Positions 1 to 64,000 of a DNA stretch of 64,000 nt are shown here, in pieces. Source of the stretch: Bacteroidales bacterium (GTDB lineage Bacteria > Bacteroidota > Bacteroidia > Bacteroidales > ML635J-15). A model generated the notes under the pieces. The model worked only from the letters and a program-made list of their open reading frames with translations. It was not told the DNA's origin and made no database searches. The stretch lies in NCBI GenBank assembly GCA_003249955.1, contig QKHS01000014.1, forward strand, positions 1 through 64,000. The letters run 5' to 3'. Both the position numbers and the translations under genes were made by a program. Each line of letters starts with the position of its first letter. Position 1 is the first letter of the stretch.

Positions 1-611
1 GTTGTAATAACATCGTCTATCAGCATCACATGCTTGTTTATTAATAATTCAGGCTCATTTATCACAAACTTTCCTGATACATTTTTCCATCTTTCTTCTT
101 TTGTCATTTTGGTTTGGGTAACAGTTTCCTTTGCTCTTACCAGATTTTCAATCTGCATCGGAATTTTAGTTACTTTTGAAATACCCTCACCTATCATTTC
201 GCTTTGGTTATATCCGCGTTGTTTCTTTCTTTTGGGATGTAAAGGAACAGGTATAATAAAATCTATATCTCCGAAATTTTTTGACTTCATCATTTCAGCC
301 CCTAATTCTTTACCCAGCAAAATTCCTATTTCCGGTTTATTTTTGTATTTAAGACTATGTAACAACTTACGAAACCTGCTTCCTTTATGAAATACAAAAA
401 GTGCCGTTGCTTTTTCAATTTTTATTCTGCCGGTAAATAATTGTGCAACCGGATTTTCCTGATCCGTACAATAATCAGTACGGGGAAGTTCGTACAAACA
501 TTTAAAACAAACCGGAGCTTCATTCTTATGCAAGGCCGTTCCACAAGCTTCACACACATGCGGGAAAAGTAAAAACCAAAAATCTTCCAGATATGTCAGA
601 ATTTTTTTCAA
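1..611 (-). CDS. ComF family phosphoribosyltransferase (3' end outside window)
   Basis: This minus-strand gene runs off the left edge of the window; about 203 residues are visible. The N-terminus has two CxxC pairs (CEAC about residue 20-23, CFKC about 35-38), the zinc-ribbon of ComF proteins. Near the window edge lies the PRPP-binding loop VMLIDDVITT, typical of type I phosphoribosyltransferases. The family is tied to DNA uptake and recombination in competent bacteria, but in non-competent ones the role is unknown. There is no in-frame ATG before an upstream stop at 639-641. I chose the TTG at 609-611, which gives the usual ComF N-terminus and lies about 15 bases downstream of a TAnnTTTG promoter element. 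It is divergent from the vWA gene. Confident on family, less so on start. Confidence 0.9.
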   Translation of the reverse strand, partial: MKKILTYLEDFWFLLFPHVCEACGTALHKNEAPVCFKCLYELPRTDYCTDQENPVAQLFTGRIKIEKATALFVFHKGSRFRKLLHSLKYKNKPEIGILLGKELGAEMMKSKNFGDIDFIIPVPLHPKRKKQRGYNQSEMIGEGISKVTKIPMQIENLVRAKETVTQTKMTKEERWKNVSGKFVINEPELLINKHVMLIDDVIT

Positions 612-625
612 ACTAAAAATTTTAT

Positions 626-633
626 CAAAGTTA
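626..633 (-). promoter_or_regulatory. -7 promoter element for comF
   Basis: Read on the minus strand this is TAACTTTG, an exact match to the Bacteroidota housekeeping -7 consensus TAnnTTTG. It lies about 15 bases before the proposed TTG start and supports that start. No clear -33 TTG was found at the expected distance. Confidence 0.5.
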
Positions 634-658
634 AAAAATTATGATTGTGTTTTATGGA

Positions 659-677
659 ATGAATTTTTAAAATTCAT
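659..677. repeat. Inverted repeat in the comF/vWA divergent promoter region
   Basis: ATGAATTTT and AAAATTCAT form perfect 9-base arms around one central T. It sits between the divergent comF and vWA genes, 36 bases before the vWA start, so it could be an operator. In such AT-rich DNA a chance palindrome is also possible. Confidence 0.35.
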
Positions 678-712
678 CATAGCCACGAAATTAATCAAAA
701 ACGATATAAATT

Positions 713-2593
713 ATGAAAACGACAAAATTTTTAATTAGCATTTGTTTTCTGTTGACCAGCCTGCTTTCTATGGCAACGGGCTCAATTTCAGGAACAGTAG
801 GAGATAACGCAACCGGGAATTCTCTTTCGGGAGCAGAAGTAAAACTTTATAACATGAGTATTATAATCGGCACAGTAAATTCAGACGCCACCGGGTTTTT
901 TGAATTCAAAGATCTTGATCCCGGAGTTTACAGCATCAGAATAACTCAGTCGGGTTATACAGAGTATTTTGAGAAAAATATTATTCTCGCAGAAAATCAG
1001 CATCATAAAATGACCGTTTTTCTTGATATTGTACTGGTTGAGATAGATGCTCTGGTTGTTAAAGAGACCGAAAATTATGTTCTTGCCGAGGAATGCGACA
1101 GGAGTAAGGTTAGCTGTAATAAACAGGCTGTATCAGGAAACGCAATGTCCTTAAGCTATAATGTTGACGATTCATATATTGAGCACAATACCGAGTCTTA
1201 CGATTACATTCAGGAAAACACATTTAAAAAATCGCTCAATGATCCGCTTTCAACCTTTTCAATTGATGTTGACCGTGCATCTTATGCAAATGTCAGAAGA
1301 TTTATTAACAGTTCTGCTTTGCCAAATAAAGATGCCGTAAGAATTGAAGAAATGATAAACTACTTTGATTATGACTACGAAAATCCAAAAGGAGATGCTC
1401 CTTTTGCAACACATCTCGAACTTGGGGAATGTCCGTGGAACTCAAAAAACAAACTTTTGATGATTGGAATTCAGGGAGAGCATGTTGCGGAAGAAAATAT
1501 TCCTGCCTGTAATCTGGTATTTTTGATAGATGTTTCAGGATCAATGAGTAGCCAAAATAAGCTTCCTTTGTTAAAAAAATCATTTAGAATACTGGTTGAC
1601 AAACTCAGACCTCAGGATAAAGTTGCCATCGTTGTTTATGCAGGCGCAGCAGGTTGTGTCTTGCCATCAACAAGCGGTTTAAATAAATCAAAGATTCTTG
1701 CTGCTCTTGACGGGTTGGAATCCGGAGGTTCTACCGCAGGTGGAGAAGGAATTATTCTGGCATATAAAATTGCTGCCGAGAATTTTATCGAAGGCGGGAA
1801 TAACAGAGTTATTCTTGCTTCGGACGGCGATTTTAATGTTGGTGCTAGTTCTGATGCTGAAATGGAAAGGCTGATTGAATCGAAGAGAGATCTGGGTGTT
1901 TATCTTACAATTCTTGGATTCGGAATGGGGAATTACAAGGATTCTAAAATGGAAAACATGTCAAATAAAGGAAACGGCAATTATGCATATATTGACAATA
2001 TTATGGAGTCAAACAAAATCTTTGGACAGGAACTTTGGGGGACTCTTTACACTATAGCCAAAGACGTTAAAATTCAGATAGAATTTAATCCCGGCAAAGT
2101 AAAAGAGTATCGTCTTATCGGCTACGAAAACAGAATGCTTAACAAAGAAGATTTTAACGATGATAAAAAAGATGCCGGTGAAATAGGAAGCGGACACACT
2201 GTTACAGCAATTTACGAACTGGTAATGGCTGACGGAGAATCCGGCTCTTCGAATGTGGACCCACTAAATTATCAGACTTCTCAGATTGTAAAAAGCGATG
2301 ACATTATGACTCTTAAGATAAGATACAAAAAACCTGGGCAGGAAACCAGCCGGTTGATTTCAAGTAAAGTAACAACGAAAGATCTGGCAGTTAAAGCCAG
2401 CTCCAATAACTTCTTAATGGCTGTTGCCGTTGCAGAATTCGGAATGTTGCTCAGAGATTCTGAATTTAAAGGCACATCCTCTTATGACCATGTTCTGCTT
2501 TGGGCAAAAAGAGCCAAAGGAGAAGATACTTACGGATACAGAACCGAATTTATCGGCCTTGTAGAAAAAGCCAAACTTCTTGCAAAATTATAA
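713..2593 (+). CDS. Exported von Willebrand factor A domain protein, YfbK-like
   Basis: The 626-residue product starts with a signal peptide (about residues 1-21), then a carboxypeptidase-regulatory-like beta-sandwich (about 23-105), a linker, a YfbK-type N-terminal region around LSTFSIDVDRASYANVRR, and a vWA domain. The vWA MIDAS motif DVSGSMS begins at residue 273, with the later metal-site Asp in ILASDGDFNVG. The C-terminal part (about 450-626) fits the DUF3520 region that follows vWA in YfbK relatives. MIDAS vWA domains bind ligands through a divalent metal; the partner here is unknown. The gene stands alone and is followed directly by a hairpin terminator. A surface or periplasmic scaffold role is inference. 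Family assignment is confident. Confidence 0.9.
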   Translation: MKTTKFLISICFLLTSLLSMATGSISGTVGDNATGNSLSGAEVKLYNMSIIIGTVNSDATGFFEFKDLDPGVYSIRITQSGYTEYFEKNIILAENQHHKMTVFLDIVLVEIDALVVKETENYVLAEECDRSKVSCNKQAVSGNAMSLSYNVDDSYIEHNTESYDYIQENTFKKSLNDPLSTFSIDVDRASYANVRRFINSSALPNKDAVRIEEMINYFDYDYENPKGDAPFATHLELGECPWNSKNKLLMIGIQGEHVAEENIPACNLVFLIDVSGSMSSQNKLPLLKKSFRILVDKLRPQDKVAIVVYAGAAGCVLPSTSGLNKSKILAALDGLESGGSTAGGEGIILAYKIAAENFIEGGNNRVILASDGDFNVGASSDAEMERLIESKRDLGVYLTILGFGMGNYKDSKMENMSNKGNGNYAYIDNIMESNKIFGQELWGTLYTIAKDVKIQIEFNPGKVKEYRLIGYENRMLNKEDFNDDKKDAGEIGSGHTVTAIYELVMADGESGSSNVDPLNYQTSQIVKSDDIMTLKIRYKKPGQETSRLISSKVTTKDLAVKASSNNFLMAVAVAEFGMLLRDSEFKGTSSYDHVLLWAKRAKGEDTYGYRTEFIGLVEKAKLLAKL

Positions 2594-2614
2594 ACATTAA
2601 ATACCGAAGAAATG

Positions 2615-2640
2615 GGCTGCAGAAAACTGCGGCCTTTTTT
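2615..2640 (+). terminator. Rho-independent terminator after the vWA gene
   Basis: GGCTGCAG and CTGCGGCC pair around an AAAA loop with one G-T wobble, followed by six T. It begins 21 bases after the stop codon. Confidence 0.8.
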
Positions 2641-2647
2641 GTTTAAC

Positions 2648-2810
2648 AGAAATGTCGTAGTTTTCTCTGTTGGACATTGGATATTCGTCATTCTTCTTTG
2701 GATATTAAAAAATAACCAACATCCAAGGTTGAATAACCAATAACCAAATTAAGAAATGTTGTAGTTTTCTCTGTTGGACATTGGACATTCTTCATTCTTT
2801 TTTGGATATT
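2648..2810. repeat. Pair of 59-base direct repeats
   Basis: Copy 1 is 2648-2706 and copy 2 is 2752-2810, both 59 bases with four mismatches. Each contains the phrase TTGGACATTGGA/C followed by TATT- or CATT-rich sequence. The 45-base spacer holds complementary-looking short words (AATAACCAACATCC, AATAACCAATAACC), so the unit could fold. No coding potential. This fills most of the 316-base gap between the vWA and GSCFA genes. It looks like a noncoding intergenic repeat family or a recent local duplication. Confidence 0.75.
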
Positions 2811-2909
2811 GACACTGTTGTTCTTATCATATTCACATTTCCCGTAAAAGTGCATGACAAAGAAAACTTCCTGTCATCAAATATTTTTAATAAATTTACC
2901 ACAAAAAAG

Positions 2910-3887
2910 ATGAACTTCAGAACGAATGTTGAAATCCCTGATTTCGGATTTGAAATAAATTATACTCAATCCTGTATTTTCACCGGCTCTTGTTTTGCAG
3001 AAAACATCGGGAACAAAATGAAAACAGCAAAATTTAAATGTCTGGTAAATCCTGCCGGAATTCACTACAATCCTTTATCTGTAGCAGATTCAATAAAAAT
3101 GGCTGTTTCCGGAAATCAGATAAATATTGATGATTTGTTTTTCGCAAACGGGATATGGAACCATTTTAATTTTCACAGCCGGTTTTCCGGATTAACAGCA
3201 AATGAAACCTGTGCAAAAATGAATACTGCTATGTATGATTTTTATGCTGGACTTAAAACAGCTTCTCATCTTTTTGTAACATTCGGAACCTCCTTTATTT
3301 ATGAATTGGGGGAAACGGGTAAAACAGTCAGCAATTGTCATAAAATTCCGGCTAATAAATTTAACCGGCGATTTGTAAGAACTGATGAAACTGTTGAAGT
3401 ATGGCAAGATTTGCAAAACATACTAAAAAATATTAACCCGGAATTAAATATTATTTTTACAGTCAGTCCTGTTCGCCATTTTAAAGACGGGGCAACAAAC
3501 AATCAGTATAGCAAGTCTGCTTTATTGCTTGCTGTAAAGGAACTTACCGAAAGGAATGAAAATATGTATTATTTCCCGGCATATGAGATTATAATGGACG
3601 AACTCCGTGATTACAGATTTTATGCAGACGACATGCTACATCCTTCGGAAACAGCGGTAAATTACATCTGGGAGAAATTTTCAAAATCTTTCTTCACAAA
3701 GCATACTGAAGAGATTATACAAAAAACGGAAAAAATTGTAACTGCATCAGGACACCGGGTTTTTAATCCTGAAACAGAAGAACACAGAAGGTTTTGCACA
3801 AAAATGCTGAATCAAATAACCGATTTGTGCAAAGAGAACCCTCAACTTGATTTTTCAGAAGAAATTGCAGCATTCAGGATTGCCTGA
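2910..3887 (+). CDS. GSCFA domain protein
   Basis: A 325-residue protein with the family signature GSCFAENIG at residues 26-34, the motif that names the GSCFA family (PF08885). Further family-like segments are FVTFGTSFIYE, FTVSPVRHFKDG and ADDMLHPSE. The DDMLHPSE segment resembles the Asp-His block of SGNH-type esterases, so an acyl-hydrolase or acyltransferase activity is possible but unproven. The ATG at 2910 was chosen because the longer reading from 2781 would start inside the direct repeat and add 43 unrelated residues. No signal peptide is seen. It is isolated from other genes. Confidence 0.9.
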   Translation: MNFRTNVEIPDFGFEINYTQSCIFTGSCFAENIGNKMKTAKFKCLVNPAGIHYNPLSVADSIKMAVSGNQINIDDLFFANGIWNHFNFHSRFSGLTANETCAKMNTAMYDFYAGLKTASHLFVTFGTSFIYELGETGKTVSNCHKIPANKFNRRFVRTDETVEVWQDLQNILKNINPELNIIFTVSPVRHFKDGATNNQYSKSALLLAVKELTERNENMYYFPAYEIIMDELRDYRFYADDMLHPSETAVNYIWEKFSKSFFTKHTEEIIQKTEKIVTASGHRVFNPETEEHRRFCTKMLNQITDLCKENPQLDFSEEIAAFRIA

Positions 3888-4057
3888 TAAGAACACAAAA
3901 ATACTCTTATTCAAAAAGTGTTCTAATAATAAATAAGATTCGTTTTCCTGTAACATTAGCCCGTGTAATTAAATAATTATCAGATATTTAGCAATCTGCT
4001 CCAACAATTTACAAATCAATCCGGTTTATACAATAAGTAACCATAACATTTTATATC

Positions 4058-4480
4058 ATGAATATTAAAAAACTTTTCTTCACAAAATATAATGAAGGAC
4101 TTTTAAATGTCTGGCTTTTGATTTTAAGAATTATAGCAGGTGCGTTTATGCTTACACACGGACTTGCGAAGTTTGAGCTTCTTATTTCGGGACAGGAAAT
4201 TATGTTTCCCGATCCTGTAGGGTTGGGATCGAATCTGTCTTTTTTCCTGATTGTCTTTGCTGAATTTTTCTGTTCTATATTCCTGATTACAGGTTTCGTA
4301 ACCAGATTTTCAGCAATTCCGTTAAGCATTTCAATGTTTGTTGCAGGATTTATTGTTCATCAAAATGATCCGTTTGCCACAAAAGAGCTTGCACTGATTT
4401 ATCTGGTAATTTTTATGGGTTTTATTTTTACCGGAGGTGGTAAATACTCTGTTGATTACTTAATATGGGGACGAAAGTAG
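4058..4480 (+). CDS. DoxX family membrane protein
   Basis: A 140-residue protein with four hydrophobic segments and the DoxX features: an early LRIIAGAFMLTHGLAKFE segment, a central helix FFLIVFAEFFCSIFLITGF, and a last helix ending in a GGGKYSVDYLI turn. DoxX proteins are small inner-membrane proteins linked in various bacteria to redox or oxidative-stress functions; the exact job here cannot be read from the sequence. Flanked by intergenic gaps on both sides, so probably monocistronic. Confidence 0.88.
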   Translation: MNIKKLFFTKYNEGLLNVWLLILRIIAGAFMLTHGLAKFELLISGQEIMFPDPVGLGSNLSFFLIVFAEFFCSIFLITGFVTRFSAIPLSISMFVAGFIVHQNDPFATKELALIYLVIFMGFIFTGGGKYSVDYLIWGRK

Positions 4481-4627
4481 AAACATTTTAAAGCTCAGAT
4501 TTATCTTCTCATGAATCAGATTTAACACAATCAGATATTGGATTAATATAATTTTTGCATGTAAAATCATTATAAAAATCTCAATATAAATAACATCTGC
4601 AAAATAAATATCTAATTAATTCTGTTA

Positions 4628-4657
4628 TTGTAGTATTGCCAAAAAGGAATAAATTTG
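4628..4657 (+). promoter_or_regulatory. Promoter of the thioredoxin-fold gene; decides its start
   Basis: TTG at 4628-4630 and TAAATTTG at 4650-4657 match the -33 and -7 Bacteroidota elements with a 19-base spacer. The -7 element lies downstream of the TTG at 4636, so that codon would not be in the transcript; the GTG at 4678 is therefore the better start. Confidence 0.6.
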
Positions 4658-4677
4658 CAACAGATAAAACAGAATTT

Positions 4678-6090
4678 GTGAGAAGATATATTTTTATACT
4701 ATTTATTGTTTTTGCGTTTTATGCCCAAGGTGAGAATGTTAGAATATTTGGTAATGCCAGGGATTATGCAGGAAGCGAGCTTATTTTTTACAAATATTCC
4801 GACAGAATTACTTTTATAAAAGAGCAGGTTTTTACATTAAAAATTGACAGTAACGGAGATTTTGATGTAAGTGCAAACTTTGATGAGATTACTTATGTCT
4901 TTGGTGATTTCGGAGTATATCACGCTTATTTTTATGCAGAGCCCGGAGGCGTTTACGAGTTGGTATTGCCTCAATTTGATGAAAAAGACGAAAAAGATAT
5001 TTTTAACCCCTATTTTTCTCCGGAAGAAGTGCATCTGGGAATAAAAAATCTGAAAAAAACAGATCTTAATTATCTGATTATTGATTTTGACTATTTTTAT
5101 TTCCGCTATCTGGATATGAGATATCTGGATGTTTATGCAGAGGGATTAAGTTCTGATGTTGACACATTCATTACAAATATAAATATTCGTTATAAAGATG
5201 TTGACAATCAATACTTTAACGAATATAAAAAATACAGAATAGCGGCCCTTAAGGACTTTGCAACGCAAAAGCAATATGAAACAGCTCTGGTATATGCATA
5301 CTTTACAAAAGAACCGGTTTTGTACGATAATCCTGCTTATATGGACTTGTTTAACAATATTTATGCTGATTATTTTGATGAATATCTGACGGGCCCCAAC
5401 GGTTCAATTCTGTATGCAATAATAAATTACGGACATAGTATCAGCAGATTAAAAAAGCTTCTGAATCAAAAGATTGAATTTAAAACTCCACAGTTCAGGG
5501 AACTTGTAATTTTGAAAGGGCTAAATGACGCCTTTGCAAATAAAAATCTACAATGGCTGCCATTATTGCTAACTCTGGATTCTGTTCATCTTTCGACAAG
5601 ATTTCCCATGCATCAGAAAATAGCTCAAAACATCGCCGATAATGTTTTGAGTCTTGCAAAAGGAACTATAGCACCACCATTTGAATTACCTGACACTGCC
5701 GGCAATTTAAAATCACTTCATGATTGCAGAGGCAAATATGTTTATCTTCATTTTGCAAATACAACATCATATACCTCTCAAACAGAATTCGGATTAATAA
5801 AAAATCTGTATGAAAGATACAAGGGAGTCTGTATTTTTATCACTGTACTAACTGATGAAGATCAGGAAGCGGCAAAAGAGTTTATCCGGGAAAACGACCT
5901 TAAATGGGACTTTTTGTTCACCGAAATAAATTCTTCGGTTATAAGTACATATAACGTTACTGCTTATCCAACCTATTATCTTATAGACACATTCGGAACT
6001 CTTATAATGTCGCCGGCTCCGTCACCGTCAGAAAATTTTGAAACATATTTTTTTAAAATTGCAGGCGGAACCGAAGAAGAAAAGAAATAA
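4678..6090 (+). CDS. Exported protein with C-terminal thioredoxin fold lacking the CxxC site
   Basis: Starting at the GTG, the 470-residue product opens with a signal peptide (MRRYIFILFIVFAFYAQG). The middle is rich in Tyr, Asp and Asn, as in Bacteroidota TlpA/DUF4369-type proteins. Residues about 329-470 form a TlpA/AhpC-like thioredoxin domain: the APPFELPDTAG entry, YVYLHFANTTSYTSQTEF where the WCxxC active site should be, and the cis-proline in TAYPTYYLID. Both active-site cysteines are missing (NTTSYTS), so thiol-disulfide exchange is unlikely. The start choice rests on the promoter at 4628-4657 and on the signal peptide; TTG at 4636 would bury the signal peptide behind 14 charged residues. 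Convergent with the NUDIX gene, 13 bases apart. Confidence 0.8.
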   Translation: MRRYIFILFIVFAFYAQGENVRIFGNARDYAGSELIFYKYSDRITFIKEQVFTLKIDSNGDFDVSANFDEITYVFGDFGVYHAYFYAEPGGVYELVLPQFDEKDEKDIFNPYFSPEEVHLGIKNLKKTDLNYLIIDFDYFYFRYLDMRYLDVYAEGLSSDVDTFITNINIRYKDVDNQYFNEYKKYRIAALKDFATQKQYETALVYAYFTKEPVLYDNPAYMDLFNNIYADYFDEYLTGPNGSILYAIINYGHSISRLKKLLNQKIEFKTPQFRELVILKGLNDAFANKNLQWLPLLLTLDSVHLSTRFPMHQKIAQNIADNVLSLAKGTIAPPFELPDTAGNLKSLHDCRGKYVYLHFANTTSYTSQTEFGLIKNLYERYKGVCIFITVLTDEDQEAAKEFIRENDLKWDFLFTEINSSVISTYNVTAYPTYYLIDTFGTLIMSPAPSPSENFETYFFKIAGGTEEEKK

Positions 6091-6103
6091 CCTTACGTTT
6101 CTC

Positions 6104-6715
6104 TTAATATTCTATGCCGGTATCAAAAAGATCAATCAGTGAAGGATATGTGCCTTCTTTAAACTTGTTTATTTGTGATTTATCCATCCATCCGGTTTCG
6201 GTAATATCTTCTTCTGTTTGAGGAGTTAGTGTATCGTCTCCGTAAAATCTCATCAGAAACCAGGATGTTTCTTTTAATACAAACCGCCCTTTGAGCGGAT
6301 AAATGTGATAGATGTTCATCAGTTTTTTTTCAATTTGCAGGTCTGCTTCATTAATTCCACATTCTTCGCAAACTTCACGAACAGCCCCGGTTTCAGGATC
6401 TTCGCCCTTTTCCAGTTTGCCTTTCGGAAAGTCAAAATATCCAAGACGCCTGATATACAGTATCTTGCCGGCTTTGTCAAAGACTAATCCTCCGGCAGCA
6501 TAAATTATTTTAAATTCCCCGCATATAAATTCCGGCAGAGTTTTGAAATCTTTTCCATAAATATTCAGACAAGGAGAGTCCTTATGATTAAGAAAAATAT
6601 TCAGTTCGTTTTTAATTTTTTCTTCGTTCAAAAAGTTTATTTTTGTGAACGATTTATCATCCGTTTCTTTTTCGGAGATAAGCAAAATTTTATTATTGTA
6701 AAATATTTTAAACAT
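6104..6715 (-). CDS. NUDIX hydrolase
   Basis: A 203-residue protein with a complete NUDIX box: GKLEKGE, seven residues, then REVCEECGI, matching Gx5Ex7REUxEExGU. This loop-helix-loop holds the divalent metal and cleaves a nucleoside diphosphate linked to another moiety. The N-terminal 70 residues are a separate small domain of unknown role; the last 30 residues are family-like (TGWMDKSQINKFKEGTYPSL). Substrate cannot be told. Its start codon is only six bases from the pyrE start on the other strand, so each promoter must lie inside the neighbour's coding sequence or be shared. Confidence 0.9.
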   Translation of the reverse strand: MFKIFYNNKILLISEKETDDKSFTKINFLNEEKIKNELNIFLNHKDSPCLNIYGKDFKTLPEFICGEFKIIYAAGGLVFDKAGKILYIRRLGYFDFPKGKLEKGEDPETGAVREVCEECGINEADLQIEKKLMNIYHIYPLKGRFVLKETSWFLMRFYGDDTLTPQTEEDITETGWMDKSQINKFKEGTYPSLIDLFDTGIEY

Positions 6716-6721
6716 AAGCTA

Positions 6722-7354
6722 ATGGAACAAATTGCAAAACACATCGCTGAAAAACTTTTACAAATTAAAGCAATTAAATTAGAGCCTGCAAATCATTTTA
6801 CATGGGCATCGGGATGGTTTTCACCAATTTATTGCGATAACAGAAAAACTTTGTCTTATCCTGAGGTAAGAACTTTTATAAAAGATTCTTTTGTAACAGT
6901 TATCAAGGAAAAGTTTGGTGATTTTGATGTTATTGCAGGTGTTGCAACAGGTGCAATTGCACAAGGAGCATTAGTAGCCGAAGCAATGAATAAACCATTT
7001 GTTTATGTTCGTTCTCAACCTAAAGAGCATGGTATGGGAAACCAGATTGAAGGCAAATTAGATCCAAACCAGAAAGTTCTCGTAATAGAAGATCTTATTT
7101 CTACAGGAGGCAGTAGTCTTAGCGCAGTAAATGCAATTCGTGAAGCTAATTGCGAAGTTGTTGGTATGGCAGCTATTTTTACATACAACTTCAAAAAATC
7201 AACTGACAGTTTTGAGGCTGCAAATGTTAAACTGGTTACTTTAAGTAATTATGAAGCTCTTATTGAACAGGCAATAGAAACCGGTTATGTTTCTGAATCT
7301 GATTTGAATCTTCTTAAAGAGTGGAGACTGGATCCGGGTAACTGGAAAAAATAA
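6722..7354 (+). CDS. pyrE: Orotate phosphoribosyltransferase
   Basis: 210 residues, the usual length. It converts orotate and PRPP to orotidine 5'-phosphate in de novo pyrimidine synthesis. Visible motifs: the substrate loop VRSQPKEHGMGNQIEG and the PRPP-binding motif VLVIEDLISTGGSS. The ATG at 6722 gives the normal N-terminus (MEQIAKHIAEKLLQIKAIKL); a longer reading to 6584 would overlap the divergent NUDIX gene for 46 codons and has no support. The downstream SRPBCC gene follows on the same strand after 118 bases. Confidence 0.95.
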   Translation: MEQIAKHIAEKLLQIKAIKLEPANHFTWASGWFSPIYCDNRKTLSYPEVRTFIKDSFVTVIKEKFGDFDVIAGVATGAIAQGALVAEAMNKPFVYVRSQPKEHGMGNQIEGKLDPNQKVLVIEDLISTGGSSLSAVNAIREANCEVVGMAAIFTYNFKKSTDSFEAANVKLVTLSNYEALIEQAIETGYVSESDLNLLKEWRLDPGNWKK

Positions 7355-7472
7355 TAGTACCGGTATAACCGGAAGAGTGGGGACGCTTCAGCCTGATTTA
7401 TGTTACCTGTAGTTTTGGTCATGAATAAAGTTGAAGCATGGAATGATATTCACTACTTTAGTCATTTAATTT

Positions 7473-7877
7473 ATGAAAGATCTTGAAGTAATAAGTAAAA
7501 CCGGAAAAATAAGTAATTCTGATGAAAGAGTTTTTAACTTTTTTTCAGACTTAAGAAATTTATCAAAACTTATTCCTCCTGATGTAAATGATTGGACTGC
7601 CACCGAAAGCAATTGTTCTTTTACAATAAAAGGACAGAGAATGTCTCTTGTTGTAATTGACAGAGATCCGTTTAAAACAATAAAAATAACCGGGGATGAC
7701 GGCTCTCCTTACAATTTTTTCCTGTGGATTCAGCTTAAAAGTTTGTCAGCTTATGAAACTGCGGTAAGGCTTGTTGTAAGAGCACAGCTAAATATGATAA
7801 TGCGTACTGCTGTTAAAAAACCTTTGCAACAGGGGCTTGACCAGTTGGTTGATTATATGAAAATGCTTCCTTACTGA
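7473..7877 (+). CDS. SRPBCC/START-like family protein
   Basis: A 134-residue protein with the pattern of the SRPBCC (Bet v 1-like) hydrophobic-pocket fold: an N-terminal strand ending in ERVFNFFSDLRNLSKLIP, alternating strands, and a long C-terminal helix KKPLQQGLDQLVDYMKML. Such proteins bind lipids or other hydrophobic ligands; the ligand here is unknown. It follows pyrE on the same strand. Its stop codon overlaps the convergent T9SS gene by seven bases (7871-7877), so no terminator fits between them. Confidence 0.75.
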   Translation: MKDLEVISKTGKISNSDERVFNFFSDLRNLSKLIPPDVNDWTATESNCSFTIKGQRMSLVVIDRDPFKTIKITGDDGSPYNFFLWIQLKSLSAYETAVRLVVRAQLNMIMRTAVKKPLQQGLDQLVDYMKMLPY

Positions 7878-8920
7878 TTCTTAATTATTTTCTTACTGTA
7901 AATTTTATCGTTTACCGATAATTTCAGAAAATACATTCCGGGTTTAAGAGCAGATTCAGCGGATTTAATGTTAAAATTATATTGTCCGGCTTTAAGACTT
8001 GTTTCGTCCAGAATGGTTTTAATTTTATTTCCGGCAACACCGTGCATTGACAGGCTTACCACAGCATCGTCAGTCAACATAAAGTTTATTTCTGAAGATT
8101 CGTTAAAAGGGGTCGGGAAAACATTGAAAGTTGCCAATTCAGCAGATCCTTCTGATTCGGGGGACATGACTTCTGCTGTTTCCGGCACAGCAAGAACCTT
8201 ACTGTTGATCCATGTTTCTTCAAAATTTTTAACATCTCCGTTACTGAAATGTTGCGAAGTAATAACTGCAGTAACAACAGGATATCTGTCTTCTGCAGAA
8301 TACCACATGTATTTGTATGAATCAACTATAACTTCCTGACAACGCGAAACCTGTACTGTAGATGAGGACTGACAAACTCTCAGAACATTTTTTTTAATAT
8401 TCCCGGGTAAAATCAAGACTCCGAAGGCATCTGCCTGTATTTTATAATTACCGTTAATCTCAACTTCGGAGTTCTTGATGTTTGTTGCAACAGCTTTTAA
8501 TGTCCCGGTAATTTCTGATGAATAACTGAACGGGTAAACCATTCTTTTCAGCGGTTCTTCGTAAACGATAAGAAAATCGTCATTTTTGAAACCTGTAAGT
8601 GAGTATGTTTTTTCGGTTACTTCGTGATAAAATAAATTACCGTTTTCATTAATAACAAATGTAGGTTCAATTAAAAGCATAGCTTTTTCGCCGGCATCAG
8701 GTTTCATCTGAACACTGTTTGTTGTTTTACCGGTAAAATTACATCCGGAAAAGTCCCATACAATATTTTTTCCTGATTCTCCCGGAGAAATAAAATCTAC
8801 AGAAAGGTATGAATTGAAATCACCAAGTACCGGAGCATGAGAAGAGTAATCAATAGTTACCTGCGAAAAAGAAAAAACTGAAATACTCAGAAAAGCAAAA
8901 AGGGAAATATATTTTTTCAT
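7871..8920 (-). CDS. T9SS-secreted protein with C-terminal sorting domain
   Basis: A 349-residue exported protein: signal peptide MKKYISLFAFLSISVFSFSQ, a body with no recognised catalytic motif, then a type A sorting domain (about 265-349) with FNVFPTPFNESSEINF, the repeated beta-strands, and the ending GMYFLKLSVNDKIYSKKIIK. The domain directs outer-membrane passage through the type IX system and is normally cleaved. The start at 8920 is preferred over 8939-8941: it begins the signal peptide directly, and a TAnnTTTG element at 8943-8950 would place the transcript start at or beyond the upstream ATG. Function of the mature part is unknown. Confidence 0.85.
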   Translation of the reverse strand: MKKYISLFAFLSISVFSFSQVTIDYSSHAPVLGDFNSYLSVDFISPGESGKNIVWDFSGCNFTGKTTNSVQMKPDAGEKAMLLIEPTFVINENGNLFYHEVTEKTYSLTGFKNDDFLIVYEEPLKRMVYPFSYSSEITGTLKAVATNIKNSEVEINGNYKIQADAFGVLILPGNIKKNVLRVCQSSSTVQVSRCQEVIVDSYKYMWYSAEDRYPVVTAVITSQHFSNGDVKNFEETWINSKVLAVPETAEVMSPESEGSAELATFNVFPTPFNESSEINFMLTDDAVVSLSMHGVAGNKIKTILDETSLKAGQYNFNIKSAESALKPGMYFLKLSVNDKIYSKKIIKNQ

Positions 8921-8942
8921 AAAAATCATAATTAGTTCCATG

Positions 8943-8950
8943 CAAATTTA
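8943..8950 (-). promoter_or_regulatory. -7 promoter element for the T9SS gene
   Basis: Reads TAAATTTG on the minus strand, an exact TAnnTTTG match, 22 bases before the chosen ATG at 8918-8920. Confidence 0.5.
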
Positions 8951-9033
8951 CAAAAAAAACAATTCAACGAAATGTCTCTTGAAAAACTTGCAGATTATGA
9001 TTTTTGCGGTTGAATAGTTCTATATCCGGAAGA

Positions 9034-10110
9034 TTACAGACTTTTTATTTTATCAATGAATCTGGTTTCCCAGTTTTTTACTGAGTATTTTTCTTCCACT
9101 GTTTTACGTCCGGCATTTCCGGTTTTAATTCTCAGTTCCTTGTTGTCAATAAGATTACACAAATACTCAAACCATTCATCCTCTGTATCTGCAAGAAATC
9201 CGTTTACTCCATGATTAATTATATCGGTATTTACTCCAACAGGAGACATTATGACCGGAATCTCCAGAGCCATGCACTGCAATCCCTTGAACCCGCACTT
9301 TCCACGGCTCCATTCATCATCAGGCAAAGGCATTATCCCGATATCAAATTCGCAAAGTTCGTATATTTCGTTGTCCTTATTCCATTCCACAAGCTTTACA
9401 TCAATATCCCGGTTCCACTCCGGTGAGTTTACAACAACTTTAAAGTAAATTCTTTCCCCGTATTTTTCTTTAAGCCTTTTTAATACAGGAATTGCAGTGT
9501 CATAATGTTTTAGTGTTGTTGTTGTTCCTGTCCAGCCTATGCAAATTCTCCCGTGATCTTTTTCTGTCACGGTTGGTTTATGATAATTTGTCTCTATTGT
9601 TGTCGGAAGAATAAAAACATTTTTGTTGTACTGTTTTGCATAGTCTGCCAGATATTGATTACCGACTGTAACAAGACTTGAGTATCGGCAAATATCTGCT
9701 GTCTTTTCAGTTTTTTTAAGCCATGCCAGATTTTGATTCCCTTCGCTTGTGTCGTTAAGCCATATTGAATCGTCAAAATCAAATATTACCGGCACTCCTG
9801 TTTTTGCAAAACGTTTTTCAAAATATGTTGTTCCAAGCATAAAAGCTTCGCGATAGATAAAAATTAAGTCGCAACTTCCGGCAGTTCTTAAATCGCGAAG
9901 ACGAAGAAAAAAACTTTTTATTACTATTTTTAATTTTGCCAAATAGTGTCCGTGAGAGTAAAACAGTTTATCTTCTTTTTCGCTGATAATATTTGAAAAA
10001 ATTATTTCATAACCGGCAGCCTCCAAAGCAGGAATAAAATGTTCAAAGCGAAACCTTTGTCCGGGTGAACGTCCTTTACGATGCTGCACTATAGCCAGAA
10101 GTTTTTTCAT
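9034..10110 (-). CDS. Glycosyltransferase, GT-B fold, family 4-like
   Basis: A 358-residue cytoplasmic glycosyltransferase. The N-terminal half has VPVIFDFDDSIW; the C-terminal half has the GT4 donor-binding pattern: IGWTGTTTTLKHY, CEFDIGIMPLPDDEWSRGKCGFK, and ALEIPVIMSPVG. It ends with the usual SVKNWETRFIDKI helix. Its ATG overlaps the stop of the upstream glycosyltransferase gene in an ATGA at 10107-10110, so the two are translated together. Donor and acceptor are not readable; envelope polysaccharide or glycoprotein glycan synthesis is the likely setting. Confidence 0.9.
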   Translation of the reverse strand: MKKLLAIVQHRKGRSPGQRFRFEHFIPALEAAGYEIIFSNIISEKEDKLFYSHGHYLAKLKIVIKSFFLRLRDLRTAGSCDLIFIYREAFMLGTTYFEKRFAKTGVPVIFDFDDSIWLNDTSEGNQNLAWLKKTEKTADICRYSSLVTVGNQYLADYAKQYNKNVFILPTTIETNYHKPTVTEKDHGRICIGWTGTTTTLKHYDTAIPVLKRLKEKYGERIYFKVVVNSPEWNRDIDVKLVEWNKDNEIYELCEFDIGIMPLPDDEWSRGKCGFKGLQCMALEIPVIMSPVGVNTDIINHGVNGFLADTEDEWFEYLCNLIDNKELRIKTGNAGRKTVEEKYSVKNWETRFIDKIKSL

Positions 10111-11342
10111 TTACCACTGAGAGTTTTATAAATTTTAAAATATCTTTCTGCGCCGGTTTGTAAAGAAAAAAGTTCTATGGCAACAGATCTTAAGTCCGCA
10201 GGATTTGTTTTAAGCAAACTGTCAATACTATCAACAGCTTTTTTAAATCCCGCTTCGTTCATAACATCAATCATTAATCCGAGATTGTTTTCTGGAACAA
10301 ACTTATCTATGTCACCTACATTTGAATTGCAGATTACAGGAATTCCCATTCCCAGCAGTTCTGCCAGTTTTGTAGGAGATGAGGCTTTTTTGGAGAATAC
10401 AGGTTTTATAAAAAAGATTGAAGCCTGAGACAATGAAATCAATCCGGGAACCTCTTCCCGGTTAGCCGGCCGGATTATAATATCATTTGTGTCTATCCCG
10501 TGCTTTTCTGCCAAAGCAGATAATTCCGAAGGATTATCTTTTGTAATAATCAGAAATTTTGCATTTTGCCGGTTTCTTTTCAGGATTTTAAAAAATATCA
10601 GCATTTCTTCCGGCATATACCAGGTGCCGACAGATCCAAGATAACTGAGAACAAAATCCGATTCGGATAATCCTGATTCTTTCCTTAACTTTTCAATATT
10701 ATCCTTATTGGATTTATTATAATCAAAGTGGGAAAGATCTGCACAACAGGGAATAACTTCAACAGGAATTTCGGGAAAGTTAAAGCTGTTATGAATTATT
10801 TCTTTTCCTGCATATGTAAGACTTACGGTATAGTCTGCCAATCTGAGAAAAGTTTTTTCTTTACGTTTAAAATAGCGATAAACCATTTTATAAACGGGAT
10901 TTGACTGAGGCCATAAATTGCCGTCAATGCGTTCATCGGCATAAAACCCGCGCATATCGAAGAGAAATTTTGTTCCGTATTTCTTTTTTAAAAATACTCC
11001 GGCAAAGGCTGAAATATATGAACGGCAATGAACAATGTCAAAATTAAACTGCTTATTAAGTTTGCCGGAATGTTTTTTTAATTTAAAAATATCTTTTACC
11101 GTTGATAAAACCGGTGGCTTCTTCGTGTAAAATACCGGATGCCATTTTATTCCGGCAGAAATCAGGATGTCTGATATATACTCTCTTCTTCGGGAAAACA
11201 CTTCTTTTTTCTCAGCAGATAAAATATGTACTTCTACATTTTGTTTAACCAATTCCGAAAGATAGGGGATGACCTGAGATTGTCCCAAAGGATCAGTCAT
11301 TCCATCGTAAGAAATATACAGAACTTTTATTGTTTCTAACAT
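10107..11342 (-). CDS. Glycosyltransferase family 4
   Basis: A 411-residue GT-B glycosyltransferase. It opens with MLETIKVLYISYDGMTDPLG and has the N-terminal domain segment FDIVHCRSYISAF, then YLGSVGTWYMPEEM at the domain hinge, and the donor-site region ASIFFIKPVFSKKASSPTKL with AELLGMGIPVICN. The start at 11342 begins the first Rossmann strand directly; the reading that extends to 11456 adds a hydrophobic stretch with no family match. First gene of a two-gene operon with the downstream transferase. Divergent from lspA. Confidence 0.9.
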   Translation of the reverse strand: MLETIKVLYISYDGMTDPLGQSQVIPYLSELVKQNVEVHILSAEKKEVFSRRREYISDILISAGIKWHPVFYTKKPPVLSTVKDIFKLKKHSGKLNKQFNFDIVHCRSYISAFAGVFLKKKYGTKFLFDMRGFYADERIDGNLWPQSNPVYKMVYRYFKRKEKTFLRLADYTVSLTYAGKEIIHNSFNFPEIPVEVIPCCADLSHFDYNKSNKDNIEKLRKESGLSESDFVLSYLGSVGTWYMPEEMLIFFKILKRNRQNAKFLIITKDNPSELSALAEKHGIDTNDIIIRPANREEVPGLISLSQASIFFIKPVFSKKASSPTKLAELLGMGIPVICNSNVGDIDKFVPENNLGLMIDVMNEAGFKKAVDSIDSLLKTNPADLRSVAIELFSLQTGAERYFKIYKTLSGK

Positions 11343-11490
11343 ACCTTGCAAATCACATTGCAAAAAAACAAAAAAAACTGACGCAACTGTAATTATTTTG
11401 TCAATTATCTCAGAAATGAATATTGCAATCTGCTTGTGTACTGCCGGAAAAAGCAATAATAAACATTATCTTCATATTGTAATATTATTT

Positions 11491-11498
11491 TATATTTG
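11491..11498 (+). promoter_or_regulatory. -7 promoter element for lspA
   Basis: TATATTTG, an exact TAnnTTTG match, 23 bases before the lspA ATG. A -33 TTG at good spacing was not found. Confidence 0.5.
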
Positions 11499-11521
11499 CA
11501 GCTACAAAAGAAAAGAAGAAA

Positions 11522-12169
11522 ATGAAGAAGAAAACAATTGTCGCTCTGGCAATAATTTTTGGAGTACTTGTCCTTGATCAGGTAATAAAGATATGGGTAA
11601 AAACCCACATGCAGATGGGAGAAGAAATACATCTTATCAGCAATAAAATAATGTTTCATTTTACCGAAAATCCCGGGATGGCATTCGGTATGGAACTTGG
11701 CGGGACTTGGGGGAAACTTGTTTTGAGTCTTTTCAGAATATTGGCAATCAGCGGGTTGACTTATTATCTTGTAAGGATAATTAAAGCCGGCGAAAATACT
11801 TTTTATATAGCATGTATTGCACTTGTGATTGCAGGAGCTACAGGTAATCTTATCGATTCGGCATTTTACGGACTTATTTTTAACGAAAGCTATGGGCAAG
11901 TGGCAACAATGTTCCCTGCCGGCGGTGGTTATGAGTCATTTTTGTACGGCAATGTGGTTGACATGTTTTACTGTCCGGTTATTGATACTCATTATCCTGA
12001 TTGGTTTCCTTTTGTAGGTGGAGACAGGCTTATGTTTTTCCGCCCGGTATTTAATGTTGCCGATTCTGCAATAACTGTTTCTGTTTTTCTTATGATTATA
12101 TTTTATAAGAAGGTTTTCCGAAAAACTGTGAAAGTAGCGGAACCGGAAGAAATAAGCGCAGAAAACTAA
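11522..12169 (+). CDS. lspA: Lipoprotein signal peptidase (signal peptidase II)
   Basis: A 215-residue inner-membrane aspartic protease that cuts the signal peptide from diacylated prolipoproteins. Visible: the first helix with VLDQVIKIWVK, the TENPGMAFGM box, and the two catalytic aspartates in GNVVDMFYCP and FNVADSAI. It is longer than the proteobacterial enzyme because of an insert between the two Asp boxes (about 40 residues, VIDTHYPDWFPFVGGDRLMF), as usual in Bacteroidota. The following nhaD gene has its own promoter. Confidence 0.95.
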   Translation: MKKKTIVALAIIFGVLVLDQVIKIWVKTHMQMGEEIHLISNKIMFHFTENPGMAFGMELGGTWGKLVLSLFRILAISGLTYYLVRIIKAGENTFYIACIALVIAGATGNLIDSAFYGLIFNESYGQVATMFPAGGGYESFLYGNVVDMFYCPVIDTHYPDWFPFVGGDRLMFFRPVFNVADSAITVSVFLMIIFYKKVFRKTVKVAEPEEISAEN

Positions 12170-12324
12170 AGATATTCAAACACTTTGGTAATCAGAACAG
12201 ATCGTCGGATATAAGGCATATATTAAACAATCTTATATTTCATCCATTGAAAAATGCTGTTGTCCAACAGGTTAAACGGCCTTATTTTTTTCTGTTAATT
12301 AATAAACAAAAGAAAAAAATTAAT

Positions 12325-12332
12325 TAGTTTTG
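12325..12332 (+). promoter_or_regulatory. -7 promoter element for nhaD
   Basis: TAGTTTTG, an exact TAnnTTTG match, 25 bases before the ATG. Confidence 0.5.
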
Positions 12333-12357
12333 CGACAATTTTAAAATTTAAAGCATT

Positions 12358-13671
12358 ATGATACTATTATCCGCTTCTGCAGAAAACGTTAACATGCCGT
12401 TATGGGCAATTATTCCTTTCGTATTAATGCTGGCCATGATTGCTGTTGGTCCGCTTATGTTTCACCACTGGTGGGAAGAAAATAAAAACAAGCTGATTGT
12501 TTCATTGGCATTAGGTATTCCAACTGCGGCATATCTTATTTCCCAACATCTTTCTGAAAATCTGGCGCATCAGTTATTATTTGATTATGTTCCTTTCATT
12601 GTACTTTTAGGAGCTCTTTTTGTAATTACAGGAGGTATTCACCTTAAAGGAGACATACAGGCAAAACCATGGATAAACACATTGTTTTTAGGAATAGGAG
12701 CGGTGCTTGCGTCTGTAATGGGAACTACCGGTGCTGCAATGTTGCTGATCCGTCCGGTAATTAAAACCAACTCTGAAAGAAAGTTCAAAGTCCATACAAT
12801 TTTGTTTTTTATCGGTATTGTTGCCAACTGCGGTGGTTTGTTAACTCCGCTGGGAGATCCGCCATTGTTTCTGCTTTACCTGAGAGGTGCAGAATTTACA
12901 TGGTTTTTACACATGATTCCTGAATGGGCCTTTACAAATGTATTATTGCTGACAATTTATTTTATTGTGGACTCATACTATTATAAAAAAGAGCCTCTGG
13001 AAAATATTGCTTTTGATAAATCAAACATAGAACCGATAAAAATTCAGGGTAACCTTAACTTTTTATGGTTAGCAGGTGTTGTATTATCTGTAGCTTTCTT
13101 AAACGGTCAGTATATTGACATTATTCATGAAAATCACTATTTCGGATTTATTCGTGAAGGAGCAATTTTACTAATGGCAATACTTTCACTAATATTAACC
13201 AAAAAGACCTTGCGTGAGGCAAACAAATTCAGCTGGACTCCGATTATTGAAGTGGCATTTTTGTTCCTCGGTATTTTTATCACAATGGTACCTGCTTTGC
13301 TGTATCTTTCTGCAAATGCAGCATCATTCGGCATCACAGAACCAGCACAGTTTTATTACGCAACAGGGTCTTTAAGTTCATTCCTTGACAATGCTCCAAC
13401 GGCAGTATCTTTCCATAATCTTGCTTTGGGTATGAATTTGACAGGTTCGGAACTTGTTGCCAAAATTCCTGAAGTATTTTTAACTGCAATTTGTCTTGGT
13501 GCTGTATTCTTTGGTTCAATGACTTATATTGGTAACGGGCCAAACTTTATGGTAAAAGCAATTGCTGAAGAAAACAAGATTAACATGCCTTCATTCTTTG
13601 GTTATATGATTAAATTCTCGTTGATAGTATTACTCCCGGTTTACATTCTGGTACAATTGATTTTTATCTAA
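12358..13671 (+). CDS. nhaD: NhaD-type sodium/proton antiporter
   Basis: A 437-residue polytopic inner-membrane protein of the ion transporter superfamily. It has the NhaD pattern: an N-terminal helix after a short polar lead, GTTGAAMLLIRP, NCGGLLTPLGDPPLFLLYLRG, SFLDNAPTAVSFHNLA, and GSMTYIGNGPNFMVKAIAE. The paired GDPP and NAP/GNGPN half-helix loops form the ion path. It expels Na+ or Li+ in exchange for protons. It is followed by a strong terminator shared with the convergent kinase gene. Confidence 0.88.
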   Translation: MILLSASAENVNMPLWAIIPFVLMLAMIAVGPLMFHHWWEENKNKLIVSLALGIPTAAYLISQHLSENLAHQLLFDYVPFIVLLGALFVITGGIHLKGDIQAKPWINTLFLGIGAVLASVMGTTGAAMLLIRPVIKTNSERKFKVHTILFFIGIVANCGGLLTPLGDPPLFLLYLRGAEFTWFLHMIPEWAFTNVLLLTIYFIVDSYYYKKEPLENIAFDKSNIEPIKIQGNLNFLWLAGVVLSVAFLNGQYIDIIHENHYFGFIREGAILLMAILSLILTKKTLREANKFSWTPIIEVAFLFLGIFITMVPALLYLSANAASFGITEPAQFYYATGSLSSFLDNAPTAVSFHNLALGMNLTGSELVAKIPEVFLTAICLGAVFFGSMTYIGNGPNFMVKAIAEENKINMPSFFGYMIKFSLIVLLPVYILVQLIFI

Positions 13672-13695
13672 CAGAAAATAATAATCTGAAAATAA

Positions 13696-13724
13696 AAAAG
13701 CCTGACATTTTATGTCAGGCTTTT
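13696..13724. terminator. Bidirectional terminator between nhaD and the hybrid kinase
   Basis: A perfect 13-base stem (AAAAGCCTGACAT with ATGTCAGGCTTTT) around a TTT loop. A-rich and T-rich ends make it work on both strands. The kinase stop codon (13715-13717, minus strand) lies inside the right arm. Confidence 0.9.
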
Positions 13725-16669
13725 CTTATTATGTTTTTATCTATTATTTCAAGAAGATTTTGCCTGTTTACCGGTTTGGGAATGTAGTCGTTAAAGCCCT
13801 GATCGAAAAACATACTGGCTTCTTCGGTTTGTGCATAAGCTGTGCATGCAATTACCGGAATACCGGGGTTTGTTCTTTTAATTTCAATCAAAGCATCAGA
13901 GCCAGACAATCCGGGCATCTTGATATCCATAAGAACAATATCTATTTTATGCTCTCCGGATTGTATTATTTCTATAGCTTCCATTCCGGTTTTAGCATGA
14001 AAAACCTCTGCTCCGGCTTTGCTAAGAATTGTTTTCATTAATTGAAAGTTTATTTTTTCATCCTCTGCAACCAGTATATTATAACCTTTAAGGTCTATTT
14101 GTGTTTTTATCAAATTTGGTTGCGATTTTTCATTGCTTACCGAATTATCTATCGGAATTGTAAAATAGAACTCCGATCCTTTTGTTGGTTCTGAAATAAG
14201 ATTGATTTTACCTCCCAGCAATTCTGTATATGCTTTGGCAATAGATAATCCCAGGCCAGTTCCACCGTATTCAAGATTTTCGTTGTCAACCTGACGGAAA
14301 CGGTCAAAGATTAAAGTATGAAATTTATCATGAATACCTTTCCCCGTGTCGGAGACAAAGAATCTTAGGTTTTGTCCACTAATTGTGTATCCGAATTTTA
14401 TATTACCTTTTGCTGTAAATTTAATAGCATTGCTTATCAGATTTGTTAGTATCTGATGAATTTTGGTTTTGTCTGATGTTATTAAGATATCTCCGTCAGA
14501 AGATTTTAGTGTTGACAAATTTAATCCTTTGTTAAGAGCCTGAGGTTTGAAAAACTTTTCCAGATCGTCAATCAAAATATTTACATTGAAATTTTCTTTT
14601 CTTATAGAAGTCTGTTTTGTTTCAATTTGTGAGATATCTATAAGATCGTTCACAATTTTCAGCAATTGATTACATGAAGAGTTTATTATTCCTGCATATT
14701 TAAGTCTTTCTTCTTCCGATATATCAGGTTGTGAAATAAGTTCGCTAAATCCTATAAGTCCATTCATAGGAGTTCTTATTTCGTGGCTCATATTTGCAAG
14801 GAATGCAGACTTTAGTTTGTCGCTTTCCTCGGCTTTTTCTTTTGCTTTAATGAGCTCAAATTCAATAATTTTTTGTTCTGTAATATCTCTTCCTACTCCA
14901 ATAATTTCGACAATCTCGTTATTATTGCCCATAATTGCTTTATCACTCCAGGCCAGCCACCGCCACCCGTTTGCCGTCATCGCCCTTTGTTCTACATAGC
15001 AGGTATGCGGATAATATTTAAGAGTGCTCATAACTTTTGCTGTAGCTTGCTGGTCGTCTTCGTGTACCAGAGGCATAAAGTTCTGATTAAGTAATTCCTC
15101 TTCTGTTTTTCCGAATAACCTGCAATATGTCTGACTTACATACATAAATCTTCCATATTGATCTACCTTCACAACCAGATCATTTTGATTTTCGATAAGA
15201 AGACGATATTTTTTTTCACTCAGTTTAAGATCTATTTCTGTTTTTTTTCTTTCGGTTATATCGAATATTACCCCTTCAACATACTCCGGTTTATCTCTTT
15301 TTATAACCTTACCCTTTTCCCATACATGTTTTATCTTTCCATTACTTGTTATTATCCTGTATTCCAGAACGAATGACTTATTTTTCGGAATGCTTTTGTT
15401 TATTTCTCCCCAAACTTTTTGTCTGTCTTCCGGGTGAATTATATCCGAATATTTCATAGATTTATTTTCTATGAACTCCCCGGGTTCATAACCTGTAAGC
15501 GCTTTAAATCCTTTGGATAAAAACAACATTGTCCAGTTTTCATCTGTTTTGCAGCGGTACGCCACTCCCGGAATATTGTCCATCAGTAAGCCAAGTTTGT
15601 GTTCGCTCTCGGTAAGGTTTTTTTCCGTTTCTTTTAGTTTGGTAATATCTGTTGCAATATGAATAACTTTTACAAGTTTTCTGTCCAGGTCAAAAACCGG
15701 AGTGCATGAAACCAGAAAACTTCCGTCGCAGGCTTCAATTTCCATCTCTGAAGATTCGAAATGTCCTGAAACAATCATTTTTTTCATAGGACAGTTAACA
15801 GGAGTTTCGTCTGATGTTATGCCGTGAAAAATTTCGTGACATTTTTTCCCAATCATCTCTTCCCTTGTTTTTCCAAATAATCTTTCAAGGGCAGCATTTA
15901 CCTCAATGATTTCTCCCTGCGGATTTAATATAACTGTGGGATGTCCAACCGCATTAAAAATTGTCTGCCAGTCTGACTTTGCCTGTTCAAGTTCTATCTC
16001 TGCAATTTTCTGTGCCGTAATATCTCTGTGATGTTCTATTATTTTAACGATCTTTCCCGAACTGTCTTTAACAGGGTATGCTCTTACATCCAGCCATTTA
16101 CTTTTGCTCTCATTGTATTTTACAGTTTGAACAGGCGCTCCGGTATCTATGCATTTCTTTGTAGGACAATTTTCAAAATCACGGTAGAATCCTTTTAATT
16201 CGTGACAATACCTGCCAATTACCTCGGTATTGGTTTTACCCAAAAAATCTAACCCGGATTTATTGTAGTAAAGAACTTTATTGTCAGAGTCGTGAATGGA
16301 GATAATATCAGGAATAATGTCAAACATTTGTTTAAAAAAACCGTCTTTGAAGTCTGATGTGGTATCATCTGCATTTTTTCGGTCAACGACAAACAAAGTA
16401 TTGCCGTTTGAATTTTTATATGAATTAAGGGATGTCTGCAGCAAATCTCCGTTCTTTTTTTGTATAGCTGTGTTGCCGTTCGTTTCCGGGATAGAGAAAA
16501 TTTTATTCAGAGAGTTTCCTGTAAGTTCACCAACAGTATAACCACAGAGTTTTGCGAAATAATTATTAACAAATAATATTACAGATTCTTTGTCGGTTAA
16601 GACCAGCCCGGTACCGGCATTTTCAATAATTTCCGCAAATAATTTACTGCTATTTATGCTGTTTTCCAC
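13715..16669 (-). CDS. Hybrid sensor histidine kinase with five PAS domains and a receiver
   Basis: 984 residues, no membrane helix, so a cytoplasmic sensor. Order: PAS at about 8-100, 112-220, 231-342, 355-470 and 485-600; dimerisation/phosphoacceptor domain with H629 in NMSHEIRTPMNG; ATPase domain with GGTGLGLSIAKAYTELLGG; receiver (about 862-980) with VLMDIKMPG holding the phosphoacceptor Asp and the late Lys in YIPKPV. PAS2 and PAS3 both carry an unusual CHE plus downstream CP motif (C155, C168, C173; C277, C293), which may bind metal or sense redox. No response regulator is adjacent, so the output is elsewhere. The stop codon lies in the terminator stem. Confidence 0.93.
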   Translation of the reverse strand: MENSINSSKLFAEIIENAGTGLVLTDKESVILFVNNYFAKLCGYTVGELTGNSLNKIFSIPETNGNTAIQKKNGDLLQTSLNSYKNSNGNTLFVVDRKNADDTTSDFKDGFFKQMFDIIPDIISIHDSDNKVLYYNKSGLDFLGKTNTEVIGRYCHELKGFYRDFENCPTKKCIDTGAPVQTVKYNESKSKWLDVRAYPVKDSSGKIVKIIEHHRDITAQKIAEIELEQAKSDWQTIFNAVGHPTVILNPQGEIIEVNAALERLFGKTREEMIGKKCHEIFHGITSDETPVNCPMKKMIVSGHFESSEMEIEACDGSFLVSCTPVFDLDRKLVKVIHIATDITKLKETEKNLTESEHKLGLLMDNIPGVAYRCKTDENWTMLFLSKGFKALTGYEPGEFIENKSMKYSDIIHPEDRQKVWGEINKSIPKNKSFVLEYRIITSNGKIKHVWEKGKVIKRDKPEYVEGVIFDITERKKTEIDLKLSEKKYRLLIENQNDLVVKVDQYGRFMYVSQTYCRLFGKTEEELLNQNFMPLVHEDDQQATAKVMSTLKYYPHTCYVEQRAMTANGWRWLAWSDKAIMGNNNEIVEIIGVGRDITEQKIIEFELIKAKEKAEESDKLKSAFLANMSHEIRTPMNGLIGFSELISQPDISEEERLKYAGIINSSCNQLLKIVNDLIDISQIETKQTSIRKENFNVNILIDDLEKFFKPQALNKGLNLSTLKSSDGDILITSDKTKIHQILTNLISNAIKFTAKGNIKFGYTISGQNLRFFVSDTGKGIHDKFHTLIFDRFRQVDNENLEYGGTGLGLSIAKAYTELLGGKINLISEPTKGSEFYFTIPIDNSVSNEKSQPNLIKTQIDLKGYNILVAEDEKINFQLMKTILSKAGAEVFHAKTGMEAIEIIQSGEHKIDIVLMDIKMPGLSGSDALIEIKRTNPGIPVIACTAYAQTEEASMFFDQGFNDYIPKPVNRQNLLEIIDKNIIRKA

Positions 16670-16680
16670 GGTATTTGTTT

Positions 16681-16696
16681 AATCTATGAATAGATT
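16681..16696. repeat. Inverted repeat just upstream of the hybrid kinase
   Basis: AATCTAT-GA-ATAGATT, perfect 7-base arms, 12 bases before the kinase start. It could be an operator or a small hairpin in the leader. Confidence 0.35.
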
Positions 16697-16779
16697 ATAC
16701 GGAATAACTTTTTTTTAGTTTCAGGGCAAATATCCAAGGGTTTTATGCCAAAATTTAACAGTGCAGGAATGCAGGAATT

Positions 16780-18339
16780 TTATTTTTTCCCTTTGCCTTT
16801 CTTCAGGCTCTTTCCGTCAATTTTAACCAATTCGTCGTTTCTGTATGTAAATGTCATATAAAGAGACCCGTCTTCATTGTATTTTTTCCAGTCTTTGTGT
16901 TTTTTGCCAATGCGGTAATCTCCTATAAGTTCTACATTCCCGTTAGGATAAAACCATTTATGCGTTCCTTCTTCATCTCCGTTTTTGTACGCTCCTGTAA
17001 AACGAAGCCGGTTTGTATCATTATAATAGTGTTTCCATACCCCTGTTTTTTCGTCAAGTTCATAAGAACCTTTTTCTGTAATATCACCAACCTGATATAT
17101 CCATTCTCCTACTCTGGCATCGTCAAAATATTCTCCCTTCAATATTACATTTTCCAAAGAATCATATTCAACATAGGGTCCTTCCCGTTTTCCGTCGAGA
17201 TAGACTTCTTCCCGTTTTTTCAGACCATTAGGGAAAAGCCACAACCATTCTCTGTCAGGTTTTCCCGAATTGTAATATCCTTCCAGTTCTGTTTTGCCAT
17301 CAGGATAATAAAAAATCCACTTTCCGTCTTTTAACCCGTTAACATAACTACCCTCGCCGAAATAATAGTTAAAATACTGATCGTAAAGTTTCCAGAAACC
17401 GGTTCTTTGTCCTTTTTCATCAAACAGACCTTCTCCCAGCAGTTCTCCTTCCCCGGTATATTCTTTTGCCGTTATCAGCTTTCCGTCCTGATTATATTCT
17501 TTGTGTATTCCGACCGGAATATTATCAATAAACGCTCCTTCGTACTGAAGTTTTCCATCCGGGAAATAAGATTTTTTAATCTCTGCTTTAAGTTTTATTT
17601 CGTCTTCTTCTCGCGGGATATAAACGTCTCCGTTTACATATCTTTTTTCGCTGAGAATTTTACCGTTAATATCGTATTCTCTGTATATACCATGCAACTT
17701 GCCGTTAAAATAATTATATTCAGTTTTTTTATTCCCGTTCGGATAAAAATCTACCCATCTACCCTGTTTTATTCCGTTTTCATCTTTACGGTTTATTCTG
17801 ATTGTCTCAACAAGATAACCGTTGTAATAACTGAATAATGTTATGGTTGTGCCGTCTTTATCAAATTCTCTGCCTTCGCCGCTACGTTTGTCAAATTTGT
17901 ACAAGTAAGAAAATCTCTTATAGCCCGAAGTGTCATAATAGAACGAAAGTCCCTCCCGAGATCCGTTTACAAAAAGCTCTTTTGAGTATTGGTAATATAC
18001 TTTTGACGAGTCTTCGGTGTAATAAAAATCTCTTGTAATTGTATAACCGTTTTTTTTATCCTGTCTGTAATTTATTTCGTTTATCAACTGACCATCCGGA
18101 TTGTAAAATTTCCAGATACTGTCCAGTTCAAAATACAAGCGGTTTCCTTCAGATTTTAATGTCCCGTCTTCATAATAATTTTTCCAGTACCCGTCAGGTT
18201 TACCGTCTTTCATATTGCCTTCTGCCGATACGTTTCCGTTCGGATAATAAAAACGGTTAAATCCGTTGGGGTCTATATCCTGAGCCTCAAGTGCCGATAT
18301 GCACAAGAAAAATAATACTATGGAAAGCCAGTGTTTCAT
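16780..18339 (-). CDS. Exported MORN-variant repeat protein (YwqK antitoxin-like fold)
   Basis: 519 residues: a signal peptide (MKHWLSIVLFFLCISALEAQ) followed by roughly fifteen copies of a short repeat of the type GxWxxYxxDGxLxxEG, for example DGYWKNYYEDGTLKSEG and KDGKWIFYYPDGKTELEG. This is the MORN_2 repeat (PF07661) also found in YwqK. The repeat forms a long beta-meander. Despite the database name of the repeat family, nothing here points to a toxin-antitoxin pair; no toxin gene is adjacent and the protein is exported. The tail is basic (KSLKKGKGKK). Start at 18339 begins the signal peptide. A second such protein lies at 53691-54485. Confidence 0.85.
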   Translation of the reverse strand: MKHWLSIVLFFLCISALEAQDIDPNGFNRFYYPNGNVSAEGNMKDGKPDGYWKNYYEDGTLKSEGNRLYFELDSIWKFYNPDGQLINEINYRQDKKNGYTITRDFYYTEDSSKVYYQYSKELFVNGSREGLSFYYDTSGYKRFSYLYKFDKRSGEGREFDKDGTTITLFSYYNGYLVETIRINRKDENGIKQGRWVDFYPNGNKKTEYNYFNGKLHGIYREYDINGKILSEKRYVNGDVYIPREEDEIKLKAEIKKSYFPDGKLQYEGAFIDNIPVGIHKEYNQDGKLITAKEYTGEGELLGEGLFDEKGQRTGFWKLYDQYFNYYFGEGSYVNGLKDGKWIFYYPDGKTELEGYYNSGKPDREWLWLFPNGLKKREEVYLDGKREGPYVEYDSLENVILKGEYFDDARVGEWIYQVGDITEKGSYELDEKTGVWKHYYNDTNRLRFTGAYKNGDEEGTHKWFYPNGNVELIGDYRIGKKHKDWKKYNEDGSLYMTFTYRNDELVKIDGKSLKKGKGKK

Positions 18340-18393
18340 CGGTTGTAAAATTACTAAAAATAAGTATTGAGAAATAAAAAAGGTGGAATAATA

Positions 18394-18401
18394 TAGTTTT
18401 G
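18394..18401 (+). promoter_or_regulatory. -7 promoter element ahead of the superoxide dismutase gene
   Basis: TAGTTTTG, an exact TAnnTTTG match. It lies 169 bases before the sod start, leaving a long leader that contains a 16-codon reading frame. Confidence 0.4.
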
Positions 18402-18423
18402 CAACAGATAAAGTATTTTGGAA

Positions 18424-18474
18424 ATGGAAAATATCCGAAACCGCAAACCAAATCATCCGGACTTTCCCAAATAA
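18424..18474 (+). CDS. Possible 16-codon leader peptide
   Basis: An ATG 23 bases after the -7 element opens MENIRNRKPNHPDFPK followed by TAA. It sits between the promoter and the sod gene, so it could be a short leader peptide. It has no recognised family and no attenuator-like hairpin, and a frame of this length is expected by chance. Confidence 0.2.
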   Translation: MENIRNRKPNHPDFPK

Positions 18475-18569
18475 AAAACTTCGTATTAATTATAAATATT
18501 TTAGCCCCCTTATTTAAACATATTCTAAATAAACCTGTTAATTAAGCAGAACTTTAAATTAAATAAACA

Positions 18570-19268
18570 ATGAAAAAAAATATCGTTAATAATGCCTTTT
18601 TAATTTTATTTGCTATGCCGGCAGGAGCAGTAGCACAGGAATACAAATTACCGGAGCTGAATTACGCTTATGCAGATCTGGAGCCTTATATTGATGCAAT
18701 GACAATGGAAATTCATTACACAAAACATCATCAGGCTTATGTAAACAATCTTAATAAAGCTATTGAAAACACAGATGCAGCCAAACTTAGTCTCGAAGAT
18801 CTGATGTTAAATGTTAGCAAGTTCAGTCCCGCTGTGAGAAATAATGGCGGAGGTCATTATAACCACAGCCTTTTCTGGAATATTCTTTCTCCGAAACCTC
18901 AGCTTTTACCGAGCGGAAAACTTGCAGAAATGATAAACGAAACTTTCGGAAGTGTTGAAGAATTAAAAAAACAGTTGAATCAGGCCGGAGCAACAAGATT
19001 TGGTTCAGGTTGGGCATGGCTGGTTTTAACAAAAGACAATAAGCTGGTGGTAAGCTCTACTCCTAATCAGGATAATCCATTAATGGATGTGGCTGAAGTT
19101 CGCGGAATTCCGATTTTAGGAATTGATGTATGGGAACATGCTTACTATCTGAAATATCAGAATAAACGTCCTGATTACCTTGAAGCATTCTGGCATGTAC
19201 TTGACTGGAAAAAGGTAGAGGAAAATTTTAACTCGGCAATTAATAGTGAGTTGATGAAGAAATTATAA
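18570..19268 (+). CDS. Exported Fe/Mn superoxide dismutase, Mn-type signature
   Basis: 232 residues. All four metal ligands of the family are visible: H49 (MEIHYTKHH), H99 (GGGHYNHSLFW), D186 and H190 (GIDVWEHAYYLKYQ). The second-sphere residues favour the Mn or cambialistic group: the GGGHYNH glycine and the Gln in TPNQDNP. It dismutates superoxide to oxygen and peroxide. Unlike the cytoplasmic enzyme, it begins with about 22 extra residues resembling a signal peptide (KKNIVNNAFLILFAMPAGAV then AQ), so it probably works outside the cytoplasm. It ends in a terminator and is monocistronic. Confidence 0.93.
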   Translation: MKKNIVNNAFLILFAMPAGAVAQEYKLPELNYAYADLEPYIDAMTMEIHYTKHHQAYVNNLNKAIENTDAAKLSLEDLMLNVSKFSPAVRNNGGGHYNHSLFWNILSPKPQLLPSGKLAEMINETFGSVEELKKQLNQAGATRFGSGWAWLVLTKDNKLVVSSTPNQDNPLMDVAEVRGIPILGIDVWEHAYYLKYQNKRPDYLEAFWHVLDWKKVEENFNSAINSELMKKL

Positions 19269-19292
19269 TAAATGTGGTTTTTTGTGGTTTTG

Positions 19293-19324
19293 AAACCGGC
19301 CGGAGATTTTTCGACCGGTTTTTC
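19293..19324 (+). terminator. Terminator after superoxide dismutase
   Basis: AAACCGG and CCGGTTT arms with an extended inner stem (CGG with TCG, one A-C mismatch), followed by a T-rich run TTTTTCTG. Confidence 0.7.
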
Positions 19325-19441
19325 TGTTTTATAATCAGAATTCCGTAATATTTCAGATATTAATTTAAAATTTTCATTAAAGTTTTTTGTGAGTATAAAC
19401 ATTTAACACTGTCATATTCTTTATCTTTACGCTTCAAAACC

Positions 19442-21358
19442 ATGCTTATGAATGCTGTAAAATTTCAGTTACTTATTTTGACAATTTTTTTATTTACAAC
19501 AAATCTGAACTCGCAGTTCGTAATAAAAAACAAACAGGTAGATTCAAACATGGCAAAAGTGGATGAATTATTTTATTCTTTTCCTGATTCAGCAATAAAT
19601 ATTGCAACACAGACATTAAAATTGGCAAAAAGTTACAGCGACAAAAAGAAAATAGCTGAAATTTCAATAACACTCGGAATATTATACGTAGAAAAAGACT
19701 CTTTTCAGGAAGCTGCAAAGTATTATAATCAGGCACTGGAGATTTCTGTAGCAGAATCAGATACAATATTGATGGCCAGAGCATCGGGAAATCTTGGAAA
19801 TCTCTACATGTTTATCGGAGATTATGCTACTGCAATAGAATGTTTTTCAAAAGCCTCTGAAATGTTTGAAGCGTTAAAAAATGAACCCGGAATTGCCATT
19901 TCATGCGGAGCCATCGGGAATTTATATTTTGTGCAGGAAGACTATAAAAAAGCAGAATGGTATTTTAAAAAAGCTCTTGAAAAGTATGAGATTCTTAATG
20001 ATACTGCCGGAATAGCTACAACTTATCTTGATCTTGGATCAATTTGCAAAATGAAACAAGATTATTCAAATGCGTTGCAGTACTTTAAAGATGCGGAAGA
20101 TCTTTTTATAGAATTGGATTACCCCAGATATATAGGCCAGAGCTATGCAAACACGGGAAACGTGTTTACCGAAAAAGGAGAATTTAAAAATGCATACGAA
20201 TATTTAAATGTGGCTATGAGTTTCTTTGTTGAGGCGAAAAATGAAGAAGACATAGCGAGATGTAATCTTGATCTTGCAGAAGTTTATCTGAAACAGAAAA
20301 GAAACAGCGAAGCCGGAAATTGCATAAATCAGGCTGAAGAGATAGCTCTGGAAAATAATTTTATCTGGACGTTATTAAAAGTGTATGAAAAAAAATACAA
20401 ATATCTGAAAGCTTCAGGAAACATTTCTGACGCACTTGAATATCACGAAAAATTATATGAGTTATCTGATTCTTTGGTTAAAGCCGAAAAGGAAACCCGT
20501 GTGGCTGAGCTTTCTGCCAGATATGATCTTAACCGGAAAGAAAACGATATTTTAGCCCTTAACCAGAGCAACCGCATTAAGCAATTGTCTCTTGAAAAAA
20601 AGAACAATCTTATTATTCTGCTTTCCGGGGTATATTTTCTGTCATCGTTATTTTTGGTTTTATTAATATTATTTTTACGACAAAGGACAAAAACAAAACA
20701 GAAAATAATTAAACAGGAAATGCAGGCAAATGCACTTAAAGCTATAATTGAAGCCGAAGATAAAGAAAGAGCCCGGTTTGCTTCCGATTTGCATGATGGC
20801 TTAGGTCCGCTGTTGTCAACCGCCAAATTATTTGCAGAACAAATAACGCGAAATTCCGGAATTGATGGAGACACAAAAGAACTTGCATCTTCGGTAGTTT
20901 CAATAATTAATGAATCTATAGATTCTGCCAGACAAATATCCCACAATATGTCACCTGACGTTCTTAAACAACAGGGATTGAAGGCAGGTGTTAACAAATT
21001 ACTTGAAATTGTAAAAAATGCCGGTAAAATAAATGTGGTAAGTGATATCCGGGATGTTGAAACAGATGAAATAACAGCAAGATATATTTACAGGATTATT
21101 CAGGAATTGTTGAATAACACCGTTAAATATGCTATGGCGTCAGAAATTCAGCTAAACATTGGTAAAAACAATGACGGAATAAAAATACATTATTCCGACA
21201 ACGGTAAGGGTTTTGATATGAATAAATCTGCAGAGAACATAAAACCATCAAGTGGAATGGAGAATATAAAAAACAGGGTAAAAGAATCGGGCGGAGAGGT
21301 CACAATAATTTCATCTCCGGGTAATGGATTTGTAGCAGATATTCTGTTTAAAAAATGA
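19442..21358 (+). CDS. TPR sensor histidine kinase, NarX/DesK-like
   Basis: 638 residues: signal-anchor region (about 8-24), six or more tetratricopeptide repeats (about 60-300, e.g. ARASGNLGNLYMFIGDYATA), a coiled stretch, a membrane helix (LIILLSGVYFLSSLFLVLLI, about 395-416), then a HisKA_3 phosphoacceptor with ERARFASDLHDGLGPLLS and an ATPase domain with NNTVKYAMAS and YSDNGKGFD. This is the standard Bacteroidota TPR kinase that pairs with a LuxR-type regulator, here the next gene 31 bases downstream. The TPR region is likely periplasmic and senses a peptide or protein partner; the signal is not known. Confidence 0.93.
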   Translation: MLMNAVKFQLLILTIFLFTTNLNSQFVIKNKQVDSNMAKVDELFYSFPDSAINIATQTLKLAKSYSDKKKIAEISITLGILYVEKDSFQEAAKYYNQALEISVAESDTILMARASGNLGNLYMFIGDYATAIECFSKASEMFEALKNEPGIAISCGAIGNLYFVQEDYKKAEWYFKKALEKYEILNDTAGIATTYLDLGSICKMKQDYSNALQYFKDAEDLFIELDYPRYIGQSYANTGNVFTEKGEFKNAYEYLNVAMSFFVEAKNEEDIARCNLDLAEVYLKQKRNSEAGNCINQAEEIALENNFIWTLLKVYEKKYKYLKASGNISDALEYHEKLYELSDSLVKAEKETRVAELSARYDLNRKENDILALNQSNRIKQLSLEKKNNLIILLSGVYFLSSLFLVLLILFLRQRTKTKQKIIKQEMQANALKAIIEAEDKERARFASDLHDGLGPLLSTAKLFAEQITRNSGIDGDTKELASSVVSIINESIDSARQISHNMSPDVLKQQGLKAGVNKLLEIVKNAGKINVVSDIRDVETDEITARYIYRIIQELLNNTVKYAMASEIQLNIGKNNDGIKIHYSDNGKGFDMNKSAENIKPSSGMENIKNRVKESGGEVTIISSPGNGFVADILFKK

Positions 21359-21389
21359 GTTTACTACTTTTACACATATTAAACCAAAA

Positions 21390-22031
21390 ATGGAAAAAAT
21401 AAGCATTCTTGTAACTGATGATCACGAAATATTCAGAAAAGGCCTTGTATTAATTATTTCAAAACTTGCAATAAGCGGTAGTATTTTTCAGGCAGAATCC
21501 GGGCGTGAAGCCATATCTGTTTATTCGGAAAAGAAACCGGACATTGTATTAATGGATATTCAAATGCCGGAGCCTGACGGGATAGAAACAACAAAAAGAA
21601 TTCTGGAACAATGGCCTGAAGCATGTATAATCGCAATTTCGATGTTCGGAGAGGAAAAGTATCTTCATGAAATTATTTCGGCAGGAGCAAGAGGTTTTAT
21701 TTTAAAAAAATGCAGCATTGACGAACTGGAAATTGCGATTAAATCTGTTGCGGCAGGGAACAGTTATTTTTCACCGGAATTACTTAAATATTTTACGCAA
21801 AGCTATGTTCATAACAGAGACAGCAATAACCACGCAATTTTAAGCCCCCGTGAGACAGAAGTTCTGATGCTGGTTGCCGAAGGGTTGAGCAATCAGGAGA
21901 TTGCCGGTAAATTATTTATCAGCAAAAGAACTGTTGATTGCCATAAAAATGCAATGATTGAAAAAACAGGATCAAAAAACATAGTTGAATTGTTGAAATA
22001 TGCTTTTCAGAACAAACTGATTAATTGGTAG
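21390..22031 (+). CDS. LuxR/NarL-family response regulator
   Basis: 213 residues. The receiver domain has the acidic pair in VTDDHEIF, the phosphoacceptor Asp in IVLMDIQMP and the Lys in GFILKKC. The C-terminal LuxR helix-turn-helix starts at ILSPRETEVLMLVAEGLSNQ and continues IAGKLFISKRTVDCHKNAM. It is the partner of the TPR kinase directly upstream. The next intergenic region (22201-22237) holds a possible binding site with TACCTAA words, close to the NarL heptamer TACYYMT, in front of the T9SS beta-helix gene. Confidence 0.95.
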   Translation: MEKISILVTDDHEIFRKGLVLIISKLAISGSIFQAESGREAISVYSEKKPDIVLMDIQMPEPDGIETTKRILEQWPEACIIAISMFGEEKYLHEIISAGARGFILKKCSIDELEIAIKSVAAGNSYFSPELLKYFTQSYVHNRDSNNHAILSPRETEVLMLVAEGLSNQEIAGKLFISKRTVDCHKNAMIEKTGSKNIVELLKYAFQNKLINW

Positions 22032-22200
22032 TCCCGGGATAATACCATTTATTAAGAATAAAATCAAATATTATGTTTCGTCTAATGTGTCGTAACAGAT
22101 TACATATAAGAATCAGGGGGAATTTTAATTTTATATGGCGGATACTTAGCATATAACTTAGCCTCGCAAAAACAAAAAAAGCATAACATCAGGACAGAAT

Positions 22201-22237
22201 AGGTATTTTACCTAATATATTCCGGTTTTTTACCTAA
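22201..22237. promoter_or_regulatory. Candidate operator: palindrome plus repeated TTTTACCTAA
   Basis: AGGTA-TTT-TACCT (22201-22213) is a perfect inverted repeat. TTTTACCTAA occurs twice, at 22206-22215 and 22228-22237, 22 bases apart (about two helical turns). The site ends 22 bases before the -7 element of the T9SS gene at 22307. The core TACCTAA differs from the NarL-type heptamer TACYYMT in the last base only. Binding by the adjacent LuxR-type regulator is inference. Confidence 0.4.
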
Positions 22238-22259
22238 AAAATCACACCTCTCTTAACGG

Positions 22260-22267
22260 TATTTTTG
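22260..22267 (+). promoter_or_regulatory. -7 promoter element for the T9SS beta-helix gene
   Basis: TATTTTTG, an exact TAnnTTTG match, 39 bases before the ATG. No TTG at the -33 position; an activator may be needed, in keeping with the repeats just upstream. Confidence 0.5.
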
Positions 22268-22306
22268 TAATGTGAATACAAAGTTTAATTACAAAGAGAT
22301 GCTATT

Positions 22307-25075
22307 ATGAAAAAATATTTTTTCACTCTGTTGACTGTTTTTTTATCAGTTAGTTATATTTATGCTGTGCCACTCGCAGGAATATATACAGTAGGAACAG
22401 GAGGAGATTACACAAGTCTGGCAGAAGTCAGAACAGCACTAACTGACGGGATTTCTGCTCCGGTAGAATTCAGAATTTTACCCGGAACATATACCGAACA
22501 GGTCGAATTCAATTTTAACGTGTCCGGATCTTCCGAAGAAAACACGATTACATTTACCTCATCAACAGGAAACCGCGATGATGTAATTATTCAGTTTGAG
22601 CCGACGATAAATGCCAATTACAGTTACGTCTTTTCGTTTATGTCAACTTCTCATTTTATTGTCAGAGAGTTAACACTTTACAATTATTCATCTGTTTACG
22701 GTATTGTAGTAAAACTGACTAATTGTAGCGATATTATTATTGACAACTGCATGTTAAAAGGCCTTGCAGGAGTGAGCAATCTTAACTCAAAAATTATTTA
22801 TGCACATGCTTATCAAAATGAATCAGGAATAACGATTTCAAATAATGAAATTGCAGATGGAAATTTCGGCATAGAATGGACTAAAGATAATGCTGTAATT
22901 GATTCGGATAATGTAATTATTAACAATATCTTCAGCAATATTACGAGAGGTCTGATTAATATTGAGCAACAGAATAATATGCAGATTCTTAAAAATTACT
23001 TCTATGACACAATAACACTACAAAGTAACTTTTATGGATTCCGGATATTAAATTGTACCAATACTAAAGTTAAGGGCAATACTCTGTATTTTAATCTCAA
23101 TACAAGCACAGAACGTACCGCTTACGGAATTTATCTCGATGAAAATGTTTGTGCAGAAGGGACAGAAAATATTATTTCAAACAATTTTATTTCTATAAAA
23201 TCAAACAATACTCTTGACAATATTTTTGCACTTTTTGTAAACAATTATAACAATCTTAATATGTATTTCAACACAACCTCAATAATAAACGGAGGTAGTT
23301 CATCATCATCATCTTATTTTAGTAACGATGCTGGTATAGGGGAGTCCCGGGTGTTGGATTTCAGGGATAATAACATTGTGGCAAATTCAAACGGATGTAT
23401 TCTGACACTAAGTTCCGAAATTGTTGCGGGAAGTTATTTCGGCAATTCTGATTATAATAATTTCTTCCAGCAAAGTAATACCGGGCCGGGATTTTCTTAT
23501 AATGCATATTTGACAAACGATTTAGAGGAGTTTGTATTTCTAAATTCCTCAGATACACATTCTATATGTGAAGCCCCTTATTTTGTCGGAGATTTTGACT
23601 TACATCTTACGGGAATGTGGAAAACTCTTACAGGCAAAGGAATTGCCATTGATGAATACACAACCGATATCGATGGTCAGCTTCGTAATTCATCATCTGT
23701 TGAAATAGGTGCAGATGAATTACCTGATGTTGATATCGAAATTGTTGAAATACTTAATCCATATCCTACCTGTACAGACATAACCTATAATCCGGAATAC
23801 AGAATAAGAAACAATGGACCTGATGACGTTTTTGCAGGACAAATATTTTTAGGACAAGTATATATTGCCGGCACATTAATCGAGAATCAGTATTTTTCGC
23901 TTACTGAAGAATTATCATCCGGAGAAGAACAAACATTCACATTTTTTGAAGAATACAATCTCTCAATTCCCGGTAATTATTCTTATACATTTATTGCTGA
24001 AAATATATTTGATGATAATCGTGTTGATACTGTCGTTGAAATGATACCATATTATTTTAAACCAGCAATATCTTTTCAGACTCCTCCTGAATCTGTATGT
24101 CGCGGAAGTGAAGCCGGGTTATTAATGAATTTCACCGGAACAGCTCCGTTTGATGTCTTTTATGAATACGGTATAAATCAAAACAGTATAACCGGCTACA
24201 ACGATTATGAATTGCTTGAAAACATACAGATTTCCGAAGAAACCGAAATCAGTTTTAATATAATTGATGCAAACGGTTGTTTATCAGACACTTTTCCGTT
24301 ATCAATTTCTGTAATTGAATTGCCGGTTGTAATTTATACCGGAGAAACCAGTGCTTGTCAGGGAAGTGAACTTGAACTTTCATTAGAACTTACCAGCGGA
24401 GTTATGCCTTGGTCATTTACTGCAAATAACGAAACAGAAGAATTTACAGTTTCTGGCATTAACACTAATGAATGGATAAATGATACTGTTTTTGAAAATC
24501 CGTTTTACTTTACAATTCTTTCATATACCGATGCTAACGGGTGTGCCGGAGAAACAAATATTTACACTGAACTAACATTGCTGCAATTACCGGAATCTTT
24601 ACTTCCCGAAGACACAACAATCTGTAATGACGATGTCATAGAATTGCATGCCGGTAACGGATTTATATCATATTTATGGCAGGACGGAGAAGGATTTGAA
24701 TCGACAGATGAATATATTCAGGTATATGCTCCAATCTTAGAAACAGGCACACACACGTATTATTGCACTCTTTCAAATGAGAACTGTATTAATACAGATT
24801 CAATATCTGTTACAATTGAAGTTTGTGAAAGTATAGATCAGGTAAATGAAATTACTCCGCAAATATGGCCAATTCCGTCATCTGAGTATATAATAATAAA
24901 TTCTCCGGTTACTACTTCCGGAGTGATTTTTTCCGAAAGCGGAAAAATCGTAAAACAAATAGTTCTTGTTCAAGGAGATAATAAAGTCGATATTCCAGAT
25001 GTAAATCCCGGCATATATTTAATAAAGATCTGCGGATTAAATTCCGGACAAAGTTTAAAGTTTATTAAAGAATAA
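22307..25075 (+). CDS. Large T9SS-secreted protein with right-handed beta-helix
   Basis: 922 residues: signal peptide (about 1-21), an N-terminal right-handed parallel beta-helix (about 30-470) with Asn-rich coils (for example SDIIIDNCMLKG, ESGITISNNEIADG, NIISNNFISIKSNN), a CARDB-like Ig region (about 475-580), cysteine-containing Ig-like modules, and a T9SS sorting domain at the end (IWPIPSSEYIIINS to IYLIKICG). Beta-helix proteins of this type bind or cut polysaccharides; no catalytic residues are identifiable, so an adhesin or glycan-binding role is as likely as an enzyme. It follows the two-component pair and has a possible operator upstream. Confidence 0.88.
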   Translation: MKKYFFTLLTVFLSVSYIYAVPLAGIYTVGTGGDYTSLAEVRTALTDGISAPVEFRILPGTYTEQVEFNFNVSGSSEENTITFTSSTGNRDDVIIQFEPTINANYSYVFSFMSTSHFIVRELTLYNYSSVYGIVVKLTNCSDIIIDNCMLKGLAGVSNLNSKIIYAHAYQNESGITISNNEIADGNFGIEWTKDNAVIDSDNVIINNIFSNITRGLINIEQQNNMQILKNYFYDTITLQSNFYGFRILNCTNTKVKGNTLYFNLNTSTERTAYGIYLDENVCAEGTENIISNNFISIKSNNTLDNIFALFVNNYNNLNMYFNTTSIINGGSSSSSSYFSNDAGIGESRVLDFRDNNIVANSNGCILTLSSEIVAGSYFGNSDYNNFFQQSNTGPGFSYNAYLTNDLEEFVFLNSSDTHSICEAPYFVGDFDLHLTGMWKTLTGKGIAIDEYTTDIDGQLRNSSSVEIGADELPDVDIEIVEILNPYPTCTDITYNPEYRIRNNGPDDVFAGQIFLGQVYIAGTLIENQYFSLTEELSSGEEQTFTFFEEYNLSIPGNYSYTFIAENIFDDNRVDTVVEMIPYYFKPAISFQTPPESVCRGSEAGLLMNFTGTAPFDVFYEYGINQNSITGYNDYELLENIQISEETEISFNIIDANGCLSDTFPLSISVIELPVVIYTGETSACQGSELELSLELTSGVMPWSFTANNETEEFTVSGINTNEWINDTVFENPFYFTILSYTDANGCAGETNIYTELTLLQLPESLLPEDTTICNDDVIELHAGNGFISYLWQDGEGFESTDEYIQVYAPILETGTHTYYCTLSNENCINTDSISVTIEVCESIDQVNEITPQIWPIPSSEYIIINSPVTTSGVIFSESGKIVKQIVLVQGDNKVDIPDVNPGIYLIKICGLNSGQSLKFIKE

Positions 25076-25086
25076 TAATTACAAAA

Positions 25087-25503
25087 ATGAAAAAGTTATA
25101 CATTGTTTTTTTAATCATTGGTCTTGGTATTCTTGTATATTTATACGGATTCAATTTTGACCATATGTCAGAAACAGAGTTGGTTAATTCAGTCTTGTAT
25201 TGGTATATTCCGTTTGTATTCGGGCTTTACGGGCTGGCTGCAACCAGAGTAAAAAAATCTGCGGGAGATTCCGAAAATTCAGCTATTAGACATATGTTCT
25301 CAGGTAATGATTCCGGCTTACTTATTCTTGGGATTTCGCTTATTGTATTAAGCGGGTTTATCGGATTTTTTCTTTTTGCTGTCCCGCTTACATCATTCAA
25401 ACTTACAAAAAAGCGTTATGATTTATTGGTTGCAGCAACGGGTTCTGTATTATGGTTAATACTTCTTTTTATTTTCTTTCAGGTAATATGGCCATCTCTC
25501 TGA
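25087..25503 (+). CDS. Small membrane protein of unknown function
   Basis: 138 residues, not recognised. Four likely membrane helices: about 3-20 (LYIVFLIIGLGILVYLYG), 37-52 (WYIPFVFGLYGLAATR), 74-98 (LLILGISLIVLSGFIGFFLF) and 115-136. It begins 11 bases after the T9SS gene stop and is followed by a terminator, so the two are probably co-transcribed. There is no motif suggesting transport or enzymatic function. Confidence 0.7.
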   Translation: MKKLYIVFLIIGLGILVYLYGFNFDHMSETELVNSVLYWYIPFVFGLYGLAATRVKKSAGDSENSAIRHMFSGNDSGLLILGISLIVLSGFIGFFLFAVPLTSFKLTKKRYDLLVAATGSVLWLILLFIFFQVIWPSL

Positions 25504-25557
25504 AATTACAGAAAAATTCTTTTACAATATCTCCTGTCAGCCTAAAACTGTATTCGC

Positions 25558-25587
25558 ACCGGGACATAAATGTGTTCCGGTTTTTTT
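25558..25587 (+). terminator. Terminator after the small membrane protein gene
   Basis: ACCGGGACA and TGTTCCGGT pair (one G-T wobble) around a six-base loop TAAATG, followed by a run of T. Confidence 0.85.
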
Positions 25588-25667
25588 ATTCAATAAGTGC
25601 CGGGGAAATTTGATTGACATCTTATTAGTTTTTAATTCAATTCCTTATTATCTTCGCAGCATAAAAT

Positions 25668-26714
25668 ATGTGTGACGATTTTACCATAATATCAGGACCA
25701 TGCAGTGCCGAATCGGAAGAGCAGTTAATAAAGACGGCTTCCGAATTAAAGACATTGGTTAACCCGTCTTATTTCAGGGCAGGAGTATGGAAACCTCGTA
25801 CCCGTCCCGGAAGTTTTGAGGGCGTCGGGTCAAAAGGTCTTGTCTGGTTAAAACGTATTCAGAAAGAATTTGACATGCCGGTGATAACCGAGGCCGGTTG
25901 TGCTTCGCATGTCGAGAAAATTTTAAAGCACGACATCCGTTCTTTCTGGATTGGAGCGAGGACTGTAGCAAACCCGTTTTCGGTTCAGGAAATTGTAAAT
26001 GCCAGTGATGAAAAGGACATAACTGTTTTTGTGAAAAATCCCGTTCATCCCGATATTGAACTTTGGACAGGTGCTATAGAAAGATTTATGGCTGCCGGAA
26101 TAAAAAATGTTTATGCCATACACCGTGGATTCTATCCTTACGAAAAAACACATTTACGAAATATTCCCCGTTGGGAAATTCCTATAGAACTTGCACGCCG
26201 GTTTCCGGGAATTAAAATTATCTGCGACCCCAGTCATATTGCAGGCAAAGTAGAATTTTTACAGGAAATTTCACAGAGATCGATCGATCTTAACATGTGC
26301 GGAATAATGATTGAATCACATTTTAATCCTGTTCAGGCTTTAAGTGACAAAGATCAGCAGATAACCCCGGCAGCACTTAAGGAAATGCTGGCAAAGCTGA
26401 GCTTCCGCTCTGTAAAAGTCGATAGTAATGATTATCGGAGCAAACTTTCGGACATACGTGAAAAGATAGATGTTATTGATTATCAGCTTATTGATATGCT
26501 GGAACACAGATTCAGACTGGTTGATGAAATCGGGAATCTCAAAAAATCACATAATGTCACAATACTGCAGCTTGAGAGATGGAAAAGCATAGTTGAATCG
26601 CGCTTAAATTATGCAAACCCGGATAATATTTCACGTGAGTTTTTGCTTCGTATTCTGCAGATGATTCATAAAGAATCTATTCAGAGGCAAAATGATTTGT
26701 TTGAAAAGGATTAA
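25668..26714 (+). CDS. Bifunctional DAHP synthase / chorismate mutase
   Basis: 348 residues in two domains. Residues 1-260 are a class I beta-type DAHP synthase: ISGPCSAESEEQ, YFRAGVWKPRTRPGSFEG, VITEAGCASHVEKIL, the AIHRGFYPYEK loop, and the Cys/His/Glu/Asp metal residues in ICDPSHIAGK and MIESHFNPVQALSD. Residues about 262-345 are an AroQ-type chorismate mutase (SDIREKIDVIDYQLIDMLEHR). It makes the first intermediate of the shikimate pathway and converts chorismate to prephenate; the fused mutase usually gives feedback control by aromatic end products. Followed by GtrA and a GT-C gene 27 bases downstream, a likely operon without obvious shared function. Confidence 0.95.
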   Translation: MCDDFTIISGPCSAESEEQLIKTASELKTLVNPSYFRAGVWKPRTRPGSFEGVGSKGLVWLKRIQKEFDMPVITEAGCASHVEKILKHDIRSFWIGARTVANPFSVQEIVNASDEKDITVFVKNPVHPDIELWTGAIERFMAAGIKNVYAIHRGFYPYEKTHLRNIPRWEIPIELARRFPGIKIICDPSHIAGKVEFLQEISQRSIDLNMCGIMIESHFNPVQALSDKDQQITPAALKEMLAKLSFRSVKVDSNDYRSKLSDIREKIDVIDYQLIDMLEHRFRLVDEIGNLKKSHNVTILQLERWKSIVESRLNYANPDNISREFLLRILQMIHKESIQRQNDLFEKD

Positions 26715-26741
26715 ATTTAAAACCAAATAGTTTTCGTTATA

Positions 26742-27164
26742 ATGCTTTTGAAATTTATAAAATTCGGTACAATTGGTTTTACCGGGATGCTAATTGATTT
26801 TTCAATTACTTATCTGCTTAAGGAAAAACTAAAATTAAACAAATACTTTGCAAATTCTGCCGGATTTATTATTGCTGCCAGCTCAAACTATTTTCTGAAC
26901 AGAATCTGGACATTCCACAGCCACAATAGCCATGTATTCCTTGAATATTCTGGTTTTCTTATTATTTCGGTCATCGGACTGCTTATCAACAACGGTTTTT
27001 TATATCTGATTGAAAAGAACTTTAGCCTGAGCAAATCGGCGAAGAAACATTTTAAACTTACAATTAACGGAAAGTATGATTTTTACTTTGCAAAATTATG
27101 TGCAATAGTGATTACAACGATATGGAACTTTTTCGCAAATTATTTTATTACTTTTAATTTATGA
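26742..27164 (+). CDS. GtrA family membrane protein
   Basis: 140 residues with four membrane helices and the GtrA pattern: FIKFGTIGFTGMLIDFSITY, then SAGFIIAASSNYFLNRIWTF, and the ending IWNFFANYFITF. GtrA-type proteins flip undecaprenyl-phosphate-linked sugars across the inner membrane for glycan assembly. The loop before the last helix is longer than usual (SAKKHFKLTINGKYDFYFAK). Its stop overlaps the next gene start in ATGA (27161-27164), tying it to the downstream glycosyltransferase. Confidence 0.9.
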   Translation: MLLKFIKFGTIGFTGMLIDFSITYLLKEKLKLNKYFANSAGFIIAASSNYFLNRIWTFHSHNSHVFLEYSGFLIISVIGLLINNGFLYLIEKNFSLSKSAKKHFKLTINGKYDFYFAKLCAIVITTIWNFFANYFITFNL

Positions 27165-28564
27165 TAAAGAAGCAATATCCGGCATATTTTTTTGTAGCGG
27201 CCATATTTCTGATTATTATCAGCCCGAATCTGTTTTCAAACGGCATGTTTATGGACGGGCTTATATATTCCGTAATCTCAAAAAATCTTGCTAACGGATC
27301 GGGTAACTTCTGGGACTTACATTTTACGGAAACTATTTTTCCTCATTTTCACGAACATCCACCTCTGGCATTAGGCCTCGAAGCTGTTTTTTTCAAAATA
27401 CTGGGAGACGGCATCCTTACCGAACGTTTGTATTCTCTGTTAACTTTTATAATCACAGGAATTGTAATTATAAAAATCATGGAATCTGTTACCGAAAATA
27501 CCGGAAAATCAACCGGTTGGCTGGCTCTGTTTTTTTGGATCAGCATTCCTACAGTTGTCTGGGCAGCGTCAAACAACATGCTTGAAAACACTATGATGAT
27601 TTTCACTTCGCTATCTGTTTTATTTGCAATTAAAAGTCTCTACAGACATAAAGCAGGAAATTTGCTTTTATCAGGATTTATGTTGTTTTTGGGATTTATG
27701 TGTAAAGGATTTACATCATTATTTCCGCTTTCGTTCTTTTTCTGGCTGTTTGTGTTTGACAAGAATTTCAAATTCAAACAATTTTTTTACAGAACAGCAA
27801 TTCTTATGCTGACTATAATTTTGTCGTTTGGTCTTATGTTTCTTATATTTCCCGAAAGCTATGACAGCATGCTTGCATATTTTAACAAACAGGTTGTAGG
27901 CGGTATTGTTAAAGGAAATACTGTTGACAGCCGTTTTTATATTGTTAAACAACTTTTGATGGACATTGCACCAATGATGATTATTGCTCTCATTATTTAT
28001 CTGTTAAGCCGTAAAATACAAAAGCCAAAACCTGAAATGCTGTGGGTATGGGTATTTATTGCTTTAGGAGTTTCCGGTGTTTTACCCATAATGATAAGCA
28101 TGAAGCAACGGGGATTTTATATTCTTGCTGCTTTACCGTTTTTTGCTATTGCCGTTTCTGTTTTTGCTTTTCCTGCTGTAAGCCCGCTTGCAGACAGAAT
28201 AAAACATGAGTATGTTTATAAAATATTTAAATATTTGTCAATTATTTTACTGATTACAGGAATCGGATTGAACATTTATCAGATAGGTAGAACAGGCAGG
28301 GATAAAGAAAAAATTGACAATATATATCGTATTGCAGAAGTTGTTCCGCATAATTCTGTCATTTCTGTGCATAAATCCTTTGGCAGCGACTGGGCAATGC
28401 ACGGGTATTTCAGCCGGTTTGCAGAAATTAGTCTTGACCGTAGCCCTGATTATAAATGTAATTACCTTATTGTTCCCAAAGGTTTTTACTCCGAAGAACT
28501 AAATCCTTTTGAAAAACAGCATATTGATTTAAGTCTCTACGATCTGTATATGAGGAAATTATGA
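27161..28564 (+). CDS. GT-C family (GT39-like) membrane glycosyltransferase
   Basis: 467 residues, about ten membrane helices. The early periplasmic loop has FMDGLIYSVISKNLANG and the HFHEHPPLALGLEA segment typical of dolichol/undecaprenyl-phosphate-dependent ArnT/PMT-like enzymes, and a loop with TERLYSLLTF. Such enzymes move a sugar from a lipid carrier to an acceptor on the outer side of the inner membrane. The overlapping GtrA is the natural lipid-sugar flippase for it. Acceptor (lipid A, glycoprotein or glycan) is unknown. Confidence 0.88.
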   Translation: MIKKQYPAYFFVAAIFLIIISPNLFSNGMFMDGLIYSVISKNLANGSGNFWDLHFTETIFPHFHEHPPLALGLEAVFFKILGDGILTERLYSLLTFIITGIVIIKIMESVTENTGKSTGWLALFFWISIPTVVWAASNNMLENTMMIFTSLSVLFAIKSLYRHKAGNLLLSGFMLFLGFMCKGFTSLFPLSFFFWLFVFDKNFKFKQFFYRTAILMLTIILSFGLMFLIFPESYDSMLAYFNKQVVGGIVKGNTVDSRFYIVKQLLMDIAPMMIIALIIYLLSRKIQKPKPEMLWVWVFIALGVSGVLPIMISMKQRGFYILAALPFFAIAVSVFAFPAVSPLADRIKHEYVYKIFKYLSIILLITGIGLNIYQIGRTGRDKEKIDNIYRIAEVVPHNSVISVHKSFGSDWAMHGYFSRFAEISLDRSPDYKCNYLIVPKGFYSEELNPFEKQHIDLSLYDLYMRKL

Positions 28565-28646
28565 TAAAGTTTCTTTGTTTTTAGCAAAATTTAGCAATAT
28601 TTGATTTTCTTTTATTTATTTTTATGCAGAAAATAAAATTATAATT

Positions 28647-29357
28647 ATGAGACTATTACTTATCAGCAATTCGACAAATGCAGGTGAAGCTTACCTTGAT
28701 TATCCAAAGTTTAACATTCGTGATTTTTTAGGCGAAAAACCTGTCAAATGCCTTTTTATTCCTTATGCAGGAGTAACTGTAAACTGGGATGACTATGAAG
28801 CAAAAGTAAAATCAAGGTTTAATGAAGTTGGTCATGATATAATTTCAATCCACCATTTTGCAGATCCTGTAAAGGCTGTTGAAGAAGCAGTTGCGATTGT
28901 TGTTGGCGGAGGTTCTACCTGGAATCTTTTATATCAGGTACATCTTAACAAACTTACAGATGTAATTGTAAAAAAAGTAAAAGCCGGAATGCCATATATC
29001 GGTTGGAGTGCAGGTTCAAATCTTGCGTGTCCTACAATAAAAACGACCAACGATATGCCTATTATTGACCCTATGGGATTCGAAGCATTAAATCTGATAC
29101 CATTTCAGATAAATCCGCACTATCTCGACAAGAATCCTGATGGTCATGGTGGTGAAACACGCGAAGACAGAATAAACGAATTTATGGTTCTTAACCATGA
29201 TATATATATTGCAGGTTTACGTGAGGGCACAATGTTCGTTGTTGAAGGAGAAAAAATGACAATGATTGGAAAACGTAACCTCAGATTATTCAAATACGGA
29301 ACCGAACCTCAGGAAATAGAAGCCGATGCTGACTTTAGTTTCTTGCTGAAGAAGTAA
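28647..29357 (+). CDS. pepE: Dipeptidase E, peptidase family S51
   Basis: 236 residues. Cytoplasmic serine peptidase that releases Asp from Asp-X dipeptides. The nucleophile is S121 in GWSAGSN; the oxyanion and catalytic surroundings include VGGGSTWNLL and NPHYLDKNPDGHGGETREDR. Length and start agree with the family. Monocistronic; a palindrome 60 bases after the stop may end the transcript. Confidence 0.93.
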   Translation: MRLLLISNSTNAGEAYLDYPKFNIRDFLGEKPVKCLFIPYAGVTVNWDDYEAKVKSRFNEVGHDIISIHHFADPVKAVEEAVAIVVGGGSTWNLLYQVHLNKLTDVIVKKVKAGMPYIGWSAGSNLACPTIKTTNDMPIIDPMGFEALNLIPFQINPHYLDKNPDGHGGETREDRINEFMVLNHDIYIAGLREGTMFVVEGEKMTMIGKRNLRLFKYGTEPQEIEADADFSFLLKK

Positions 29358-29417
29358 AAAGATTGCCACGGAAGAACAAATACGTAAACCCTTTATAAAA
29401 TCATATAATATGGTTTA

Positions 29418-29446
29418 ACAGAGATGGAATTTAATTCCATCTCTGT
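29418..29446. repeat. Perfect inverted repeat downstream of pepE
   Basis: A 29-base palindrome with perfect 14-base arms: ACAGAGATGGAATT and AATTCCATCTCTGT around one central T. It is 60 bases beyond the pepE stop. There is no T run after it, so it is not a classical terminator; it could be a transcript-end hairpin or a protein-binding site. Confidence 0.6.
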
Positions 29447-30038
29447 ATCACCTGACATAAAAACCTTTTCACATCACACTACCTCTCACTTTGTGACAGA
29501 AATGATTTTTTTGTCATTTTTAAAATTACCCAAGCCCGAGGTTATTATTAAAAACTTCGTCTCCGCTTGTGTAAAACACACCACCAGGCCCACATATCTC
29601 CGTTTACTTCTTGTTATTGCATAAATTTACCATCCTGTACCGGATAAAAATTTATTGTTAAAGTGCCGTTTGTATCAATTGTTTTAAATGCAGAATTGTA
29701 GTTAAAAACAGTTTAAACGTAATACAGATAAATCTGTGCATTTCTGTAAACTGTTTCAATCCGGAAATGACTCCGGTACTACTAATTCCGTCTTTAATTT
29801 TATTGCGTATTAAAAACGTCAAACTTATAACCGTTTTTTATAAGCTACATTTTATTATCTCAACCTCTTTGTTTTTTCTGGCTTCATCATTTTTTTTATT
29901 TATCCGGTCTTACCAAGTCATTTTTTTGCAATTATTTTTTGTTTTCGTCAACAGTTTAATTAACTTGTTTAGCAAATATAGGATTAGTTTTAATATTAAC
30001 ACTACAATTTAGATAAAATAAATACAAATTTTATTGTA
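29447..30038. other. AT-rich gap without a convincing gene
   Basis: About 590 bases between the pepE palindrome and the XRE operator. Short reading frames on the plus strand (29424-29624 and 29767-30012) have no family resemblance and look like noise. On the minus strand, 29614-29772 reads as a broken beta-strand-like stretch with one in-frame stop at 29713-29715, which could be the relic of a secreted protein (weak). No RNA gene or terminator was recognised. Confidence 0.4.
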
Positions 30039-30055
30039 TTTAGAATATTTCTAAA
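30039..30055. promoter_or_regulatory. Palindromic operator candidate upstream of the XRE regulator
   Basis: TTTAGAA-TAT-TTCTAAA: perfect 7-base arms, spacer of 3. It ends 23 bases before the ATG of the XRE gene, a typical place for an autoregulatory site. Confidence 0.5.
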
Positions 30056-30078
30056 TCGTCAAACAGGGAAAATTAGCA

Positions 30079-30462
30079 ATGATAGCAAGTAAAATATCGC
30101 AAATTCGTAAAATAAGAAAAATTACAGAAAAAGAGCTATCTGCAGAAATCGGTATGAGCATGACCGGATTCAGACAAGCAATGGCTAATGACGATTTTAA
30201 AGTCAGTACACTCATAAATATTGCGAAAGTTTTAAATGTAGATATTGCCTATCTGGTAAAGCCAGAAACTCAGGCTAACTATCCGGATAATAAATTAGTA
30301 AATGAAAAAACCGTGCCTTACGGGTCTTGCGATGGTTGTAATCAGAGAGAAGAACTTTTAAGACAAAAAGACGAAATTATTTCGGATTTGAAATACATGA
30401 TTGAGAGTCTGAAATTAAGTCTGGAACAAAAAGATAAAATTATTGAATCTATCCTGAAATAA
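30079..30462 (+). CDS. XRE-family helix-turn-helix regulator with C-terminal coiled coil
   Basis: 127 residues. The N-terminal 60 residues are a Cro/CI-type HTH: ISQIRKIRKITEKELSAEIG, MSMTGFRQAMANDDFKVSTL, then INIAKVLNVDIAYL. A Cys-rich turn (GSCDGCNQREE) leads to a short coiled coil (about 90-127) probably used for oligomerisation. Many Bacteroidota have such small free-standing regulators; target unknown. The palindrome at 30039-30055 is a likely autoregulatory site. The downstream rbfA has its own promoter. Confidence 0.88.
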   Translation: MIASKISQIRKIRKITEKELSAEIGMSMTGFRQAMANDDFKVSTLINIAKVLNVDIAYLVKPETQANYPDNKLVNEKTVPYGSCDGCNQREELLRQKDEIISDLKYMIESLKLSLEQKDKIIESILK

Positions 30463-30516
30463 TAATAACAGCCTTTAATTCAGATTTTAACCAATTCTCC
30501 TGAAATTCCAGTGTTA

Positions 30517-30544
30517 TTGTAACTCAGTATTTTTACTATTTTTG
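30517..30544 (+). promoter_or_regulatory. Promoter of rbfA
   Basis: TTG at 30517-30519 and TATTTTTG at 30537-30544, spacer 17 bases: both elements of the Bacteroidota housekeeping promoter. The -7 element is 13 bases before the rbfA ATG, so the leader is very short. Confidence 0.65.
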
Positions 30545-30557
30545 TAAAAAATATTAT

Positions 30558-30899
30558 ATGGAACAATCAAAACGACAAACTCAGGTAGGTGGATTAATAC
30601 AGCAGGAACTTGCCAAAATAATTCAGCAGAAATTTAACGGACTTGTTCCCGGCAGATTGCTTACAGTAACTGTTGTAAGGATGAGCTCTGATCTTGGGCT
30701 TGCCAAATGCTACCTTAGTATTTTTCCGTCAACAGACGGAGAAAAAATTATAAAAGAAATAAACAAGAATGTTTCAAAGATAAGATTTGAACTGGGGAAT
30801 TCCGTTAAAAATGATGTTAGAAGAGTTCCTGAACTTGTGTTTTATCTGGACGATAGTCTTGATTACATGGAAAAAATAGATAATGCTTTAAAATCATAA
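30558..30899 (+). CDS. rbfA: Ribosome-binding factor A
   Basis: 113 residues, typical length. Binds the 30S subunit late in maturation of the 16S rRNA 5' region and in cold adaptation. Visible: the KRQTQVGGLIQQELAKIIQ start, the KH-like core VTVVRMSSDLGLAKCYLSIF, and the VRRVPELVFYLDDSLDYM end. The next gene, a LolC/E-like permease, starts three bases after the stop, the standard order in the phylum. Confidence 0.93.
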   Translation: MEQSKRQTQVGGLIQQELAKIIQQKFNGLVPGRLLTVTVVRMSSDLGLAKCYLSIFPSTDGEKIIKEINKNVSKIRFELGNSVKNDVRRVPELVFYLDDSLDYMEKIDNALKS

Positions 30900-30902
30900 T
30901 CT

Positions 30903-32135
30903 TTGAATTTTCCTTTTTACATAGCACGCCGTTATCTCATTTCGAAAAAATCGAGAAATGCAATTAACATTATTTCATTTGTATCGGTTATGGGTGTTGC
31001 TACAGGAACAGCGGCACTTATAATAATTCTTTCTGTTTTTAACGGATTTGATGACTTGCTGCAAAAGCTTTACAATTCATTTGACCCGGATATTAAAATT
31101 ATTTCATCTTCGGGGAAAACATTTGATCCTGACAGTGAATTTGTAAAAAATCTAAAATCATGTGATTTTATTGATGAATATTCGTTCTGTCTGGAAGAAA
31201 ACGCTATGCTGCAATCTGGCGGGAAACAAATTATTGCTACTATAAAAGGCGTTGATGATAAATATCAGAAAGTCACGGGACTTGACACCATGATAGTAAA
31301 AGGAGATTATCTTTTAAAAAACTACGAAGCTCCATGTGGCATTGCCGGACAAGGAATTGCTTACAATCTCGAACTAACTGTTGATTATACATATCCTGTC
31401 AGTGTTTTTATTCCGGGAAGAACCAAAGATTTTAACGGGAACTTTTCTGATGCTACCGACAATATTAATCAATGCCTGGTTTACACTTCAGGAATTTTCT
31501 CTATTCAGCAGGAGTACGATACAAAATATTTTATAATGCCGCTCGACGAAGTTCGCAAGTTGCTCGAATATGAAACAGAGATAAGTTCTGCTGAAATTAA
31601 ACTCAAAAAAAATACAGACGTAGAAAAATCAGTAAGTTCGCTGGAAAATATTCTGGGAAAATCATTTGAAGTTCAGGACAGAAATAAGCAACACGAATAT
31701 GCCTATAAAATTATGCAATCCGAAAAATGGGCAATTTTTATGATTCTGGTTTTTATTCTTTTAATAGCTTCGTTTAATGTCATCGGCTCTTTGACAATGC
31801 TTATAATTGAAAAGAAAAACGATATCAGAATTTTAAAAAGTCTGGGGGCAAATAATAAAGCTATCCGGAATATTTTCTTTCTCGAAGGATTGTTTATTTC
31901 GGCTTCCGGGGCAGTTACAGGGCTTATTATTGGCACAGCAGTTTGTTGGGCACAAATTAAGTTCGGATTGGTTAAACTGGGAACAGGAGGCTCATTTATT
32001 ATTGAGAATTATCCTGTTTTAATGAAATCTGCAGATTTTGTTTATGTTTTTATTACGGTAATGATAATTGGCACTTTTGCTGCCTGGTACCCGGTAAGAT
32101 ATATTACGAAAAAATTTGCGAATATTGAGTATTAG
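30903..32135 (+). CDS. LolC/E-type lipoprotein-releasing ABC permease
   Basis: 410 residues of the FtsX/MacB permease superfamily. N-terminal MNFPFYIARRYLISKK with a membrane helix (about 21-45), a large periplasmic domain (about 50-270) and three C-terminal helices with the FtsX-like segment FNVIGSLTMLIIEKKNDIRI and LKSLGANNKAIRNIFFLEG. Together with an ATPase encoded elsewhere it extracts lipoproteins from the inner membrane. The start is a TTG at 30903-30905: this exact N-terminus is the family one and there is no ATG nearby. Three bases after rbfA. Confidence 0.9.
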   Translation: MNFPFYIARRYLISKKSRNAINIISFVSVMGVATGTAALIIILSVFNGFDDLLQKLYNSFDPDIKIISSSGKTFDPDSEFVKNLKSCDFIDEYSFCLEENAMLQSGGKQIIATIKGVDDKYQKVTGLDTMIVKGDYLLKNYEAPCGIAGQGIAYNLELTVDYTYPVSVFIPGRTKDFNGNFSDATDNINQCLVYTSGIFSIQQEYDTKYFIMPLDEVRKLLEYETEISSAEIKLKKNTDVEKSVSSLENILGKSFEVQDRNKQHEYAYKIMQSEKWAIFMILVFILLIASFNVIGSLTMLIIEKKNDIRILKSLGANNKAIRNIFFLEGLFISASGAVTGLIIGTAVCWAQIKFGLVKLGTGGSFIIENYPVLMKSADFVYVFITVMIIGTFAAWYPVRYITKKFANIEY

Positions 32136-32140
32136 TAATC

Positions 32141-32162
32141 GAAAACGGAAACTCCCGTTTTC
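32141..32162. terminator. Bidirectional hairpin between convergent genes
   Basis: GAAAACGG and CCGTTTTC (perfect 8-base stem, 6-base loop AAACTC) in the 30-base gap between the permease and the minus-strand gene. Lacks a long T run, so it may act as a weak terminator or only as an end-stabilising hairpin. Confidence 0.55.
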
Positions 32163-32165
32163 CGG

Positions 32166-33293
32166 CTATTTCCTGATAAACAGCATCTGATTCTGTTCTC
32201 CGCTTCTCCAGTGATAACCCAAAGAAAAAGGTAATTCTTTAACATTTTCACCACCTTCATCATAAACTTTCTTAAGGTCATTCTGCATAAGATAAGGACT
32301 GGTAAAATCTGAAATAGGCTTTACATAAACGCCGTACAGGTAAGTTTCCCACTTTTCGGGATCATAATACTTATACGGAATTCCCGTATCGTCCTGTAAT
32401 ACGGCTTTACTGCCGGCAAGAATAATATTTCGTATTGTTGTAAAAGTTCCGTAATGCAAAAGATATGAAGCCGATTTAACATATGTGTTTACGTCTCCCA
32501 GATTGCTGAGATATTTATTAAACCCAGGTGTTGGCTTAAACCCTTCATCGGAAATATCGCACCTGAAATATCGGAGTGTTTTAACCTGTTCGGAATCTTT
32601 TGAACTAAAACTTATTGTTACGCATTCGGTTGCAGAAAAACGTCCGGTAATACTTGTAAGCGGCTTAAAGCTTCCGTCAGAAGAAATATATTCATATTTT
32701 ACATCAATAACGGAATGTCCGGTTTGAGCCATAAAAAATACAATCAGCGGAAGAACTCCTTTTACTCTGGCATTGTAAAGATCGGTATTCATACGGCCTG
32801 TTATAAAATAACTTCTCTGGTAAATATCCCGTATTGAGTAATAAAATTTGTCCAGATAATCGGAGAGGTCTGTTTGTTTCATTACCGACAAGTCTGGTAT
32901 TTCTCCCAGTTGTTCCTGCGCAAGAAACAGATAATCTGCAGCATTAGGAAATAATGTATATGCATGTAAAAAATCCGGCCCCGAAAAAGGATAAAATAAT
33001 AATAAAGTGTCGTTAATTTTAGGATTAACTTCGTCGTCGCGCCATGCTGCCATTGGTTTAAGTCTTGTACTGTCCATAAGAGGCCAGTCAACATTTATTT
33101 TTTCCTGATAATTTTTCCAGAAAGTTAAATCAATTGTTGTATCTGTTACTGAAGCAGGAAACTGCTGACCGGTAACAAAAAGTGCAAATTCTTCAAATTT
33201 GTTAATTTGAGTGCTGTCTGACTGAGCAAAAACGGAAATACTGTAACATGATGTTACAATTACGAAAAGCAATGAAAAAAATCCGGTTCTCAT
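32166..33293 (-). CDS. Exported protein of unknown function
   Basis: 375 residues, not recognised. A signal peptide covers about residues 1-23 (ends YSISVFAQ). The body is rich in aromatic and Asp residues, with stretches such as LLLFYPFSGPDFLHAYTLFP and SGEQNQMLFIRK; no catalytic motif is clear and no T9SS sorting domain or lipobox is seen, so it is probably periplasmic. It is not in an operon: the next minus-strand gene upstream starts 67 bases before its own promoter region. Confidence 0.7.
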   Translation of the reverse strand: MRTGFFSLLFVIVTSCYSISVFAQSDSTQINKFEEFALFVTGQQFPASVTDTTIDLTFWKNYQEKINVDWPLMDSTRLKPMAAWRDDEVNPKINDTLLLFYPFSGPDFLHAYTLFPNAADYLFLAQEQLGEIPDLSVMKQTDLSDYLDKFYYSIRDIYQRSYFITGRMNTDLYNARVKGVLPLIVFFMAQTGHSVIDVKYEYISSDGSFKPLTSITGRFSATECVTISFSSKDSEQVKTLRYFRCDISDEGFKPTPGFNKYLSNLGDVNTYVKSASYLLHYGTFTTIRNIILAGSKAVLQDDTGIPYKYYDPEKWETYLYGVYVKPISDFTSPYLMQNDLKKVYDEGGENVKELPFSLGYHWRSGEQNQMLFIRK

Positions 33294-33360
33294 TTTATTG
33301 TGTGTTTGTTAATACAAATATAGTTTTTTTGTTAACACTAAATATCCCTCCTGCGGGGTT

Positions 33361-34446
33361 TTATTCTGCAGTAATCTTACCCAAAGCATAAAAATATGCA
33401 CCCATGCTTATCATCCCGCTGGTATTAAATTCCGAAAACATATAAGCACATCTTGGTTCACTGTCGTAAATAATCCTTTTCTCCGAAAACGGTATTTTAA
33501 TTGTTTTCCCGTGATCTTTCAAAAAGTCTGCCATCTGGTCTTTGTTATTCAGACAAAAAACACGCTGCGAAAGTCTTGAATTTTTACTACCGTCAAGCTT
33601 ATTGAACTCTCTTACCAATTCTTTTTCTATCCCGGGAATTATTAATTCCTTTGCTCCGGCAACTCCGCCACCTATCACAACAATTCCGTCAAAAAGAGTA
33701 ATCATGTTTGCAATTGAATCTCCAATATATCTGCCAAGTTTTTCGTAAGCCATAATTGCAGCTTGTTTGTTCCCGGCAATCTTTCCGGTTCCTATTTCAA
33801 AGATATCTTTTGGCTGAGGGGCATCTTCAGTTTTTATCCCGGCAAAATCCGCATAAAAATATCTTACCGATCTTATGCTAACACCTTCTTCACTGTTAAA
33901 ATCAGGACTTTGTCTGTTCGATGTCGCCCAGATTTCTCCTGCACAAATATTGTCTCCTTTTATTAAAATTCCGTTATGAACAAGTCCGGCTCCAAATCCG
34001 GTTCCTATTGTCATCCCGCATATATTCCTGTATTGTTTGGAACTATTATTAGCCAGCAGTTCTGAGTTAAGAAAAGGTAATGTTCCGGCCAAAGCTTCTC
34101 CGTAAGCGTAAAGATCTCCGTCATTATTAATAAAAACCGGAACATTGAATATCTGCTCCAGCATAGGGCCTAGCGCAACTCCGCCACGAAATGCCGTCAG
34201 ATTATATAAATCTCCGATGATACCTTTGCTAAAATCTGCCGGCCCCGGGAAAGCAAAACTTATTGCATCAACCTTGTCGTCAGATGCAACAGACAGCTCC
34301 GTAAACCCCTCTATAATGGTTTTTAAACATAAGTCCAGATTGTCCCCGTTAGATGGCTTGCGAATACTTTCTCCGCAGAATTTACCATCTTTAATTGCAG
34401 AAAAAACAAAATTAGTTCCTCCTGCATCTAATGTTAAGATATTCAT
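33361..34446 (-). CDS. ROK-family sugar kinase-like protein
   Basis: 361 residues of the ASKHA fold. Phosphate-binding segments: LTLDAGGTNFVFSAI at the start, AFPGPADFSKGIIG, NNDGDLYAYGEALAG, the GMTIGTGFGAGLVHNG adenosine region and VVIGGGVAGAKELI. ROK proteins are either sugar kinases or repressors; the absence of an N-terminal HTH makes this a kinase candidate. The zinc-binding CxCGxxGCxE motif of many ROK members is not visible. The sugar is unknown. Isolated between two intergenic gaps. Confidence 0.85.
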   Translation of the reverse strand: MNILTLDAGGTNFVFSAIKDGKFCGESIRKPSNGDNLDLCLKTIIEGFTELSVASDDKVDAISFAFPGPADFSKGIIGDLYNLTAFRGGVALGPMLEQIFNVPVFINNDGDLYAYGEALAGTLPFLNSELLANNSSKQYRNICGMTIGTGFGAGLVHNGILIKGDNICAGEIWATSNRQSPDFNSEEGVSIRSVRYFYADFAGIKTEDAPQPKDIFEIGTGKIAGNKQAAIMAYEKLGRYIGDSIANMITLFDGIVVIGGGVAGAKELIIPGIEKELVREFNKLDGSKNSRLSQRVFCLNNKDQMADFLKDHGKTIKIPFSEKRIIYDSEPRCAYMFSEFNTSGMISMGAYFYALGKITAE

Positions 34447-34571
34447 ATCGCCTTTTAAATAACCGAATCAAAAGTAAATAAAAAGTGTGAACTTTTGTCC
34501 TTATCAGGCATAAAAATATGCTCTGTGCGGATATTTTAAATGACTGTAAATTATAATTATACTTTTGAAAA

Positions 34572-34601
34572 TTGCCGTATCACTGATATTTCTTATATTT
34601 G
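34572..34601 (+). promoter_or_regulatory. Promoter of the Crp/Fnr regulator gene
   Basis: TTG at 34572-34574 and TATATTTG at 34594-34601 (spacer 19). The expected transcript start lies about 15 bases before the ATG at 34623; the TTG at 34617 is only 6 bases upstream and not needed. Confidence 0.65.
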
Positions 34602-34622
34602 TAAAAAAATACTTAATTGCTT

Positions 34623-35327
34623 ATGAATAAGAATTTTGAAGAGCCCTCATGTAACGTTTGCAATAATGAGTTTAATACATTTTTTAAAAAACTAACTCCG
34701 GCTCAGATTGATTTTTTGAACAATAATAAAACCTGTTCCGTTGTTAAAAAAGGAAAGATTTTATATGAAGAAGGAAACAGGATCAGTGGAATATTTTGTG
34801 TCAACAAAGGGATATTAAAAATCTATAAAACAGGTGTTGAGGGTAAAGAACAAATAATAAAATTTGCCAAACAGGGTGATGTTATCGGGTATCGTTCGGT
34901 TATAAACGGTGAACCTGCCTGTACAAGTGTAAAAATACTTGAAGATGCTGTTCTTTGTCATATCTCTACTCCCGAATTATACCATCTGCTGCGTGAAAAC
35001 AGTGAGTTCGGGATTGAATTGCTGCAAATAGCATGTAAAGAGCTTGGAGAAGCTAATAATTATATTACAGATATTGCACAAAAGTCGGTGAGAGAAAGAC
35101 TGGCAGAAATCTTACTTCAATTAAAAGATGAGTTTGGTGTTAACGACGAAGGTTTGGTAAACATTGCTCTAACCAGAGAAGAACTTGCTAATATTATCGG
35201 AACAGCAACCGAATCGGTAATAAGATTGCTTTCAGAGTTTAAAACAGAAGGAATTATTGAACTTCAGGGTAGAAAAATTAAATTACTTGATTTAAACAAA
35301 CTGAAGAAAATCAGTAATGTTTATTAA
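34623..35327 (+). CDS. Crp/Fnr family transcriptional regulator
   Basis: 234 residues. N-terminal cyclic-nucleotide-binding-type beta-barrel with VVKKGKILYEEGNRISGIF and the turn FAKQGDVIGYRSVINGEPA; C-terminal winged helix with KSVRERLAEILLQL and the HTH NIALTREELANIIGTATESV, followed by RLLSEFKTEGII. Two Cys lie near the start (CNVC, residues 10-13), which could take a metal or sense redox, but Fnr usually has four. ATG at 34623 chosen over TTG at 34617 by the promoter and normal start. The mqnC gene follows 8 bases after the stop; co-transcription with an anaerobic quinone gene suggests a redox-linked control, as inference. Confidence 0.92.
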   Translation: MNKNFEEPSCNVCNNEFNTFFKKLTPAQIDFLNNNKTCSVVKKGKILYEEGNRISGIFCVNKGILKIYKTGVEGKEQIIKFAKQGDVIGYRSVINGEPACTSVKILEDAVLCHISTPELYHLLRENSEFGIELLQIACKELGEANNYITDIAQKSVRERLAEILLQLKDEFGVNDEGLVNIALTREELANIIGTATESVIRLLSEFKTEGIIELQGRKIKLLDLNKLKKISNVY

Positions 35328-35335
35328 TTCCGACA

Positions 35336-36430
35336 ATGAATAATAATAAAATCAATCGTCTTTTAAACAAAGCTTTGGATTTTGAATTTCTCAGCCCTGA
35401 TGAAGGGCTGTTGCTTTTTTATGAGGCTTCTCTTCCTGAACTTATGTTGTATGCAGATGCGCTTAGAAAAAAACTGCATCCGGGAAATACCGTAAGCTAT
35501 ATTATCGACAGAAACATTAATCTTACGAATGTTTGCTTTTCAAATTGTCTTTTTTGTAATTTCTGCCGTAAAAAAAAGGATTCTGATGCGTATGTTCTTG
35601 GAATTGAGGAATACAAACGAAAAATTGACGAATTATATTCGGCCGGAGGAAATCAGATTTTGCTGCAGGGAGGAATGAATCCGGCTTTAGACATTGATTT
35701 TTACACAAATCTTTTTAAACAATTAAAATCAGTTTATCCTGATTTAAAACTGCATGCTCTGGGACCTCCTGAAATTGTTTTTATTGCTTCTAAGGCAGGA
35801 ATTTCAATCGAAAGTACTCTGGACAGACTTATAGAGGCTGGTCTGGACAGCCTTCCCGGAGCCGGAGCCGAAGTTTTATCAGACAGGGTAAGAAAATTGT
35901 TAAGTCCTGCAAAATGTTCGTCTGAGGAATGGCTTGAAGTAATGAGAATTGCTCATTTAAAAGGGCTTACAACTTCTGCTACAATGATGTTCGGACATCT
36001 TGAAACCCCTGAAGAAAGAATTTTACATCTGGTTAAAATAAGAGAGATACAGTCACAAAAGCCGGACTTATCGAAAGGGTTCATTTCATTTACATTATGG
36101 CCTTTAGCCGGCAAGAATACCGCATTAATGCGAAAGTACCCGGAGATAAAACCGGTTTATCAGCATGAGTTTTTGAGAATGCTGGCATTAAGCCGTCTTA
36201 TGCTGGTAAACATTCCGAATATTCAGGCTTCATGGCTTACAATGGGAAAGAATGTAGGGCAGCTAAGTCTTTTTGCGGGGGCAAATGACATGAGCAGTGT
36301 TATGATAGAAGAAAATGTTGTATCTCAGGCCGGGAAAAATTATACGCTTGGTGTTGACGAAATGGAGAAAACAATTTCAGATTCCGGGTTTATACCACAG
36401 AGAAGAAATCAGGAATATCATATTCTGTAA
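35336..36430 (+). CDS. mqnC: Cyclic dehypoxanthinyl futalosine synthase (radical SAM)
   Basis: 364 residues. The radical SAM cluster Cys are C67, C71 and C74 (VCFSNCLFC), with a further Cys at 77. Other family features: GGNQILLQGGMNP (SAM binding), LHALGPPEI, GLDSLPGAGAEVL, MMFGHLETPEERI and ASWLTMGKNVGQL. It cyclises dehypoxanthinyl futalosine in the futalosine route to menaquinone. The rest of the pathway (mqnA, mqnB, mqnD) is not in the window. It lies directly after the Crp/Fnr gene; it is the only gene of respiratory quinone synthesis here. Confidence 0.93.
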   Translation: MNNNKINRLLNKALDFEFLSPDEGLLLFYEASLPELMLYADALRKKLHPGNTVSYIIDRNINLTNVCFSNCLFCNFCRKKKDSDAYVLGIEEYKRKIDELYSAGGNQILLQGGMNPALDIDFYTNLFKQLKSVYPDLKLHALGPPEIVFIASKAGISIESTLDRLIEAGLDSLPGAGAEVLSDRVRKLLSPAKCSSEEWLEVMRIAHLKGLTTSATMMFGHLETPEERILHLVKIREIQSQKPDLSKGFISFTLWPLAGKNTALMRKYPEIKPVYQHEFLRMLALSRLMLVNIPNIQASWLTMGKNVGQLSLFAGANDMSSVMIEENVVSQAGKNYTLGVDEMEKTISDSGFIPQRRNQEYHIL

Positions 36431-36456
36431 ACCTTTAAGGGAAATAAAACAGAAAA

Positions 36457-36485
36457 TCAAGCCTTCTTTGTAGAAAGAGGCTTGA
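36457..36485. terminator. Hairpin between mqnC and secG
   Basis: TCAAGCC and GGCTTGA arms enclosing a 15-base interior with partial pairing (TTCTTT/AAAGA). T-rich on the secG (minus) side (TTTTCTGTTTT), so it mainly serves the secG operon. Confidence 0.65.
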
Positions 36486-36513
36486 AAATAAATCTTTTCC
36501 GGAAAACAGGAGT

Positions 36514-36813
36514 TTATTCTGCCGGTGCTGCCGGTGCTGTAGGAGTGTTTTGTGTTGGTTGTTCCTGCTGAACCGGTTCTTTTACCCTTTTTTCAGGGAT
36601 AGAGAAACTTGCCAACAAGCAAAAAACCAATAATCCGCCTGCCAAAGTCCATGTTGCTTTTTCAAGAAAGTCTGCAGTTTTTTTAACGCCCATTACCTGG
36701 TTACCCTGACCGAAACCGGAAGCTAACCCACCACCTTTGCTGTTCTGTACCAATACGATTAAAATTAACAGAACCGCACACACGATAATCATTATAGAGA
36801 AAAAGATATACAT
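36514..36813 (-). CDS. secG: Protein-export membrane subunit SecG
   Basis: 99 residues. Two membrane helices (IIVCAVLLILIVLVQNSKGG and WTLAGGLLVFCLLASFSIP) with the conserved GGLASGFG stretch between them; a proline/alanine-rich tail ends the protein. SecG speeds translocation through SecYEG. Last gene of an operon with the TPR protein, lptE and perhaps the sigma-54-type regulator, an order conserved in Bacteroidota. The gap to the upstream gene is two bases. Confidence 0.95.
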   Translation of the reverse strand: MYIFFSIMIIVCAVLLILIVLVQNSKGGGLASGFGQGNQVMGVKKTADFLEKATWTLAGGLLVFCLLASFSIPEKRVKEPVQQEQPTQNTPTAPAAPAE

Positions 36814-36815
36814 AA

Positions 36816-38267
36816 CTAATTCTTTTTATTTTTTATTAATTCTTTTATTCTTTCAATTTGACCCGCAAAGTAAATATTTTTTTCGGGATATTTCAAACAT
36901 AATTTTTCATAAGTTAACATTGCCTTTTCCAGGTGCCCCTGATTAATGTATATTTTCGCCAGTGTTTCACTAAAAAGTTCTTCCTCATCAGACAAGAGTG
37001 ATTTCATTGCAGCAGAATCGTTAGAGACATATTCGCGATCAGGGATAATACGAGGATTCAAAGCAAGAAATTTATCAATTAATTCTACTTTTTCCGGCTT
37101 ATTTATCTCTGAAATTTGCTTTTCTGTATGGTTAAAAACCGTTGTTTTCTCTGTTTTTGAGTCAGGAATATTCCCGGATTCTGTCATTTTTCCGCCATCA
37201 AAATCAAAATCCAGCAGTTCTGTTTCATTAATTACAATTTGTTCTGAACTATCAGGAACTTTTATTGAATTAACGAAATTACTTACCTGATCGTTATCCG
37301 GATTGTCCTGAATCTTTTCTTCGCTTACCGGCTCTTCTGCTATTTCTTCTTTAAGTTCTGCAACTTTTTCCGGCGGAGAGATTCCAAGTTCGCGCAAGCG
37401 TTGCTCAATAATCTGTCTTAATTTGTCAGTTTCGCTTTCTGAATCAGAAGACTTTTCATCCTGGCTGAAATTTCCGGTTTTGATTTCTTCTATATTCTGC
37501 AGAATTTTATCAGCCGCACTTGATTCGAATTCACTGCTAAAATTTATTGGTTCGGATATTTGTTCTTCTTCGGAAACAAAAAATGAATCACTAACATTGA
37601 ATTCTATCTTGTTTATTTCTTCCGGTTTTATATCTGTTAAGTCTGTGTTATCAGACTGTTCCGGTTCAGTTTTTTCGGAGATTATATCAACTTCTGAGGT
37701 TTGCTCCGGTAAATATGATGTTTCATCGTCTATATTTTCTTTTTCTTCGCTTACCGGCTCTTCTGCTATTTTTTCCTTAAATTCTGCAATGTCTTTCTGT
37801 TCCTGAATAAAATCAGGATATTCTGTTGCCGGTATTTTAAAACTGTCTGAATATTCCGCAATCTCAGACTCATCAAGAAATTCTACTACAGAGATATCGC
37901 TTTGCAGAGGTTCTTCAGTATTATTATTTTCGGTAATAATTTCAATATACGGTTTTTCTTCTTTTTCCGGGATATTTACAGTAACAATACTTTCCGGGGC
38001 CGGAGTGGTGTTTTTTTTGAGTAATCCGGGAATATAAGTGTCATTGATAATACGGGACAGAACCCGGCGGTCAGGAATATAAACAGAAGCGATTTTAAGT
38101 TTACTTTCGAATCTTACGTCTTTAATTTTATGCAGATTTTTTGCATATAATATCCATGCAGATTGAAAATGCGGAAATTCATCAAGCAAGGTTCTGATAT
38201 CTTCAAGGCTTTTTGAATCAAGCGATGAAAAGTCAGATGTGTACTTAATAAATTGTTCCCTGTTCAT
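36816..38267 (-). CDS. Acidic Bacteroidota-type TPR protein
   Basis: 483 residues. The first 85 residues resemble a folded start (FPHFQSAWILYAKNLHKI), followed by a long Glu/Ser-rich, low-complexity stretch (about 100-400), and a C-terminal TPR-like end (FSETLAKIYINQGHLEKAML then TYEKLCLKYPEKNIYFAGQ). No membrane segment. The gene stands between lptE and secG, where such a protein is regularly found in the phylum; role unknown. A 30-base stretch is repeated exactly inside the gene (37315-37344 and 37741-37770), coding for the repeated phrase IAEEPVSEEK. Confidence 0.85.
   Translation of the reverse strand: MNREQFIKYTSDFSSLDSKSLEDIRTLLDEFPHFQSAWILYAKNLHKIKDVRFESKLKIASVYIPDRRVLSRIINDTYIPGLLKKNTTPAPESIVTVNIPEKEEKPYIEIITENNNTEEPLQSDISVVEFLDESEIAEYSDSFKIPATEYPDFIQEQKDIAEFKEKIAEEPVSEEKENIDDETSYLPEQTSEVDIISEKTEPEQSDNTDLTDIKPEEINKIEFNVSDSFFVSEEEQISEPINFSSEFESSAADKILQNIEEIKTGNFSQDEKSSDSESETDKLRQIIEQRLRELGISPPEKVAELKEEIAEEPVSEEKIQDNPDNDQVSNFVNSIKVPDSSEQIVINETELLDFDFDGGKMTESGNIPDSKTEKTTVFNHTEKQISEINKPEKVELIDKFLALNPRIIPDREYVSNDSAAMKSLLSDEEELFSETLAKIYINQGHLEKAMLTYEKLCLKYPEKNIYFAGQIERIKELIKNKKN
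37315..37770. repeat. 30-base exact direct repeat inside the TPR gene
   Basis: 37315-37344 and 37741-37770 are identical over 30 bases and lie in the same frame, 426 bases (142 codons) apart. A region between exact repeats can be lost by recombination; it would keep the frame. Confidence 0.8.
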
Positions 38268-38268
38268 A

Positions 38269-38808
38269 TTACCAGTTTGCTACAGATTTGTTAAATATGT
38301 CTGTCACCAACTCATCACAAATTTGTTGAATAAGATCTCCTTCAACACTGCTTAGACTTTGTGTGCTTTCAAAATCTGCATATCTGCTGAAATTTGATTC
38401 AAAGCTTTTTGCAGGTTCGTCAGTATTTGTAAACTTAACTTTTACCGTGATTGTAAGTCTGTTTAAGGCGGCAGTTTCATTACCCTGAAAAGCCTGTGCA
38501 TTAACGGTGTAATTTGTTATCATTCCTTCAAATGCAATGTCTCCGTCATATGTAACCATTTCAAGATTAGTCTGGGAAATAAATCTGTCTTTTAGGGTTT
38601 CTGTAAAAACATTGCTCAAATTAGGCTGAACCAGACTTGCCTGATTCGGGAAATAGTTTATCTGTACAGTTTTAATATTAGCGGATATGTCCTGACCGGT
38701 AAAAGAATATCCTCCGGAACATGAATTGAAAACAATTGAAAACAAAATAACTGCCGGGATAAATAAAGTCCCGTATTTTATTATTGCTGTTTTTTTTAAG
38801 TTATTCAC
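38269..38808 (-). CDS. lptE: LPS-assembly lipoprotein LptE-like
   Basis: 179 residues. A signal peptide with a lipobox around C30 (FNSC) marks it as a lipoprotein. Family features: GGYSFTG after the Cys, KTVQINYFPNQASLVQPNLS, FTETLKDRF, then ITNYTVNAQAFQGNETAALNRL and the VKVKFTN strand. LptE plugs the LptD barrel that inserts lipopolysaccharide into the outer leaflet. Two bases separate it from the next gene. Confidence 0.9.
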   Translation of the reverse strand: MNNLKKTAIIKYGTLFIPAVILFSIVFNSCSGGYSFTGQDISANIKTVQINYFPNQASLVQPNLSNVFTETLKDRFISQTNLEMVTYDGDIAFEGMITNYTVNAQAFQGNETAALNRLTITVKVKFTNTDEPAKSFESNFSRYADFESTQSLSSVEGDLIQQICDELVTDIFNKSVANW

Positions 38809-38889
38809 TTTATTTAATTTAACTGTTATAAATTATTGTTCTGTACTGTCTTTTTCTTCTCCGGCACTGTTGCATTAATCAGAAAAATC

Positions 38890-40110
38890 TTACTTCAAAA
38901 TGTTATATTCTTTTATCTTACGGTAAAGTGTTCTCTCTGAAATTCCAAGTTCTTCGGCAGCAAGTTTTCGCTTGTTATTGTTCTTTTCCAGAGACTTAAT
39001 AATCAACTCTCTTTCCTGTTCCGATAAAGACAATACCTCTTCCACAACTTCTCCGTGTTCTTCAAAATCTGCATTACGACGAACCGGTTCGTCATGGTAA
39101 ATGTGTTTTATTTTGTCTATTTTTACTTCTTCTTCAAAATTATTTACAACTCTTGTTGAGTAATCATTTACTTTAACGTCAGGATTGTGACTTATAATAT
39201 CATTGACCAGCATTTTCAGCTCGTTCATGTCTTTTTTCATGTCAAACAAAACCTGATATAATATTTCCCGTTCAGAAGCAAAGCTATCATAATTTTGCTT
39301 TTTTGAGAGTGCCGGAAGATTCGATGTTTCTGCTCCGGTAAGATATGTCTTAAGAACATTTCCGGAAATTAACCTTTGTTCTTCAATTATTGAAATTTGT
39401 TCTGTGATATTTTTTAACTGACGGATATTTCCCGGCCAACGGTAAGTATTCAGAGCAACAATAGCGTCATCGGTGAGTTTTATTGACGGCATTCTGTATT
39501 TTTCGGCAAAATCGTTGGCAAATTTTCTGAAAAGAAGATAAATATCGTCTTGTCTGTTTCGCAACGGTGGCATAAAAATAGGAACAGTATTTAACCTGTA
39601 ATACAAATCCTCACGGAATTTACCTTCACTTACGCGTACCTGTAAATCAACATTAGTTGCAGCAACAACTCTTACGTTTGTTTTTTCGGCTTTTGATGAG
39701 CCAACCTTTAAGAACTCTCCTGTTTCAAGAACTCTGAGCAAACGTACCTGGGTTGAAAGAGGCAGCTCTGCAACTTCGTCAAGAAAAATAGTACCTTTGT
39801 CAGCTTCTTCAAAATAGCCTTTCCGGTCACTATGGGCACTTGTAAATGAACCTTTAACGTGACCAAAAAGTTCTGAGTCAATAGTTCCTTCGGGTATCGC
39901 ACCGCAGTTTACAGCTATGTAATTATTGTGTTTCCGCAAACTTTGTGAATGAATAATCTGGGGAATTCTTTCTTTACCGACACCACTTTCTCCTGTTATC
40001 AAAACAGACAAATCGGTAGGAGCAACCTGCACAGCAATGTCCAAAGCTCTGTTAAGCCCGTGTGAATTTCCTATTATTTCAAATCTTTGCTTTATCCCTT
40101 GCAAATCCAT
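38890..40110 (-). CDS. Sigma-54-type AAA+ regulator with Fis-like HTH
   Basis: 406 residues: no receiver; AAA+ domain from the start (EIIGNSHGLNRALDIAVQV), Walker A GESGVGKE, Walker B GTIFLDEV, sensor and arginine regions, and a C-terminal HTH (KRKLAAEELGISERTLYRKI). The sigma-54 contact loop normally reads GAFTGA; here it is GSFTSA (in GHVKGSFTSA), with both Ala2 and Gly5 changed. It may therefore contact sigma-54 in a modified way or not at all. Start at 40110 is favoured over 40125 by the family start (MDLQGIKQRF). First gene of the lptE-TPR-secG operon. Confidence 0.9.
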   Translation of the reverse strand: MDLQGIKQRFEIIGNSHGLNRALDIAVQVAPTDLSVLITGESGVGKERIPQIIHSQSLRKHNNYIAVNCGAIPEGTIDSELFGHVKGSFTSAHSDRKGYFEEADKGTIFLDEVAELPLSTQVRLLRVLETGEFLKVGSSKAEKTNVRVVAATNVDLQVRVSEGKFREDLYYRLNTVPIFMPPLRNRQDDIYLLFRKFANDFAEKYRMPSIKLTDDAIVALNTYRWPGNIRQLKNITEQISIIEEQRLISGNVLKTYLTGAETSNLPALSKKQNYDSFASEREILYQVLFDMKKDMNELKMLVNDIISHNPDVKVNDYSTRVVNNFEEEVKIDKIKHIYHDEPVRRNADFEEHGEVVEEVLSLSEQERELIIKSLEKNNNKRKLAAEELGISERTLYRKIKEYNILK

Positions 40111-40138
40111 AATCAGCTCAAACAAAATAATTTAAGTG

Positions 40139-40146
40139 CAAAGTTA
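40139..40146 (-). promoter_or_regulatory. -7 promoter element for the sigma-54-type regulator operon
   Basis: Reads TAACTTTG on the minus strand, an exact TAnnTTTG match, 28 bases before the ATG at 40110. Confidence 0.5.
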
Positions 40147-40179
40147 ATAAAAAGTCTTTGAATTTAAAAGAAACAGCTT

Positions 40180-42312
40180 TTATTGTGTCCTTATTTGCTT
40201 GTAGTTTTGTTTTAAATATAATCTATACATGTATCTGGCATCTGTAAGCACCATCTCATAAAATGAAATGTTTTTTTCTTCTGCCTTTTTAACAATTTGT
40301 TCTCTCCAGAACTGATCTTTCAGTATTTCTTTAATATAATAATCCACATCTGGTTTTACTGTAACCTCGTTGGTGCCAAGATAAATATCATACATGTATT
40401 TTGCATCAATCTCTGCCATTTGTTCAAGCGGGATGCCCTTTTTCAAAGCTTTCTCTTTTACCTGAGTCAGCCATTCTTTATCGGTAAAAATACGTTTGAG
40501 ATAATAATCAGTACTTACCGGCTCGTCTTTGTAAATACGGAAATCTTCGGCTGTTGCCAGAAAAACAGCATTTTCGAAACTCGTTTTGTATTGTAAAGAT
40601 TTAACTGTGAAATAATCTTTTAAAGATTCGTCAGTGAGGTTTTTGTTAAGAATTGAATCAAATCTTTCGGACATGTTAAATTTAAGAAGCCCAACCATTC
40701 CGTCTTTACTGATGGTATCAAGGCTGTAAAACTCAAAGACTTTTTCCCTTAAATCAGTAAAAATATCTTTATTGATAAAATCCCAATAACCAAAAACAAC
40801 AATATAATCAATTTTCACAAATCTGTGAGTTCTGTCATGATTTGAAAACCACATATTATTCATGTTAGTACTGGAATATGATCCCATCATAGTTGCAGGA
40901 ATTTCTTTCCAGTTCCACACAATAGGGAAATGTCCCAAACACTGAGGATTTCTGACATTAACCAATGTTTTATCTGAGCCTGTGTATAACGGAAAGTGTT
41001 CATTATTCCATTCTGTGATCATTCGCATTTGAAAATAGACAGAGTTCTCCTCCATTCTGCTCTCAATAAATTCGAAATCTATGGCTTGCCGGCTCAGGTT
41101 CAGATAAGTTGCTTTTCTGACATTAAAAATACCAATTAAGTACCACAAAATAATTATTGCGGAAACAAATTGCATCAGACCGGGAGTTTTAGTAAGTGAA
41201 ATAACGGAAACAACCAGAAAAAAGAAAAACACCAGTATTCTTATTTTCAAACTTCCTGTTCCGAATAAATCGGGAGCAGCAAAATAAACAATAAATACAA
41301 GGCAGGAAATAATTAACAAAAAAGTTTTAATTCTTATTACAGACTTGTCTCCTTCCTTCCTGCCTGATATTTCCAGAACCAAAACTATCAATGAGTATAT
41401 AAATAAAACAGCAGTAACAAAAAACAGCACACGGTTAAACGGGCTTTCAAGAACATGATCAAACGCAACCAGAAACTTAAAATCCCGTACATATTCCCAC
41501 AACATTTTTGAAGTAAATATTTTTTCTACAGCCACCATTTTAATTCCTGCAACATGTTTGTAATATATTGCAGCTAAAACCGAAGCTGGCAAAATAATAA
41601 GCAGGTATCTCAGAAAAAACGGAATCTTTTGTTTTAAAAATGATTTCAGATTATTATATCCTGAAAAACGTAAAGAGTCATATATGAGGTAAGATCCCAT
41701 TACAAACAAAGTAAACGCAAAAACAATCATATGTGTTAAAAATGTCAGAACCAACAACACTGCTAAAACCACGCTTTGCCTGATTCCTGATTTATTATAG
41801 CTCCTGAAAAAATATCCCAGAGTAAGAAAGAAAAAGATCCATGCCATGCTAAAAGCATAATACCCGAACAAAAGATACTGATGATTCAGAAACGGAATTA
41901 TTAACAGGAATAAATATGTTGTTTTTGTTGTAAATGATTTTATAAAATATCTGAATGCAAAAGCAAGACCTGCAATGCAAATAAGAATAAAAAGCTTTTC
42001 GGCTAACCAGGCTGGAAATATCCAGTTAAGCAGAGCCAGAATAATATGAGATATCCAGTAACCGACAATAACAGAATTAATTTTGAAAAACTGAGAAACT
42101 ATGTCATTTGATTTAAGCAAATCAATAAGTACCTGTGAATTATAAAGATGTTGCGGACCGTCAAGACTTACAATAAATCTTGATGAAAACAGATATATGC
42201 ATGATACACCTAAAAACAATAAAAATACAATGAATTCTACTTTATTATTATTTAATAATTTGCTGATATAATCATATGTTTTATGTAAAAGCCTTTTAGT
42301 TTTATTAGCCAT
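40180..42312 (-). CDS. Multi-pass membrane protein (GT-C-like) with C-terminal 55-residue repeats
   Basis: 710 residues. About twelve hydrophobic segments fill residues 25-400. An early loop, SLDGPQHLYNSQVL, resembles the first periplasmic loop of GT-C lipid-sugar-dependent glycosyltransferases. A soluble periplasmic region follows (about 405-600), then two copies of a repeat, residues 603-645 and 658-700: YYLKRIFTDKEW, KALKKGIPLEQM and DAKYMYDIYL against YYIKEILKDQFW, KAEEKNISFYEM and DARYMYRLYL. The GT-C assignment is tentative; the repeat is discussed in the findings. Divergent from the GT2 gene. Confidence 0.75.
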   Translation of the reverse strand: MANKTKRLLHKTYDYISKLLNNNKVEFIVFLLFLGVSCIYLFSSRFIVSLDGPQHLYNSQVLIDLLKSNDIVSQFFKINSVIVGYWISHIILALLNWIFPAWLAEKLFILICIAGLAFAFRYFIKSFTTKTTYLFLLIIPFLNHQYLLFGYYAFSMAWIFFFLTLGYFFRSYNKSGIRQSVVLAVLLVLTFLTHMIVFAFTLFVMGSYLIYDSLRFSGYNNLKSFLKQKIPFFLRYLLIILPASVLAAIYYKHVAGIKMVAVEKIFTSKMLWEYVRDFKFLVAFDHVLESPFNRVLFFVTAVLFIYSLIVLVLEISGRKEGDKSVIRIKTFLLIISCLVFIVYFAAPDLFGTGSLKIRILVFFFFLVVSVISLTKTPGLMQFVSAIIILWYLIGIFNVRKATYLNLSRQAIDFEFIESRMEENSVYFQMRMITEWNNEHFPLYTGSDKTLVNVRNPQCLGHFPIVWNWKEIPATMMGSYSSTNMNNMWFSNHDRTHRFVKIDYIVVFGYWDFINKDIFTDLREKVFEFYSLDTISKDGMVGLLKFNMSERFDSILNKNLTDESLKDYFTVKSLQYKTSFENAVFLATAEDFRIYKDEPVSTDYYLKRIFTDKEWLTQVKEKALKKGIPLEQMAEIDAKYMYDIYLGTNEVTVKPDVDYYIKEILKDQFWREQIVKKAEEKNISFYEMVLTDARYMYRLYLKQNYKQIRTQ

Positions 42313-42365
42313 AATATCTGATTATTAAAATAATAATACAAATATAAAAAGATATAATCAATTAT

Positions 42366-42423
42366 TAAATTTGTGAATTATTACATTTGTATTTTTGTCT
42401 GTGGCAAAATATAATTAGATTTG
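42366..42423 (+). promoter_or_regulatory. Cluster of four TAnnTTTG elements before the GT2 gene
   Basis: Exact -7 matches at 42366-42373, 42382-42389, 42390-42397 and 42416-42423, all on the plus strand, in the 116 bases between divergent genes. The last is only five bases before the ATG at 42429, so the first three are the more likely sources of a transcript with a leader. Confidence 0.4.
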
Positions 42424-42428
42424 TAAAA

Positions 42429-43526
42429 ATGATCAATAATAAAAGCATAGCTGTTGTTGTACCTGCATATAACGAAGAAACCCAGATATCAGAGGTGATT
42501 CATTCTATGCCTGAGTTTGTTGACAGGATTATTATTGTAAATGACTTTTCAACGGATAAAACCGAAGAAGTAGTAAAAAGAATTATTGATTCTGATAGTA
42601 CTGATTACACAAATAATAAAATAGGGTTTGTTAAAATCATTCCGACCAGATATAACGAAGCCGAAGTTGTACTTCAGCAGATTCAGGCAGAAGAAACGAA
42701 GAAATTTACTCCTTTTTCCACATATAATAAATCGCCGGAGAAAAACAGAATTATTCTTATAAATCATTTAAAAAACGGAGGTGTAGGAGCCTCTATTGCA
42801 ACCGGATATAAATGGTGTTACGATAACAATATAGACTGCACGGCAGTTATGGCCGGAGACGGACAAATGGACCCCGGTGAGCTGGGAACTATTTGCTCTC
42901 CTGTTGTTAACGAAAATCTTGATTATGTTAAAGGTAACAGGCTGATTCACCGGTCTGCAAAATATGTGATTCCAAAACAGCGGTTTCTTGGTAATTCTGT
43001 ATTGTCAATTTTAACAAAGCTGGCATCAGGGTACTGGAGAGTAAGCGATACTCAAACAGGTTATACGGCAATTTCTCTGAAAGCACTTAAATCTCTGGAT
43101 TTATTTAAAATATATCCAAGGTACGGAATGCCTAACGACATGCTTGTTAAACTAAACATTGCTTCATGTTCTTTGCGTGAAGTAGAAATAAAGCCGGTGT
43201 ATCGGGTAGGGGAGCAATCCAAAATGAAAATTAAAAAAGTTATTTTTAAAATAAGCTGGCTTTTATTTATTTCATTTTTCCGAAGAATCTGGAAGAAATA
43301 TTTTGTAAGAGACTTTCATCCGCTTTTTTTGTTTTATGTTCTGGGCATGCTTTTAGGAGCCTGCAGTTTACCTTTCATGGTACAGATAACTTATAACTTT
43401 TTTACTCCCAACGTCACTCCAGACAGTATTCTGATAATATACATATTCCTTTTTATATCTTCTTTTCAATCCTTTTTGTTTGCCATGTGGATGGATATTC
43501 AGGACAACGAAAGATTATACAAATAA
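42429..43526 (+). CDS. Family 2 glycosyltransferase with two C-terminal membrane helices
   Basis: 365 residues. GT-A fold: AVVVPAYNEETQISEVI with the first acidic residues, VNDFSTDKTEEV, LKNGGVGASIATGYKW, and the DxD-equivalent MAGDGQMDPGE. Two helices at about 300-325 and 338-357 anchor it. A stretch of about 60 residues separates the TDKTEEV helix from the NHLKNGG strand, longer than in ordinary members, where the two are near each other. It probably adds a sugar to a lipid carrier. The start at 42429 begins the first Rossmann strand; the reading from 42387 adds an unrelated 14 residues. First of a four-gene run with acyltransferase and flippase-like protein. Confidence 0.88.
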   Translation: MINNKSIAVVVPAYNEETQISEVIHSMPEFVDRIIIVNDFSTDKTEEVVKRIIDSDSTDYTNNKIGFVKIIPTRYNEAEVVLQQIQAEETKKFTPFSTYNKSPEKNRIILINHLKNGGVGASIATGYKWCYDNNIDCTAVMAGDGQMDPGELGTICSPVVNENLDYVKGNRLIHRSAKYVIPKQRFLGNSVLSILTKLASGYWRVSDTQTGYTAISLKALKSLDLFKIYPRYGMPNDMLVKLNIASCSLREVEIKPVYRVGEQSKMKIKKVIFKISWLLFISFFRRIWKKYFVRDFHPLFLFYVLGMLLGACSLPFMVQITYNFFTPNVTPDSILIIYIFLFISSFQSFLFAMWMDIQDNERLYK

Positions 43527-43539
43527 ATAATTTATTGTT

Positions 43540-44091
43540 ATGGAAATATGGCAGGAAACCAGGCTTCAGAAAGTTTTAAATAAACTGGATTTTTTCTTTA
43601 TCGGGTTGCGTTTGTTTTATCCAAAGTTTAAAGGGATGAAAAATTATTATCTGATGTTTTTCTTCTTCCCACAGAAAATTCTCAGAATCAATGGTAATTG
43701 TAAATGGCCGGTTCATTTTACTTCCAGAGTGTTGTTCTCAAAAAGAATAAAGACTGGTATTAACAGTGCTCCCGGATTAAGCAACGGTTGCTATATTCAG
43801 GCTAAGAACGGAATTATAATAGGGAACAATCTCAGAATGGGCCCGGGAGCCGGGATTATAAGTGCAAACCACAATCCGGACAATTATGATCAATGGATAA
43901 AAAGTGATCCGGTAATTATTGGTAATAATGTCTGGATTGGCATGAATGCTATTATTCTGCCGGGAGTTAAAATAGGAGATAATGTAATTATAGCCGCTAA
44001 TTCTGTCGTAAACAAAGATATTCCTGCTAATTCTGTCGCAGCAGGAAATCCGGCAGCAGTAATTAAAGAAAAGGAACCATACGGAGGCTAA
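43540..44091 (+). CDS. Hexapeptide-repeat acyltransferase
   Basis: 183 residues. The C-terminal two thirds form a left-handed beta-helix: SNGCYIQAKNGIIIGNNLRM, the SANHNP catalytic-loop His, PVIIGNNVWIGMNAIILPG, VKIGDNVIIAANSVV and PANSVAAGNPAAVIK. These coils bind acyl-CoA between trimer subunits. The N-terminal part is a cationic helix region (KNYYLMFFFFPQKIL) that may touch the membrane. It follows the GT2 gene and probably acetylates a sugar of the same glycan. The substrate is unknown. Confidence 0.88.
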   Translation: MEIWQETRLQKVLNKLDFFFIGLRLFYPKFKGMKNYYLMFFFFPQKILRINGNCKWPVHFTSRVLFSKRIKTGINSAPGLSNGCYIQAKNGIIIGNNLRMGPGAGIISANHNPDNYDQWIKSDPVIIGNNVWIGMNAIILPGVKIGDNVIIAANSVVNKDIPANSVAAGNPAAVIKEKEPYGG

Positions 44092-44093
44092 AA

Positions 44094-44987
44094 ATGAAGA
44101 AATGGTTTAAATATTTTGTTTACATTTCAATTTTATTTCTGATCATCGGATTAGTAAAAGCAGATTATCTGGTAATTCCTGATATAAAAAATTTCACTTT
44201 TTTGTTTTTAAGCATTCTTTGTGTGTTTGCCGGATTTTTTTTCGACAGTTTTGCATGGTACAGAACTCTGAGGGCAGGTGGGTACAGTATGGTGAAAGTT
44301 TGCGATTGCATTGCCGGTATGGGCCTTTCAATATTCGGGAAATATATTCCCGGTAAAATATGGTTGATAGTAGGAAGGAGTGCTTATATTGCAAAGAGAT
44401 ATGATATTCCTGAAAAAGACACTACGGCTTTTTCGGTAAATGCACAATTTATTTCTTTATGGGTAGGACTATTATGCGGGTCGGCAGGTATATTTTTTAC
44501 CGGAGCACAAAAATTAATCCCGGAATTGACGCTTGCACTCTGGATCTTACTTACATTTTTGTTGTTTTCACGAGTATTTCACAATCTTGTAACTGCTGTA
44601 GTAAAGAAAATCTTCCGGCGCAATCTTATAATTCCATCATTATCTTTCAAAAAGGTAATTAAAGTTCTGCCGTGGTTTTTTGGCAACTGGTTGTTTTGGT
44701 GTCTGGGTTTCTATTTTCTTACTCAAAGTATGAGCCCTGAGCCCATAATTGTTTTTACCGGATTTATTTTTGCACTGGCAGGAACAATGGGGGTTTTGGC
44801 AGTCATAGTTCCAGGTGGGATCGGAGTAAGGGAAGGAATTCTTGCAGGCATGTTAATTTTAGCGGGTATTGACGAGAAATTAGCTGTAAGCATTTCGGTA
44901 GCATCAAGATTATGGTTTTTATGCGGAGAATTATTTTTGTTTATTATTGGGGTTTTTGCAGACAGAAAAGCAAGAAAAATTAATTAA
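44094..44987 (+). CDS. LPG_synthase_TM / flippase-like membrane protein
   Basis: 297 residues with about eight membrane helices. The family pattern of lysylphosphatidylglycerol synthase transmembrane proteins is visible: FDSFAWYRTLRAGG early, MGLSIFGKYIPGKIW, and the late AVIVPGGIGVREGILAGML. Such proteins act in lipid or lipid-sugar translocation. It starts two bases after the acyltransferase gene, suggesting translational coupling. Which lipid-linked intermediate it moves is not readable. Confidence 0.88.
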   Translation: MKKWFKYFVYISILFLIIGLVKADYLVIPDIKNFTFLFLSILCVFAGFFFDSFAWYRTLRAGGYSMVKVCDCIAGMGLSIFGKYIPGKIWLIVGRSAYIAKRYDIPEKDTTAFSVNAQFISLWVGLLCGSAGIFFTGAQKLIPELTLALWILLTFLLFSRVFHNLVTAVVKKIFRRNLIIPSLSFKKVIKVLPWFFGNWLFWCLGFYFLTQSMSPEPIIVFTGFIFALAGTMGVLAVIVPGGIGVREGILAGMLILAGIDEKLAVSISVASRLWFLCGELFLFIIGVFADRKARKIN

Positions 44988-45101
44988 TTGCATTTTTGTA
45001 TTTTACAGTAATAAATGCACACAGATTATGTTTCTATTTACGGTAATATCTGTATTGAAGGAATATTAAATTCTGAAGTTTTGTTAAAATTTATATATAT
45101 A

Positions 45102-46526
45102 ATGAAGGCAATTTTAAGTGTATTATTGTTTTCTTTAATAACAATATCATCGTTTTCGCAAGTAATCGGTGGATCAGCTTATGAAAAAGCATTTGACCTG
45201 ATTTACGGAGATGATGAATGTCTTTATTTAACTGGTTTTACTTCTTCATACGGCAATGGAAGTCGTGATGGATTTATTGTAAAATACAATTGTGTTAACG
45301 GACTCTACTCTTACAATACATGGGGAAGAACTGACTATGACGAGTTCCGAAGTATTGTTAAAACAAATGATGGTTTTCTGCTTTCAGGCTTTTCATTCTG
45401 GAATGATGAATTATCCATTCAGGCAATAATGGTAAAAATAAATTCTCAGTTGAATATAGAATGGGCAAGAAATTTCGGAAACGGACAATTTCAACATGCA
45501 TATGCATGTCTGGAGTTGGCAGACGGGAGTTTAATAGCGGCAGGAGTTGACAGAAGTGTCGGTTATTATGGCCCATTTGTTATTAAGACAGACCCTAATG
45601 GAAATACAATATGGGAGAAGACTTATTCTGATTACCAACCTGTACATGTAACAGATATTTGCGAAAAACCGAACGGAAACATAATTTTGCTTTGTAATAA
45701 AGGAGGTTTTTTCAATCTTGGAACAAACTGGCATTCCTCTTTTAGCAGCAATGCCGACATCTTTTTTCTTGAGTTAAATTCAAATGGAGATGTCGTTACC
45801 GAAAAAACAATTGAAGCACCTCGCCATGATATTCCATCGAGCTTGATGGCTGACGGTAATGGGAACTACTATGTTCTTTCTCACTCCCAAAGCTATAGTA
45901 GTGGAAAGAGTTTTGACATTTGCCTGTTTTTTTTTAACAGTAGTTATGAATTACAATGGGTAAAAACTTTTGGGGGTGACGATTTTGAATATGCTGCTGA
46001 CTTCAAACGAGACTCTTATGGTAATATACATATTGTTGGAACATCTGCTAGTGAGAATGAAAATTATCCGGTTTTGTTTTATATTAAAACCGATGCCAAC
46101 GGGGAATTACTTGACAGTAGAAATTTAATTACAGAATACCGGTGTTACGGCGCATCTGTTGAAGTAGTCGGGGATAACATTTATCTGCTTGGAACAATTA
46201 CAAAAGACGGATCGGACAGTTTTGTACTCCTTGAAAACTTCAAGATTAACAATGAAACTGTATTTTTCCCGGTTGTCTATGCTTACCCTAATCCGGTTAT
46301 TGGAGAATGTAATATTTTTATTAATAACCCCAATCTACACACTGAAAATGTGAAAATTGAAATCATTAATTCAGCAGGGTCTGTTATTGATATATTATTT
46401 ACAGATTTAAGCCCACTCAATCCTGAATTGAAACTTGATTTCTCATCATATGATGCCGGTAATTATTTTGTAAAAATTAGCAATGACAAAGTTTATCAAA
46501 TAATACAGATAGTAGTTGTTAAATAA
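45102..46526 (+). CDS. T9SS-secreted beta-propeller-like protein
   Basis: 474 residues. A signal peptide MKAILSVLLFSLITISSFSQ, then about seven repeating units with the SBBP-like phrase (YLTGFTSSYGNGSRDGFIVK, LLSGFSFWNDELSIQAIMVK, IVGTSASENENYPVLFYIKT) ended by a T9SS sorting domain (VVYAYPNPVIGECNIFI to NYFVKISNDKVYQIIQIVVV). Such proteins are seen as surface or matrix proteins without a catalytic site. Start at 45102 begins the signal peptide; the 45015 reading adds 29 unrelated residues. It is followed seven bases later by the metallophosphoesterase gene; these probably form one transcript. Confidence 0.85.
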   Translation: MKAILSVLLFSLITISSFSQVIGGSAYEKAFDLIYGDDECLYLTGFTSSYGNGSRDGFIVKYNCVNGLYSYNTWGRTDYDEFRSIVKTNDGFLLSGFSFWNDELSIQAIMVKINSQLNIEWARNFGNGQFQHAYACLELADGSLIAAGVDRSVGYYGPFVIKTDPNGNTIWEKTYSDYQPVHVTDICEKPNGNIILLCNKGGFFNLGTNWHSSFSSNADIFFLELNSNGDVVTEKTIEAPRHDIPSSLMADGNGNYYVLSHSQSYSSGKSFDICLFFFNSSYELQWVKTFGGDDFEYAADFKRDSYGNIHIVGTSASENENYPVLFYIKTDANGELLDSRNLITEYRCYGASVEVVGDNIYLLGTITKDGSDSFVLLENFKINNETVFFPVVYAYPNPVIGECNIFINNPNLHTENVKIEIINSAGSVIDILFTDLSPLNPELKLDFSSYDAGNYFVKISNDKVYQIIQIVVVK

Positions 46527-46532
46527 AGGATT

Positions 46533-47837
46533 ATGAATATATCGAAAGTTTCTATATTGTTTTTTTTGTCATTGAACCTTGGTTCTTTTGCTCAGAAAGG
46601 ATATAATTATAAATATCTCTTTACTGCTCATACTTATATGGGGGAATCGACAATAGATACCAGGCTGGTTGAATTGGATAAATCGGGTTATGACAATATT
46701 TGGCTTGGCGGGGATATTTGTTCGGAGACTCTGATATCCAAGTCGAATATGGATTATCTTAACGAGCAGTTAAGAATTGGTGAACCTCACAATTATTTTA
46801 CCCTTGGGAATCATGACAGACGAAACGGAAATCTTGAGTATTTCGAGAAATTTATTGGTAAAAAATCCTATTATGCCGATTACTATAACGGAATAACGAC
46901 TATTGTATTAGATACAAACCTTGATCCTTCCGATTGTGAGAATCTGAATAATCAGTTCAAAATGATATGTAATGTTACAGATACGATCTCAAAATCATCC
47001 CACCTGATATTGCTTTTTCATTGGGGGTTATGGAGCGGAATCCCAGGATTGCCGGACCCAATTATTTATGCTCACACTAACCTGATATACTGGAATGCGA
47101 ATTGTGATTCAACCAATAATAATTTTTCACAAATGATTTATCCCCAACTCGTTGATGTTAAAAACAGGGGAGTGAAAGTAATATGCATTATGGGAGACAT
47201 GGGAGCATCATATAAAAAGGTTGATATGAGATCAGATGATGGTATTATTTTTCTTGGTTGCGGGCTTTATAACATAGTATATTCCGGTGATGAGGACGAG
47301 TGGCGGACAAAAGAAAAAGATGTTATTCTTGAGTTCAATCACAATGTTGCAAATAAATCGTTAACATGGAATTTCAGGGATCTTGATTCTATGATTAATG
47401 TTCAGCACGGATTTACGTACCTGACTAAATTGTCCTTTAATCAACCCGGTTTATTTCCTGCAGATAATCTTATTTATATTTCAAATGAGAATTATATGTA
47501 TAGTCTGAGTAATACAAATGAAGATATAATCATTTTAGATAGTTTGTTGCAAAATCTTCATGTCTCAAAAAACAAAGTGTTCTTCACCGGAGTTCTAAAA
47601 TCGTCCGTTATTGGTGGACAGATTAAAATAATATACAGACTAAAAAGTGAGTCAGATATTTTGGAAGAAAATGAAATTACAATCACTGATTTACAAAATA
47701 AATTAGTCTTTTATGAAAAAATATTGGAATTTGCAACTGACATTCAATCTGGATACAAGCTTGAAATACTAATAAAGAATACCGGGAACACTTCTGTTTT
47801 GTTAAACAATATTGAACTAAAATACATAATGCATTAA
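46533..47837 (+). CDS. Exported calcineurin-like metallophosphoesterase, atypical
   Basis: 434 residues: signal peptide (about 1-20), a metallophosphoesterase domain (about 25-260) and a C-terminal beta-sandwich (about 330-434). Visible motifs are WLGGDICSE, FTLGNHDRRNGN and ILLFHWGLWSG. The first motif, normally DxH, reads TAH, so a metal-ligand Asp is missing, and a GHxH box is not seen; CIMGDMGAS stands near its place. The enzyme may be inactive or use another metal site. No T9SS sorting domain. Start ATG is six bases after the T9SS gene stop. Convergent with the VTC operon. Confidence 0.8.
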   Translation: MNISKVSILFFLSLNLGSFAQKGYNYKYLFTAHTYMGESTIDTRLVELDKSGYDNIWLGGDICSETLISKSNMDYLNEQLRIGEPHNYFTLGNHDRRNGNLEYFEKFIGKKSYYADYYNGITTIVLDTNLDPSDCENLNNQFKMICNVTDTISKSSHLILLFHWGLWSGIPGLPDPIIYAHTNLIYWNANCDSTNNNFSQMIYPQLVDVKNRGVKVICIMGDMGASYKKVDMRSDDGIIFLGCGLYNIVYSGDEDEWRTKEKDVILEFNHNVANKSLTWNFRDLDSMINVQHGFTYLTKLSFNQPGLFPADNLIYISNENYMYSLSNTNEDIIILDSLLQNLHVSKNKVFFTGVLKSSVIGGQIKIIYRLKSESDILEENEITITDLQNKLVFYEKILEFATDIQSGYKLEILIKNTGNTSVLLNNIELKYIMH

Positions 47838-47893
47838 TAGATTCTTTTATTTAACAAAATAAGGCTTTATAAGGATAAACAAATTGTATTTTA

Positions 47894-48604
47894 TTAAAGA
47901 CTTACTTCATAAAAAGCAGCAATTCCATCAACATATTTTGAATTCCGGGTCATGTAAAAAGGCATTGTATTTATGACTCCGGCTGCAGATTCATTATGTT
48001 CTTCATCATATTTAATTTCGACGACAATTTCAGAGTCCGTGAACGAATCATTGAACCGGTTATGTATTTCACCAAGCTTATAATATTCGATTTCAGAGTC
48101 AATAGTAAGTCTGAAATTCCCGCTTAAATCTCTGAAGTACTCTCTGCGGTATCTGTTCATCAGCTTAATTTCGAGGCCTGCAATTTCATCAAAAACAACT
48201 TGCGGAATATCTGATGAACGGAAAAGTTCCCGAAAATAAGAAGTAGAGATATTCTCATTTATTTCAAAATCAGGTAGAAAAAAAGATAATTTTGTTCCGC
48301 GATAAGCGTTTTTTATTTTTATCTCAAAAATTGCATCTGAAATTTTGCCTGTTTTTTCTCCATACCAGCGAATTCTGTATTTTTTTCTATCCGATTTTCC
48401 TCCGACATTATCATGAAAAGAATTCAGTTCAGGAGTATCAAGATAAATATTATTTACATATCGTGGCTTAAAAATATTACGAAAAAATGCAGCAGATGAC
48501 AATACAACATTTCTCGTTTGATGATAAGATAACGCAGATGGTTTGAACTTTCGTTCATACCTGAATGTCTCAAGTTTTGTATATTTTTTTTCTTTGTTTT
48601 CCAT
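47894..48604 (-). CDS. VTC-domain polyphosphate polymerase-like protein
   Basis: 236 residues. VTC domains line a tunnel with basic residues and polymerise inorganic polyphosphate from ATP; bacterial members are recognised by the same pattern. Visible: FRYERKFKPS at the start (the RxxRK-like strand), NNIYLDTPELNSFHDN, KKYRIRWYGEK, then AIFEIKIKNAYRG and VVEIKYDEE, which carry the Arg/Lys and Glu of the tunnel. No membrane segment. The start overlaps the DUF4956 stop by one base (48604). Last gene of the operon with DUF4956 and CotH-like protein. Confidence 0.9.
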   Translation of the reverse strand: MENKEKKYTKLETFRYERKFKPSALSYHQTRNVVLSSAAFFRNIFKPRYVNNIYLDTPELNSFHDNVGGKSDRKKYRIRWYGEKTGKISDAIFEIKIKNAYRGTKLSFFLPDFEINENISTSYFRELFRSSDIPQVVFDEIAGLEIKLMNRYRREYFRDLSGNFRLTIDSEIEYYKLGEIHNRFNDSFTDSEIVVEIKYDEEHNESAAGVINTMPFYMTRNSKYVDGIAAFYEVSL

Positions 48605-49275
48605 TATTGAATATCAACAAAAGAAACTGTTGAATTGTCTATTTTTAAAATATCATTTTTACAATCTGTAAGATTGTCGATGTTTTTTACTCTTACTCTA
48701 AAAGCAAGATCAAGGTTACTTTTGCTCTGGTCAAAACGGCGAAGAGCAGGTCTGCTGAATTTTGAACTTACAATATCAATGACTTTTTCCATATCGCCAT
48801 CTTTGGGGTTTTGCAAATTTACGATAAGATTATAAGCATTTAGCTTATTCATTGGTTTCACAAAATATCTTACCCAAACAACTGAAAGTAATATACTGAA
48901 AGCAATTACTGTAACTACAGGCTGATTTGCGCCCATCCCCAATCCTGTAGCAATAGCCAGAAATAAATATGTAAGTTCTTCCGGTTCTTTAATTGCCGCA
49001 CGATACCTGACAATTGACAAAGCACCGACCAAACCTAAAGACAGAGCAACAGAGCTACCAACCAGAGTAATTATAAGCATTGTGGTTAATGAAACCATAA
49101 TAAAATTATAAGAAAACTGGCTTTTATTTGACAAACTGTTTGCACAACGACGGTATGTTAATTCGAGAATAAGTGATAACAATATTGTCATTGCAGCATT
49201 GACAATAAACAATGTTATATCAATTTCCTGAGGAGCAAAATTAAAATACTGTAAAATCTTTTCGTAACTGTTCAT
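48604..49275 (-). CDS. DUF4956 membrane protein
   Basis: 223 residues. Four membrane helices in the first 150 residues (ITLFIVNAAMTILLSLIL, FIMVSLTTMLIITLVGSSVA, the segment with LGLVGALSIVRYRAAIKEPE, and VVTVIAFSILLSVVWVRYF) and a cytoplasmic end (about 158-223). The SIVRYRAAIKEPEELTYL stretch is the signature of this family, which has no defined biochemical role. It is repeatedly found next to VTC proteins, which points to a joint function in polyphosphate handling at the membrane. One-base overlap with VTC and 30 bases from the CotH gene. Confidence 0.9.
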   Translation of the reverse strand: MNSYEKILQYFNFAPQEIDITLFIVNAAMTILLSLILELTYRRCANSLSNKSQFSYNFIMVSLTTMLIITLVGSSVALSLGLVGALSIVRYRAAIKEPEELTYLFLAIATGLGMGANQPVVTVIAFSILLSVVWVRYFVKPMNKLNAYNLIVNLQNPKDGDMEKVIDIVSSKFSRPALRRFDQSKSNLDLAFRVRVKNIDNLTDCKNDILKIDNSTVSFVDIQ

Positions 49276-49305
49276 AATTCAAATTTTTATTTGCAAAAAT
49301 ATTAT

Positions 49306-52266
49306 TTATTGATAAAATATAGAGAATAATTTAGCTTTATTTCCATTAATGGTTTTGCCATTCAAAACCAATACAGAATTTCTTTCTATCAAGGTTTCTT
49401 CTATCACCTGATTAAATGTAACGTTTGTTGCGGTAACAGTTGCCGGCCCAAACTCTGGTTTTTTCTGTAACAAAACAAAACCATATTTTGCATTTGATAT
49501 TTTACAGTTATCAACTTTTGCATCTGACAAATCTTTTGCGGCAATTCCGATTACAACATTGTCAATAACGATATTGGATATAATTGCATGTGTATGTTCG
49601 CCCAAACTAACAGCTTTATCTCCTGCACCATTGATTGTGCAATTTAATATCTTTACTTCACTTGTAGAAAAGTCAATTCCATCATTTCCATTATTTATAA
49701 ACATGCAGTTATCCACCGTTCCTGTACAAAAATCAGAATCATGCGAATCACCGAATGTGTTTTTAATTAAACAATCTTTAACCAGAAACAGACATCTTAC
49801 AGTGTTAAGCATATCTTCACAATGATTGTTTGTAAATGATGTATTAAAAATATCGACTTTGCACTCATAGAAGGTAACTGCACCGGTTAAATGCCAACCT
49901 TTGTAGTCTATTGTATTCAAATTGTCAAACACAGCATTTTCAACTCTGCATTTTCCCGGAGCCTGCAAGACTGTAAATCCCATGCCGGTTTTGTCTGAGG
50001 AATAAATCTTTACCGGTTTTTCTTTAGTTCCGTTTATCTCTACCGTTGAACAACTTACAAAGGCAGCTTTTTGTGTAAGATTAAGATTTGTTCCGGGTTC
50101 AAAAACCACAGTAAATCCTGACGGAATATAAATGCTTTTTTTAAAAGTCATATTTCCGGTGAAAGTTATTTTTTTGCTGCCAATGTCTGTATATTTTGAA
50201 ATATCAGCAGAATTTTTGGCCATGTCTGTCCGGGGATTATATGTTGTTGGGGCAGGCCACCGGATAATTTCGACTTTAAAAACAGAATCAGTTTTTGGTA
50301 AACTGAAGTATAAATGTGTTGCATCATCAGGAATGCCGGGGATAGAAATTTCTTTAGACAGAACAGCTTTATTATCAGGCTTTTCAATCAGGATGTCCAG
50401 ATTTTTAGTTATCTCCTTATCGCTGCCGGCACCTTCTATTTGTATTCCTGTTGACAAGAAAATTTTAACCAAAAAAACTTCCGGCTTGTTTTTGTAAATT
50501 TTCACGTACTTATCGGCAAAAATGTTTTCGCTATAAATGTTCGAAGTGTTAAGAGGGACATTTGTTAAAGATCTAACACGGGCCATATACCCGGTATTTT
50601 TAAGGGAATCTATAAACTCCGGCAAAAACCTGCACACTTTATTTTTAATAGTAATAAATTGAATGGTGTCCAGCCGGTAAGGAGAAAATTCCTGCTTCAA
50701 TAAATTTTCATTTGAAACGTATTCCTCAAAAAATTTATTTTTAAAAAAACGATAATCTGCCATATCGGTATAATATCCCAGATATTTAAGATATTTATCT
50801 GTGAATACAGAATCGGTAGTTAAAAAATAGAAAGAATTATTTCTTTTATCATTAATGTTTAATTTTAACATTGGTGTAATTGGATTGTCCTGAGTAAATT
50901 CAGTAGGTCCTGAATAATTGTCAAATGCAATAGGCTCTAATCTGCACAAAACAGGGTTGTAATAAAATCTCATGTTGTGCCATTGTAATGAGTGAAAAGC
51001 ATTTTCCGCATTTGCCAAGGCTATAAATTTCGCAACTTTTTCAACATCAAAAATTTCTGAGGCAGGGGCTTCCATCTCCCGAAACATATTTAAAAGATTT
51101 GCCGCAAGTATAAAATAATTATATTGGGTTGAATCCGAAAACACCTTCTTTTCGCTAAAAGGTTCAATAACGCTGCTTTCATAAGAAAACTCACCAGGAA
51201 CATTATTAAGAATGAAATCCCAAAAGTCTGTTTCCGAAAACTTAATTATAGGGCCTTCCCGTCTCATACTGGACTCAATCAACTCTTTCTGAAAATGTTC
51301 TTCGTAGGAATACATCCCCAGAGATTGTCCGTTTAAGTAAACAGGCACATAATCATATCTGGTAGTTAATATATCCTGATCTTTACACATTTTATGGTAT
51401 AACCATTCATTGTTGAAACCACGTGCAAGAGGAGTCTGAATAGAAAAAACCCTCATCCCGTGCCAGGAATCATCTTCAAGCTTAATACGAAAAGACCATT
51501 TGGAACCTAAGAGATGATCAAGCCAATCTCCTTTAAGCCTAACCTGCGCGTGCATCATTTTGTTATCTCCGTAAATCAAAGCTTCAACATAACTATCATC
51601 TTCTGTTTGCAATATGCCCTGTTCCAAAGCTCGGGTTCTGATTTTTTCAAGCTTTTTCATTTCCGATTCCTCAATATAAAGTAACAATGGTTCTTTCTCT
51701 TTATAATTAGGATAATATGAACGATTTGAAATTTTTATGCTAATATCATCAAAAAAAGCGTTTTTATTATTTTTATTATAAAAATATATTTGAAGGGTAT
51801 CATTAAAATCTTCAGTAGTGGAGAATTTAAGTGTGATGTTCATCCATCCATTTTCAATGTCTTCAGACTTATTATCTGATATTTTATAAAAGTTTTTATC
51901 AATTTTTGCCTGAACAACAACAGAAGCATCAGATTCTTTACGCATTTTGAAATTGATAGTAATATACTTTTGGCCTTTTACGCCTGGAATAATAATTAAA
52001 TTCTGATATACTTTCCATGATGGAATTAACAAAGATTTTTTGCCTGAAAAAGATGTCGTATCTGTTATATTTGACGGCAAAAATTTGTAGTCAGGGTTAT
52101 CAGTAATGAAATTCCCATTTTCATCCTGTTCTTCAAAATCACAATATATCTCGCTGTTTTCCTCTTTGTTTTTATCCCGGGTTTGATTGCGATGCACAAA
52201 TAAAAAACCTACTACAAGACCAATAAGAAAAACGTATGTTGCAATTTCAATAATCCTTTTTTTCAT
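49306..52266 (-). CDS. CotH-like kinase fused to a right-handed beta-helix
   Basis: 986 residues. A membrane helix near the N-terminus (TYVFLIGLVVGFLFVH, about 10-25) anchors the protein outside the cytoplasm. Residues 40-185 look like a carbohydrate-binding-type beta-sandwich (YCDFEEQDENGNF). Residues about 240-540 match the CotH kinase: RLKGDWLDHL, YDYVPVYLNGQSLGMYSYEE, REGPIIKF, WHNMRFYYNP and IAFDNYSGP with D449. CotH proteins phosphorylate protein substrates in spore coats. Residues about 700-960 form a beta-helix (FTVVFEPGTNLNL, NGNDGIDFSTSEVKILNCTI). First gene of the operon leading to DUF4956 and VTC. Confidence 0.9.
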   Translation of the reverse strand: MKKRIIEIATYVFLIGLVVGFLFVHRNQTRDKNKEENSEIYCDFEEQDENGNFITDNPDYKFLPSNITDTTSFSGKKSLLIPSWKVYQNLIIIPGVKGQKYITINFKMRKESDASVVVQAKIDKNFYKISDNKSEDIENGWMNITLKFSTTEDFNDTLQIYFYNKNNKNAFFDDISIKISNRSYYPNYKEKEPLLLYIEESEMKKLEKIRTRALEQGILQTEDDSYVEALIYGDNKMMHAQVRLKGDWLDHLLGSKWSFRIKLEDDSWHGMRVFSIQTPLARGFNNEWLYHKMCKDQDILTTRYDYVPVYLNGQSLGMYSYEEHFQKELIESSMRREGPIIKFSETDFWDFILNNVPGEFSYESSVIEPFSEKKVFSDSTQYNYFILAANLLNMFREMEAPASEIFDVEKVAKFIALANAENAFHSLQWHNMRFYYNPVLCRLEPIAFDNYSGPTEFTQDNPITPMLKLNINDKRNNSFYFLTTDSVFTDKYLKYLGYYTDMADYRFFKNKFFEEYVSNENLLKQEFSPYRLDTIQFITIKNKVCRFLPEFIDSLKNTGYMARVRSLTNVPLNTSNIYSENIFADKYVKIYKNKPEVFLVKIFLSTGIQIEGAGSDKEITKNLDILIEKPDNKAVLSKEISIPGIPDDATHLYFSLPKTDSVFKVEIIRWPAPTTYNPRTDMAKNSADISKYTDIGSKKITFTGNMTFKKSIYIPSGFTVVFEPGTNLNLTQKAAFVSCSTVEINGTKEKPVKIYSSDKTGMGFTVLQAPGKCRVENAVFDNLNTIDYKGWHLTGAVTFYECKVDIFNTSFTNNHCEDMLNTVRCLFLVKDCLIKNTFGDSHDSDFCTGTVDNCMFINNGNDGIDFSTSEVKILNCTINGAGDKAVSLGEHTHAIISNIVIDNVVIGIAAKDLSDAKVDNCKISNAKYGFVLLQKKPEFGPATVTATNVTFNQVIEETLIERNSVLVLNGKTINGNKAKLFSIFYQ

Positions 52267-52341
52267 TTTAATGAATTTTCTAGAATCCTCTTTGGGTTAA
52301 AAATTCAGGTATCGAATTTAAATCCTTGCTTTTAAAGCGTG

Positions 52342-52349
52342 CAAATATA
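52342..52349 (-). promoter_or_regulatory. -7 promoter element for the CotH operon
   Basis: Reads TATATTTG on the minus strand, an exact TAnnTTTG match. It lies 75 bases before the CotH start, so the leader is about 70 bases. Confidence 0.5.
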
Positions 52350-52383
52350 AAAATAAATTAATAAAAATTTCTTAATATTTTAT

Positions 52384-53544
52384 TTACAAAGGTCTTGCAT
52401 ATGCAATTACATCTTCCGCGTTAATGAGATTACCACATAATATGACCAATCTTTCAATAACATTACGGAACTCCCTTATATTGCCCGTCCAGTTAATTTT
52501 TTTCAATTCCTCAATTGCCCCTTCAGATATTTTCTTTAAAGGGACATTCTGTTCGGCACATGACAGTTCAATAAAATAATCTGCCAGAAGCGGAATATCG
52601 TCTTTCCTTGAGTTAAGTGAAGGAACATGAATCAAAATTACGCTAAGTCTGTGATACAGGTCTTCGCGAAAATTTGTTTTTTCAATTTCTGAACTTAGAT
52701 TTTTATTTGTTGCAGCAATAACTCTTACATTTACATCTATGTCTTTATCGCTGCCGACTCTTGTAATTTTATTTTCCTGTAATGCCCTTAATACTTTGGC
52801 CTGAGCAGACAAACTCATGTCTCCTATTTCATCAAGGAAAATTGTCCCTCCGTCAGCCTGCTCAAATTTACCTTTTCTTTGTTTTATTGCTGAAGTAAAA
52901 GCTCCTTTTTCATGTCCGAAAAGTTCTGATTCTATAAGTTCAGAAGGAATTGCGGCACAATTAACTTCAATAAAAGGAGCCTGAGCCCTGTTGCTTTTTT
53001 CATGTAACCAGCGGGCAACGACTTCTTTTCCGGTTCCGTTTTCACCTGTAATCAAGACTCTTGCATCGGTGGGGGCAACTCTCTCAATCATATCTTTTAC
53101 TTTTTGGATTGCTGCAGATTCCCCAATCATCTGATATTTCATGTTAACCTTCTTCTTTAAAGTTTTGGTTTCCATAATCAGATTTGACTTGTCAAGTGCA
53201 TTACGCAATGTAATCATGATCCTGTTCAGATCAAGTGGCTTCGGGATGAAATCAAAAGCTCCTTTCTTAATTGCTTCAACAGCAGTTTCAATATTACCGT
53301 GCCCCGAAATCATAACAACCGGAACTTCCGGAGCAGACTCATGAAGACTTTCAAGTACTTCTATTCCATCCATCTGCGGCATTTTTATATCACAGAAAAT
53401 TATATCGTAAGCATTGTCTGCGGCTAATTGTAAACCTGTTTTACCATCTTCGGCCAGATCGACATTGTGGTTTTCAAATGTAAGAATGTCTTTTAAAGTA
53501 TTGCGGATACTTCTTTCGTCGTCAATAATCAAAATTTTTGCCAT
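52384..53544 (-). CDS. NtrC-type response regulator lacking a DNA-binding domain
   Basis: 386 residues. The receiver has IIDDERSIRNTLKD, the phosphoacceptor Asp in IIFCDIKMPQMDG and the Lys in FIPKPLD. The AAA+ domain follows with Walker A (GENGTGKE), GHEKGAFTSA in place of GAFTGA, Walker B (GTIFLDEI) and sensor II (WTGNIREFRNVIERL). The protein ends in EDVIAYARPL with no Fis-type HTH. It can probably oligomerise and contact sigma-54 but needs another way to reach a promoter. No kinase is adjacent. Start at 53544 begins the receiver; the longer reading adds a hydrophobic stretch with no match. Confidence 0.9.
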   Translation of the reverse strand: MAKILIIDDERSIRNTLKDILTFENHNVDLAEDGKTGLQLAADNAYDIIFCDIKMPQMDGIEVLESLHESAPEVPVVMISGHGNIETAVEAIKKGAFDFIPKPLDLNRIMITLRNALDKSNLIMETKTLKKKVNMKYQMIGESAAIQKVKDMIERVAPTDARVLITGENGTGKEVVARWLHEKSNRAQAPFIEVNCAAIPSELIESELFGHEKGAFTSAIKQRKGKFEQADGGTIFLDEIGDMSLSAQAKVLRALQENKITRVGSDKDIDVNVRVIAATNKNLSSEIEKTNFREDLYHRLSVILIHVPSLNSRKDDIPLLADYFIELSCAEQNVPLKKISEGAIEELKKINWTGNIREFRNVIERLVILCGNLINAEDVIAYARPL

Positions 53545-53565
53545 GGCTATATGTTTTTCTTTTTG

Positions 53566-53573
53566 CAAAGATA
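53566..53573 (-). promoter_or_regulatory. -7 promoter element for the NtrC-type gene
   Basis: Reads TATCTTTG on the minus strand, an exact TAnnTTTG match, 21 bases before the ATG at 53544. It excludes the longer start at 53637. Confidence 0.6.
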
Positions 53574-53690
53574 AAAAAAGACCACAACCAATGTAAGTAA
53601 GTTTCAAAAAAATAATCAGACATGTAACAAGTTGCAACCTAACCGGAAAATAAATAGTTTTGTTTCAGATGGTAAAAAAAGTGACATAAG

Positions 53691-54485
53691 TTATTTTCTG
53701 AATGTTTCCTCCTTGATTAAATTACCGTTCAAATCGAAGTATTGCCAAAGCCCGTTTTTTTTATTCTCAGAATATTGACCCTTAATTGCAATCTTTCCGG
53801 GACTGTGGTATTTTTCAAATATCCCATCTTTTTGGTTATTTGTATAATTTATTAATTCGGAAATACCACCTTCTTCAAAATATGTTGTTTCTGTCCCTTG
53901 TTTAAGATTTGTTTCGAAAGGAGTTTCATGCATTATGTTCCCGGATTTATAATATTCTTTCCATATTCCTGACTTTTTTGAAAGGACATAGACAATCTCT
54001 CCCTGTAATTCACCACTTTCATAATAATATAACCACGTGCCGGTTTTTTTATGGTTTTCATAAAACTGAACCTCTCTGATATTTCCGTTTTCAAAATAAT
54101 ATTCCCATTTCCCGGTTCTTTGCCCCAGTATATAATTTTCGACAAATCTTATTTTACCATCCTCAAAGTATCCGGTAAATTTTCCGTTTAATTTCCCGTC
54201 TTTGTAAAATGCACAATTTTTACGTGTCCCGTCTTCAAAAAATTTCTCCCATTTTCCACAAGGTAAATTGTCCTTATATGTCCCTTTTTCTTTAACCTTT
54301 CCATTTTCGTAATAGGTAATGAATTTGCCGTACAAGGCATCATTTTTATAATTTATTACAGATGTTTTATTCCCGTTTTTATTTGTGCTTATAACGGTTT
54401 TTGAAGAATCTTTTTCCTGAACGGAAGAAAACCCGGATTGCCATGCAAACAATAGCACTACAATTATTAAAAAAATACGGTTCAT
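53691..54485 (-). CDS. Second exported MORN-variant repeat protein
   Basis: 264 residues. A signal peptide (MNRIFLIIVVLLFAWQSGFS) followed by about nine MORN_2 repeats such as ENGKVKEKGTYKDNLPCGKW, TGKWEYYFENGNIREV and NGLWQYFDLNGNLI. It resembles the longer protein at 16780-18339 in repeat type and export. It starts four bases after the stop of the T9SS phosphatase gene, so it is probably translated from the same transcript. The start at 54485 begins the signal peptide; an alternative at 54506 would overlap the upstream gene. No catalytic motif. Confidence 0.85.
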   Translation of the reverse strand: MNRIFLIIVVLLFAWQSGFSSVQEKDSSKTVISTNKNGNKTSVINYKNDALYGKFITYYENGKVKEKGTYKDNLPCGKWEKFFEDGTRKNCAFYKDGKLNGKFTGYFEDGKIRFVENYILGQRTGKWEYYFENGNIREVQFYENHKKTGTWLYYYESGELQGEIVYVLSKKSGIWKEYYKSGNIMHETPFETNLKQGTETTYFEEGGISELINYTNNQKDGIFEKYHSPGKIAIKGQYSENKKNGLWQYFDLNGNLIKEETFRK

Positions 54486-54489
54486 ATTT

Positions 54490-57303
54490 TTATTTTTCAG
54501 TAACAATAATTTTCTTTATTTCGTTAACCCCGTTTGTTTCAAGCCTGATAAAGTAGTTTCCTGCAGAAACAGCTCCCCCGTCCGAAGTTTTTGGTTCCCA
54601 TGTCAAAGTATGTTTCCCCGCATGTGTTTTACTATCGAATAACATGCAAATAACCTTACCGTTTATGTCCAGAACAGAAACCTTTGCCAGTCCGGGTTCT
54701 TTCACGTAAAATTCAATATTTGTAAAGTCTGAACATGGATTTGGATTTGCCCTTAAGATATCATTAGACTTGTTTTCAATAATATTTACAGTATTCTCTT
54801 CAACATTAATGTAAAGGTCTTTTAGTTCAACGCCGTTTTCGGTAGTAAGTTTTACTGTATAGAATCCAGGGAAATTATAAGTGAATTGTGGGTCCTGTTC
54901 ATTACTGTCTGCCGACCCGTCATTGTTAAAGTCCCAGCTCCATGTGTCTGGTTCTGGATATGATAAATCCGTAAATGAAATATTAAGTGGTGCTGTCCCC
55001 TGGGTAAGGTTTGCAGCAAATTCGGTGTAAGCACTCATATTTTCATTAACGGTAAATATTTGCTCATCAGACCATTCACTCCATTTTTGATTAAAATCAC
55101 GGTACGCTACTCTCCATGCATATTGATTCCCGTTAATGAGAGGAGTGCTTACCTGCATTCTACGTAAGTCAATACCTGCATTTAAATCTGTCGGGATATA
55201 ATCAGGAGCACCACTATCTCCGTAAATATTTACCCAATCCTGTCTTTTTTCAAAAACCGGAGTTGTAAAGTCTCCCGGAGTTGCGGTTATTTCAAATTTA
55301 CTACTCATAAGGCTGTCAACTCCTTCAAATGGTGTAGCAACCAACAAAGGTAAAAGCCCAGTCTCTGCAACAGGAGACATTGCAACCGGCTTAACAGGAG
55401 CAGTCTGGTTCAGTTTACGGTAGTAATAATCCACTAATTCGCTGTTCAAGGGATTATCTGTATTTCCCAGTGAAAATGTAAAAAGCTCAAAACTTTGATT
55501 TTGCAAATCAATATCGACAATGTTGTACAAGTAGTGGTCCAGAGCTATCATAATTTCATCATAGTCTTCCTGATTGGGATACATACCCCATCTGTCAAGA
55601 GCAGAACCACCACCTCCGGTAAGCATAACATAAAAATCACCATTTGTGTTTTGAACCATAGATTCTATTGTTCCACGCTCATAATTATGAGAATGTCCGT
55701 ATGCCAAAAGCTGTACTTTATCAAATTCCTGTAAAACAGGTATTATATCGTCCTGTATATATGGGGTATTTCCATCAGGCCATATTTCACTGTGTCCGGG
55801 CTGATGAGTAAAACAAAAGACCATATTTACATCAGGATTGGCTTCTGATTGGGAAAGTTTATTTTCGAGCCAGTTTGTCTGAATGCTGTTAGAATAGGTC
55901 CCGTTGCCGTTTATAAAAATAAATTGAGTATTTAAATAATAAAAATTATAGAATTTTTCCTCAAGCGGGAATGTATAGTCACTAAAATCCTCATATTTCA
56001 TATAATTGTAAAAATTCAAAGATTCATTTTCATGGTTTCCTATGATTACCATAAAAGGCAAATTCGCAGATAATCCGGCAAATGGCCTGAAATATTCATT
56101 TTCATAAAGGTCTATTGTACTTCCGCTTGAAACAATATCTCCAACATGTACTACAAGGTTAATGTTTTCCTGAATAGGAGGCCCGTACATTTCTATTGCC
56201 TTGTCCCGTGCAGCATTTGCGATTTGTGTTGTTCGTGTTATATCAGTTCTGCTGTCCCCAAGAAGAATAAATCTTAAATGCTGTGATTCCTGCACAGTGG
56301 CAGATGGTGTTTTAAAGCAATAAATATCTGATTCTTCTGTGCCGCTTGTACATTTGTAAAAGTATTCAGTGTCCGGGCTTAATCCGCTTAATTTTACCGT
56401 ATGCCATTTTTTCCCGCTGATGTCTTCTGATGAACCGGTTTGTGTCAGGTCTAAAGATTCCGTTGTCCCGTAATCTACACTTGTTGAGCTTGTTTGGACG
56501 GAATGCCATGAAATATAGATGCTGTTTGGTGTAGGAGTCTGTAAATATGGTAAAATTCCTACAAGTACGGGATCAATAATGTGGCCATATCCTCCCAGAG
56601 TGTTTACTTCCGTCTGGGTTAAAGGATGGTCAAAAACAGCAGCCAGAGCAATGTCAATTTCATTATCTTCGCCATCGTTATCGGCAAAAAAATGAACAAG
56701 ATTCGATCCGGTTGAAGGATATAAACTATAATCACCGTCAACAGATAAAGATCCTCCGGCAAGAACAAGAGCTCCGTCAAGATATACCCTGTAATAATTC
56801 CCCAAATCAACGGAAACAACCATGCGATACCACTCGTCTGCATTAATTGTATAAGCAGAATATCCCGGACCTGAAGTTGATCTTCCTATTTGACCGGACG
56901 TATTAATAAATAACTCTCCGTCGTTACTGTTTCCTGAGTTTGCCTGATAAAAACAATGCCAGACAGAAGTATTTGAAATTTTAAAATCATAAATAAAGCT
57001 ATACTCATTAACTTCGGTCCCTCCCCCGTTTCCGGCTATGTCATGATTGCAGGTGTAATAACTTCCCGTTCCTATCCGGACTGCATTGTCAGAAACATCA
57101 GGTCCGCTTACCTGAGAAGCTGAACCTGTCAAAATCAGATTATTCCCGATTACAGATTCTGCGAGATTGCCTGCATTTTCAAATTCCCATAACCCGACAA
57201 TGCTGGGATGCTCTCCGGGGATTATCTGAGGAGCCTGGGCGTTTGCAACAATACTTGTGAAAAAAACGCTGATAATAGCTAAAAGCAAATAATTACGTAT
57301 CAT
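54490..57303 (-). CDS. T9SS-secreted LamG / purple acid phosphatase-like protein
   Basis: 937 residues. Signal peptide (about 1-22), a LamG-type domain (about 30-240; ESVIGNNLILTGSA to FDHPLTQTEVNTLGGYG), an Fn3-like N-terminal domain of purple acid phosphatases (YISWHSVQTSSTSVDYG), and the metallophosphoesterase core with LLGDSRTD, VVHVGDIVSSG, IIGNHENES, CFTHQPGHSE and LAYGHSHNYERG. A PKD domain (about 790-850; YPEPDTWSWDFNNDGSADSN) and a T9SS sorting domain follow (NPNPCSDFTNIEFYV). All metal motifs are present, so this enzyme is probably active outside the cell on phosphate esters. Confidence 0.9.
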   Translation of the reverse strand: MIRNYLLLAIISVFFTSIVANAQAPQIIPGEHPSIVGLWEFENAGNLAESVIGNNLILTGSASQVSGPDVSDNAVRIGTGSYYTCNHDIAGNGGGTEVNEYSFIYDFKISNTSVWHCFYQANSGNSNDGELFINTSGQIGRSTSGPGYSAYTINADEWYRMVVSVDLGNYYRVYLDGALVLAGGSLSVDGDYSLYPSTGSNLVHFFADNDGEDNEIDIALAAVFDHPLTQTEVNTLGGYGHIIDPVLVGILPYLQTPTPNSIYISWHSVQTSSTSVDYGTTESLDLTQTGSSEDISGKKWHTVKLSGLSPDTEYFYKCTSGTEESDIYCFKTPSATVQESQHLRFILLGDSRTDITRTTQIANAARDKAIEMYGPPIQENINLVVHVGDIVSSGSTIDLYENEYFRPFAGLSANLPFMVIIGNHENESLNFYNYMKYEDFSDYTFPLEEKFYNFYYLNTQFIFINGNGTYSNSIQTNWLENKLSQSEANPDVNMVFCFTHQPGHSEIWPDGNTPYIQDDIIPVLQEFDKVQLLAYGHSHNYERGTIESMVQNTNGDFYVMLTGGGGSALDRWGMYPNQEDYDEIMIALDHYLYNIVDIDLQNQSFELFTFSLGNTDNPLNSELVDYYYRKLNQTAPVKPVAMSPVAETGLLPLLVATPFEGVDSLMSSKFEITATPGDFTTPVFEKRQDWVNIYGDSGAPDYIPTDLNAGIDLRRMQVSTPLINGNQYAWRVAYRDFNQKWSEWSDEQIFTVNENMSAYTEFAANLTQGTAPLNISFTDLSYPEPDTWSWDFNNDGSADSNEQDPQFTYNFPGFYTVKLTTENGVELKDLYINVEENTVNIIENKSNDILRANPNPCSDFTNIEFYVKEPGLAKVSVLDINGKVICMLFDSKTHAGKHTLTWEPKTSDGGAVSAGNYFIRLETNGVNEIKKIIVTEK

Positions 57304-57467
57304 AGTTGTTGGTTCAAAATTTTGTTAAAAATACATTTTTTTACCAGAGCGGCCTTAAGTATGGAAAAATTTTTCAGTAATAACTTTAAAAATTAATTTC
57401 AATGTTTCATCTAATTTTTAAATTAAGGATGGTAAATACAAATTTTTATTTTTAAAACAATTTTATT

Positions 57468-57475
57468 TACTTTTG
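57468..57475 (+). promoter_or_regulatory. -7 promoter element for the ECF sigma operon
   Basis: TACTTTTG, an exact TAnnTTTG match, 29 bases before the ATG at 57505. Confidence 0.5.
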
Positions 57476-57504
57476 GCTGTTAAATATTACATAAAAAGGC
57501 CTGA

Positions 57505-58086
57505 ATGTTTTTCAAACGCAATAATTTCTCAATAATGACCGATGATGAGCTTATTAAACATTACAAGCTTCATCAGGACAAGGAATGCGTTGGCGAACTG
57601 TACAAAAGATACACCGGATTTACATTTGCGATATGTGTGAAATACCACAAAGATTCTGAAAAAGCCAGAGAAGCGGCTCTTGAAATATTTGAAGAATTAA
57701 TTGATAAATTACTGGTTCATGAAATACATAACTTTAAGTCATGGTTGCATACTGTTGCCAGAAATCATTGCCTTTTAAGTTTCAGATCAAAAAAATATGA
57801 GGAACAGTTTATTGATAATTATCAGAAATATCAAAATGATTTTATGGAACAGGATAAGGTTTTGTATCCTGAACACATTATAAAAGAAGAAAATTATAAA
57901 GAACTTGAAAAATGTATTAATCAACTTAAACCGGAACAAAGAAACTGTATTGAATTATTTTATCTGCAAAACAAGTCTTATGTGGAGACGGCTCAAATAA
58001 CAGGATATACAATGAAAGAAGTAAAAACATACCTGCAGAACGGCAAACGCAATTTAAAAATACTTATGGGCGAAAGAAATGAGTAA
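57505..58086 (+). CDS. ECF-type sigma-70 family factor
   Basis: 193 residues, usual ECF size. Region 2 has VGELYKRYTGFTFAICVKYH and the NFKSWLHTVARNHCL block; region 4 has LEKCINQLKPEQRNCIELFY, NKSYVETAQITGYTMKEVKT and NGKRNLKILM. It recruits core polymerase to its own promoters. The next gene overlaps it by eight bases and carries an anti-sigma-type zinc motif, so the pair acts as a sigma/anti-sigma module. ATG at 57535 (MTDDELIKHY) is an alternative start that is also common in the family. Confidence 0.93.
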   Translation: MFFKRNNFSIMTDDELIKHYKLHQDKECVGELYKRYTGFTFAICVKYHKDSEKAREAALEIFEELIDKLLVHEIHNFKSWLHTVARNHCLLSFRSKKYEEQFIDNYQKYQNDFMEQDKVLYPEHIIKEENYKELEKCINQLKPEQRNCIELFYLQNKSYVETAQITGYTMKEVKTYLQNGKRNLKILMGERNE

Positions 58087-59437
58087 AAAAAATAACATAT
58101 CAGATTGCTCAGAATGCTTTTCGGAAGAGGTATTATTAAAATATATCAATGACGAACTTGGATCTGAAGAATCGGCAGCAGTTGAAAAGCATATATTGAC
58201 CTGCAATATTTGTTCTGATGTTGTTGACGGGCTTTTAATGCTTGACCCGAAAGAGTCTTTTCTGAACTCAAAAACGGAAATTGACCAAAAAGTTGATTTA
58301 AGAATTCGCTCTCTATCTGAAAAAAGAGTTCTTAATATAACTGTTATGAGATCAATTGCCGCAATAGCACTTATTTTGGTTGTTTCCGGCGCGTATATTC
58401 TTATTAATAATTTGCTGAAAAAAGAAACAGTAAACGATTTCAAAGTTGTGGGCAAAAAAACAGAACTGGAAGATCAAAATCTTATAAAAAACAATATAAA
58501 TCAGGAACAAATTGCTGATGTAGAGAAGAATAAAAAAGAAGAAACGAAATCAGGTTCTGCGTTCAGACCCGTTTTAAAGGAGTCTGATTCTGACTTTGCT
58601 ATAGAGGAAAATGAAGACTATTCTGAAAGGGATAACACTCAATGTACAAGTGAAAAATCAACTGAATCTCAGAAAGGGAATATTGATAAAGTTACAAATG
58701 GCTATGTTTCTGATGATGATGTCTTATTGGGCGGAAGTATTTTTGATATGGTACCTGGAGTTATAGAAAAAACTGATAGAAAAACTGCATCAGGAGAATC
58801 TGATTATTCGGGAAGTGTTGACAACAGATCTGAAGATATTGCTGTTGTTTCCGGTAAAGAAACAAGATCTGAGCTTACCGGAAATCAAGATAGAAGAAGT
58901 AAAAAAACAGGAGAAGAACACATGTCGGAAAACGAAAAGAAAACTCCTGGAAAAGCAGAAAGTAATGTAAAAGATATAAGTTCTGTTTCTCAGACAACAA
59001 CAAGTGTCGAAGTTGATGAATTATTAATTATGTCTGATGCGGAATTTGTTGAAGAAACAGTTAATTCTATTGAAGAAATTAGTTTTAATGAGGTAATCCC
59101 GGAAGAAGAATCTGAAGAATGTTTAGCTTTTGTAACGGTCGAAGAAAAGCCGCTTTTCCCGGGAGGAGATTCTGCATTATTAAATTTTATTTTAAATAAT
59201 ACGGTATATCCTGATGTAGCAAAAGAAAACGGCATTCAGGGAAAAGTTTTTGTTAAGTTTATAATTGATAAAAACGGAGACGTTACAAATGTAACTATTG
59301 CAAGAGGAGTTGATCCTGTTCTTGATAAGGAAGCAATCAGAGTAATAAAGTCCTTACCCAAATGGATACCTGGAAAACAACGTGGTTATCCGGTAAATGT
59401 ATCATATATTATTCCGATAAATTTCCGTGCGGAATAA
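58079..59437 (+). CDS. Anti-sigma factor fused to a TonB C-terminal domain
   Basis: 452 residues. N-terminus: an anti-sigma zinc motif HxxxCxxC (H38, C42, C45, in EKHILTCNIC) with a further Cys pair (C10, C13). A membrane helix is at about 90-110 (MRSIAAIALILVVSGAYILI). A long Glu/Ser/Lys-rich linker (about 115-350) leads to a TonB-type C-terminal domain (about 355-452; FPGGDSALLNFILNNTVYP, GKVFVKFIIDKNGDV, LPKWIPGKQRGYPVNV). So the cytoplasmic side may hold the sigma factor and the periplasmic side contacts a TonB-type partner or outer-membrane receptor. It overlaps the sigma gene by eight bases. Confidence 0.9.
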   Translation: MSKKNNISDCSECFSEEVLLKYINDELGSEESAAVEKHILTCNICSDVVDGLLMLDPKESFLNSKTEIDQKVDLRIRSLSEKRVLNITVMRSIAAIALILVVSGAYILINNLLKKETVNDFKVVGKKTELEDQNLIKNNINQEQIADVEKNKKEETKSGSAFRPVLKESDSDFAIEENEDYSERDNTQCTSEKSTESQKGNIDKVTNGYVSDDDVLLGGSIFDMVPGVIEKTDRKTASGESDYSGSVDNRSEDIAVVSGKETRSELTGNQDRRSKKTGEEHMSENEKKTPGKAESNVKDISSVSQTTTSVEVDELLIMSDAEFVEETVNSIEEISFNEVIPEEESEECLAFVTVEEKPLFPGGDSALLNFILNNTVYPDVAKENGIQGKVFVKFIIDKNGDVTNVTIARGVDPVLDKEAIRVIKSLPKWIPGKQRGYPVNVSYIIPINFRAE

Positions 59438-59449
59438 TTGAAGAATATT

Positions 59450-60769
59450 TTAACAGGTTCTGGGTCTTTTTTTCTTAAAAAGATATTTTTTCTTTTTCAC
59501 AAGAACCGGATTTTGATGTTCTGCTGCACAGATCAGATTTGAATTAACCGGCATGTCATTTACAGATAGTGAGTCTTTTCCGCTTGTTGCCCACTGAAGG
59601 TCAAAAGAACAAAGTGTGATTGTAGCAGGGAGAAACTTATTGTTAGCGGTCTTTAGTCCACACTCATATAAACAGTGAATAATTCCGTCAGAACCCACTG
59701 ATAAATCTGAATATCCGGCGTAACCAGATTCAATTTCTTTATAAACCGGAAATGTAATTCCTTCATCGTAGCTGATTCTCAGTGTAAGATTTGAGCGTTG
59801 TCTTTTAGGTGCAGCTTTCGCTGTTGTGCCTCTTTTTGTACTCCATGGAATCATTCTGCTATCAGGGTTGGTAAACAATATCCTGTTTTTATTCTGAAAC
59901 GGCTGTATTGAATAACGTATCATCCCGGCCATACATATAGGTTCAAAAAAATTATCCGAGTAATATGGTTTAGTCCATCCGGAAATTCCGTCAGGGCTAA
60001 AAGAAACCAGCCTCCTGTAATTAATAGACTCATTTCTCATATTAAACATTATTTCTCCGCTTGAAAGTTCGACACAGGCAGCCTCACTCGGAAAAACAAG
60101 AGTATCGTTGTTCGGACTTATTATATCTCCTAAAAGCCATGACTTCCCGGAATCATCACTATAAAGTACACTGGTAATTGACGGAAAGTGTGCAAGAGTA
60201 TTTGTAGCTGAATCCACAACACCGCTTGTTGAAAGCCAGATAGGAACCAATATTCTTCCTGTGGACAGTTGTGTTCCGTGACCAGGTCCGGTGGCAACAA
60301 CTTTCCATGGATATATTGATTTAAATCCTTCAAAAGCATCTGTAATATTAATCGGGTTTTCCCATGACATCCCTTCGTCAACAGAATACATGTAATAAAC
60401 ACTGTTATAGCCAACGGTGTATAACAGATGTACTTTATCCTCAAAATAATCTATAACAGGAACAGGGTTGGAACATGTTGTATTTCCTTTATCAGCCAAA
60501 ACAGACAAAGATGTCCATGTATTCCCGGAATCATAACTGGCTTTATAAACTAAGTTTGATGGGTCCAAATCTCCTCCCCGCCCTTTACGGCCTTCTGCAA
60601 AAATTAATATATTCCCTTTTTTAGTTGTCGCAATGGCCGGAATTCTAAAAACATAAAAGCCTGTATTAGTCGGGTCAAAAACGACCTGTTTTCTGACATT
60701 GTCAAAAGCCTGAGCAAATATCATAGCCGGAAAAAGGGCTACTAACGACAAAAAAAGTATGTTTTTCAT
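59450..60769 (-). CDS. Exo-alpha-sialidase
   Basis: 439 residues: signal peptide (MKNILFLSLVALFPAMIFAQ), then a six-bladed propeller of GH33 type. The FRIP motif (YVFRIPAIAT) with its catalytic Arg is present, and four Asp boxes (ASYDSGNTW, YSVDEGMSW, YSDDSGKSW, ISYDEGITF). Other arginines of the triad sit in GRKGRGGD and the RYSIQPF region. It removes terminal sialic acid outside the cytoplasm. The tail is unusual: it is strongly basic (KKKKYLFKKKRPRTC) and has no T9SS domain. Start at 60769 gives the best signal peptide; MPPM at 60778 is an alternative. Convergent with the sigma/anti-sigma pair. Confidence 0.88.
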   Translation of the reverse strand: MKNILFLSLVALFPAMIFAQAFDNVRKQVVFDPTNTGFYVFRIPAIATTKKGNILIFAEGRKGRGGDLDPSNLVYKASYDSGNTWTSLSVLADKGNTTCSNPVPVIDYFEDKVHLLYTVGYNSVYYMYSVDEGMSWENPINITDAFEGFKSIYPWKVVATGPGHGTQLSTGRILVPIWLSTSGVVDSATNTLAHFPSITSVLYSDDSGKSWLLGDIISPNNDTLVFPSEAACVELSSGEIMFNMRNESINYRRLVSFSPDGISGWTKPYYSDNFFEPICMAGMIRYSIQPFQNKNRILFTNPDSRMIPWSTKRGTTAKAAPKRQRSNLTLRISYDEGITFPVYKEIESGYAGYSDLSVGSDGIIHCLYECGLKTANNKFLPATITLCSFDLQWATSGKDSLSVNDMPVNSNLICAAEHQNPVLVKKKKYLFKKKRPRTC

Positions 60770-60785
60770 TGGCGGCATATTTTTG

Positions 60786-60793
60786 CAAATATA
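60786..60793 (-). promoter_or_regulatory. -7 promoter element for the sialidase gene
   Basis: Reads TATATTTG on the minus strand, an exact TAnnTTTG match, 16 bases before the ATG at 60769. The short leader favours this start over 60778. Confidence 0.5.
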
Positions 60794-60865
60794 ATACTTA
60801 TTTAATACCAAAAAGTTTGCTGCTCATCCTGTTTTTTTATTTTATTTGCATAGAAAAGTTTAATT

Positions 60866-61222
60866 ATGATTAATGTAGTTTTAGGAGCCAGCCCAAACCC
60901 AAGAAGATACTCGTTTAAAGCGACAGAAACTCTTGTTGGAGAAGGATATCATGTTATTCCGGTTGGAATAAGGATTGGCGAAATATGCGGAATTAAAATA
61001 CAGTCTGTATTTCCATCAGAAATAAAAATAGATACTATTGCCATGTATTTGTCTGCCGGAAACCAGGAAAAATACTATGATTTAATTCTCAATAATTTAC
61101 CACGACGAATAATATTTAACCCGGGAACATACAACCCTGATTTTCAGAAAATTTTGATTCAAAAAGGAGTTGAAGTTATAAATGATTGTGTTCTTGTTAT
61201 GATTGCCAGAGGCATTTATTAA
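60866..61222 (+). CDS. CoA-binding domain protein
   Basis: 118 residues, a small Rossmann-type CoA-binding protein (YccU-like). Visible: the opening strand and glycine-loop equivalent VVLGASPNPRRYSFKA, the YHVIPVGIRIGEICG turn, RRIIFNPGTYNP and the ending VEVINDCVLVMI. Function of such free-standing domains is not established. It lies between the sialidase gene and the Wzz-type gene and seems unrelated to both. Confidence 0.88.
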   Translation: MINVVLGASPNPRRYSFKATETLVGEGYHVIPVGIRIGEICGIKIQSVFPSEIKIDTIAMYLSAGNQEKYYDLILNNLPRRIIFNPGTYNPDFQKILIQKGVEVINDCVLVMIARGIY

Positions 61223-61273
61223 TGCTAAAAACAACAAAATAAATTAAAACATACTTTTATAACAATAATTTTT

Positions 61274-61281
61274 TATTTTTG
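61274..61281 (+). promoter_or_regulatory. -7 promoter element for the Wzz-type gene
   Basis: TATTTTTG, an exact TAnnTTTG match, 23 bases before the ATG. Confidence 0.5.
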
Positions 61282-61304
61282 TGGGCTATTAAAATATCGT
61301 ATAG

Positions 61305-63308
61305 ATGACGGATACAAATCAGGAAAATATTTTTAACCTAACAAATTTGTTGGGATTTATTTCCAAGAATAAAATAGCATTAGCCGTCATATGTATTATT
61401 TCTTTTTTTGTTTCTTTACTTGTTTGTTTTTCAATACATCCAAAGTTTAAATCAACGGTCATATTATTCCCAACATCTTCAGGTTCTGTTTCACAATCAT
61501 TAATAACAGAAAGTCAACAGAAAAAAGAAATCTTAAATTTTGGTGAGGAAGAAGAAGTAGAGCAATTAATGCAGATTTTATTGTCTTCAGAGATCAGAAA
61601 CAGAATCATAGAAAAATACAATCTTTTTGAACATTATCATATAAGTAAAGATTCCAAATATGCAAACAGTCAGCTTTACCGAAAATATGAATCCAATGTA
61701 GATATTTCGAGGACTGAGTATATGTCAATAAGAATAGACGTCCTTGATGAAAGTCCTGACACGGCGGCATTAATTGCAAATGATATAGCAGCTCTCGTTG
61801 ACAGTTTGTATGCAAAAATTCAGAGAGAGAGAGCAACAAAAGCTTTTAATATTGTTGAAAAGGAATTCCTTGCACAAAAAGAAAAGATTAAAAATATTGA
61901 GGATTCTCTTTCTGCTTTAAGCCAACTGGGGGTAATTGATGTTAAATCCCAGACTGAAATGTACAGCGAGCAACATGCTATCGCGATTGCTTCAGGTAAC
62001 GACAGGGCAAAAACAGAAATTGAGAAAAAACTTGATGTCCTTGCAAAATACGGGAGTAGTCATTCTATTCTTAAAGAACAAATGTTTGAAGAAGTGAAAC
62101 AACTTGCCGTTATTGAAGCAAAATACAGAGAAGCAAAAATAGATCTTGAGCAGGATTTACCTAATACATATATTGTCAGTGCTGCTGAAGTTGCGGATCG
62201 GAAATTTTATCCGATATACTGGCTAACAATAAGTTTAAGCGTTTTTTCAACATTATTGTTTTCAATCATTTTACTGATATTATTTGATAAATATATAAAA
62301 AAAAAAAATCCGTTTGAAGTTGTAACGGATTTGAAAAAATTGTTAAGTAAATTTGAAATACCTAAATACGAAGTTATGGAAAGCTATTTTAAAACCAAGA
62401 GCATTTTTTCGCTTATTATGAAATGGAAATGGCATTTAGCTGTGCTAGCAATAGTTGCCGGAGGCCTTGGAGCATTATTTTCATCGTCATGGTTCATTAA
62501 GCCAAAGTATAAATCAAGTGCTGTTGTTTATCCTGCAAATATTACCCCTCTGTCTGAAGAATCAGAAAGTGAACAAATGCTGGAACTTTTGCAGTCAGAT
62601 GATATAAAATTCAGGATAATCGATGTATTTAATTTGTATGAACATTACAATGTAAGTAAAGACGACAGTAACCCGGTATGGAAAATTATCAAATATTATG
62701 ACGGGAATGTAAATATTCAGAAAACTCCGAATGAAGCTATTGTTATTACTGTTACCGACGAAGATCCTCAAATGGCTTCGGACATTGTGGATTCAATTAT
62801 AGCTTTTTATGATACCAAGGTGCTTCAGTTGAATGTTGAAAAATCGAAAGAGATTGTCGCCATTTACAAAAAAGAATACGAAAAGAAGTTAAACGAAATA
62901 GACAGTTTAGGCGAAATATTAAAAAACTACAGAACTGAATATAATATGCTCGATATGTCTGCACAGGTCGAAAAATATACAGAGGCGATATATATGGGCA
63001 GAAGTCTTGATGAGGCCAGAACTGTTCTTGGGAATTGGGAAGAATTAGGAGCAGAATATAATAAAAATGATTCTCTGTTTTACTACGCTCTTTCTGACAT
63101 GCATACAACCAAGGTTGTTTATGACAATGCATTGCGTGATTCTGAAAAAGTACAAACATATGCTAATGTAGTTTCAAAACCTTATCCGGCAGATAAAAAA
63201 TCTTATCCGGTTAGATGGCTGATTGTATTGTTTTCGGTTCTCGGAGCATTATTGGCAGGGACAATTTTTGTCTCTTTGATTGAAGGTTCTGCAAAAAACA
63301 ATAAATGA
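61305..63308 (+). CDS. Tandem-duplicated Wzz/chain-length-determinant protein
   Basis: 667 residues made of two complete Wzz units. Unit 1 (about 1-335): helix at 24-44 (LAVICIISFFVSLLVCFSI), PKFKSTVILFP, a long coiled periplasmic part, and helix at about 306-330. Unit 2 (about 365-667): helix at about 376-396 (WHLAVLAIVAGGLGALFSSS), KPKYKSSAVVYP, coiled part, and final helix. Matching segments are LFEHYHISKD with LYEHYNVSKD and NVDISRTEYMSI with NVNIQKTPNEAI. Wzz proteins set the length of O-antigen or capsule chains. No tyrosine kinase domain. The start of the next gene overlaps in ATGA (63305-63308). Confidence 0.9.
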   Translation: MTDTNQENIFNLTNLLGFISKNKIALAVICIISFFVSLLVCFSIHPKFKSTVILFPTSSGSVSQSLITESQQKKEILNFGEEEEVEQLMQILLSSEIRNRIIEKYNLFEHYHISKDSKYANSQLYRKYESNVDISRTEYMSIRIDVLDESPDTAALIANDIAALVDSLYAKIQRERATKAFNIVEKEFLAQKEKIKNIEDSLSALSQLGVIDVKSQTEMYSEQHAIAIASGNDRAKTEIEKKLDVLAKYGSSHSILKEQMFEEVKQLAVIEAKYREAKIDLEQDLPNTYIVSAAEVADRKFYPIYWLTISLSVFSTLLFSIILLILFDKYIKKKNPFEVVTDLKKLLSKFEIPKYEVMESYFKTKSIFSLIMKWKWHLAVLAIVAGGLGALFSSSWFIKPKYKSSAVVYPANITPLSEESESEQMLELLQSDDIKFRIIDVFNLYEHYNVSKDDSNPVWKIIKYYDGNVNIQKTPNEAIVITVTDEDPQMASDIVDSIIAFYDTKVLQLNVEKSKEIVAIYKKEYEKKLNEIDSLGEILKNYRTEYNMLDMSAQVEKYTEAIYMGRSLDEARTVLGNWEELGAEYNKNDSLFYYALSDMHTTKVVYDNALRDSEKVQTYANVVSKPYPADKKSYPVRWLIVLFSVLGALLAGTIFVSLIEGSAKNNK

Positions 63309-64000
63309 CAATTCCTGAGTCTAAATATAAAATAATAGCTTTTTATGCATTGGCTTTTCTTTTTATTGTCACAAATTCTTATGTGATTATTAAAGAAGAA
63401 AGTTTTCTTTTTAATCTTGTCCCGTTGGCAATAATTATATTTTTTGCAATGTTTTTTGCTTTGGACAAGATATTATTGCTTTCTGTTTTTCTGGTACCAT
63501 TTTCAGTTCCGTTAAAAACATTTTATTCCGGTTTGGATTTTAATGTGGATTTGCCTACAGAACCTATTTTTGTGGGAATGTTACTGATTTTTCTGTTAAA
63601 ACAATTAAAAGACAGAGATTTTGACAAGTCAATAGCGAAACATCCGATTTCAATTTCGATATATTTTTATCTGGGATGGAAATTGATAACTGTTTTTACA
63701 AGTACAATGCCTTTGGTTTCGGCTAAATATCTTTTGGCATCTCTTTGGTTTATTATTCCTTTTTACTTTCTGATGTCTCAGATTTTTAAAAAAGAGAGCA
63801 ATATTAACAGATTTTTCTGGATGTATATTATCCCTTTCTGCGTAGTAATAACATATACACTTATAAAGCATGCTGCTCGCGGGTTTAGCCAGAATTCTGC
63901 CAATTATGTAATGAATCCTTTTTACAATGATCATACATCATACGGAGCTTTATTGGCAATGTTTATTCCTGTAATAATAGGATTTGTATTTAACAAAGAG
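63305..64000 (+). CDS. O-antigen ligase/polymerase-like membrane protein (3' end outside window)
   Basis: 232 residues visible, entirely hydrophobic with about six membrane helices (for example IIAFYALAFLFIVTNSYVII, LLLSVFLVPFSVPL, ISIYFYLGWKLITVF). The segment ending NPFYNDHTSYGALLAMFIPV matches the Wzy/WaaL region before the large periplasmic loop, whose catalytic residues lie beyond the window. Start ATG overlaps the Wzz stop (ATGA), so the chain-length regulator and polymerase/ligase are translationally coupled. Confidence 0.8.
   Translation, partial: MTIPESKYKIIAFYALAFLFIVTNSYVIIKEESFLFNLVPLAIIIFFAMFFALDKILLLSVFLVPFSVPLKTFYSGLDFNVDLPTEPIFVGMLLIFLLKQLKDRDFDKSIAKHPISISIYFYLGWKLITVFTSTMPLVSAKYLLASLWFIIPFYFLMSQIFKKESNINRFFWMYIIPFCVVITYTLIKHAARGFSQNSANYVMNPFYNDHTSYGALLAMFIPVIIGFVFNKE

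Follow-up and report, generated by a model that had tools for sequence, protein, structure and literature searches.

Architecture of the locus

Three adjacent minus-strand genes encode a CotH-fold protein, a DUF4956 membrane protein and a VTC-domain protein, and are flanked by a response regulator gene and a putative metallophosphoesterase gene (Table 1) in the window, which here means the whole 64,000-nucleotide stretch of Bacteroidales DNA analyzed. A preliminary description of this DNA had given the order of the three genes, and the ORF coordinates bore it out, including a 30-base gap between the CotH-fold gene and DUF4956 and a one-base overlap between DUF4956 and VTC; the families were confirmed by Pfam, profile and fold searches. 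A single -7 element had also been placed in front of the genes. The motif TATATTTG is present at 52349-52342, but the window contains 101 copies of TANNTTTG versus 97 expected by shuffling, and since this frequency is about that of shuffled sequence, the element is no evidence of one promoter and was rejected as promoter evidence for the trio. In the window's genome, a profile search matched VTC, DUF4956 and CotH exactly twice each, all of them within two trios. Neither a HlyD-like nor a DUF2490 gene adjoins the window trio according to ORFs and Pfam, its neighbors being the regulator and the metallophosphoesterase-like gene.

Table 1. Positions of genes, domains and selected codons at the trio locus
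Feature	Position	Strand	Description and basis
VTC-domain protein (polyphosphate-polymerase-like, TTM tunnel fold)	47894..48604	-	236 aa; Pfam PF09359, profile of 56 relatives
DUF4956 membrane protein	48604..49275	-	223 aa; helices 20-139, ACT-like domain 146-221; Pfam PF16316, AlphaFold2
DUF4956 R90-Y91-R92 codons	49000..49008	-	Arginine pair close to the end of a membrane helix; alignment
CotH-fold protein	49306..52266	-	986 aa; N-terminal membrane anchor, CBM22-like domain, kinase-like domain, C-terminal beta-helix
CotH kinase-like domain, residues about 194-570	50557..51687	-	AlphaFold2 secondary structure; profile alignment to 5JD9 residues 24-354
His425 codon of CotH-fold protein	50992..50994	-	Near the position of the CotH catalytic Asp; alignment of 47
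C-terminal parallel beta-helix of CotH-fold protein, residues about 699-974	49345..50172	-	Pfam Beta_helix; Foldseek
Putative metallophosphoesterase, signal-peptide-like start	46533..47837	+	Convergent with the trio; Metallophos 19.7 bits, under the cut-off of 21.5
Sigma-54-type response regulator	52384..53637	-	Directly upstream of the trio; Pfam

The VTC and DUF4956 proteins

The VTC protein matched PF09359 at 79.7 bits against a cut-off of 23, with no SPX domain match in the same search (hmmscan, Pfam), and yeast Vtc2 and Vtc4 structures were the best PDB sequence matches of a profile of 56 relatives (55 taken from 71 suitably long ORFs, together with the window's). Its R77/R79 and K19 align with Vtc4 R264/R266 and K200 (numbers hand-counted from chain ranges), and we take K200 to be the Vtc4 tunnel residue equivalent to K19. 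Loss of the tunnel residues had been named in advance as grounds for abandoning the original proposal and was not seen: 17 of the 18 tabulated charged positions, R77, R79 and K19 among them, are invariant in 56/56 relatives, and the remaining one is Lys or Arg. The C-terminal SKY resembles Vtc4 SKF in a weak second profile match. An apparent 778-aa VTC fusion protein at another locus (L168) was discarded, being a long G+C-rich frame over separate adaptor-like (5212-6345), DUF4956 (7138-7818) and CotH (7826-10162) frames, the last confirmed by Pfam.

The DUF4956 protein scored 55 bits against PF16316 (cut-off 30.6; hmmscan, Pfam), and its AlphaFold2 model was of medium confidence (mean pLDDT 80.6, pTM 0.56). 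Its tail matches ACT domains in the PDB (best E=1.5e-3). An alignment was built from 79 DUF4956 sequences plus that of the window; R90 and R92 are present in 99/99 aligned DUF4956 proteins, 14 of those from loci without VTC. Across 80 genomes the MgtC/SapB profile PF02308 matched four DUF4956 places (E 4e-5 to 9e-4), none above its cut-off. Compared by hhalign, MgtC and a broad DUF4956 set gave E=4.4e-6 (probability 87%), against at least 0.14 for seven membrane decoys; the window's DUF4956 subfamily alone gave E=7e-4 (probability 26%), and a first, shallow MgtC set gave a nonsignificant E=0.12. The similarity extends across the membrane part and the tail, and DUF4956 is, as judged from these profiles, a relative of MgtC with an ACT-like tail, albeit in another subfamily (PF16316). 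The preliminary statement that DUF4956 has no assigned function has been partly overtaken, since a 2025 paper reads the Pel-locus counterpart, SIR_1592 of Streptococcus intermedius, as MgtC plus ACT in the text available from it (PMC12345266).

The CotH-fold protein

At E<=0.1, hmmscan did not list CotH for the window's CotH-fold protein; the PF08757 profile gave it 30.5 bits (cut-off 23.8) in a whole-genome search. An alignment of 47 relatives (46 of 48 ORFs of 800-1200 aa plus the window's) matched CotH 5JD9 in a profile search (E=1.2e-8), and the best PDB match of the AlphaFold2 model (mean pLDDT 90.2, pTM 0.85) was CotH 5JD9/5JDA (Foldseek, E about 3e-9; 2.7e-9 for 5JD9). The beta-helix noted earlier in this gene was recovered by Pfam (Beta_helix, 39.9 bits versus a cut-off of 25.9); in the model it resembles GH87 glucanases (Foldseek, E from 1.3e-5, TM-scores low), and fold matches also point to a CBM22-like domain.

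The catalytic Asp of Bacillus subtilis CotH is D228, and the D228Q variant is called inactive in the available part of PMC7821199. In the alignment of relatives, the corresponding column 425 holds His in 46/47 and Glu in one, with no Asp listed, and column 426 holds Gly, Ser or Ala in 43/47, with no Asp among the residues listed. Asn431 is kept in 44/47 relatives, and column 449 is Asp in 41, including the window's, and Glu in 6. For this correspondence we assumed that D228 falls on the DG of 5JD9, from the spacing of D228 and D251, and that D251, matched to column 449, is the second metal-binding Asp of CotH. As the catalytic Asp is absent from this lineage, kinase activity is doubtful; we do not file the protein as an active CotH kinase, and the earlier label of secreted protein kinase cannot be assumed for it.

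Linkage across genomes

We sampled 198 genomes of the phylum. DUF4956 is present in every one of the 37 that have VTC (59/198 overall; hypergeometric p=5e-25), and so is CotH, somewhere in the genome (81/198 overall; p=8e-18), both values ignoring kinship, for which none of our co-occurrence and partner counts is corrected. Random co-occurrence of the three families, which would have spoken against the original proposal, is therefore not what we found. In one control genome, that of Bacteroides ihuae, a profile search matched VTC and DUF4956 and gave no CotH match. DUF4956 lies on the same strand near VTC at 42/43 VTC places, 40 of them within 411 bases between profile matches and two at about 2.8 kb; at the remaining place the VTC match is partial and its contig carries no DUF4956. 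Of 65 DUF4956 places, 23 have no VTC nearby. The expected conservation of adjacency thus held for VTC and DUF4956 but was much looser for CotH, which Pfam confirmed within 3 kb of VTC in 11/40 VTC loci. A CotH label had given 17/40, of which Pfam refuted six (L104, L153, L157, L160, L161 and L164); these carry other secreted proteins with shared tail domains, three of them alpha-amylases. The link between VTC, DUF4956 and CotH is far above chance, and the trio is real and widespread.

Envelope partners and neighboring enzymes

Partners were counted in 40 VTC loci (excluding the window's own and the partial place from the 43 left 41, which were fetched, and 40 were counted) and, for DUF4956 without VTC nearby, in 15 of the 19 places fetched out of 23, the partner tally leaving out L089, L090, L092 and L093. 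A HlyD-like adaptor is present in 21/40 VTC loci and DUF2490 in 12/40, never both, and 35/40 have at least one of adaptor, DUF2490 or CotH within 3 kb. Pfam recognized HlyD_3 in 20 and HlyD_D23 in 18 of 32 aligned adaptor ORFs (from 34, two L153 fragments being dropped), and confirmed DUF2490 in 11/11 members tested. Bacteroides thetaiotaomicron VPI-5482 likewise has a DUF4956-DUF2490 locus (BT3498-3499; PMC10434189), beside which a VTC gene would be expected. The mutual exclusion (Fisher p=9e-6, ignoring kinship) is largely a clade difference, because DUF2490 loci belong mostly to the window's class and adaptor loci mostly to other classes. Such swappable envelope partners of VTC-DUF4956 pairs are new here. 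The same kind of adaptor occurs at 12/19 fetched DUF4956 places without VTC, so the cargo of DUF4956 need not be polyphosphate; at least three, L089, L090 and L093, have no adaptor either, as judged by eye. An ORF-overlap filter hid the L168 adaptor-like, DUF4956 and CotH frames and the L172 VTC in the first partner tallies, and the 16 "no VTC" loci of the partner tally comprise 15 such loci plus L172, which does have VTC. We found no support for TolC in the third position of the adaptor cassette: the 410-aa product had no outer-membrane-efflux match in Pfam (two members) or among PDB sequences (profile of nine).

Gene neighborhoods were further compared in 81 loci, namely the window and the best 80 of 359 by similarity to its DUF4956, a sample biased by that choice. 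The same set supplied the alignments of 56 VTC, 80 DUF4956 and 47 CotH-fold sequences. Counts are of single-linkage BLAST clusters on mechanical ORFs, with few members Pfam-tested and some loci cut by contig ends. The metallophosphoesterase cluster occurs in 28/81 loci, and two other members tested (L041 and L035) both exceed the Metallophos cut-off. A pyrophosphatase cluster occurs in 8/81, in six of which it lies no more than 110 bases from a trio gene, and a simple pattern finds a lipobox in 5/8 of its ORFs. The response-regulator cluster (10 ORFs) is found in 9/81 loci, an MBOAT cluster in 9/81 and an ALGX cluster in 7/81 (one member of each of the latter two tested with Pfam). On a Pseudobutyrivibrio plasmid the trio lies within an exopolysaccharide locus. 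PelG (PF16933), the sole pel family searched, had no match in the window's genome, and none of the three sampled genomes above the PelG cut-off has VTC.

A putative route for polyphosphate export

We tentatively propose, at somewhat less than an even chance, that VTC makes polyphosphate, that DUF4956 passes it through the inner membrane and that an envelope partner uses or forwards it. VTC and DUF4956 would form one unit. In it, VTC would use ATP to polymerize polyphosphate at the cytoplasmic face of the inner membrane, and the MgtC-like DUF4956, which bears an invariant arginine pair close to the end of a membrane helix, would draw the anionic chain across; synthesis would be coupled to translocation, as it is in the yeast VTC complex. 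Beyond the membrane, one of several exchangeable partners would take over: elsewhere a HlyD-like adaptor or a DUF2490 protein, in the window the anchored CotH-fold protein. The CBM22-like and beta-helix parts of the latter suggest that its substrate is a polysaccharide, which it might phosphorylate or otherwise modify using exported phosphate. The pyrophosphatase and metallophosphoesterase genes with export-type starts near such trios speak for the route, and the Pseudobutyrivibrio locus and the MBOAT and ALGX clusters for the glycan link. Against the route stand the DUF4956 places apart from VTC, the window trio's want of an adjoining adaptor or DUF2490 gene, B. ihuae, the missing catalytic Asp, the S. 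intermedius deletions and yeast Vtc1 results described below, the medium confidence of the DUF4956 model and the adaptor cassettes' third gene with no efflux-protein match. To our knowledge, MgtC is not an established channel. The proposal would assign the MgtC-like family a possible transport function within a defined gene context. The original idea of DUF4956 as a membrane link between VTC and CotH survives in part: the MgtC-like membrane part and envelope partners fit, whereas CotH adjacency is looser and DUF4956 also stands apart from VTC.

If polyphosphate instead stayed in the cytoplasm, the trio might be a regulatory or storage unit. DUF4956 would then use its ACT-like domain to sense or adjust ATP or phosphate, and the CotH-fold protein would be an envelope enzyme in its own right that shares their control. 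The ACT-like tail and the scarcity of CotH near VTC fit this reading, as does Salmonella MgtC, for which inhibition of ATP synthase and an effect on phosphate metabolism have been reported (cited in the available text of PMC12345266). HlyD-like adaptors or DUF2490 adjoining 33/40 VTC loci, and the lipobox-like starts of pyrophosphatases, suggest a role beyond the cytoplasm, and we regard a purely internal unit as unlikely, though a serious contender. We judge in the same way, as improbable but deserving real weight, an accessory cassette in which the CotH-fold protein and DUF4956 tune the synthesis, anchoring or modification of exopolysaccharide, with polyphosphate minor or regulatory. The trio occurs in streptococcal, clostridial and bifidobacterial Pel loci, and in S. 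intermedius deletion of SIR_1592 (DUF4956-like) or SIR_1594 (CotH) alters Pel level and aggregation, with no such change reported for SIR_1593 (VTC), in the portions available of PMC7112168 and PMC12345266. The carbohydrate-type domains of the CotH-fold protein and the Pseudobutyrivibrio locus agree with such a role; the PelG results argue against it, and VTC never occurs without DUF4956 and CotH in the 198 genomes, unlike a dispensable part, setting aside B. ihuae.

The tunnel fold is common to phosphatases and cyclases, and our literature search found no activity reported for these bacterial VTC proteins, which would suit another triphosphate tunnel enzyme such as a polyphosphatase or nucleotide triphosphatase. 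VTC subunits as best PDB sequence matches, the invariant polymerase-type Arg pair and the SKY/SKF resemblance make this quite unlikely. Chance or neutral co-inheritance of unrelated neighbors, for which one may cite that the families are patchy, may travel together and were counted without regard to kinship, is extremely improbable given the near-constant VTC-DUF4956 proximity, the nested presence, differing gene orders and alternative partners; the raw counts disfavor it.

In its widest form, which we hold to be rather unlikely, the export proposal would make VTC-DUF4956 a general bacterial machine for synthesizing polyphosphate and threading it across the inner membrane, into which different envelope partners would plug (a HlyD-like adaptor, a DUF2490 protein or a glycan-directed CotH-fold enzyme with His for the catalytic Asp). 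Polyphosphate exported in this way would provide phosphate for reactions outside the cell, where ATP is absent. The trio bears on how bacteria get polyphosphate outside and on phosphate donors for extracytoplasmic enzymes, and the nested presence of VTC, DUF4956 and CotH with swappable HlyD-like or DUF2490 partners yields a directly testable export model.

Comparison with known systems

With the Bacillus CotH spore-coat kinase (5JD9/5JDA) the window lineage shares the kinase-like fold, Asp at 449 and Asn431, and differs by His425 for the catalytic Asp and by an added membrane anchor and carbohydrate-type domains. For Gram-positive Pel loci, both the trio and the MgtC-plus-ACT reading of DUF4956 are already in print, as far as the available text of PMC7112168 and PMC12345266 goes, from which we infer that SIR_1592 is itself a DUF4956 member. 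The pelDEADAFG accessory genes (SIR_1592-1594) likewise bring DUF4956, polyphosphate polymerase and CotH together; however, the S. intermedius CotH has FN3 in place of the CBM22-like and beta-helix domains of the window protein, which also lacks the catalytic Asp, and the trio is found here outside Pel loci, which the 2025 paper, in its available part, reported failing to find (PMC12345266). NELoc-2 of Clostridium perfringens similarly joins two VTC genes, CotH and a glycosyltransferase, and the 226- and 222-aa membrane proteins that it encodes next to VTC under the name "tubulin/FtsZ" may belong to DUF4956; it differs in being Gram-positive and in its surrounding deacetylase, HEAT-repeat and sigma-factor genes (excerpts of PMC2879425 and PMC11677781). 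The eukaryotic VTC complex (Vtc1/3/4), as described in the part available of PMC9911596, has a channel lined by basic residues and was inactivated by changing R264/R266/E426; removing basic channel residues from Vtc1 raised activity, and removing them from Vtc3 or Vtc4 lowered it. The window proteins share with it the tunnel domain, the key Arg and Lys residues and basic residues in the membrane partner, and differ in having no SPX match, a MgtC-like membrane partner and a location in the bacterial envelope.

Identity and layout of the three genes

The neighboring CotH-fold, DUF4956, and VTC genes (the trio) lie head to tail on the minus strand, separated by a 30-base gap and then a one-base overlap, exactly as in the preliminary description; the -7 promoter element proposed there occurs in the window no more often than expected by chance. 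Directly upstream on the same strand lies a sigma-54-type response regulator (52384-53637), whose BLAST cluster comprises 10 ORFs spread over 9 of 81 loci (the window plus the best 80 of 359 relatives by similarity to the window DUF4956). A large secreted-looking protein at 54490-57303 has a middle part that appears metallophosphoesterase-like by eye.

Features of the trio and its surroundings. Locations starting with L are within single loci fetched from relatives; all others are window positions.
Feature	Location	Strand	Basis or remark
CotH-fold protein, 986 aa	49306-52266	-	ORF and Pfam analysis
DUF4956 protein, 223 aa	48604-49275	-	ORF and Pfam analysis
VTC-domain protein, 236 aa	47894-48604	-	ORF and Pfam analysis
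Metallophosphoesterase-like gene	46533-47837		Convergent to trio; just under Pfam cut-off
Por-secretion-tail protein, weak beta-propeller matches	45015-46526		Precedes metallophosphoesterase-like gene; cluster in 12/81 loci (best 80 of 359 plus window)
Inorganic pyrophosphatases, lipoprotein-like or hydrophobic starts	L010 4413-5042; L078 7295-7897; L077 3973-4578; L009 1354-2073		Beside trio

Judged by sequence profiles and predicted fold, the earlier assignment of the 986-aa protein to the CotH family holds: despite the absence of a CotH domain from its hmmscan Pfam result, it scored 30.5 bits (cut-off 23.8) in a whole-genome profile search, an alignment of 47 relatives matched CotH 5JD9 among PDB sequences (E=1.2e-8), and its predicted fold matches CotH 5JD9/5JDA (E about 3e-9). 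The AlphaFold2 model (mean pLDDT 90.2) comprises an N-terminal helix, a jelly-roll-like domain (top match CBM22, E=6e-4, with binding-component and meprin domains at similar E), a kinase-like domain, and a beta-helix matched best by GH87 glucanases (TM-scores under 0.3, E from 1.3e-5). The proposal of a secreted kinase stood only in part; the fold and the second Asp column (D in 41, E in 6 of 47 relatives) are kept, but the catalytic-Asp column is His in 46/47, beside a column of mostly Gly, Ser, or Ala. Columns were paired by profile alignment and by the residue numbers that we take to be those of the CotH Asp positions.

The DUF4956 model (mean pLDDT 80.6, pTM 0.56) predicts membrane helices followed by an alpha-beta domain at the C-terminus, for which ACT domains are the closest entries in the PDB (best E=1.5e-3), and R90 and R92 are invariant in 99/99 aligned proteins. 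Across 80 genomes the MgtC Pfam profile reached four DUF4956 places (E 4e-5 to 9e-4, all under its own cut-off), and profile-profile comparison of MgtC with a broad DUF4956 set gave E=4.4e-6 (probability 87%) versus E of at least 0.14 for seven membrane decoys; the window subfamily alone gave a weaker match (E=7e-4, probability 26%).

A profile built from 56 VTC relatives matches the Vtc2 and Vtc4 structures in the PDB. With positions hand-counted from chain ranges, R77/R79 of the window protein fall on R264/R266 of Vtc4, and K19 falls on K200. Loss of the tunnel residues, raised earlier as a check, was not seen, as 17 of 18 tabulated positions are invariant among the 56 relatives and the remaining one is Lys or Arg. 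The accessible part of PMC9911596 gives R264/R266/E426 for Vtc4.

Linkage across genomes

Among 198 sampled Bacteroidota genomes, profile searches found DUF4956 in 59, VTC in 37, and CotH in 81, and the co-occurrence proposed for examination proved complete from the VTC side: all 37 VTC genomes carry both DUF4956 (hypergeometric p 5e-25) and CotH (p 8e-18), and 55/59 DUF4956 genomes carry CotH (p 6e-24), all values being uncorrected for kinship. DUF4956 lies on the same strand at 42 of 43 VTC places, 40 of them within 411 bases between profile matches and two at about 2.8 kb; the 43rd place is a partial VTC match whose contig has no DUF4956. The window's genome has exactly two matches to each family, forming two trios. 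In the second, on contig C87, CotH (137.5 bits in Pfam, a strong score) is followed by two small genes and then by VTC, DUF4956, and DUF2490. In 14 named control genomes, DUF4956 and VTC matched in the same three; CotH matched in two of these and in Bacillus subtilis, with no profile match in the third, Bacteroides ihuae. Of the 81 loci (the window and the best 80 of 359), 76 contain VTC, and 46 contain a relative of the window CotH-fold protein at full length (800-1200 aa), identified with a profile built for this analysis; by record title, the sources extend beyond Bacteroidota to Verrucomicrobia, Planctomycetota, Calditrichaeota, KSB1, and others.

Envelope partners and neighboring enzymes

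VTC was recognized in 40 of 56 fetched loci, 35 of which hold at least one of three partners: an HlyD-like adaptor on the same strand no more than 400 bases away (21/40), DUF2490 (12/40), or Pfam-confirmed CotH within 3 kb (11/40). Adaptor and DUF2490 occurred together in none of the 40. Pfam refuted six further CotH candidates (17 by initial label). Of 32 adaptor sequences, 20 matched HlyD_3 and 18 HlyD_D23 in Pfam, that of L104 matching neither; DUF2490 was recognized in 11/11 tested from the 12 loci. Where DUF4956 stands with no VTC nearby, 12 of the 19 loci fetched also have the adaptor, mostly as a cassette of DUF4956, adaptor, and a 410-aa secreted-looking protein (11/56 loci: L095-L101, L106, L190-L192). 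Upstream of adaptor-VTC-DUF4956 genes in L157, L160, and L161 lies a secreted alpha-amylase with starch-binding modules.

Recurring phosphate enzymes in window-like loci have export-type starts. Within the 81 loci (best 80 of 359 plus the window), a metallophosphoesterase cluster, window gene included, occurs in 28. Eight of the same loci carry a cluster of inorganic pyrophosphatases, and in six of these it lies no more than 110 bases from a trio gene. PF00719 was recognized in all five pyrophosphatases tested; by simple pattern, 5/8 ORFs of this cluster have a lipobox, and one ORF is a fragment. MBOAT and ALGX clusters, families known from polysaccharide acetylation, occur in 9/81 and 7/81 of the same loci (one member each tested).

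A tentative model and its known counterparts

Beyond the linkage, folds, and conserved residues documented here for the trio, we propose that VTC would synthesize polyphosphate, that synthesis would be coupled to passage of the chain through DUF4956, and that an envelope partner would then use or forward it; in the window this partner, the CotH-fold protein, would act on polysaccharide. This is the best-supported model, though all its activities are putative and we hold it tentatively. Because CotH was confirmed in 11, not 17, of the 40 VTC loci, its link by neighborhood is looser, which slightly lowered our confidence in the full model.

Regulation without polyphosphate export seems rather unlikely, and we consider a VTC-like protein with other tunnel-enzyme chemistry improbable. 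An accessory role in polysaccharide, itself rather unlikely, is favored by deletions in the Gram-positive Pel locus of Streptococcus intermedius; according to the accessible part of a 2025 mBio study (PMC12345266), Pel rose after loss of SIR_1592 (MgtC membrane domain plus ACT domain) and fell after loss of SIR_1594 (CotH with FN3), both deletions reduced aggregation, and no effect is reported there for the polyphosphate polymerase gene SIR_1593 alone.

Comparable gene sets have been described. According to the accessible text of a 2020 study (PMC7112168), pelDEADAFG of streptococci and clostridia is accompanied by adjacent genes for CotH, polyphosphate polymerase, DUF4956, and DUF4832, with a similar set at the Pel locus of bifidobacteria; that of PMC10434189 lists BT3498-99 as DUF4956 and DUF2490. 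Searches of the PMC open-license literature yielded no description linking DUF4956 to HlyD-like partners. On a Pseudobutyrivibrio plasmid, CotH, polyphosphate polymerase, and DUF4956 lie within an exopolysaccharide locus (L122 5497-8636). As far as the accessible text goes, the authors of PMC12345266 looked for the arrangement outside Pel loci and did not find it. That absence is not borne out here, since profile search detected no PelG in the window's genome and VTC is present in 0/3 of the sampled genomes over the PelG cut-off.
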